This document shows, one piece after another, positions 1 to 35,503 of a DNA stretch of 35,503 nt (its first letter is position 1; each line of letters begins with the position of its first letter). Below the pieces are notes generated by a model that saw only the letters and a list, made by a program, of their open reading frames with translations, was not told where the DNA came from and did no database searches. This stretch comes from a bacterium (GTDB taxonomy: Bacteria; Margulisbacteria; Marinamargulisbacteria; JAHFDA01): the NCBI GenBank assembly GCA_023249225.1, contig JAHFDA010000019.1, positions 1 to 35,503 on the forward strand, written 5' to 3'. The position numbers and the translations under genes are program-made.

Positions 1-2
1 CT

Positions 3-2390
3 CCTCGGAAAATCACTTTTCATGTGGTGCCAGGTGATCAAGTGCGTACCCAATTTCAACTGATGCATCCGATGGGCTTTCGTGAAGCCGACCAACGCGA
101 ATACGAGCCGCAGAACCGTACGGGCTATTGGCTTTTTGGGCACAGCGTGGATCCAGCCGGGCGGGAACAGTCTGTGGTTTATCCAGTCTATGTTTTCGAC
201 AACGCCAACGATGCGGTCAAGGCTGCAGCGGGTCTGGGACGCATGTTAGAAGAAAACGCGTTGGAGCGGGTGTTCTACCGCCAGACTTTTCAGAACCTGC
301 ACGTGGTCAATGGTACGGTGCTGGGTACGGCGGACTGGAACCTGTGGCTTGGAAACGCGCTGGGCGAAAAAATGCTGATGCAGGCACCATGGCTTGATCA
401 TCAGATGATCGGCATGCTCGATGATCTGGTGCAATTTGCGGTGCCCAACGGACATCCCGATGTTCCTGATCTGATGCTGGGGGCCATGTTACGCAGCCCA
501 GAACTGGAGTCACTGACCGGAACTGCAGCACGGGCAGAGCAGTTGCGTCAGGAAATCACGCGCACGCTGGTGACGCCGGGCGCAGAAACCGTTGTTTCCA
601 AGGATGCCATGTGGCAGGCCTTGCTGGACGCGGCGCAGGTCGATCCTGTTTCAGTGCTGGCGGAGGTGCTCGATGATCCGGCGCAGCGTGAAGTATTTAA
701 ATACATGTTTCGTGAACAGGTATTAAATGCCAAAGATGCGCGTTCGGCCATTGCCATGCAGTATCTGCTGGCGGTGCATGCTTTGGGGGTGCCTAACGAT
801 GAAGCCATTCATGGCGCTGCGCAGCGCAAGATTGATTTTGTCGCCTTCGAAACCGCCCCGGGCATTCCGGTACACCAGGCCGTGAAGCACCTGCACGCCA
901 TGGCCATGGAACTGGCGTTTGACGGAGACTTTGCAGCGGCCGTGCATGCCATGGATGAAGCCGACCGGCGCATGCACGGAGATGCGTTTCAAGGCATCGA
1001 CAGCAAAGTGCGCGACCGTGATCCGCTGTATTATGCCAGTCTTGAAATACGCGCAGACATTCTGGTGTTGCAGGCCTTAAGCGGCCAATCGATGCATGCC
1101 AACCCAGATGATCTGCATACCCCCATGGTGGCTTTAGAACAAGCCAAACAACTTTTTGAAACCCTGCTGGCCGACTATGCGCAGGGCGGTCTGCGGGCCG
1201 AGAACATGGGTTATCGCGCGCAGATCCATAAAAAATTGGGGGACGCCCTCTTGCTTGATGCCATGTATCGTCAGAACTTTGGCGCCTTTCGCGCCATCGA
1301 TGGGCATTTTGACGAAGCCATCCGCTTGAACCAGGATCCACACTGGTTTGATGGTGAGGATCGTTTTATTACGATGGAAGCACGCCTGGGAAAGGCCGAG
1401 CTGCGCATGCAGCACTATTACAGTCAGTATGCCGTGTCGGTCGATAAACACAACGCCAAGGACGGAGGCACGCAGCTTCCGGTCGAAGAACGCGACGCAT
1501 TGCGCGTGTTACTTTCGCAGGCCGAGGACACCTATGCCGAGGCGATTCAGTCTGTGCGTGCGGCCGAAGACCATTACCGCGAACCTTCTTTTCGCGCACT
1601 GCCCCTTAAACCCCAGGCATTGGACGAAGCCAGCTTTGTGGGCGACCAGGACAAGGCCGAACTTGATGCCTTGGCGGTGTACTATGCCCAGGCTTTTTCA
1701 GGCGCTGGAAAGGTTAAGATTTCGCGTTATTACCTTGATATGCGTTATGGCGCTGGCCAGGCACAAGTAGCCACCCTGTCGCTTGATCTTTTGGGAGCCC
1801 AGGCTGATTTTAGCCGCGCGGGGGCCTATGCCACGCGCATCGCCAAGGGCACGGCGCTCTTTAGCGATTGGAAGGCCCGCCGCTATTGGACCGATACCAT
1901 GATGGCCTGCGCCGAAGGGCAGCTGGCGTACACGCATGCCCTGGCCTTGCGTCAGGTGACTACGCTTGGACGCAAATTGGATCACCAAAGCTGGCCCTAT
2001 CAGGATGACCAGGATAAGACACCCGAGTTGCAGGCTTGGTGGAAAGAATACTTTGCCAGCAAGCAGCGGGCTTACGATTTATTGCAGCAACTCGAACGCA
2101 ACCGTGATCTGGTGCCGCTTTCAATTCAGCGTACGCAACGGCACTTTTTAATGGCGCGTGCCGATCATTATGAGGCTGTCTTGGTGCACCCTGCCGAACG
2201 CGCGCACACCTGGACGCTATACACCGATGCGGTGACGCATGCCGTGGCGGGCCTGAATGAGTTTTATCCGTATGATGGGGTCAGCGGCAGGGTACGGCCG
2301 ATAGCCATGCCCTTGTTTGTGCAGCGCGATGCCACGCAGTTAGGCGAAGAACTGTATGAGCTCGATGAGCTTTTTGGCGGAGGAGAATAA
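3..2390 (+). CDS. Large mostly helical protein of unknown function, 5' partial
   Basis: The reading frame is open from base 3, and the first possible start (GTG at 24) has no ribosome binding site, so this is the C-terminal 795 residues of a longer protein whose start lies outside the window. The first roughly 100 residues visible look beta-rich. The rest is rich in Ala, Leu, Gln and Glu with helix-pair patterns and repeated Tyr/Ala spacing like TPR or other alpha-solenoid proteins, for example around nt 880-1260 and 1480-1900. No enzymatic motif, cysteine cluster or membrane segment is visible. It ends in an acidic/Gly tail, and the ribosome binding site of the next gene lies across its last codons, so the two are probably translated together. 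A scaffold or protein-interaction role is a guess from helical composition; I do not recognise the family. Confidence 0.85.
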   Translation, partial: PRKITFHVVPGDQVRTQFQLMHPMGFREADQREYEPQNRTGYWLFGHSVDPAGREQSVVYPVYVFDNANDAVKAAAGLGRMLEENALERVFYRQTFQNLHVVNGTVLGTADWNLWLGNALGEKMLMQAPWLDHQMIGMLDDLVQFAVPNGHPDVPDLMLGAMLRSPELESLTGTAARAEQLRQEITRTLVTPGAETVVSKDAMWQALLDAAQVDPVSVLAEVLDDPAQREVFKYMFREQVLNAKDARSAIAMQYLLAVHALGVPNDEAIHGAAQRKIDFVAFETAPGIPVHQAVKHLHAMAMELAFDGDFAAAVHAMDEADRRMHGDAFQGIDSKVRDRDPLYYASLEIRADILVLQALSGQSMHANPDDLHTPMVALEQAKQLFETLLADYAQGGLRAENMGYRAQIHKKLGDALLLDAMYRQNFGAFRAIDGHFDEAIRLNQDPHWFDGEDRFITMEARLGKAELRMQHYYSQYAVSVDKHNAKDGGTQLPVEERDALRVLLSQAEDTYAEAIQSVRAAEDHYREPSFRALPLKPQALDEASFVGDQDKAELDALAVYYAQAFSGAGKVKISRYYLDMRYGAGQAQVATLSLDLLGAQADFSRAGAYATRIAKGTALFSDWKARRYWTDTMMACAEGQLAYTHALALRQVTTLGRKLDHQSWPYQDDQDKTPELQAWWKEYFASKQRAYDLLQQLERNRDLVPLSIQRTQRHFLMARADHYEAVLVHPAERAHTWTLYTDAVTHAVAGLNEFYPYDGVSGRVRPIAMPLFVQRDATQLGEELYELDELFGGGE
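2379..2385 (+). promoter_or_regulatory. Strong ribosome binding site GGAGGAG inside the upstream gene's end
   Basis: GGAGGAG lies 7 nt before the ATG at 2393 and within the last codons of the preceding gene, only 2 nt separating that gene's stop from this start. This fixes the start of the 1978-residue protein and indicates translational coupling. Confidence 0.8.
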
Positions 2391-2392
2391 CC

Positions 2393-5300
2393 ATGGCTGA
2401 CGTTTGTTTTGCGCCCGCATACGATGCCCACAATCCGCAGGTGTACTACCGCGACATGCAGGGGCTCAAGGCTGCTCCGGACTGCTTTTTGCAGGGTCTG
2501 GATGCCTTTGAGACCGGAGGTTTGCAACAGTTTGGAAAGTTAGAGTTGTCCGAACAACGTGAAATTCACCAGACCTTTAAAGCGTTGGTGGCGGCCTACA
2601 CCCTTGACCCGCAAGGGCAGCCGTATCGCCTGGATACGCTGCCGCTTTTGCATGCCACGCGTGAAGATGCTCTGCGTCTTTTAACCTATACCGACCTTAA
2701 CGATTTCATGGCCCATGCCGCGACCAATCTTAAAGCCTTTTACCAGCTCTGTTATGCGCCCTCGGTAGGGCTTTCAGCCGCGGAACAATTGCGTCTTAAG
2801 ACCACCTTCAATGACGGATTGCAGGTGCTGCGCCATGTCCTCAAGACCGGGCCCAGCCGTTCTGGACGCACCGTGGTCAATCCTGCCGACGGCAGCAGTG
2901 ATGCGCGCCGTGGCGTTGATCTTGCGGACTATAAGACGCCGGTCGAAAAAGCACGCGCCTTGCTTGAACAAGTGGGCGACTTCGATGCGCGCGGCCGTTT
3001 TGTGACCGATGTCAAAAACATTCAAAACGATGATCTGGCCTATTGCCTGGGTGGGGGCGACCGTTTGGCCGAAATCACTGATGTGATTGAAAAATTGTAT
3101 ATCGAAATGATCAAGTCGGGCAGCGAAAAAGAAATTGCTTTTGAGTTGATCTATGCCTTGTCGGCAGTGGTGCTCGAAGGCTACAGCCGACCGCCGCGTA
3201 AAAACGACTTAGAGGCTTGCCTGCGCGACCCGCTGGCAAACGGCGCTGAAGGGTGGATGCTGGCATCGGGTTTTACACGCATCATGATCATTTACGCCGA
3301 TTCGATTGCGGCCGATGCCGAACTGACGCGCGGGACGGGTTATGCCGCCGTGCAAAGAGTACGACAAATGCGTCCCCTGCTTAAGCAGTGTGTGCTTGAC
3401 CATGCCGATGGATTGCGTCAGGCGGCGGCCAGCGATGTGCACAACCCCGCGCTGGTGACCGCCACCGAAGTGGCTTTGCTGCGGGCCGAGGTGCTTGATC
3501 TTAAATTGCGGGTTTTTGAAGCGGGCCTCTTGTCGCTTGACAGCAATTGGATGCTTACACCCGACGAGGCACGGCGCATGATGGCTGATCTCAACACATA
3601 CGAACAGCGTGCTTTGGCGCTGGAGACCCGCGTGCGCAATGCCACGGGTACCCGTGACGACCGGGTCACCGACCAGCTTTTTTCTTATTTATACGGAGAC
3701 ATCCGCTACGTGGCAGCGCGGCTTTTAGAAGATGCCAACCATGTGACGCGGGGCACTTTTATGACCGATCCAGCCGCACGGGCCGCCTTTGATCGCATGA
3801 CTTCGGTGGCTATCCAAAAGGACAGCGATATTCTGCGTCTTTTGAACGACCTGGATATTCCCTTGCAAGAGGGACGGGCCGACGTGGGTTATTACGGGCC
3901 GCAGGGTGCTTACACACTTAAAGACCAGCCGGTGTACCAACCGGCAGCCTCGGCCACAGCTGCCCAGGCGCGCGTCTTTATGCTTTATGGGTTGATGGCC
4001 GCCAGTTCGTCCGACTCTTATAACTATGTGTGGGCCCAGTACGAAATTGCCAAGTTTCGCATTGATCGGTACCAGTCGAGCAACTGGAACGACAATTACC
4101 GACAGGCCTTAAACACTATCTTTAACGAAGTCTTACCCATTGGGCGCATTAAGTTTGCCACCTCGGCCCGTGAAAATATGGCGCAAGGTTTTCTTTATAA
4201 TCAGGCGCTGCTGTCGGTGGCCGAATTGTTTTTGCGCGTGCAGGATCCCAATATTGTCATCGATGTGTCTTGGCCCCAGAATTTGTGGGACACCCCCCAA
4301 GCATCTGGCCCGCGTTCGGCACGAGACCTCTGGAAGCTTTCACAAAAACTTTGCGAACAAGTGCTTGACCGCAGCAATAGCACCTACTTGCAGCGCGAAG
4401 CCCGCAAGTGGATGGTACGTAGTCTGCTCAAACTGGCGCCGTATGACCCGCAGGCCATCGACCATGCCCGGGACTGGGTGGAACAAAACATTCCGGCGCA
4501 GTATCCCTACGAACAAGAACGTGCGGCCTTGCTTTCAGAAGTGGCGCGTGAAGCGGCCAACCTGGGTTATCTGCCGCAGGCCGAAAGCTTGTTTCAAACA
4601 GCGGTGACGCATTTTGAAAAAGCGCAGGCCTACTATCAAAACCATACCCAGTCCAAGTACCTGCCGCTGGCGTATCGCCGGGCCTACGTCAGTACAGTCA
4701 TCGCTTATGCCAATCTCGAAATTCGTCTGCAGAAACTGCCGCAGGCGCAAGCGGTGCTCGCCCCGGTATGGGATTTTTCGCAACACGCGCCGCAATCCAA
4801 AGTATGGGGCAGCGGTGGCTGGTTTAACAGTGCCACGCCGCAAGATCGCTTCGAGCGCGAATCAGCGCAGTTTGAACTCTACGGAGCCGTGCTGGGATTT
4901 TATGAGCAGGCATACCCTTTGCAACAGGCATTCAATGCGGTTGATCCCCATTCACCACAAGCCTTTTATCCGGCTTTGGTGCAGGCTGCGGATGCTGCGG
5001 CTCTTCGACTGACTTCGGAGCAGCTTTTAAAACAAAATCCAGAATTGCAGACGGTACTGGCCACGCGCTGGCAATTGCTTAAAGCCAAGGTGCTTTCAGA
5101 TCAGCCGCCGGCATTGGATGCGGTGACTGAAAGCAACGTACTCGGGCAGATTCAGACGATCCTTGCGCAGGTTTTGTCCGAGACACAGAACGATCCGGAT
5201 CTATGGTACCTCAAACGTGAAGCCCAGCAGGGTCTGTTGCGGCTTTTGGCACGCAGCAGTTACAGCGCGGTCATCTTGCCAGAATATCCCGATTCACAGC

Positions 5301-8300
5301 AGGCCATGCAACAGCTTTACCTTGACTATGGCAGCAAACTCACAGCTGAAGCCCAGCGTTACAGTGGCGAAGTTAAAAGCAATGAACGCCGGGCGGTTTT
5401 TGCGGGACGCGTGCAGATGGCCGAGGATATGCTGGCCTACCAGCAAAATGCCATGGTTGAGTCCATGCTGATCTACGCGGTGGAGCAATACTACGACAGT
5501 CCGGGATTGGCCGAGTCACCGGGTGCGCTCGCAAAACTGGCAACAGATGAATTTGAGCGTGCAAAAAATCACGAATCGGGAGCGGATGCCGAAGGCGCAC
5601 GCACACTGGTGCGCGCCTTGCTGGCGCTGACGGATGCCTATGTTCAGCGGGGAGATTACGAACACGCCGCCGTGTTTTTGGCCGTATTGTCCGATGCACA
5701 GGGCGTTATTAAGCCCGGTGTGCAGGCCTTGTACGAAAACCAACGCATCGAAGCGGTTTTGCTCGAAGCCAAAGTGCTCGAACGTTCACTGATCCTGGCA
5801 ATGAACCGCCTGGATCCCCTGGCCAGCAACGCCGGACTTGAAATGTATTTTAAAGACACACTTTGGCCGCAGTGGATCAAGCTGCATCAGCTGCAGGACA
5901 CGATTAAGACCTTGTTTGCGGGTGCCAACAGCGATGTGCATGTCACGGCCCAGGTGCAGCTGATGATGCTGTCGCAGGAACTGCTCGCTTACGTGTCTGG
6001 TCTTGATCCCAAGGCGGCCGAGGCCATGCAGTTGCAGCCGCTTGCGGCGCTGGACCATCTCGATTTAAGCAATCCCGATTTGGCGGCGGCGGCGCGGGTC
6101 TATGACCGCTTGCTGGCCGATATTGACGGGTTGCTGGCCAGCCCTTATCTGGCACCCAGTCAGCGGCAGATTTTGATTGCCCGTCGTATGTCGCTCGGAA
6201 TGCGCCGGGCTTTTGTGGAACCCACTGAAACCAAGGTCAAGGTGGCTGTGGCCACGCTGGTATCGTTATACCTGCTTGACGGGCAGGATGTCACGCGAGC
6301 ACCCTTGCACACGCAACTTTCTGCCGCCAAACTGCAAGCCGTGCTTGACCGGCAGGCGCGCCTTTTGGGCCCACAGTCCTATCGCTATGTTGAACTTGAA
6401 ATGCTTGAGTTGCTGCGTATTTATGTGCAGATGAGCGAAGATATCGAAGCCACCGGATTCCTGGAACAGGCGTTTTTAAACAGCTTATCGAGGCCCTTGC
6501 CAGCCGACCTGGCGGCCAAGGCCCATATTAATCTTGCGCAACTTAAATTATTTAGTTTGCGTCAGCTTGGACAGGGAGAACCGGCCCAAGTGACCGAAGC
6601 CGCACGCGAGGTGCTGCAAATAGATCTTGCGACCGACCGGCCGGTGCCTGTGGGATTGCGTTTTCAATATCAGAGTTTGCAGGCCGATCTGATGGCTTTA
6701 ATGGCCTTTAAAACCCAGGATGACCTGGGCACGCAGCGTTCGCGCGCCGAAGAAGCCTGGCGTTTGTACGATGCCACAGCGGGGCTTGCGGTACCGGGTG
6801 TCTCGACCCTGGATCGCCTTAAACTGCGTATCTCACAAGCCTTGTTGATGGGCATCCTGCCACACAGTAGTGACATGAGCATTATCAGCGATATTCTGAA
6901 GCATCCGGATTTTCAAAATTTTGACGTACAGGATCAATGGCTTTACACCTATCGCCTGATCCACGCCATGTGGACCGGTCCGGGCGCGCAGGCCGAAACC
7001 CTGTTGCAATGCGAGGGCAAGATGCGTGAACTTTTGGCGCAACCCGGACAGGGGCCCCAGGCCATGCCCTTTGAAATTGAACTGGCTTTTCGTTATGACG
7101 TGATCCGCCTGCAAGCGCAACTGGTGGAGCTGGGTGCCAGCGACCGCCAACCGGCAGACCGTTATCGCGACATTGTGGCCTTTGCGGACTGGTTGATTTC
7201 CCGCGCCGATGGTGTCGGTGAACTTCCGTTACAGGATCTTTTGGATCCCATGGAAATTTCTGAAATTGCCGCCTTTTTGCAAGGCTGGCAGTGGCCCTTG
7301 TCGGATGCAGGCCATAACGAACTGGGGGTCAGCCTTTCGGTGTTGCCGCTAGAGGCTGCGCCCGAATTTCAGCGCGTATTGCAGAGCCTGCCGATATTGG
7401 ATGAACACGCGCAGCAGCTGCGTTTTAAGCGCTGGGATTATGAACGTTATGCCGGCAACTATGCTGCCGTCCTCAAGGATAGCCAGTCTGAACTAGGTCG
7501 CATGAGCCTGCCCACAGACAGTGCTGCCTTGCATGCTTGGATAGAGGGTGGCCATGTCACCGAACTTCCGCGCACAGCGCAGACGGCCCTCATGCAGATC
7601 TTGTTAGAACGTGCACGAGTCTATCGCGACCGTGGCAACGCTGGCGATCTTGTACAAGCGCTGACCTGGTACGAAATGGTCTTGCAGTTGCCTGTGCCGC
7701 TTGAGTCGCAGTGGCTGCTTTTGCAAGCCGAAACTGAATACGGAGACCTCATGTTGTTTTCGGCCAGCCGCTTGCCTCATAGCGTCAACTTATGGAAGCA
7801 GCTCGAAGCGGCACGTCCCAGCGCACAACTCTCCAAAGCCCAGTTTCCGCGCCTGACGTTGCAGCGCTCTTACGAACACGTGCGCTGGCAGGCCTGGGTG
7901 CGCCTGATGGTGAGTAGGTCTGGCAAGTTGCAGAAGCCCGGCGCCGCCACCACGCTTAAAATTGCGGCTTTCGAAAAGCGTTTATTACAGCAGGCCCACG
8001 AACGCGTTGCGCCGAGTACTGTGTCGCCCGAACTCTATCAACGCTGGGCCGAGGCCTATGCCCTGACGACCAGCGGCGACTTGTGGTTTGCAGTGGGTGA
8101 AGCCGAGCGCGGCATGCACAACTATGAACAAGCCTTGGCCGTCTTGCGTGACAGCGAACTGCGCTTTGCCTATGTCCAGCGTCTATTGAGCGCCTATGCC
8201 CAAACTCCAGCAAGCGATGCCACCACGCAAGCCATGCTGCGTGTTGCCCTTGACACGCAACTGCTGCGTTTGCTGGCCGATGATCCGTATCACTTGGGGG

Positions 8301-8329
8301 CGTTAAGGATACAGAAACAATTGCAATAA
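2393..8329 (+). CDS. 1978-residue alpha-solenoid-like protein of unknown function
   Basis: The start is decided by GGAGGAG 7 nt upstream. The N-terminus (MADVCFAPAYDAHNPQVYY) has no signal peptide, and I see no long hydrophobic segment, so the protein looks cytoplasmic unless exported by a non-Sec route. Nearly its whole length consists of amphipathic helices with TPR-like spacing of Ala, Leu and Tyr. Clear helix pairs include residues about 660-800 (nt 4380-4790, with phrases such as LGYLPQAESLFQTAV and LQKLPQAQAVLAPVW) and about 1830-1970. No catalytic signature is visible. It follows the truncated gene by 2 nt and very probably shares its mRNA and function. Pairs of huge TPR-type proteins usually act as scaffolds or adaptors, but that role is inference here. 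The next gene has its own promoter. Confidence 0.9.
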   Translation: MADVCFAPAYDAHNPQVYYRDMQGLKAAPDCFLQGLDAFETGGLQQFGKLELSEQREIHQTFKALVAAYTLDPQGQPYRLDTLPLLHATREDALRLLTYTDLNDFMAHAATNLKAFYQLCYAPSVGLSAAEQLRLKTTFNDGLQVLRHVLKTGPSRSGRTVVNPADGSSDARRGVDLADYKTPVEKARALLEQVGDFDARGRFVTDVKNIQNDDLAYCLGGGDRLAEITDVIEKLYIEMIKSGSEKEIAFELIYALSAVVLEGYSRPPRKNDLEACLRDPLANGAEGWMLASGFTRIMIIYADSIAADAELTRGTGYAAVQRVRQMRPLLKQCVLDHADGLRQAAASDVHNPALVTATEVALLRAEVLDLKLRVFEAGLLSLDSNWMLTPDEARRMMADLNTYEQRALALETRVRNATGTRDDRVTDQLFSYLYGDIRYVAARLLEDANHVTRGTFMTDPAARAAFDRMTSVAIQKDSDILRLLNDLDIPLQEGRADVGYYGPQGAYTLKDQPVYQPAASATAAQARVFMLYGLMAASSSDSYNYVWAQYEIAKFRIDRYQSSNWNDNYRQALNTIFNEVLPIGRIKFATSARENMAQGFLYNQALLSVAELFLRVQDPNIVIDVSWPQNLWDTPQASGPRSARDLWKLSQKLCEQVLDRSNSTYLQREARKWMVRSLLKLAPYDPQAIDHARDWVEQNIPAQYPYEQERAALLSEVAREAANLGYLPQAESLFQTAVTHFEKAQAYYQNHTQSKYLPLAYRRAYVSTVIAYANLEIRLQKLPQAQAVLAPVWDFSQHAPQSKVWGSGGWFNSATPQDRFERESAQFELYGAVLGFYEQAYPLQQAFNAVDPHSPQAFYPALVQAADAAALRLTSEQLLKQNPELQTVLATRWQLLKAKVLSDQPPALDAVTESNVLGQIQTILAQVLSETQNDPDLWYLKREAQQGLLRLLARSSYSAVILPEYPDSQQAMQQLYLDYGSKLTAEAQRYSGEVKSNERRAVFAGRVQMAEDMLAYQQNAMVESMLIYAVEQYYDSPGLAESPGALAKLATDEFERAKNHESGADAEGARTLVRALLALTDAYVQRGDYEHAAVFLAVLSDAQGVIKPGVQALYENQRIEAVLLEAKVLERSLILAMNRLDPLASNAGLEMYFKDTLWPQWIKLHQLQDTIKTLFAGANSDVHVTAQVQLMMLSQELLAYVSGLDPKAAEAMQLQPLAALDHLDLSNPDLAAAARVYDRLLADIDGLLASPYLAPSQRQILIARRMSLGMRRAFVEPTETKVKVAVATLVSLYLLDGQDVTRAPLHTQLSAAKLQAVLDRQARLLGPQSYRYVELEMLELLRIYVQMSEDIEATGFLEQAFLNSLSRPLPADLAAKAHINLAQLKLFSLRQLGQGEPAQVTEAAREVLQIDLATDRPVPVGLRFQYQSLQADLMALMAFKTQDDLGTQRSRAEEAWRLYDATAGLAVPGVSTLDRLKLRISQALLMGILPHSSDMSIISDILKHPDFQNFDVQDQWLYTYRLIHAMWTGPGAQAETLLQCEGKMRELLAQPGQGPQAMPFEIELAFRYDVIRLQAQLVELGASDRQPADRYRDIVAFADWLISRADGVGELPLQDLLDPMEISEIAAFLQGWQWPLSDAGHNELGVSLSVLPLEAAPEFQRVLQSLPILDEHAQQLRFKRWDYERYAGNYAAVLKDSQSELGRMSLPTDSAALHAWIEGGHVTELPRTAQTALMQILLERARVYRDRGNAGDLVQALTWYEMVLQLPVPLESQWLLLQAETEYGDLMLFSASRLPHSVNLWKQLEAARPSAQLSKAQFPRLTLQRSYEHVRWQAWVRLMVSRSGKLQKPGAATTLKIAAFEKRLLQQAHERVAPSTVSPELYQRWAEAYALTTSGDLWFAVGEAERGMHNYEQALAVLRDSELRFAYVQRLLSAYAQTPASDATTQAMLRVALDTQLLRLLADDPYHLGALRIQKQLQ

Positions 8330-8348
8330 CGATTCGATAACGATTTCC

Positions 8349-8376
8349 TGAAATTCTTCTGTGTCCTGATCGATAA
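8349..8376 (+). promoter_or_regulatory. Sigma-28-like promoter (TGAAATTC-N12-ATCGATAA)
   Basis: TGAAATTC (8349-8356), 12 nt, then ATCGATAA (8369-8376). Read as GAAA-N15-nnCGATAA this follows the FliA/SigD arrangement TAAA-N15-GCCGATAA. Four other intergenic regions in the window show the same two boxes at exactly this spacing. The predicted transcription start is about 8383-8385, immediately before the ATG at 8386. Confidence 0.65.
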
Positions 8377-8385
8377 AATAAACAG

Positions 8386-9240
8386 ATGTTCATACCAGGT
8401 GGATTTCATGTCATTCAAAAATTTCTGTTTGTATTTTTAACGGGAACCGTGATTTTGTGTCCACAGCCGCTCTGGGCTGCCCATCCAAAATCTCCCACTC
8501 TGATCGAGACCCAGCTTAGCTACTATTACTACGATTACCGTGAAACCTTGCCGATGCCTTATAAAAGCAATGAGTTGGGCTGGATGCCTGGAGCAAGTCT
8601 GCGCCTGGGAAACATGGATGTGGCGGGGTCTGGATTTGCCGATTTTCTGGCAGATTATGCCCAGTCTCCCACGGTCTACGACGGCAGTACCCAGTCAGGT
8701 ATTCCAGTGTTAGACCAGAGCCAGCATGTTTTTATCAATCTTGAAGGCCGGCTGGGGCGCTGGCTGACGCCGCCTGACTGGGATCGTTTTGCAGTCAATG
8801 GGTATGCCGGTGCGGGGTATCGCTATTGGAACCGCAGTGTGGCAGGCGAGTATAACGAACAGTATTCGTGGAAATATCTATCACTGGGCTTTAACCCCAG
8901 TCTGGCATTGATTCAGGGCCTTTCGCTGGGTATCGAGCTGACCATCAAGCAAATGCTCGACGGACACATGAAACTTTATTTAGACGATAGCACAGCGCTG
9001 GATTTTGACCTTGGCAACAAGGCCGGATACAAAATTTGCGTTCCGCTGGTTTATCAACCTCACCCAGACTGGAAAATCAAATGGGCACCCTGGTACGAAT
9101 ATTCGGCCATCGGTCGCAGCAACAGCATATACGGTTATTATGACAATGGGGCCGATACGTATTACTACGAGATCTACGAACCTGCCAGCCAAACGGTACA
9201 GTACGGCGTCAGCATGGCCGTGTTGTTTACGTTGGAGTAA
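8386..9240 (+). CDS. Secreted outer-membrane-barrel-like protein, 284 aa
   Basis: The N-terminus has a short polar part, a hydrophobic core (FLFVFLTGTVIL) and an A-x-A-like site at LWA-A, so cleavage after residue 31 or 32 by signal peptidase I is likely. C25 is not in a lipobox. The mature part alternates polar and hydrophobic residues, is rich in Tyr, Trp and Gly (YYYYDYRE, GYAGAGYRYWNRS, YGVSMAVLFTLE) and reads as a series of beta strands separated by Asp/Asn/Gly turns, as in small 8-12 strand outer-membrane barrels. The last residue is Glu rather than the usual Phe, so insertion by the BAM complex is not certain. No ribosome binding site precedes the ATG; the predicted mRNA begins within about 3 nt of it. 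A better-placed GGTGGA at 8399-8404 serves no in-frame ATG, GTG or TTG. Function is unknown. Confidence 0.85.
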   Translation: MFIPGGFHVIQKFLFVFLTGTVILCPQPLWAAHPKSPTLIETQLSYYYYDYRETLPMPYKSNELGWMPGASLRLGNMDVAGSGFADFLADYAQSPTVYDGSTQSGIPVLDQSQHVFINLEGRLGRWLTPPDWDRFAVNGYAGAGYRYWNRSVAGEYNEQYSWKYLSLGFNPSLALIQGLSLGIELTIKQMLDGHMKLYLDDSTALDFDLGNKAGYKICVPLVYQPHPDWKIKWAPWYEYSAIGRSNSIYGYYDNGADTYYYEIYEPASQTVQYGVSMAVLFTLE

Positions 9241-9244
9241 AAAA

Positions 9245-9279
9245 TAGTTTAAAGTGCCAAGTTCAAAGTTAAAAGTTTC
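9245..9279 (+). repeat. Degenerate 7-bp tandem repeat (AAGTTNA type)
   Basis: Five consecutive heptamers can be read: TAGTTTA, AAGTGCC, AAGTTCA, AAGTTAA, AAGTTTC. They lie between the barrel-like gene and the amine oxidase gene and overlap the possible -35 region of the latter. The repeat is imperfect and short, so it may be a decayed microsatellite or a multi-site operator. Confidence 0.5.
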
Positions 9280-9290
9280 ATCCCTATACT
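9262..9290 (+). promoter_or_regulatory. Possible housekeeping (sigma-70-like) promoter
   Basis: TATACT (9285-9290) matches the -10 consensus TATAAT at 5 of 6 positions. TTCAAA (9262-9267), 17 nt upstream, is a weak -35. The predicted start of transcription is at about 9297, the first ATG of the amine oxidase frame. It does not fit the sigma-28-like pattern of the other promoters in the window. Confidence 0.4.
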
Positions 9291-9296
9291 AAAATT

Positions 9297-10901
9297 ATGG
9301 CCGCTTCAAATGCCTGTGTGACTGCGGTGCGGGGGCGGACGGGGCTTGCGCGTGCGCTTTGCCAGGCGCACAAAATTAGCCTGCTGGCCCAACAGCCCCA
9401 CAGGCCTCCGGCAGACGAACTGCTTGCCATCTGGCGCGAAAAAATGACCCGGCGTGAATTTCTCAAGCGTTCCGCGCAATCACTTGCGGTTCTAACCGTG
9501 GCGGGCAGCTTGCCCTTGCTCGAAGCGTGCAATCGCAAGGCATTCTCACCACGGGTGGCCATCGTGGGCGCAGGTTTGGCAGGTTTAAATGCTGCCCGGA
9601 TTTTAAAAAAAGGCGGCCTAACGGCGCAGGTCTACGAAGCCAGCACACGGGTGGGTGGACGTGTGTATACGGCCAAGGATCTTTTGGGGGCCGATCGCCT
9701 GACCGAATTGGGGGGCGAATTTATCGACAGCGGCCACCTGGATATTCTGGCGTTGGTGAAAGAATTTGATCTCGAACTTATTGATCTGCATGATTCGGCA
9801 CAGGCTGGATTGCAGACGCTGTATTATTTTGGCGGGCGAAAATACGCCATGAAAGATCTCCTGGCGGCCTATCAGCCTTTTGCGGAACGCATCCAGGCCG
9901 ATGCCGATCGCACGGCCGATGTGGTTGACTTTGAACACGAGGGCGGGGCAGGGCGTCTTGATCGCATGTCACTTTCAGACTATTTTAACCGGCTGGATAT
10001 CATCGGTTGGTTGCGCAGTTTTCTTGAAGTGGCTTATGTGACGGAATATGGTCTTGAGACAGGTGAACAATCAGCTTTGAATTTTATTTTCATGGTGGAC
10101 ACTGACCTTGCAGATGGCGATTTTTCTGTTTTTGGAGCAAGCGACGAGCGTTTTAAAATCAAGGGCGGAAACGGCGCGTTGGTGCGTGCCATGCAAAAAC
10201 GTGTGCAGCATCAGATCTCGACCGGTTACCGTTTGCTGGCTTTGCGCAGCACGGGCATCGGATACCAATTAAGTTTTGGTACCGAGGGCGGCGGTATTCG
10301 TGATGTGGATGCCGATGTGGTTTTGCTGGCGTTACCGTTTACGTTGCTGCGTGAGGTAGACATCCGTGTCGAACTACCGGCTTTCAAGCGCCGCGCCATC
10401 GACCAGCTGGGTTACGGCAGCAACGCCAAAATTTTTGCGGGGTTTAACCAGCGCGTGTGGCATCAACATGGTTTTAGTGGAGAAGTGTTTAGCGATCTTT
10501 CGAGTCAGTTGCTGTGGGATAACAGTGTGGGGCAGTCGGGCGAAGCGGGCGGTCTGACCTCATTTTTAGGCGGAACGGCCGGACTGCGTTGCGGGGCCAT
10601 CGACAGCGCACAGTGGGTGACAGACATGCTTAAACAACTTGAAAAAGTGATTCCAAAATTACCGGCTGCTTTTAATGGCCAGATCGGGCGCTTTCATTGG
10701 CCCAGTCATCCTTATACCAAGGGGAGTTATGCCTGTTACCGGCCCGGACAGTGGACCCGTATTGCCGGGGCTGAATTCAGACCGGTCGGGAACCTGTTTT
10801 TTGCCGGAGAGCATTGCAGCAGTGAATATCAGGGCTATATGAACGGCGCTGCCGAGACAGGACGTCTGGCAGCGGAGGCTATTTTAAAGCTGATCAAGTA
10901 A
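9297..10901 (+). CDS. Tat-exported flavin monoamine oxidase family protein
   Basis: This is a flavin-containing amine oxidase fold protein. Numbering from the ATG at 9297, residues 51-57 are TRREFLK, a perfect twin-arginine signal. It is followed by a hydrophobic core and LEAC (75-78), a plausible lipobox, suggesting a lipoprotein exported folded with FAD. The Rossmann dinucleotide motif is VAIVGAGLAGLNAARIL (87-103), with E114 for the ribose and RVGGR (118-122) typical of the family. The C-terminus has the second FAD motif GEHCSSEYQGYMNGAAETG. Such enzymes oxidise amines or amino acids with release of hydrogen peroxide; the substrate cannot be read. A 49-residue stretch precedes the Tat motif. 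ATG 9444 would put the signal at the extreme N-terminus, but other family members have similar helical extensions and the predicted transcription start sits at 9297. Its link to the surrounding unknown genes is unclear. Confidence 0.88.
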   Translation: MAASNACVTAVRGRTGLARALCQAHKISLLAQQPHRPPADELLAIWREKMTRREFLKRSAQSLAVLTVAGSLPLLEACNRKAFSPRVAIVGAGLAGLNAARILKKGGLTAQVYEASTRVGGRVYTAKDLLGADRLTELGGEFIDSGHLDILALVKEFDLELIDLHDSAQAGLQTLYYFGGRKYAMKDLLAAYQPFAERIQADADRTADVVDFEHEGGAGRLDRMSLSDYFNRLDIIGWLRSFLEVAYVTEYGLETGEQSALNFIFMVDTDLADGDFSVFGASDERFKIKGGNGALVRAMQKRVQHQISTGYRLLALRSTGIGYQLSFGTEGGGIRDVDADVVLLALPFTLLREVDIRVELPAFKRRAIDQLGYGSNAKIFAGFNQRVWHQHGFSGEVFSDLSSQLLWDNSVGQSGEAGGLTSFLGGTAGLRCGAIDSAQWVTDMLKQLEKVIPKLPAAFNGQIGRFHWPSHPYTKGSYACYRPGQWTRIAGAEFRPVGNLFFAGEHCSSEYQGYMNGAAETGRLAAEAILKLIK

Positions 10902-10918
10902 TTTTACGTAAAATTTAC
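10900..10918 (+). promoter_or_regulatory. Conserved palindromic AT-rich element upstream of the giant gene
   Basis: AATTTTACGTAAAATT (10900-10915) is a perfect 16-bp palindrome. GTAAAATTTAC (10908-10918) is an overlapping inverted repeat with a single central base. The 18-mer at 10901-10918 recurs with one mismatch at 21917-21934 before the kinase gene, and in both places 30 nt separate it from the -35 box. It lacks the GC stem and U-run of a terminator. Its constant position favours a transcription-factor site. Confidence 0.6.
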
Positions 10919-10948
10919 TCAAATTCTAAATAAAATGTTGTAAAGTTG

Positions 10949-10976
10949 TGAAATAAAGCCACTTTTTTTCCGAAGA
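10949..10976 (+). promoter_or_regulatory. Sigma-28-like promoter (TGAAATAA-N12-TCCGAAGA)
   Basis: TGAAATAA (10949-10956) and TCCGAAGA (10969-10976) are 12 nt apart, as in the four sister promoters. The -10 departs from CGATA at one base (CGAAG). The predicted start is at about 10983-10985, leaving an 8-10 nt leader without a ribosome binding site before the ATG at 10993. Confidence 0.6.
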
Positions 10977-10992
10977 ATAAATAGATTAATTT

Positions 10993-13900
10993 ATGAGTGA
11001 AAACAACCCGGTTGGCCAGGCTCAAAGCCCCGTGCTTTGGGACCGTCGATTTAACATGGGCGAGGGCGTCAAGCCCGATGATCCCGTTTTGGCTATTCCT
11101 GAAAATTTAAAACAACGTTATCAGATTTACCGGCCTTACCTTTCGCAAGACGTTTTAACGTATCTCGATGCCACGTTTGCGCGCGGAGAACTTAAAGCCT
11201 ACGAATTGGATCACTTGCAGGCTTACCTCAACACACTGGAGTTACGCATACAAATTTTAAGCGATCAGGATGCTTCCATATCCCAGGCTCCGCAGGGAGC
11301 CTTGGTTTTTTATCATAGCGCCGACTTGTTTGATCGCGTGCTGCCCACAGGTGTTCCGCATGCCTGGGGCTGGATGGCCCAGATGGAAATTTTGCTGCAA
11401 CGGGGTTATTTAAGTTCGCTGGCCGCCTGTGATCTGCTGCGCCTTGCGGCGGCGGATGGCGGCGAAAAGCTGCCCGAGATGATTGCCTACGAAACCGGAA
11501 CGGGGAATTTTACGTATCACGCTTCGTCCTCGTCTTTTCCGCCTTCAGCCGAAGTTTTGGGTAGCTGGGCGCAATCGCTGATCGAGACGCATCCAGTGAT
11601 CAGCAGCAACGCGTTTCTTAAAATACGGCTGCTGCTGGTGCTTTCTGAAATGCTGCTTGCGGGTGTGCAAGACGGCACGCTTTTGGCAGAAGATTATTCG
11701 GATTTATTGCAGTCCTGGCAGGCCCAGCTTCCGGTCGGAGAAACACCCCAGGCCCAGGCCGCCTATGCCCCGTACCGCGCCCAGTTTGAATTCACGTTGC
11801 AGTATTTGCAATACTGCGCGGGAACGTTGCCAGAAGCTCAATTTTTAAAAGTCGCCCAGGCGGTGCAGCAGAGCGCGCAGGCCCAAACTCCGCCGCAGCG
11901 CTTGCTGGGGCAGCGTGCAGCGTTGGCCGTGCTTGAAATTCAAAATCGCGGCAAAGCACCACTGGCCCAACTGGTAGCCTGGAATGCGCTGCTGCAATCT
12001 TGCGAGGGCGTCTATACCTTGCCGCTTTTATATGCGCGTGAAACGCAATGTGCCCAGTTGGTGCAAGAGCAACTGGCGGTGTCGGGCTTATACGATAACA
12101 ACGGCGATGGCTGGATAAGCGCTGCCGAAGAATCAGATGACAGCGGTTACCGCAGTGCCTACGATATTCACCCCAATCAACTTCAGACCGCTGGACGGGA
12201 TGCGCAGGTTTCAGGGGCCCAAGCTTCAGTGTACAAACGGGCCATTTCAGTAGCGGAATATTTGCAGGTGGCGCTGGCGCGGGAGGCGCATCAATCTGCA
12301 AAAAAATACGTGGTGTATTTACCACTTGAAGGTACAACCTTTACCCAAGGAGCCTTATCGGAGTCTCGGCAATTGCAAGTAGATGAAAGCCGCGCGCTGA
12401 CGACCGAAGTGATGACGCGTTGGATGCCAGCCACCGGATTGCTTCCCGAAGTGGTGCTGGCGGCCGAGGCCATGACTTTTGAAAAACGTGCTGCGCTTTT
12501 AAAAATTTTTGATGGCCGGGATCTCAACTTAAAAGCAGACCGTCAGGCGGTGAGTGCGGCTTTGCGTGAATGCATGGCTGCCTCAACCGATCAAACCTAT
12601 TCAGCACTGGATGCCGATGCGCTGCTCATGGTGCGTGACTATCTAAGCAAGGCCCAGGCGGTGGCCGCCGATGCGGGTGCATATACGCCGACACAAGTTA
12701 AGGCCATTGCAGCCGTTTGCGATGCCGAGGCGCTGCAGATCCTGTTGCGGCCAATCGGAGTGGTTCATTTAGATCATTTCCGCTCGGATCCGCTTGAGGC
12801 CTGGAACGCCAAAGACCGCCGCGCCCTGCAAAAAGATATCGATGCTTTGCACCGAGCCCTGCGGCAAGTTCCGCAAAACCGGGCAGCGGCCTATATGTTG
12901 GCGTATTTATACGAGAATGCATTAAAGGATCCGCAAGCCGCGTTGGGCATGTATCGGCATTTGTTATGGGCCGCAAACACGCCAGACACGGTGGGTCTCA
13001 TGGATGATGAACAGACCCTTGAGCGCTTGCGGCTTCTGGCTGAAACCAAGACACAATCATTGCCGCTGGCCATTGCCGCACAAACGGCTGAAGCGGCCCA
13101 AAACGGCATGTTGCAAAATACAGCGCGCTTGCGTTACCGGCAGGCGGGCGTTGAGGCCATGCATGCACAAGCCATTAACGTGGCGGTCGGACGGGCGTCG
13201 GCGTTGGAGGCCGAATACCAGTATGGCTTAAGCGTGTTTCTTGACCGCGCGCGCCAGACGCAGTTAGGTGTGACGGCTGTAGGCGGCACGTATCGCGCCG
13301 GTCTGGGGCTGGATTTTGATTGGCAACTTGCTTCGCATACCACGCTGGGTTTTGGCGCGGGAGCCTTTTTTCAGACGCTTAATTCCAATGATTCGGCGCT
13401 CTTTCACGGATTTTTAGGGGCCGATTTTTCGCACCGTTTTTATGGAGACAATCCGTACACGCTGACGGGACAAGTCAAACCCTTTCAGGGTGCCCAATTT
13501 GAGGCACGGGCGGGGTATGACGTGCTTACGGGTCAGCCCGAGGGAGTGCTTCAAATTTCACAAAGCTGGATTCCATCTGTCATTTTTGATCATCCCGAAC
13601 ATTTTTTTCTGGCGCAAATGCGCGTGGGCGTGGAACTTTCGGCGGCCGATCAGTTTACGCTGGCAACGCTGGCGCAAGCCCTTAATCCGGTCCAGTTTGG
13701 GATCCATGGCGATAGCCGCCTGTGGTCGGGCATGCAAATGTATTACGACGCCCGTTTGGCCTTTTGGGGCAGTTATGCCAGTGCGCTTTTGGCCACCGAT
13801 CCGGGTGTGGGTTTGCAGTTTGGTTTAGGTGGCATGGCGTGGTTGCCTTCGCTCACCAGTCCGCTTTCCATAGGGGCTTCGCCTTATCTGGCGCTCGGCA

Positions 13901-16900
13901 TCAAAGATTTTATGCAAGCCGATCAGATTCACCTGGGGCTTTTTTACTTTGGTTTGCAGCACAGCAGCCATATGCCGGGCGCAGCCAATTACCGTTATGG
14001 TTTTACGCTGCCGCTGGGATTTTTTGCTGATACCTACGTGAACCCCGGAGAAACGGCGCCGGATGGCCGCTATGGAGCCTACCCCGACCTGCAACATCCC
14101 GATTATGCCGTGATCAATCTACAAAACGGCGGTGTCGAATTTAGTCATGTCGATGAGGCTTATTCGGTGCAGCGGGGCACATCCAAGGAACTTTCCAAGA
14201 CTGATTGGCAACTGGTTTATCAGGGCTGGACCAAAACCAAGGATCTCGACGCCAAGGTGGCGGCAAAAAAATGGGGTGCTTACGACCCTACGCACGCTGC
14301 CATCCGCACGGATCTATATTTACAGGTCGATGCGGCCAGCGGTCAAATTCAGTTTCGGTATCTGCAGGGCGGAGTACCGGTGACCTTGGATGCGCTGGAT
14401 GCCACCCAGCGCGCGGTGGTGCAGACCCGCATGGCGCAACTGACGCAGGAATATCTCACGGCCCTGACGCAACAGGCCGCGCAGGCATTGCAAAGCAAAG
14501 ACGAACGATTGGCGTTTGAGTATCTGCAGCAGGCCGTGATTTTGTCGCAAGATGACCCCGTCCAGGTCGAAAACCTGGTGGGACTGCTTGAAAGCTGGCT
14601 GGGGCGGGACACGCTGCCACTTGACGCGGCCGTAGTGGTACGCGAGATCAGCCGTTTACAAAACCGCTTACGCGGCGAGCATAGCGCACTCGCTGGTAAG
14701 GTGGCTTCTATTTACATTGCATACGCACAAAAATATCCCGACCTTTTTAAAGATGCGCGGCTGGCCGATGCATGGGTTGCGGCGGCACCTGTGGATGGGC
14801 ATGCGGTACGCGGTTTTGATGTGATTGCCATGGCCGAGATCAAAGGCGCAGGGGCTCAAAAACGTCAGCGCTTGCAGGCGTTTATCCAGCCGCAGCACCC
14901 CGAAGTGGCGCGCCTTGGGCAGGAGCTGGCCGCAGCGATTCAGGCCCAGTACGGAGACGCGTTGACATCCGAACAGCTGGCCCTGTCAATTTTAAAGTAC
15001 CTGACCCTGGTGACCGAATACCACCAGGATGGGCCTGCCGAAGGCGGTTTTGTAGAGCCTTCGGCCCTGGCCACAGTGCTTTTGGGTTCGGCACAATACG
15101 ATCCCGCAGCGGTGTTGCAAGGCCAGCTACCGCAGCAGCGTCTGTTGGCCGACTGCGATCTGGCGAATAGTTTTGTCAGCCTGTATCAGGCTGCGCTGCC
15201 CGAAGCCTTTCCGCAACTGTCTCCGGCTGCAGTGGACGAACTGGCTGCGCAAACGCGCGTGGCCATGCTGCTTTCAGACTCCGGCGCTGACCTTGAAGAC
15301 ACGCGCGACGATACCTACCACGCGGCGGCGCTCTGGGATAGCGGCGGTCAACTATACGCGCTCGATGTTCCGCCGGCCGACATTAAACTGCGCGAAGATT
15401 ACGGACTGGCCAGTGATTTTAAGCAACTCGATGCCAGGGTGGATGCCGCTGGAGCCAGCTTAAAACTTAATGGCGACCGCTTGCTTTTAACGTACGACGC
15501 CAAGGGTATTCAGCTGGGCAATCCCCGTTTTCAATGTGCGCCCTATGCCACTTTAGACGCAGCAACAGGGCGCCTGATTTTTGGAACTTTTGACTTGCAG
15601 GGCACTTTTCGGCGGGTGGCTTCTTCGCTAAAGATCTCTGACGTTTACGAGCAAATGTACTGGTTGCGCCGTTCCATCCTTGACGAGGGTCTGTATGATT
15701 CGGTGACCATCGGCTACAGCGATGCAGCCGGACGCGTGCACGACATTGTCTTTTCGTCCGATGAAAACAACCCCGACACGCTTACCATGCGCGAGACGGT
15801 TTCGGAGGCGGGTGAAAACGATCTGTATGAGCTGTATGCCTACGATGCTTCGGCCACCTGGGTGGCGCTTAGCAGCGCTGCCGGTACCGACTACGCTGTG
15901 ACCGAAGATGAGACCACCACTTACGTCAACACCAGCGGAAACGAAGTCACCCTGGGCTACGACAATTCGCTGTGGTCTGGTGAAACGCTGTCTTCTGACG
16001 ACGTATCTTCGGGGGCCTTTACCGCTTATGCTTATCTGACCGGCCAGGAAAGTTCGCAGACCCAAACCTACGCATACAACGTGACCACGGGTGCCATTGA
16101 ACTGGTGGCCGAATCTACGGGTGAGAATACGGTGGATTATCAAAACAGCGTGGCGACAGAAGATTCCAACGTAGCGGCTCCGCTGTACCGCGAGATCAGT
16201 TTTACCGAAGACGAGGCGGGCCACGGATCCTTTAGCGTGTGGTCAACCGAAGACCATGATTCCACTGGCACCACTGTCACTTACAACGAAGATGGCACCT
16301 ATAACTACACGATGCATACCGAAGGGGGCACAACCGAATTGATCCTGGGCGCAGATGATGAGGTCACCGATTTGCAGGTGACCGAAACTGGAACCACGGT
16401 GCTGGTGATGAGCAGCGATGGCACGCGTAGTGTGACGGTTAATATCGCAGGCCAGGCCGTAGGTGCTTCGCAGCTTTCGGGCTTGATCATCGATACCCAG
16501 TCTTATCATGCGGATACCACTATTACCATTGAAAGCAGTTCCGATTCCGAGGTTTTGGTCGACAATGCCACCGAAGAAGAAAGCAGCTTATACAGTGACG
16601 AGTCGAGTACCACGACCACGGTCACCATCGAGACCGGCGGCGAAACGGTAGAAAAAAACCTGACGCTGTCCAACGCCTTTACCGGAACCACGATCACCAT
16701 TGAAGGCACCGAAGATCTGGCTTACACGACCGATGTCAATGATGTGACCATCGAAGACACGATCGGCAGTGAAGGCACGCACACGCTGGAGAGTTCCGGA
16801 AGCAGCGTTACCACTTATGCGGGCAGCGGCACTACGCAGCAAACCACGACCATCGATTTTAGCGGTGCCCTGGGGCAGGTCGCGGGCCTGGTGCTCGATA

Positions 16901-19900
16901 TCAGTGCGTATGACGTGAGCAACGGGTATATCTATGTGACCTATGACAGTTCAGAAGATCTCAATGGCTCCACGTCAAACAGCACCACGGTCTATGGCTA
17001 TACCTATAACGGCACAGGCACAAACGAAACCAGCATCGTGATTTCGGGGTCAGTCTATAACAATGACCGCATCGAGATCGAAGGCAACGGAACCTACACC
17101 TACACCACATATACCGATGACCCCAATACCGAAGCCGTCGAAGAAGGTTTAAGTACCGAAGTGGTGGTGACCGATGGCGACCAAGCCACCATCACGCGCA
17201 GCGACGATCTGACGACAGTGACGTTTATGAATTATCAAGCCGATACCACCACCACCTATTTCATCGACCGGGCTAATCCGCTGGGCCAGACCACCACGGG
17301 CATCCAGGTCAGCAATCGCCACGAAGAGGGAAACAGCACCATCACGGTGACAAGCAGCGTGGATGAGCAACAAGTGGTCAGCGTCGACGGTTTGTGGGAC
17401 GCCGTGTTTGCCGATCCCGAGTTGCAGTCAGCGCTTGAAGCCTATCTTGAAGACGGCCAAGCACTCGATGATTTAACGCTCGAAGAATTGGCCTTGCTGG
17501 TGGCCGAAGCCATTGCCGATGGCGCCATCGATGACAGCAGTTTTATTGAAACCTATACCTACGATGCCAGCACCGAAACCTGGGTGGTCACCGACAGCAC
17601 GGTCACCGAGAACAATTCATATACGGTGGAAATCGTCAATCCCATCACGGGGGGCACCTTGCTGGTGTCAGAGGTCAGTGATATCACCTACGACTTGCAT
17701 AGCGAGTCGTACGAAAAAGTTGAAACCGACGCATCAGATTCCGAAACGCCTGATGCCAGCGAAAGCAGCTTAAGCAGCACGCGCGCGTATACCAGCGATA
17801 CCACCGGCACTTTTAGTTCCGATACCACGCGTTTTACGATTTATGACCAGCATCAGGTTTTGCTTTATGGCATGACCATTGATCAGAGTTCGCAAAGTTA
17901 CGAAGTCTGGAAGGGCAGCGGTGATATTTTGATCAGCACCCAGACTGAAGAAACTGAAAGTAGCTATACCAGCACCAGTTCTACCGAAACCAGTTCCGAT
18001 GACACTTTGCAAGAAGGCGCCAGCGTGACTGAAACGATCACCCGCGGCGGCAACCCTGTGCAGACCAACGATCACACGGTGAACACGGTCACGAGCTACA
18101 GCGAAAAAACGGCGGGCACCGAGCATACCGAAGCATTTACGGTGACCGGCAACGACAACGGCGTCGAAACAGTGGTCAGTGGTTATAACAGCGAAATTCA
18201 CCTGTCGAGCGCCGTGACAGAAAGCTCCGTGACGGATACCGACTATATCGATGCGGGTGGCGCACACGTAACCGGTTCCACCATCGAGCTGTATTACGGC
18301 GAAGAGAACCAGTCCTTGCAAATCGCTTACGTGCAGCGTACCGGACCTGGGGGTCAACTTGAGGTGAGCAGCACCGAGATGGTGATTACGCGTTTGCTCA
18401 ATGGCGTATACCAGTCCAGTTTTACCATCGACAATCCCGAAGAAGGCATGCAGATCACCGTTAACGAAAACGGCACGATGGATGTTTATTTGCAGGTCAA
18501 TGGCGAAACAGCCGCGCTTACGCTTTACGATGCAGAGGGCAACGGGGCCATGTTGCAGGTAGACAATCAAGTGGTGCTTATGGCGGGCCATTACCAAATT
18601 CACGAGGGCCAGCGCCGCGTAGAGTATGACGATGGGGCCTGGGAACTGCGCCATTACAGCGGAGACAGTTATGTACTGATGCAATCTGAATCCAGCACCA
18701 CATCGCAGGGCACAAGTGAGCGCGTTGCTTCGGATGTCGAAGAAGGTGTCTACGAACAGCAATTTACGGGGGGCAGCGTGGCAAACACCAGCACTGCCAC
18801 AACGTTAAGCGCCTCGCAGATCACCTACGATGGCCAGGGCGTTAGTCACGAAGGCATTGCTTACGTCATTGCCGGTGAAACGCTGACCTATAGCGAGAGT
18901 ACGCTTAACTACAATGACCAGGTGGCGCTGGAGGATGTGAATCAGGCGCTGGCAGACGGGGATATACTGGCATTGCAAAACGAACAAGTCACCGTGGTGC
19001 TGGGACGTTCCATGACGGTACGTCCGGGAGCGGCAGCTTATGCAACGGTGTTTAGCCAGACCAGCACTGCACGCGATGGCAGTACCGAAAGCGGGCCGCG
19101 GGATATTTTTGTGCAGCGCGTCAGCGCCGATGTCACGCGCAGTCTGGATTTTAAGGCCTCACATACGGTGGCGACAGTTTTACGCAGTCCGGAACAGGCA
19201 GACGTGCAGGCCCTGCGTGCATTTTTAGGTGGCAGCGAAGGACCGCGCAATCCGCGTCTGCCGGGCTATGCTTACCGCACCACGGCCATTGCCGCGTTTG
19301 AAGCGGCGGTGGCTTCTGGACTGGATGCCGAAGAACGTATGGCCAAGCTTAAGGCTGCCATCGAAGTGTTCGGACAGCTGGGCTACTATGACCGCGCCCG
19401 TGTGCTGGCTTATTACCGTGATTGGCAGGTGCGTGGCGTGACGGAGGATGCCGAAACACTGCGTCTGGCCGAAGTGTATTTGATTCACCCGGCCTGCAGC
19501 ATGCATGCCGACAGTGCGCGTATGGGTATCGAAAATTTACTTGGCACCCTACAGGATCCATCGGCCAAGCAGGTGCTCCAATACCTGTACGACTACGAGA
19601 ATTATCTTTTAACAGTCGGCCATTATGACGAAAGTTACCAGCATGAAGTCAAACGCTACCTGGCACTTTTATATGTGGCAGCCGACGGTGTGACGCCAGC
19701 CTTGCGCCGTGATCTGGGGCTGGTGCTCGAAGCCATAAGCTGGCTCTACATGACGGATCCCAAGTTGCGGGCGCTTTCAGATTACGTCACATCGGCCTAT
19801 GCGGCTGACTCAAAAAAGGCAGCACCTTCCGGAACCACATACCGCACACAGACACACGGCCAGCAGTCGCAGGGTGACTATTATTACGATTTCAGCTGGG

Positions 19901-21915
19901 GAGCGGAACTACAAAAAATTTATGATCAAACCCAACAATCTGTAAACGCGGTGGCCGGCACGGTAGACAACAACGCAGCGGCAGTGGCGGCCACCCATGC
20001 CCAAATTGCGCCCGTGATTTCAACCGGGGTTTTACCGGCAGTGCAATCAGACGACACCACCATCATATCGCCCGAAGGTTTTGACGTCAGTCAGCCGCAG
20101 ACACCCAACGTAGATGTGGCTGAAGAAACCTATCAACCCACGCAGCACTACGATGAATCACTTGATGATGCTTACATCCATCCGCAGGAACGCGAGCTGG
20201 GGCAAGAGGCCGAAGCCGACCTGGGGCCGGTCACCTTGTTGTGGGGTCTTGATTTAAAAGAAAGTAACACGGGCGACAAGGTGGCTTACACGGCCGGTGC
20301 CGAGTCAGATTTTGTTGAAGTGCATGTGACGGTGCCGGTGGAGCAGTGGCAATTGCCGGCCTTGCAATTTGTAGCGGTGAGTTCAACCAGCGCATTAACC
20401 CAGCATCTTTCGGCAGCCGATGCGGCGGGCAATGCCTTTGATTGGACGCAGGTCACCGACACCGATGTCTTTGACGTGTACATGCTGACCTATGATGTGC
20501 AGGAGTCCGATTCATACCAGGCCGATCTCACCTTAAAGGTGCCGCTCGGAAGCAGCGTGTATTGGGTAACCCGCGCCGATGCCAATACCTTTGACCCTTA
20601 TTATTTGCGGGGTTTGGTCGAAGCCAACACCGAAGTGCTGTACGAAGGCTTGCGTACCGGTGTCAGTGTCCAAGCCTCTGTGGCGGTTTTCGAAGACGGC
20701 ACCGTATCGCAGGGCGGTGGTTTGGGCGGGCTGTACCGCTTTAGCCAGCAATGGGCGCTGACGGGTGGTGCATCGCTGCGGCGCGACAGCGCCCAGCTTG
20801 AACTGGGTGAACGCGATGGTATCCAAAGTGACCAATTAGGCGTGAACACTTACGGTGCCGTGCTGGGACTAGAATCTTCTTACGATACAGGAGTCTTTGC
20901 GGACGAGGTGCACAGCTTTGAAGTCAGCGCCGAACATCTGGCCTATGACGATGGATTTACCGATGACCGCCTGCGCGTTGGATTTTCTTACAGCGGCCCG
21001 GTACAGCGGCAGTCCTGGGTCAAAAACCTGCCGCTGATTGGTTTGTTTGCGGTGCATGCCGGGCAAGCAACGGAGCAAGGTCATGCCCTGGCTCTGCGTG
21101 ACAAACGTGATGTGTACGATGCTTTTGTCAGCGACGTGTCGCTATGGTTTCCAGACTACCTGTTGCCGGCCGTCGAGGTGTTTCCGATGGAGAGTGTGAC
21201 CCAACTCAAGACCGAACACGAGCAGCTTAAAAAGGCTTTGCAACATTATCAGTACCACAAAGCCATCGGCTGTTTTAAACGCTTGTATGCGCAGGCGCCC
21301 AATGACGCGGTGCGCTTGTTTTATTACCAGATGGCGCTCGAGCTTCAGGATCAATTGCCGGAAGCTGCAGCGGCACAGATGCAGCGCCGTTTTCTAGCAC
21401 CGTATTTTGCCGAAAAATTAGCGACGCCCGCCGGAGACATGGATGCCTTGCTGACCGAATTGCTCGACGAAGTACTGGCGCATTTTTCGGCCCGCGAGCA
21501 GCTTGGTTTTTTAACGCGCTATGCGCAGCAGCATCCCGAAGTGGATGTCAGCGCCCGGATCCAAAAAGCCACCGCCCAAATGTTGGATGAACGCCATACG
21601 TATCAGCAGTTTATCGGGCAACTGGCGGGACAACCTTATGCTGTTCAGCAGACCATGGTCGAAAACTTTTTACAGACCCATCCCATGTTCTCATATGCCA
21701 AGCAACTGAAAAAGCACGAAGCCTTTTTATTCAAGCAATATCTGACGGATGCCGACACCCTCATAGAAAAACAATGCCGCAGTTTGCAGCTTGCCTGGAT
21801 TCATGATGACCAGGCTGCATTTTTAACCCAAAAACAGGCTTTGCTGGCCCAGGCGGCTGGCTTGCCTACGGAGCAGCGCGAGACGTTGGAACAGTATGTA
21901 TATGGTTTTCAATAA
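10993..21915 (+). CDS. Giant 3640-residue composite protein of unknown function
   Basis: One uninterrupted 10.9-kb frame. The N-terminus (MSENNPVGQAQ) has no Sec or Tat signal. Regions in order: helical, about 1-730, containing a full EF-hand loop DNNGDGWISAAE at 368-379 and TPR-like helices near 620-700; a Gly/aromatic alternating stretch at about 737-1020 resembling an outer-membrane barrel; a helical part at about 1120-1500; a Ser/Thr/Asp/Glu-rich beta segment at about 1570-2700 with almost no Lys and no Cys, including YxYD/N hairpins at 1617, 1693 and 2188 and one helical insert near 2130-2180; a helical part at about 2720-2880; a beta segment with a second short barrel-like stretch at about 3207-3343; and a TPR-like C-terminus from about 3390. 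I see no protease, glycosidase, RTX or Ig-repeat signature. The mix suggests a surface or envelope protein, but the missing signal argues that export, if it occurs, is not by Sec. It has its own promoter. Confidence 0.92.
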   Translation: MSENNPVGQAQSPVLWDRRFNMGEGVKPDDPVLAIPENLKQRYQIYRPYLSQDVLTYLDATFARGELKAYELDHLQAYLNTLELRIQILSDQDASISQAPQGALVFYHSADLFDRVLPTGVPHAWGWMAQMEILLQRGYLSSLAACDLLRLAAADGGEKLPEMIAYETGTGNFTYHASSSSFPPSAEVLGSWAQSLIETHPVISSNAFLKIRLLLVLSEMLLAGVQDGTLLAEDYSDLLQSWQAQLPVGETPQAQAAYAPYRAQFEFTLQYLQYCAGTLPEAQFLKVAQAVQQSAQAQTPPQRLLGQRAALAVLEIQNRGKAPLAQLVAWNALLQSCEGVYTLPLLYARETQCAQLVQEQLAVSGLYDNNGDGWISAAEESDDSGYRSAYDIHPNQLQTAGRDAQVSGAQASVYKRAISVAEYLQVALAREAHQSAKKYVVYLPLEGTTFTQGALSESRQLQVDESRALTTEVMTRWMPATGLLPEVVLAAEAMTFEKRAALLKIFDGRDLNLKADRQAVSAALRECMAASTDQTYSALDADALLMVRDYLSKAQAVAADAGAYTPTQVKAIAAVCDAEALQILLRPIGVVHLDHFRSDPLEAWNAKDRRALQKDIDALHRALRQVPQNRAAAYMLAYLYENALKDPQAALGMYRHLLWAANTPDTVGLMDDEQTLERLRLLAETKTQSLPLAIAAQTAEAAQNGMLQNTARLRYRQAGVEAMHAQAINVAVGRASALEAEYQYGLSVFLDRARQTQLGVTAVGGTYRAGLGLDFDWQLASHTTLGFGAGAFFQTLNSNDSALFHGFLGADFSHRFYGDNPYTLTGQVKPFQGAQFEARAGYDVLTGQPEGVLQISQSWIPSVIFDHPEHFFLAQMRVGVELSAADQFTLATLAQALNPVQFGIHGDSRLWSGMQMYYDARLAFWGSYASALLATDPGVGLQFGLGGMAWLPSLTSPLSIGASPYLALGIKDFMQADQIHLGLFYFGLQHSSHMPGAANYRYGFTLPLGFFADTYVNPGETAPDGRYGAYPDLQHPDYAVINLQNGGVEFSHVDEAYSVQRGTSKELSKTDWQLVYQGWTKTKDLDAKVAAKKWGAYDPTHAAIRTDLYLQVDAASGQIQFRYLQGGVPVTLDALDATQRAVVQTRMAQLTQEYLTALTQQAAQALQSKDERLAFEYLQQAVILSQDDPVQVENLVGLLESWLGRDTLPLDAAVVVREISRLQNRLRGEHSALAGKVASIYIAYAQKYPDLFKDARLADAWVAAAPVDGHAVRGFDVIAMAEIKGAGAQKRQRLQAFIQPQHPEVARLGQELAAAIQAQYGDALTSEQLALSILKYLTLVTEYHQDGPAEGGFVEPSALATVLLGSAQYDPAAVLQGQLPQQRLLADCDLANSFVSLYQAALPEAFPQLSPAAVDELAAQTRVAMLLSDSGADLEDTRDDTYHAAALWDSGGQLYALDVPPADIKLREDYGLASDFKQLDARVDAAGASLKLNGDRLLLTYDAKGIQLGNPRFQCAPYATLDAATGRLIFGTFDLQGTFRRVASSLKISDVYEQMYWLRRSILDEGLYDSVTIGYSDAAGRVHDIVFSSDENNPDTLTMRETVSEAGENDLYELYAYDASATWVALSSAAGTDYAVTEDETTTYVNTSGNEVTLGYDNSLWSGETLSSDDVSSGAFTAYAYLTGQESSQTQTYAYNVTTGAIELVAESTGENTVDYQNSVATEDSNVAAPLYREISFTEDEAGHGSFSVWSTEDHDSTGTTVTYNEDGTYNYTMHTEGGTTELILGADDEVTDLQVTETGTTVLVMSSDGTRSVTVNIAGQAVGASQLSGLIIDTQSYHADTTITIESSSDSEVLVDNATEEESSLYSDESSTTTTVTIETGGETVEKNLTLSNAFTGTTITIEGTEDLAYTTDVNDVTIEDTIGSEGTHTLESSGSSVTTYAGSGTTQQTTTIDFSGALGQVAGLVLDISAYDVSNGYIYVTYDSSEDLNGSTSNSTTVYGYTYNGTGTNETSIVISGSVYNNDRIEIEGNGTYTYTTYTDDPNTEAVEEGLSTEVVVTDGDQATITRSDDLTTVTFMNYQADTTTTYFIDRANPLGQTTTGIQVSNRHEEGNSTITVTSSVDEQQVVSVDGLWDAVFADPELQSALEAYLEDGQALDDLTLEELALLVAEAIADGAIDDSSFIETYTYDASTETWVVTDSTVTENNSYTVEIVNPITGGTLLVSEVSDITYDLHSESYEKVETDASDSETPDASESSLSSTRAYTSDTTGTFSSDTTRFTIYDQHQVLLYGMTIDQSSQSYEVWKGSGDILISTQTEETESSYTSTSSTETSSDDTLQEGASVTETITRGGNPVQTNDHTVNTVTSYSEKTAGTEHTEAFTVTGNDNGVETVVSGYNSEIHLSSAVTESSVTDTDYIDAGGAHVTGSTIELYYGEENQSLQIAYVQRTGPGGQLEVSSTEMVITRLLNGVYQSSFTIDNPEEGMQITVNENGTMDVYLQVNGETAALTLYDAEGNGAMLQVDNQVVLMAGHYQIHEGQRRVEYDDGAWELRHYSGDSYVLMQSESSTTSQGTSERVASDVEEGVYEQQFTGGSVANTSTATTLSASQITYDGQGVSHEGIAYVIAGETLTYSESTLNYNDQVALEDVNQALADGDILALQNEQVTVVLGRSMTVRPGAAAYATVFSQTSTARDGSTESGPRDIFVQRVSADVTRSLDFKASHTVATVLRSPEQADVQALRAFLGGSEGPRNPRLPGYAYRTTAIAAFEAAVASGLDAEERMAKLKAAIEVFGQLGYYDRARVLAYYRDWQVRGVTEDAETLRLAEVYLIHPACSMHADSARMGIENLLGTLQDPSAKQVLQYLYDYENYLLTVGHYDESYQHEVKRYLALLYVAADGVTPALRRDLGLVLEAISWLYMTDPKLRALSDYVTSAYAADSKKAAPSGTTYRTQTHGQQSQGDYYYDFSWGAELQKIYDQTQQSVNAVAGTVDNNAAAVAATHAQIAPVISTGVLPAVQSDDTTIISPEGFDVSQPQTPNVDVAEETYQPTQHYDESLDDAYIHPQERELGQEAEADLGPVTLLWGLDLKESNTGDKVAYTAGAESDFVEVHVTVPVEQWQLPALQFVAVSSTSALTQHLSAADAAGNAFDWTQVTDTDVFDVYMLTYDVQESDSYQADLTLKVPLGSSVYWVTRADANTFDPYYLRGLVEANTEVLYEGLRTGVSVQASVAVFEDGTVSQGGGLGGLYRFSQQWALTGGASLRRDSAQLELGERDGIQSDQLGVNTYGAVLGLESSYDTGVFADEVHSFEVSAEHLAYDDGFTDDRLRVGFSYSGPVQRQSWVKNLPLIGLFAVHAGQATEQGHALALRDKRDVYDAFVSDVSLWFPDYLLPAVEVFPMESVTQLKTEHEQLKKALQHYQYHKAIGCFKRLYAQAPNDAVRLFYYQMALELQDQLPEAAAAQMQRRFLAPYFAEKLATPAGDMDALLTELLDEVLAHFSAREQLGFLTRYAQQHPEVDVSARIQKATAQMLDERHTYQQFIGQLAGQPYAVQQTMVENFLQTHPMFSYAKQLKKHEAFLFKQYLTDADTLIEKQCRSLQLAWIHDDQAAFLTQKQALLAQAAGLPTEQRETLEQYVYGFQ

Positions 21916-21916
21916 T

Positions 21917-21934
21917 ATTTTACATAAAATTTAC
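21917..21934 (+). promoter_or_regulatory. Second copy of the 18-nt element, upstream of the kinase gene
   Basis: ATTTTACATAAAATTTAC differs at one position from 10901-10918 and sits 30 nt before the -35 box, exactly as there. It begins 2 nt after the giant gene's stop codon. A related word, TTACTTGAAT (21945-21954), occurs in inverted orientation at 24047-24056. Confidence 0.6.
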
Positions 21935-21964
21935 AAATACCCGCTTACTTGAATAAATATATTT

Positions 21965-21992
21965 TAAAATCGTTATTCAAATCTTTCGATAT
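21965..21992 (+). promoter_or_regulatory. Sigma-28-like promoter (TAAAATCG-N12-TTCGATAT)
   Basis: TAAAATCG (21965-21972), 12 nt, TTCGATAT (21985-21992). The expected transcription start (21999-22001) coincides with the ATG at 22000, and there is no ribosome binding site, so the kinase mRNA is probably leaderless. Confidence 0.65.
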
Positions 21993-21999
21993 ATAGAGT

Positions 22000-23964
22000 A
22001 TGGAATTACGTGCTGTTGCCGAACCTGAACAAAGGACGGTGCTTTTTTCTGATTCACCAGAAGGCAGCGTTGCTGTGCAGACGCCCCCGCCCAGACGCGA
22101 ATCAGATACGCAACACCTGCTTGCATCCGCGCCTGCTCCCAGAGAACCATCGGTGGTAACTCCGCGACCGCCCGTCAAGACTCCTAAAAAACCAACCGTA
22201 TTTAAAGTTGGAGAAGTTTTTAAAGAACGTTACATGTTTAGAGAACTTCTAGGGCAGGGTGGCATGGGCGAGGTATGGCGGGTGTACGACATGCGCTTTG
22301 AGTCTGAAGTGGCCCTTAAGGTGACGATGGTGCCTGATACGCAGTCTTCGGGGGTATCTGCCAAAATGCATGAACGTTTTCGGCAAGAGGCGCGCATTCA
22401 ACATAATCTCATTCATCGGCATATTGTGCGGGTGCATGATATTGATCACTTTCAACGTGCGGACAAATCCCTGGCGTATATGACGATGGACTTGGGGGGC
22501 ATCGAAATGCACCATTATCTGCAGCAACATAATCTGGCGCCGCATCAGTTTGTGGCCTTGGTGTTGCAACTGCTCGATGCCCTGCATTATTGCCATGCCA
22601 GCAAGGTGGCACACCGCGATGTTAAATTTGCCAATGCACTGGTTCAAGACAGTGACGAGGGTCCGGTGCTGAAGCTGATGGATTTTGGTATCGGCAAGTG
22701 GTACCAGGAAGTGGGCGCAACTGAACACCCCGATGCCACCCAGCAGGGCGAGATTTTGGGAACACTGGGTTACATGCCCCCAGAAGAGATTCGCGGTGAT
22801 GTGGGGCAAAGCGATGGCATGTCTTTCGAAGACGGAGTGCGTCGCGATCTATGGTCAACGGCCGAAATATTGTTCCGCCGTTTTACCGGACGAAAAGAAG
22901 CCAACGTGATTCCTGCGTTTGGCGATCTGGATGCATTTGAAAAGAAACCTCGTAGCAGCCCCAATTTTTATGCTTTTGAGTTATTAAAGCGTGATGCCGA
23001 AGACAATGGACCGGCGCAAGAGAAAATTCAGCCACCGGTTGATTTTCTGGCGCGGTTTACCCAGGACTTGCCTAAAGGGCTTGCCCAGGTGCTGCGCAAA
23101 GCGCTTAACCGCAAAGACCCCAGGGCACGTTTTCGCAGTGCCTTAGAGTTTAAGCAAGCCTTGTTGCCGTATGCGCGTGAAGACGCCTGGCAAGATAACA
23201 TGGAGGATCATCTTACAACCACGGCGCGGTACAACGACTTAACCACATTTACGCGCCTTTCAGACGATAAGCCCTCTACGGTTCAGTTGGTGGCCCGCAT
23301 GTCGCCGTATATTTTGATATTGCTTGGTCTGGGGTTTTTAGGGGGAGCAGGTTTCAGTTGGTTGCTGGTGCAGCACTTTGCCAGGGATCACGAAGATCAT
23401 TCTGAAGGCACACCCGTGGCGCAAACACAGAGTGCGCCCATTGAACCGCCGCCAAATGAAAATGCCGCCGCCGAGCCATTACCTGCGCCGGCAGCCCAGC
23501 TTGAACAGATCAAAACTGCGCCAGCGGCGTCCAAAGAAGCTGTGCCTGCTGCCGTCAAAGAAGCGCCTAAAGCCAAGGTTCAAGAGGTTGCGGATGATAT
23601 AGAAACGTTGGGGCTCGATATTAACGCAGTACTGGCGATGGGGTCGGAGGCGCATGGGAATGCGGGCTTTCGCAAACAACTAAAACGTGATTTTCCGCAG
23701 TATTTTAACGATTCTGATACATTTAAAAAGCTGGTCAGCAAAGAGGCGGCTTACTTTACGTTAATCGGTCCAGACCTGCGTAATAACTTTGACTATGTGG
23801 CCGGGCTTTACAACGCACCAGAGATGGCTGACTTGGATCGTTACTACGCCCAGGTTTTTAAAGGCGATGTGGCGTTTTGGAGCAAATTTTTAGAACGTTA
23901 TCCAGATTATCCGCGTTACCTGCTTGATCACGATGTCAAAGAAGCGCTAGGCATACAGGAGTAA
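22000..23964 (+). CDS. Transmembrane Hanks-type Ser/Thr protein kinase
   Basis: Residues 1-65 are a Pro/Ser-rich linker. The kinase domain spans about 70-395 with all key parts present: glycine loop GQGGMGEVW (85-93), ATP-anchoring K107 in VALKV, its probable partner E130, catalytic loop HRDVKFAN (205-212; D207, K209, N212), metal-binding DFG (228-230), PPEE in place of APE (near 260-263), and DLWS. An active serine/threonine kinase is therefore expected. Between DLWS and the C-lobe end (about 300-350) is an unusually long charged segment. A single membrane helix lies near 435-460 (ILILLGLGFLGGAGFSWLLV), then a Pro/Ala/Glu linker to about 535 and a compact aromatic-rich domain of about 115 residues that is probably periplasmic and could be a sensor; it is not PASTA. 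The gene stands alone between the giant gene and the three-gene operon, with a matching promoter. Substrates are unknown. Confidence 0.95.
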   Translation: MELRAVAEPEQRTVLFSDSPEGSVAVQTPPPRRESDTQHLLASAPAPREPSVVTPRPPVKTPKKPTVFKVGEVFKERYMFRELLGQGGMGEVWRVYDMRFESEVALKVTMVPDTQSSGVSAKMHERFRQEARIQHNLIHRHIVRVHDIDHFQRADKSLAYMTMDLGGIEMHHYLQQHNLAPHQFVALVLQLLDALHYCHASKVAHRDVKFANALVQDSDEGPVLKLMDFGIGKWYQEVGATEHPDATQQGEILGTLGYMPPEEIRGDVGQSDGMSFEDGVRRDLWSTAEILFRRFTGRKEANVIPAFGDLDAFEKKPRSSPNFYAFELLKRDAEDNGPAQEKIQPPVDFLARFTQDLPKGLAQVLRKALNRKDPRARFRSALEFKQALLPYAREDAWQDNMEDHLTTTARYNDLTTFTRLSDDKPSTVQLVARMSPYILILLGLGFLGGAGFSWLLVQHFARDHEDHSEGTPVAQTQSAPIEPPPNENAAAEPLPAPAAQLEQIKTAPAASKEAVPAAVKEAPKAKVQEVADDIETLGLDINAVLAMGSEAHGNAGFRKQLKRDFPQYFNDSDTFKKLVSKEAAYFTLIGPDLRNNFDYVAGLYNAPEMADLDRYYAQVFKGDVAFWSKFLERYPDYPRYLLDHDVKEALGIQE

Positions 23965-23970
23965 AGGTTG

Positions 23971-23994
23971 TCATCCCGGCTTTTGCCGGGGTGA
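23971..23994. repeat. REP-like GC-rich hairpin, possible terminator
   Basis: TCATCCCGGC and GCCGGGGTGA form a 10-bp stem (one G-T pair) around a TTTT loop, 7 nt after the kinase stop codon. No T-run follows, so it is not a textbook intrinsic terminator. Its wording resembles the short dispersed palindromes of the GTCATCCCGGC type that many bacterial genomes carry between genes. It may do both jobs. Confidence 0.6.
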
Positions 23995-24029
23995 TAATGA
24001 ATAATTCAGGCTGGATGATGTACACGCGA

Positions 24030-24058
24030 GTAAAATTTACTTTAAAATTCAAGTAAAT
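24030..24058. promoter_or_regulatory. GTAAAATTTAC element with adjoining 8-bp dyad
   Basis: GTAAAATTTAC (24030-24040) matches the core of the elements at 10908 and 21924. It overlaps a perfect inverted repeat, ATTTACTT (24035-24042) and AAGTAAAT (24051-24058), separated by 8 nt. The core ends 73 nt before the -35 box of the downstream promoter. A protein-binding site is likely; an AT-rich stem of this kind would be a poor terminator. Confidence 0.5.
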
Positions 24059-24082
24059 ATCTAAACAAATCTAAATTAGTTT

Positions 24083-24099
24083 ATATAGAAAATCTATAT
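24083..24099. promoter_or_regulatory. AT-rich dyad ATATAGA-AAA-TCTATAT
   Basis: A perfect 7-bp inverted repeat with a 3-nt centre lies 14 nt upstream of the -35 box, in a strongly AT-rich tract (24041-24113) that could also act as an UP element. An operator is possible; the function is not established. Confidence 0.35.
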
Positions 24100-24113
24100 C
24101 TACATATATTTTT

Positions 24114-24141
24114 TGAAATCGTCATTTTTTTTCTCCGATAG
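24114..24141 (+). promoter_or_regulatory. Sigma-28-like promoter (TGAAATCG-N12-TCCGATAG)
   Basis: TGAAATCG (24114-24121), 12 nt, TCCGATAG (24134-24141): the best -10 match of the set to GCCGATA. The predicted start near 24148 gives a leader of about 28 nt, and GGAG (24164-24167) lies 8 nt before the ATG at 24176. This is the only member of the family with a normal leader and ribosome binding site. Confidence 0.7.
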
Positions 24142-24175
24142 GTAAATGTAATTCAAGCCCTCTGGAGTTAAACAA

Positions 24176-25183
24176 ATGACAAGTGTTCCCCTTGCCACTG
24201 CCACTGGATCAGTCCCCTTAGCGAGGTCTGCGGGCACACGTCAGCTTAATGCCAGTCTGACCTCGCAGACTGCATCGCCAACCCTTGAGCTTGAACAATT
24301 GCTTGCACAGGGTTGGCCGGATGTCAGTGTGCTGGCGTATACCCTGGCTTCTATTTCAATGTTGCCGCCTGACCTGAATGCGGCCGAAAATCGTGTTGCA
24401 GTGCGAGCGGTGCTTCAGCAGGCGCTTGAACAAGAAAATCATAAACCCTTAAACACGCAAGCCCGCAATCAAGCCTATGTGTTGGCACTGGCTTATTACC
24501 ACGTGCTGGTGGCCGAGCCTGCGGCTCTTTCGGATCCCACGCAAATCTCGATCGCATCCCAATATGGTTTGGCGCGCGGTGTACAACTTTATGGCAGCCT
24601 CACATTGAGCGACTCGACGCATTTTCAAAACATGGTGAGTCTGATGCAACCCAGCCATCCCAGCAATTTTGTAGTGGTGAACACGCCAGTAGCTCCTTTG
24701 GCCAGCAGTCCTGTCCCAGACCAAGCCATCGAAGTTGCTCCCATAGAAGCAGTAGAAACGCTGTCCGAAGATCAAATAGACAGCTTGCTGGGCAATTTTA
24801 TTTCATCGCGCGCCACAGCCCTGGTCAAAGAAAAAAGCACGTTGGTCGAAAAAGTTTATGGTGCCAGCCGTTACGAGGTGCTCAAGGGCAAAAGCATTTC
24901 GGCTTCATTGGTAGCCGTCAGGGGCGAACTGCGCGTGTACTTTACTATCCCCGATGCCGCCAACGCGACCGGACAGACTTTTTATCAAGCGCTCGAACGC
25001 GGTCAGCAATACCATGAACGCCAGGGGAACAGCGCCGAGGCTGCCAAATATAAAGCACGCGGCCAAGCGACCGTAAGTGCTGAAGCGGCCGGTCTCTCCG
25101 AACAAGATTACGCACGCTTGCTGACCTACGTGCAAAGCAAAAAAAATGGCCTCAACTTGAGCCATGGGGCGGCGGTTAAATAA
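24176..25183 (+). CDS. 335-residue protein of unknown function, first gene of an operon
   Basis: The start is supported by GGAG 8 nt upstream and a promoter just before. The first 35 residues are Thr/Ser/Ala-rich and low in complexity, without a signal peptide. Residues about 36-165 form helices rich in Ala, Leu and Gln, a Pro/Val linker runs from about 165 to 195, and a second part (about 200-335) contains a possible beta stretch (SASLVAVRGELRVYFTIPD) followed by charged helices. No membrane segment, Cys or catalytic motif is seen. The next gene starts 1 nt after its stop, and the two following genes encode unsignalled barrel-containing proteins, so it is probably a partner, chaperone or linker for them. 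That is inference from position only. Confidence 0.88.
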   Translation: MTSVPLATATGSVPLARSAGTRQLNASLTSQTASPTLELEQLLAQGWPDVSVLAYTLASISMLPPDLNAAENRVAVRAVLQQALEQENHKPLNTQARNQAYVLALAYYHVLVAEPAALSDPTQISIASQYGLARGVQLYGSLTLSDSTHFQNMVSLMQPSHPSNFVVVNTPVAPLASSPVPDQAIEVAPIEAVETLSEDQIDSLLGNFISSRATALVKEKSTLVEKVYGASRYEVLKGKSISASLVAVRGELRVYFTIPDAANATGQTFYQALERGQQYHERQGNSAEAAKYKARGQATVSAEAAGLSEQDYARLLTYVQSKKNGLNLSHGAAVK

Positions 25184-25184
25184 C

Positions 25185-28100
25185 ATGGCCAAAGTTTCTT
25201 TTGTCCCGCGTATCCCGGTTCCTTACGGTCCCATTTTGGAGCCCAACCCCGCGCCTGCCAGTTCGGCCAAGGAATTGTCACGCACATCGCAGTCAAGTTC
25301 TGAAAATGTCAGCAGCTTTGATTGGAACCATTTTGAATATGCGGCCTGGAACCAGCTTTATCCGGGCCGTGATCCTAAGGCGGATCAAAACAACAATCAG
25401 CTGGCCGATGGTATCGAATGGGCCTATGGGCACGATCCCAATAGTTACAGCGACTACTATCAGGGACAAGAAACCGACACGCAATCTGATGCTGCCATTA
25501 CCAGCACGCGCCAGGCGACTGAATACCGCACGCTGGGTTCGGACGGATTGATTGAACTCAATCCCTACGCGTTGGGACGGGTTGATTTTGAAGTACCCCT
25601 GGGTAAAGTTTTGTATCAGCCTACGCTGGCATACTTGTATGCTCCGGCAGCCTATACTCCCTTTGAACACCGTTTTTATGCGGGACAATCCCTGATATAC
25701 CCCATGGTGCTTGATAATGACACGGCGCTTGACCTGGGTGTCGATGCTGCCTTGCGGCCCACCTGGGGCGCAAACGAATTTCATATGGGTGCAGGCGCGG
25801 GCGGTTTTGCGCGTTTGACGCGCAACGGTGCTCAAGGCAGCCGCGTGCAGGCGGCGGCACGTTTTTCGGCACATTCCACCGCCCGTTCGTACGGTTTGCA
25901 AACCAGCACTGAATCCAGCACCGAAACGGTGACGGATACCTATGTGCTCGACGCTGAACATACTTATACCGAAAGCGTGGTGACGAGCACCGAGTCCCAG
26001 ATCAGCAGCGAGCTGACCACCCGATCCACTTACCGCAGTGTCGAAAGCGACCTGGGGTTATTGTTTGATTGGAACAGTCCGACATGGGCGCTGGGTCATG
26101 GCTGGGGCACCGACCTGCGCACGTTGGCCGTTTATGAAAGCAACCCTTACCACTATGATGAACGCAAGTTGCTGGATGGCACGCTGGATGCCAGATTGCT
26201 ATCGCCGGGCTTGCGAGCCAGTTACCTGGGTGTCTACAACCGCACGGCAACGCTGGCAAGCAGCTTTGGCAGTGAAGCACCCGTTTACGAAAATTTGTCT
26301 TCAATTTATTTTGGCAATCAGCCCTTGCCCTGGCTGCAATATGAAATTCGTCCGGTCGTGGCGCTGGGATCTGCGCACGGCAATACATCCGCTGATCCGC
26401 TTAAGGCCGCGCAATTTGTGCTACGTGCGCAGCTTGCCGGACTGACCATATCTTTAGACGCCACCTACGGTGATTGCGAGCTGGCGGCTACGCCTCCGGG
26501 TTCAACACCCGTGGGTTGGGGTGACAGCCAGCCTTGGCGTACGGTGCCCAGCACGTGTTACAACGGTAGCTTAAACTTATCCGGAAAATTTCCGGCTGGA
26601 CTGCGTAATATCAGTGCAGGCGCGGCGCCGGGCGGTATTTGGAGCACTGGGGTCAATACCGAATATCCTGTCGATGCAAGCAAGGTTAAAGTTTCGGCCA
26701 CGGGCGGCCAGGATACCTTTCTGGCAGTGGCCGATCAGGTGACTCCCGACCGTGCCATGCTCCAATACGTGCAAGTTCAAGAGGTCACGCTATTTACACC
26801 CACACCAGCGCTGCCTGAACCTGTGCCCATACAAGTACAGGCACAGGGCGTGGCTTATAAAGCGCCCAACACCGAAGCAGAGTCTCTGGGCGGGCGGCTT
26901 AAACGATTTGAATATTACGACACTTATTTTAAAACATTTCTTGATCAGGGGCAGTCCCTGTCTGTGCTCGATTTTAAAGCGCTGACTGATTTTAACGTCT
27001 TTATTGCGGATATTTTAGCAATGAAGAATGATCCCCAGCAATTGGCCAAATACAACAAACTGTCGGTACGCGCCGGGCACGCCGAGGGACTGGCCGAATA
27101 TTTAACAGCACGCGAAGCAAGCTTAAAGGCGATCACGGAGACCTATTTGCGTACGCAGATGGCTTCAATTCATGGTGCCATCAACCTAAAGATCAGCGGT
27201 CACGCCATTGCGCCAGAAATTTTGGACGCTTTTTATAAGACCCAGGCTCAATTTGAGGATGTGGATGCGGGTCAAAACACGGCCATGAGCACTTTTTTAA
27301 ACGGGTACCGGCAACAGTTTGATGTTTACGCCAATAAACTTAAGCGCCTGGCCCAGTTTGATGGCAGTGACATTTACCCAACCCTGTTGCGTGTGACCAG
27401 TGCCCTGGATGTCTTGGTGGATGCCAGCCGTTCCATAGACCGTTCCATGCAATACATTCAAAAACAAGTTGGAATTTCTGAAGTGGATGTGACCAGGGGC
27501 TATGGGCTGGACGATTTTAACGACCGCTTCTTTTTCTTGGGTGAGAATCAGCAGATGATTCAGACACAGATTGAGATCGTTGCGGAGTACTTGCTCAATG
27601 CTGACGTGTCGCGTGAGCAGGTTGAAGCGCTGATGTCCGAAAAACTAGAATACCTCGACAAGGATCTGTATGCAGTGGCAGCCGATCTTGAAGGACTTAA
27701 GACGCAGGCGGAACAGATCCACGTATACGTGGCCAAGCTCGAAGAGATACTGAATGCCGTCGAGAAGCATGATGAGCCGCTTAAAGTTCAAGGAATGATC
27801 CGTGAGTTTCGCCTGTTGCAGTACCAACTTATGCCGGCGGATGCGGGCGCAAGCAGCACCGGGTTCACATCTGCCAATGCGGGAACCATCGATGCCCTGG
27901 CTGACCTGCCACCTGCAGTGCAGACCGCAAACCGCCAGGTACTAAACCGTTTTGACGCTTTGCTCACGGTGTTTACGGTGTTGCCCGAATCAGAGGCTGA
28001 AGTCCAATCCTTAAATAGCGCCGTGGTGTATGCCGTGCTCGACATGGAGCGCAATGCCATAGATCTGCTGCCGGCCGGGACACAGCTGGCACAGAGTGAC

Positions 28101-28457
28101 CTTAAAGAATTACAGGCGTCACTGGTCAAGTATGGCAGCACGCGCCTTGCGGATATTTCTGATTGGGATGTGTTTCTCACGAAGAACCGGGTGTTTTCGC
28201 GCCTGCTGTTGCACCTTTTATTTGTTCAAACGTCCGATGCTGCTGCAGTCCAAACTTTGGAATGGCGTAACAAGGGCGCCAAAACGGTTTACCGTGGAGT
28301 CGGTATTCCGCCCCTGCGCGATGCCTATGCCTATATGCCGCGTGACACTTTTGGAAAATATTTTAGCGCAATGGTCAGCAGCAGCGCGGCTTATTTAAAT
28401 GATCAGCCCGAAGACATTACCTTGCTGCCGGTACTGCTTAAACCATACGGATATTAA
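25185..28457 (+). CDS. 1090-residue protein: Ca-binding-like motif, barrel-like segment, helical C-terminal half
   Basis: The ATG at 25185, 1 nt after the previous stop, is preferred over the ATG at 25164, which overlaps the upstream gene and would add MGRRLNN. The N-terminus is Pro/Ser-rich with no signal peptide. Residues about 63-86 (DPKADQNNNQLADGIEWAYG then HDPN) match the Asp/Asn-rich pattern DxDxDGlxDGxE..GtDP of thrombospondin type 3-like calcium sites. Residues about 115-535 alternate in beta fashion, with Tyr/Trp/Gly-rich strands and Ser/Thr/Glu-rich loops resembling the giant protein, and contain two Cys (in DCELAATPPG and STCYNG) that could form a disulfide. From about 560 on the chain is helical, with a likely coiled coil at about 800-870. 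Outer-membrane association is suggested by composition, yet no Sec signal is present. Function is unknown. Confidence 0.88.
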   Translation: MAKVSFVPRIPVPYGPILEPNPAPASSAKELSRTSQSSSENVSSFDWNHFEYAAWNQLYPGRDPKADQNNNQLADGIEWAYGHDPNSYSDYYQGQETDTQSDAAITSTRQATEYRTLGSDGLIELNPYALGRVDFEVPLGKVLYQPTLAYLYAPAAYTPFEHRFYAGQSLIYPMVLDNDTALDLGVDAALRPTWGANEFHMGAGAGGFARLTRNGAQGSRVQAAARFSAHSTARSYGLQTSTESSTETVTDTYVLDAEHTYTESVVTSTESQISSELTTRSTYRSVESDLGLLFDWNSPTWALGHGWGTDLRTLAVYESNPYHYDERKLLDGTLDARLLSPGLRASYLGVYNRTATLASSFGSEAPVYENLSSIYFGNQPLPWLQYEIRPVVALGSAHGNTSADPLKAAQFVLRAQLAGLTISLDATYGDCELAATPPGSTPVGWGDSQPWRTVPSTCYNGSLNLSGKFPAGLRNISAGAAPGGIWSTGVNTEYPVDASKVKVSATGGQDTFLAVADQVTPDRAMLQYVQVQEVTLFTPTPALPEPVPIQVQAQGVAYKAPNTEAESLGGRLKRFEYYDTYFKTFLDQGQSLSVLDFKALTDFNVFIADILAMKNDPQQLAKYNKLSVRAGHAEGLAEYLTAREASLKAITETYLRTQMASIHGAINLKISGHAIAPEILDAFYKTQAQFEDVDAGQNTAMSTFLNGYRQQFDVYANKLKRLAQFDGSDIYPTLLRVTSALDVLVDASRSIDRSMQYIQKQVGISEVDVTRGYGLDDFNDRFFFLGENQQMIQTQIEIVAEYLLNADVSREQVEALMSEKLEYLDKDLYAVAADLEGLKTQAEQIHVYVAKLEEILNAVEKHDEPLKVQGMIREFRLLQYQLMPADAGASSTGFTSANAGTIDALADLPPAVQTANRQVLNRFDALLTVFTVLPESEAEVQSLNSAVVYAVLDMERNAIDLLPAGTQLAQSDLKELQASLVKYGSTRLADISDWDVFLTKNRVFSRLLLHLLFVQTSDAAAVQTLEWRNKGAKTVYRGVGIPPLRDAYAYMPRDTFGKYFSAMVSSSAAYLNDQPEDITLLPVLLKPYGY

Positions 28458-28458
28458 A

Positions 28459-28465
28459 AAGGAGG
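28459..28465 (+). promoter_or_regulatory. Strong ribosome binding site AAGGAGG
   Basis: AAGGAGG lies 7 nt before the ATG at 28473 and begins 1 nt after the previous stop codon. It supports that start and indicates an operon without an internal promoter. Confidence 0.8.
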
Positions 28466-28472
28466 AAATACC

Positions 28473-30725
28473 ATGACTGCACCGCAACCCGTTCCCCCCA
28501 CGTTCCAGCCTGTGGTCGTTTCACCAGCTTCCACCGATGCGCCGGTCAAGCAACATGTGCTGCCTCCATCTGTGGGACGCATCGATGTGGCCATCGACTT
28601 TAAGGCCCTTGGACGCAACGTGGTGATCAACGTGCCCGGAAACGTTCAGTTAAGCGAATTTCTTGTGCCACCTGCCGGAGCCCTGATGACGGGCACGCAG
28701 CCCAAAAAAGCAGTGTTGGCAGCTGATTTAAAAGTCACCCTGTGTGAGCTTAGGTTTTTAGGCGGCGCAGAACTGACTGAAGCCAATGCTTACCTGCTTT
28801 TTGAAGTTCCCGCCGAAACGGCGATAGCGCATGGGCTTGATCTTCCTTATATATATGTAAGCGATCAGGTGCGGGATGCGGACGGCAGTACACACGCTTG
28901 GTTTACGCTCGACCAGCTTGAGGCGTTTAAGCAAGCGCCGGCAGCTCCGGTCACCATTGAGCCCGAACGCACGGTGACAGATGTAGGTGTGGAACAGCTT
29001 GATCCAGAAAAGGCCATTGAGGCGGCGCTCGACGCTCCTGCAGATCAAAATTACTGGACCGAATCTGTGACGCCTGATCTGGTGCCGGTTGATGTGGGCG
29101 CCGGACTCGACAGTATGCCCCTTGATGTGGCGCTTGAAGTGACCGATGAAACCGTGACTTTTACCGGCGATGAAAACGACTTGTATGACGCGGGTTACGG
29201 CGACGAAAGTGAAATAACCGAAAATCCGGACGAGGCTCGAAACTATTTCAGCAGCCAGGGTGCGGCCACGGTGACTACCGAAACGCTGCGACAGATCTCC
29301 TACAGTGGCATGAGCCGCATGTATGATCCCTATGCTTTATACGAACAAAAACTGCAGGGCAGCGCCGTTTACCATGATGGTTCGCAAGGCGACTGGCCCG
29401 AACCCGATGTCACAGATGTGCTGCGCAAACGCGGCGATTTTGGCGACTACAGCCTGGACGTATCGGTCACGCCGCCCGCCACTCCCATTGGACAGTTTTC
29501 GGCCACGGTGCACGGTTACTATGGCACGCGCGACTATCACGACATGGCCATCAATCAACAGGATCCCTTTAATGCGGTCGGTGAAATGGAAACGCTGCTG
29601 GTTTTGGATACACCCACCATTAACCATGCTGTGCATGTCGATCCGTATGTGCAACTTCAGATGAATACAATTTATAACCGTTTTGATTTCGGCTTGGTGA
29701 CGCAGGCTTCGCTCGGCCACGGCGATTTTTTTAGCGCCAGCGCCAAATTGACGCCGGGGACGCTGTGGAATACGCAGCCAACTTATTATCAATTTGTAGA
29801 TGTCGAGGGCCAGATCACTGAAACCCAGACCAGCGACGAACAATACAGCGTGGGTGAGATCAGTACTGCGTTGGCGGGCGAATCGCAGACTGCGCTTTCA
29901 AGCGAAAGCCAGTATCAGCCGCTGATTTTTGATGAAAAACCCCTGATGAGCAATCTGGATTTCCGTTATCTGCATTATTACGGCAATGATGCGTACATGG
30001 GAGCCTTTGTCAATTATGATTCGCATTCGCTGGGTTACGCCCAGTCTCCCAATCAGCATGTGGTGGCAGGTTTTAACAGTGGTTTGCGGCTAGGCAAGCT
30101 CGAGTCGCGTCTGGGGCTGGGTACGGCCGGGTTTATTGGTGGTGGAGAATTTTTTGGTGTGGGTCAGCTGGGTCTCGGCCTTGATCTTGGCTGGTTCAAT
30201 CCGGCGGTGACGGGTCTTGTCATTATCCCCATCACACCCGATTTAGGTGACCGTGGTTTTCAGCTGAATGCCGACCTGGGTTTTGACATTGTCGAACACA
30301 TCAAAATTGATGCCTTAGTGAATGCGGGCAAAAGTGGAATTCAAGAAGGCCTGGGCCTGGCCACCTATGCCGATGGCATTCAAGTGACCGGAGGAGCATT
30401 GCTGACGGTTGCTCTGGGACCGGCGCATACATCGAGCGGCGTTTCAGTTGAAAACAGCGAGGTTTCGCTTGGAACCGTGACGGGTACGGATATCTCCGGA
30501 ACTTATCAGGACGAAGTCATCGTGATCACCGACTGCCAGGCGGCCAGCGATATCATTTTGCATCCCGAACGCAACGCACAAGCCTGGCAATTTGGAGTCG
30601 AGGGCAGCTGTCACGAAGTACGCAATGGCGGTGGCCGTCCCGGAGCGACAGGCCTGCTTTTTAGCAGTACTCCAACCGGATTAGACGATCCCATGGGCCT
30701 GATTGAGTCCGATGATACCGAATAA
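28473..30725 (+). CDS. 750-residue unsignalled protein with barrel-like C-terminal half
   Basis: The start is fixed by AAGGAGG 7 nt upstream; the gene follows its neighbour by 15 nt. The N-terminus (MTAPQPVPPTFQPVVVSP) is Pro/Val-rich without a signal peptide, similar in style to the preceding protein. Residues about 30-150 form a small mixed alpha/beta domain (VNVPGNV, ADLKVTLCELRF, YIYVSD). Residues 155-265 are very acidic and probably flexible. From about 270 to 650 the sequence alternates polar and apolar residues with many Gly, Tyr and Phe (GQFSATVHGYYGTRDYHD, LGLGTAGFIGGGEFFGVGQL, LGLGLDLGWFNP), typical of outer-membrane strands with Ser/Gln/Glu-rich loops. Two Cys lie near the C-terminus (ITDCQAASD, GSCHEVRNGG). 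It is the third gene of the operon beginning at 24176. The role is unknown; barrel formation is inference. Confidence 0.88.
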   Translation: MTAPQPVPPTFQPVVVSPASTDAPVKQHVLPPSVGRIDVAIDFKALGRNVVINVPGNVQLSEFLVPPAGALMTGTQPKKAVLAADLKVTLCELRFLGGAELTEANAYLLFEVPAETAIAHGLDLPYIYVSDQVRDADGSTHAWFTLDQLEAFKQAPAAPVTIEPERTVTDVGVEQLDPEKAIEAALDAPADQNYWTESVTPDLVPVDVGAGLDSMPLDVALEVTDETVTFTGDENDLYDAGYGDESEITENPDEARNYFSSQGAATVTTETLRQISYSGMSRMYDPYALYEQKLQGSAVYHDGSQGDWPEPDVTDVLRKRGDFGDYSLDVSVTPPATPIGQFSATVHGYYGTRDYHDMAINQQDPFNAVGEMETLLVLDTPTINHAVHVDPYVQLQMNTIYNRFDFGLVTQASLGHGDFFSASAKLTPGTLWNTQPTYYQFVDVEGQITETQTSDEQYSVGEISTALAGESQTALSSESQYQPLIFDEKPLMSNLDFRYLHYYGNDAYMGAFVNYDSHSLGYAQSPNQHVVAGFNSGLRLGKLESRLGLGTAGFIGGGEFFGVGQLGLGLDLGWFNPAVTGLVIIPITPDLGDRGFQLNADLGFDIVEHIKIDALVNAGKSGIQEGLGLATYADGIQVTGGALLTVALGPAHTSSGVSVENSEVSLGTVTGTDISGTYQDEVIVITDCQAASDIILHPERNAQAWQFGVEGSCHEVRNGGGRPGATGLLFSSTPTGLDDPMGLIESDDTE

Positions 30726-30761
30726 AAATTTACTGAAATTGACGTATATCCATAGCGATAT
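30724..30761 (+). promoter_or_regulatory. Sigma-28-like promoter with abutting AAAAATTTAC element
   Basis: TGAAATTG (30734-30741), 12 nt, AGCGATAT (30754-30761). AAAAATTTAC (30724-30733), a variant of the conserved upstream element, touches the -35 box directly. The predicted start at about 30768-30770 lies after ATG 30703 and ATG 30766, which makes ATG 30772 the likely initiation codon of the next gene. Confidence 0.65.
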
Positions 30762-30771
30762 ATTGATGAAT

Positions 30772-32928
30772 ATGGATATTCTTCTAGACCATGTAAAGGG
30801 TCTTTTTTCTTCTGTTTTGCTTAGGCGGGTCTTACTCGTGCTGGCGATCTGGATGTCTGTGTCATGGGCTTACGCCAGCACGCCGCCAGCGGTTTCGGGT
30901 ACATGGAACAGCGCGGATCTGGGTGATTTTAACGGTGACGAAGTCACCTGGTTTGATATTGCGGCCATTAACGGCAGTGCCGCGCTCTTTGTTGGAAAAG
31001 TTGAACCCTCTGGCGGAGGTAGTACCTATGCGGCATTGGGACATTACACCAGTGGACGTATGGAAGATATCAATTCCAACACTGTTTATTACGACAAAAT
31101 TCTGCGTGGGGTAGATTACAGCGGCAGTGTGTCTTCGGGTGATGCCAAAGCGATTGCTGTAGGCGAGGGTGGGGTGGTGTACCGCCTGGATCATACGGCG
31201 GCGGGCGCAAACTGGACCTTAAGTTCTTTAAGTAAACCTGCCACCTGGACTACGGGGTATGTTTACGCAGTCGATATTCTTGATTCCAACGACGACTACA
31301 TCTGGTTTGCGGGCAACAGCGGTTTCGTGGGCCAGCATACCCAGGGCGGGGTCAACGACAATGCGGCTTCAAGCACCGATTGGGGTTCGGTCACGATCAG
31401 CACGCCTAATTGGTATGGCATCCACGCTTTTTCAGAAACATCCGCCATCGTGGTGGGTGACGGCGGCCAGGCGCGTTACATTATTTCTTATTCGGCTGGC
31501 GGAGCAGCCAGCACTCGCACTTTAAGCCTGCCGAGCGTCAGCGGCAACACGCTCTATAGCGTTGATTTTTACGACGACGATCACGGTGTGATTGGCGGCG
31601 CCAACGGGGTTTTGTATATCACCGACACCGGTGGAAGCACCAGCGCTGCCTGGACCGAAATCAGCGACCTGCGCATTGGCACGGGCGGATTCAGCACGGT
31701 GACCGAACGCACCATTTACTCGGTTAGTCGGCCGACCAAGGACATTATCTTTGTGGCCGGATATCAAGAGTCATTGATTGCTTTTAGCACCAGTAAAACG
31801 GCGTTTTTCCGGGTCGGGATCCTTGACGAAGACACCGGGGACTGGACGTTTAGCAGCATTCCCAACGCCGACAGTCTGCAAGGCTATGTGCGCGCCATGG
31901 ACATGTACTCCACCACGGCGGGTTTTGCCGGGAGTGGTTCTGCGCTGGGCGCAAGTTTTCCAGAAAACTATGCTTATGACTACGATGGGACAGAAGTGCG
32001 CGAGTACTATAACTCGGGCAGCATAGACCTTTCGATTGGGGCAGACTCTAACGATGCCATTCTGTCGTGGAACGAGTCTGCCATTGATCCGCTGGACACG
32101 GTTTACAGCAGCGTTGAATTACGGCGCGCGGTGTCGGCAGATCTTCTGGAAGACGGTGGCACGTATACCGTGGTGGCCAGTGCTGATCTGGACATTCCAG
32201 ACCTGGTGACGGATAACAACGTGCTCAATGACGGTATTTCTTATTGTTACCGCCTGCATATTTTAAATGGAGATGGTCAAAGCTATGCGTCCTCAAATAT
32301 CGTCTGTATCCAGAGTTACGACGAAGCGCTGGTGTATGACGAAACCGCGTCATACAACTACGACCTGATCAGCGTGCCCTACAACGCCAGTTATGCCGAT
32401 GGCCAGGCCCTGTATGCCGCTCTTAACAACGACAAGTTAAGCAGCGGACCCGTGAGTATGGTGCAGCGCTGGAACCCGGATACGCAGGCATGGGAGTCGG
32501 TGTTTTACCGTAGCAGTTTAGGTTACCTGGGCACAAATTTCACGGTGGTGCCGGGCGAAGCCATCATGGTAGAGCTGCGTAGTTCTGCCAATGTCATGGC
32601 TTTGGTAGGCGAGTATACCCCCGGTTTTGAATTTAATCTCAATTACGATGCGGCCTTAAGCAGCAATTACCACACCATCAGTTTGCCCCCTGATGCCACT
32701 TACCCCGACGCACAAGCATTGTACGCAGATATCAATGGTGGCGCGCTGGGCACAGGGGCGGTGGTGACACTGCAACGTTGGAACTCCACAACGGCGCAGT
32801 GGGAAAGCCAATTTTATGTGCCGGGCATTGGCTACCTGGGCATCAACTTTAGCCGGGTACCTGGCGAGGGTTACTTTATCAGTATTCAAAGCGATGTGTC
32901 GGCATGGACGCCAGAAATCAGCGAATAA
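30772..32928 (+). CDS. Secreted Ycf48/BNR-like beta-propeller protein with Fn3-like and paired C-terminal domains
   Basis: From ATG 30772 the protein has a Sec signal peptide (core VLLVLAIWMSVSW, cleavage after AYA, residue 35). ATGs at 30703 and 30766 are in frame but lie before the predicted transcription start, and 30703 would overlap the upstream gene. The next roughly 350 residues show repeated propeller blades with VGxGG or GGxxG turns and a following Trp: AVGEGGVVYRLD, WFAGNSGFVGQHT, VVGDGGQARYI, VIGGANGVLYITDTGG. This resembles the Ycf48/HCF136 and BNR propellers found in many secreted proteins. An Fn3-like domain follows at about nt 32020-32310, then two copies of a roughly 103-residue domain ending in (V/R)VPGE. 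It probably binds a surface or extracellular partner. GGAGG and a 14-nt gap link it to the TIG-repeat gene. Confidence 0.88.
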   Translation: MDILLDHVKGLFSSVLLRRVLLVLAIWMSVSWAYASTPPAVSGTWNSADLGDFNGDEVTWFDIAAINGSAALFVGKVEPSGGGSTYAALGHYTSGRMEDINSNTVYYDKILRGVDYSGSVSSGDAKAIAVGEGGVVYRLDHTAAGANWTLSSLSKPATWTTGYVYAVDILDSNDDYIWFAGNSGFVGQHTQGGVNDNAASSTDWGSVTISTPNWYGIHAFSETSAIVVGDGGQARYIISYSAGGAASTRTLSLPSVSGNTLYSVDFYDDDHGVIGGANGVLYITDTGGSTSAAWTEISDLRIGTGGFSTVTERTIYSVSRPTKDIIFVAGYQESLIAFSTSKTAFFRVGILDEDTGDWTFSSIPNADSLQGYVRAMDMYSTTAGFAGSGSALGASFPENYAYDYDGTEVREYYNSGSIDLSIGADSNDAILSWNESAIDPLDTVYSSVELRRAVSADLLEDGGTYTVVASADLDIPDLVTDNNVLNDGISYCYRLHILNGDGQSYASSNIVCIQSYDEALVYDETASYNYDLISVPYNASYADGQALYAALNNDKLSSGPVSMVQRWNPDTQAWESVFYRSSLGYLGTNFTVVPGEAIMVELRSSANVMALVGEYTPGFEFNLNYDAALSSNYHTISLPPDATYPDAQALYADINGGALGTGAVVTLQRWNSTTAQWESQFYVPGIGYLGINFSRVPGEGYFISIQSDVSAWTPEISE
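32353..32907 (+). repeat. Tandem pair of a ~103-residue C-terminal domain
   Basis: Within the propeller protein, the unit starting at YNYDLISVPYNASYADGQAL (32353) is repeated 309 nt later as SSNYHTISLPPDATYPDAQA. Both continue with QRWN, a WES motif, GYLG-NF and VPGE before a final strand. Similar units with an aromatic-rich core and an F..xPGegY ending occur near the C-termini of secreted bacterial proteins, where they may help in anchoring or sorting. Confidence 0.7.
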
Positions 32929-32930
32929 AG

Positions 32931-32936
32931 AGGAGG
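32931..32936 (+). promoter_or_regulatory. Strong ribosome binding site AGGAGG
   Basis: AGGAGG lies 6 nt before the ATG at 32943 and 2 nt after the previous stop codon. It selects ATG 32943 over the adjacent ATG 32946 and couples the gene to the propeller gene. Confidence 0.75.
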
Positions 32937-32942
32937 AAAGTC

Positions 32943-35503
32943 ATGATGTTGCGCAAATGGATGGGTCGATTGTTTATTGCCTTTATGGGGTTGTCTTTGG
33001 CAACATCGGCTGCTTGGGCGGGCGCCACCACAGACGTGACACAGATGCACTACGAGTACGGTCTGGTGAGTTTTGGCAGCACTCCTGTGACTTCGGTCAG
33101 TGGCAACTATTATTTTAACTGGTATGCACAGGGATCCGATCTGGATATGGTCGGAGATTTTGCGGTTACCGCCAATCTGTGGGGTGCGGCAAACTTTGGT
33201 CATGCGCGCCATAACAACTGGACGGCTGGCCAGGTTTATATCACGGCTCTGGAGCTTACTCAAAATAACGCCGGATATTATCTGGTGGTGGATCATGCTT
33301 TGGCGGCAGGTGCCGTAGACGCTTACGACACGAGCACCTTGAATGCCATTCCAACCGTCTCTGTCGTAGACAACGGCAATGGCACGGTGGGTCTTGCATG
33401 GACCTTGGCAGACGGAACTGTATTTGACGGCACCCATGCCAGCAATATCGAAGGGTATCATGTGTGGCGCTCTACCGATGGCGTGTCATGGACACAGCTC
33501 ACAGTCGATGGCAGCCATGTGACTTCTAATGTTTATACCGACAATACAGTCGTGACGGACGGCAGCGTGTCTTACTATTACGCGCTTACGCTGGTGTATT
33601 ACGCGGACAGTGCCCAGTACGTTAAGGGTTCAATCTTGTCGGCTTCCTCGGCGGCTGTGACTCCGCTTGTGGTGGTGACGCCATTCACAGTAGGTGCTTT
33701 AAGCGTGCCTACGGGTTCCATGCAAATGCAGGTGTCACTCAATTATCAGGATCTGCCCAGCACCGACTCGATCAGTTCGGTCTTGCTTAACGGACAAAGT
33801 GCTTCGTTTAACGTCAGCGCCACTGGCAGCAGCGGTGTGATTACCTTTGTGGTGCCGCAAGAAGCGGGCAGCAACACGCGCAATCTGCAAAACCTGACGG
33901 TAACAGTGAACACCACGGTAGGACAAGTCGATACGGCGAACACGTTGTTTACTTACCACCCGTATATCACTTCCATTTCACCCACGCGAGCCACAGTGGG
34001 CAGTCTGCTGACGATTCGCGGGTACAGCCTGTCGGGGGTGGACGTGGTGTTGCTTGTAACGGGCAATATTAGCTACAGCAGTTTGGCCAGCAGAACCGCC
34101 ACTGAAATCCAGGTGACCCTGTCTAGTCACGCCAATGCTTTTGGACAAAAACTGGTGCGCGTGCGTGACAACGGCATTGTGGGCGCCCAATCGGATGCCA
34201 CCCAAAACTTTACTTTTGTCCCAGACATTACCGCTGTTTCACCGACTTCGGGTGTGGCTGGGGATACTATTACCATCACGGGTTCGGCTCTGCGCGGAAT
34301 TGATGTGATCAAACTGGATACGGTCACGGCCACCATTTTGGTGAACGCCACCAACGTGACCATGAACGTGCAAGTACCTGCGCCGGTGACCGGAAACTAC
34401 AATGCGGTTTTGTATGTACAGGCGACTGACACCGATTTTGGCGTTCAGGATATTGCCACTCTAAACTTTCATTACATCAGCGTTCCCGACATATATTTGG
34501 CTGTTCCGACCGCATCGGCCGGGCGCGTGGCCACGATCAACGGGATAAATCTGGATAATGGTACGCCTAACATCTGGGTGGGCACGGCCTCGGCTGAAGT
34601 GCTCACGTTTAGCTACGATTACATCCGTTACCGCGTGCCGACGGTAGATAGTATTCTCAATCTATCCAACGATGTCATCGTCTCCAATAACGATGGCAGC
34701 GATACTTTGACGGCAGCCTTGTATGTGCTGACGCTGCCGGTGTTTGACACATTTGCACCCACAGTGGGCGTGGTGGCGGGAACGACCACAGTGGATGTCA
34801 CGGGTTTGTTCCTTGACACCATTACCTCAATTTATTTTGGAGATAACCCTGTGACGACAATCTTAAGCCTGACGCCCACGGCCATGAGCTTTTTGGCCCC
34901 CGCAGCCGCTGCGGCCGGTTCGGTGACGGTGAGCGCCAGCAATCCAGATGGCAGCGTGAGCCGTCCGGGGCAGTTCACTTATCTGTCAACGCCTTCTATT
35001 ACCGACGTCAGTGTTTCCACGGGCTCGATCGGCGACGTGGTGATCATTGGCGGCGAAAATATTAACTCTGGAGCAACCGTCTTGTTTGATACGGTCACGG
35101 CCAATGTCACCGCCAGCACCGATGTCAACGGCGATGTGTTCTTGTATGCGGTCGTTCCGACGCCCAGCGACCCAACCTTTACGGGCACAGTGGATATTGT
35201 TTTGATTAATCCGGACAGCGCCAGTTATAACTTTGAAGATGCGTTTGTGTACGTCAGCGCTTCCGTAGATAGCGGCGTTCCAAGCGGCAGTAGTTCAGTT
35301 TCGACGCCATCGATTACGGACGTGAGTATCAGCACCGGTTCCATGGGTGACGTGGTAATCATCGGTGGTGACAACATTGACGCCAGTGCCAATGTGTACT
35401 TTGACACCATTACGGCCGACGTGACGGCGAGTACCGATGTTAACGGCGACGTATTCTTGTATGCGGTAGTCCCAACGCCCAGTGATCCTGCTTTCAGTGG
35501 CAC
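32943..35503 (+). CDS. Secreted multi-IPT/TIG-repeat surface protein, 3' partial
   Basis: I translated this frame by hand and it stays open to the window end (853 codons). The Sec signal is MMLRKWMGRLFIAFMGLSLA followed by TSAAWA, cleavage after residue 26. A beta-rich part (27-135) precedes an Fn3 domain (about 136-236; GYHVWRSTDGVSW and YYYALTLVYY are typical). After another beta domain come IPT/TIG immunoglobulin-like repeats starting at about residues 340 (ITSISPTRATVGSLLTIRG), 426, 515, 599, 683 and 788, each with the family pattern ItsvsPtsG..GdxvtItGxnl. The repeats near 683 and 788 are close copies. Such proteins are extended surface stalks or adhesins, here probably partnered with the propeller protein. 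The rest of the gene, including any membrane anchor or secretion signal, is outside the window. Confidence 0.88.
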   Translation, partial: MMLRKWMGRLFIAFMGLSLATSAAWAGATTDVTQMHYEYGLVSFGSTPVTSVSGNYYFNWYAQGSDLDMVGDFAVTANLWGAANFGHARHNNWTAGQVYITALELTQNNAGYYLVVDHALAAGAVDAYDTSTLNAIPTVSVVDNGNGTVGLAWTLADGTVFDGTHASNIEGYHVWRSTDGVSWTQLTVDGSHVTSNVYTDNTVVTDGSVSYYYALTLVYYADSAQYVKGSILSASSAAVTPLVVVTPFTVGALSVPTGSMQMQVSLNYQDLPSTDSISSVLLNGQSASFNVSATGSSGVITFVVPQEAGSNTRNLQNLTVTVNTTVGQVDTANTLFTYHPYITSISPTRATVGSLLTIRGYSLSGVDVVLLVTGNISYSSLASRTATEIQVTLSSHANAFGQKLVRVRDNGIVGAQSDATQNFTFVPDITAVSPTSGVAGDTITITGSALRGIDVIKLDTVTATILVNATNVTMNVQVPAPVTGNYNAVLYVQATDTDFGVQDIATLNFHYISVPDIYLAVPTASAGRVATINGINLDNGTPNIWVGTASAEVLTFSYDYIRYRVPTVDSILNLSNDVIVSNNDGSDTLTAALYVLTLPVFDTFAPTVGVVAGTTTVDVTGLFLDTITSIYFGDNPVTTILSLTPTAMSFLAPAAAAAGSVTVSASNPDGSVSRPGQFTYLSTPSITDVSVSTGSIGDVVIIGGENINSGATVLFDTVTANVTASTDVNGDVFLYAVVPTPSDPTFTGTVDIVLINPDSASYNFEDAFVYVSASVDSGVPSGSSSVSTPSITDVSISTGSMGDVVIIGGDNIDASANVYFDTITADVTASTDVNGDVFLYAVVPTPSDPAFSG
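34989..35503 (+). repeat. Near-duplicate IPT/TIG repeats, 315-nt period
   Basis: The unit beginning TPSITDVSVSTGS at 34989 recurs at 35304 (TPSITDVSISTGS), an exact 105-codon period. The proteins agree at roughly four of five residues, including an identical block STDVNGDVFLYAVVPTPSDP, while many third codon positions differ. The second copy is cut by the window end. Confidence 0.85.

Follow-up and report, generated by a model that had tools for sequence, protein, structure and literature searches.

An 11-bp dyad, GTAAA-N-TTTAC, recurs upstream of promoters of a giant orphan protein gene, a protein kinase gene and other loci in one bacterial genome

The 35,503-nucleotide stretch of DNA analyzed here ("the window") raises the question of why the genes for a giant protein and a protein kinase are preceded by nearly identical short sequences, and whether these are regulatory sites. 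The first gene (10993–21915, forward strand) encodes a 3640 amino acid protein without a Pfam, NCBIfam or PDB-sequence match, and the second (22000–23964, forward strand) a 654 amino acid protein with a Ser/Thr protein kinase domain (PF00069, E 7.9e-29). The 18-mer ATTTTACGTAAAATTTAC (10901–10918, forward strand) lies directly 3' of the stop codon of an amine-oxidase-like gene (9297–10901), and ATTTTACATAAAATTTAC (21917–21934, forward strand) differs from it by a single mismatch. Counted on the sequence, 30 nt separate the first copy from the −35-like hexamer TGAAAT (10949–10954) and the second from TAAAAT (21965–21970); 16 nt past these hexamers lie −10-like boxes, CGAAG (10971–10975; a poor match) and CGATA (21987–21991), respectively. 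This pair of 18-mers and their exact 30 nt distance to a −35 box had been described in a first-pass annotation of this DNA, and the description is borne out by the sequence and by dinucleotide shuffles of the window, which contain on average only 0.03 matches to the 18-mer at three or fewer mismatches.

The part of the 18-mer that recurs is shorter. A search of the whole genome (2.83 Mb in 121 contigs) found 16 copies of GTAAAATTTAC on either strand and 4 of the reversed pattern, and four further relatives of the 18-mer at two mismatches; in two of these the 11-bp core is present and is followed by an ECF-like promoter. When GTAAA and TTTAC are allowed spacers of 0–8 nt they occur together at 48 places genome-wide, 20 of them with a spacer of one, as against a mean of 3.5 for each other spacer (Poisson P about 1e-9). 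Sixteen of these 20 dyads have A or T as the central base and four have C or G, and none of the flanking bases outside the 5-1-5 core is conserved. In a sample of about 1.25 Mb, one-mismatch variants of the core are nearly absent except for the change of G1 to A, which is the change found in the second copy (ATAAAATTTAC at 21924–21934). In the window the core is present as GTAAA-A-TTTAC at 10908–10918, and a repeat search of the window found a third copy, GTAAAATTTAC at 24030–24040, that had been missed in the first reading (neither was assigned a strand). The first-pass annotation had emphasized a 16-bp palindrome, AATTTTACGTAAAATT (10900–10915, likewise unstranded), and it is indeed perfect in the first copy, where it overlaps the core, but it is confined to that copy and does not recur; the conserved unit is GTAAA-N-TTTAC instead. 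The palindrome TTTTACGTAAAA was also considered as the conserved unit and rejected, as TTTAC-N0-GTAAA occurs five times genome-wide, no more often than with other spacers, and the opposite order TTTAC-N-GTAAA, the type to which the 16-bp palindrome belongs, has no spacer peak in the whole-genome counts. In the literature, searches with the 11-mer and the palindrome returned incidental sequences only. GTAAA-N-TTTAC is a real cis-element, a new motif of an ordinary kind.

For our statistics we used about 1.25 Mb of genome stretches, in which a simple hexamer-based caller found 1050 genes, together with pattern searches of the whole genome; the contigs were partly picked for sites, so that all 16 W-centred sites are included and rates among sites, rather than densities, were compared. 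All 16 exact W-centred cores are intergenic, where the intergenic share of the sequence is about 10%. Among all of the sites, several directly adjoin the stop codon of the gene before them; that at L078:13736 is flanked by convergent genes, and that at L071:1557 is in the probable 5' UTR of gapA.

Counting spaced words in the regions ahead of genes, independently of the element, yielded two promoter classes. Class A, TG(A/C)AA(C/T)-N16-CGATA, has 106 whole-genome matches (three for the reversed pattern) and resembles the SigW/ECF promoters (TGAAAC-N16-CGTA) in its −35 and spacing but has CGATA as its −10; we take it to be the promoter of a putative ECF (SigW-like) sigma class. A literature search for the class A promoter found nothing on point. 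Class B, GTTTA-N15-GGGAA, is similar to the sigma-B promoters (GTTTAA-N12-15-GGGWAW) and is presumably read by a sigma-B-like factor, the sigma class being putative here as well; 57 upstream regions score above 11 (seven for the reversed pattern), and one site-bearing class B gene encodes an RsbU-like SpoIIE phosphatase with a HATPase domain. Nine matches to sigma-70 region 2 are present in the genome. The giant gene has the class A promoter TGAAAT-N16-CGAAG (10949–10975, forward strand; PWM score 12.3), whose −10 deviates from CGATA, and the kinase gene has TAAAAT-N16-CGATA (21965–21991, forward strand), whose −35 is off consensus and which ends 8 nt before the start codon. Downstream of the third core is another class A promoter, TGAAAT-N16-CGATA (24114–24140, forward strand), with the core 73 nt ahead of its −35, and then a gene for a 335 amino acid protein of no assigned family (24176–25183, forward strand).

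The cores are strongly associated with these promoters. A class A or class B promoter lies 0–80 nt downstream of 12 of the 20 N-centred cores (seven class A and five class B), as compared to 11.5% of A+T-matched intergenic 11-mers; against random intergenic positions this gives a binomial P of about 8e-9, with mild circularity in that the PWM training regions include element-bearing promoters. The other eight cores have no called class A or B promoter in that range. Only one of the 20 overlaps a called core promoter (9.2% of the controls do so). The gaps to the −35 are 18, 21, 30, 31, 33, 46 and 73 nt for class A (and 30 nt for the variant second copy), and 7, 7, 11, 21 and 36 nt for class B; an alternative parse of the L042 promoter gives a gap of 18 nt. 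There is no fixed distance over this 7–73 nt range and no clear helical phasing. Thus the 30 nt spacing, which the first-pass annotation had taken as characteristic of the element, is not so; the agreement between the giant and kinase genes is real yet falls inside a broad range, and its exactness may be a coincidence. The same annotation had named an outcome that would damage its proposal, namely numerous copies within genes or at random distances from promoters; we looked for this and did not find it, 16 of 16 exact W-centred cores being intergenic and 12 of 20 N-centred cores promoter-proximal. Element-bearing class A genes do not have significantly weaker core promoters (P 0.21).

The promoter-linked core is a feature of this genome, because the copies sampled in its relatives sit in open reading frames and are almost free of promoters. 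In most of the other relatives the 11-mer is at or below its reversed control, and in the four with raised counts (G033, G036, G039 and G035) all 20 sampled copies fall within open frames, the shortest of 179 codons or more; one of the 20 has a class B score above 11 nearby, and otherwise there are essentially no such promoters. A motif common to the phylum was rejected on these counts.

A recurrent dyad above chance that is intergenic and promoter-proximal is what is expected of an operator, and cores 7–73 nt ahead of the −35, with one in 20 over a core promoter, have the position of upstream activator sites. We consider it reasonably probable that GTAAA-N-TTTAC serves as operator for a single putative regulator, sequence-specific, probably dimeric and likely an activator, which acts upstream of two alternative-sigma promoter classes at some 15–20 loci. 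Such a regulator would bind the dyad upstream of the −35 and activate transcription at both class A and class B promoters; activation from upstream is suggested because the cores lie upstream of the −35 and clear of the core promoters. The first-pass annotation's proposal of a site for a dimeric activator or repressor thus appears sound as to a symmetric, promoter-linked element far above chance, though not as to the palindrome chosen as its unit.

A protein bound at the core could instead be a repressor that prevents transcription, perhaps through DNA looping or by keeping an activator away. Repressor sites are commonly short, strict dyads; the L079 core overlaps a called class B core promoter, the core at L072:6077 is immediately next to a TTGACT-N17-TATAAA promoter, and that of gapA is downstream of a possible −10. 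Nearly all of the assigned cores are nevertheless 7–73 nt upstream and off the −35/−10 region, a position not expected of a simple steric repressor, and we regard repression as unlikely. It is quite improbable that the core is a site unconnected with transcription (for a DNA methyltransferase, for chromosome organization or as a 3'-end element) whose nearness to promoters merely reflects short intergenic regions. The cores that touch stop codons and the one between convergent genes would fit such a role, but the excess over A+T-matched intergenic controls 0–80 nt upstream of promoters would not, and a dyad this short lacks the hairpin-forming structure of a terminator.

A further possibility is that no regulator of its own is involved and that the alpha subunit of RNA polymerase contacts the core as an UP element or as A+T-rich DNA with intrinsic curvature, since the core is A+T-rich, lies upstream of the −35 and is only 7–11 nt away at several class B promoters. 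Against this, the 11-mer is strict, dyad-symmetric and fixed in its spacer rather than a degenerate A/T tract, its distances to the −35 reach 46–73 nt, and it is absent from most class A promoters, all of which make this explanation very improbable. Given the higher A+T content of intergenic DNA as compared to genes, two such stretches could resemble one another by chance, but the shuffles, the reversed control (4 versus 16) and the spacer-1 excess leave this almost no probability, and for the core the counts refute it.

To return to an upstream activator, its sites would be much like those of class I-type activators such as CRP, which are short inverted repeats at variable distances upstream of the −35 in a dispersed regulon; the core differs from them in sequence, in being an 11-bp dyad with a one-base centre, and in its two alternative-sigma promoter classes. 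Fur-family boxes are A+T-rich 7-1-7 inverted repeats, and the A+T-rich dyad with a single central base is a lead in that direction only, as the core is 5-1-5 without conserved flanks and its targets are not metal genes. The 7-1-7 form of a Fur-family box is not seen here, conservation being confined to the 5-1-5 core. The gene for an ArsR-like double-HTH protein (L044:19030–19701) has a core in front of it, but its product is no more than a lead for the regulator: in G031 the double-domain homologue is not preceded by such a dyad, and the motif is not in excess there.

Under such a regulator the giant gene, the kinase gene and the 24176 gene would be three adjacent transcription units among some 15–20 loci. 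Outside the window, the core-bearing loci include those of a second protein kinase (L079), a protein with a GH8-like match (L042), the RsbU-like SpoIIE phosphatase (L046), the ArsR-like protein and several orphan proteins, and no common pathway is evident among these targets. The direct co-regulation of giant and kinase that had been proposed is therefore not private to them, in that the element upstream of both is shared with the 24176 gene and about 15 other loci, including class B promoters; judged from sequence, their co-regulation is plausible as a non-exclusive part of a wider regulon. A more ambitious proposal, which we hold to be rather doubtful, is that one global activator, through an operator of 11 bp that is unusually strict, coordinates the ECF-like and sigma-B-like regulons of this deep-branching bacterium and turns on giant orphan proteins together with protein kinases. 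What began as a guess about two genes becomes a regulon hypothesis with about 20 sites, which places a protein kinase and an orphan protein of 3640 amino acids under one putative control and supplies a genome-specific motif and target list for an uncultivated-looking lineage with no regulon known.

Several other features of these sequences deserve mention. Very large orphan proteins with no Pfam match are encoded at 2393–8329 (1978 amino acids) and 10993–21915 (3640) in the window and at L042:5135–12025 (2296); at the last, TTTACGTAAAA precedes a class A promoter, as the first copy does. A single FlhA/SctV-family export gene (L114:10251–12338, E 2.5e-248), belonging to either a flagellum or type III secretion, has GTAAAGTTTAC and a class B promoter directly 3' of it. 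Several intergenic regions (window 23970–24000; L042 and L095) contain a GC-rich hairpin repeat with the pattern TCATCCCGGC-TTTGCCGGGATGA.

Class A promoters are found, for example, at 8386, 22000 and 24176 in the window and in L124, L039, L034 and L036, and class B promoters at L046:5372, L075:4059, L076:1328 and L114:10228. Class A exceeds its control in almost every one of the 51 relatives examined and so appears to be a phylum-wide alternative-sigma promoter. Many class A genes begin 6–14 nt past CGATA and are probably leaderless (e.g., L030:6202–6960, L124:5391–6062, L115:10082–12616 and window 22000–23964). The pattern [KRH]-x-[VILT]-A, which was picked after viewing the list, occurs in the first 16 residues of 21 of 30 class A genes and 64 of 923 others; its codons vary, so it looks like an N-terminal signal at the protein level. 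It is absent from the giant protein and present in the kinase (MELRAVAEPEQ).
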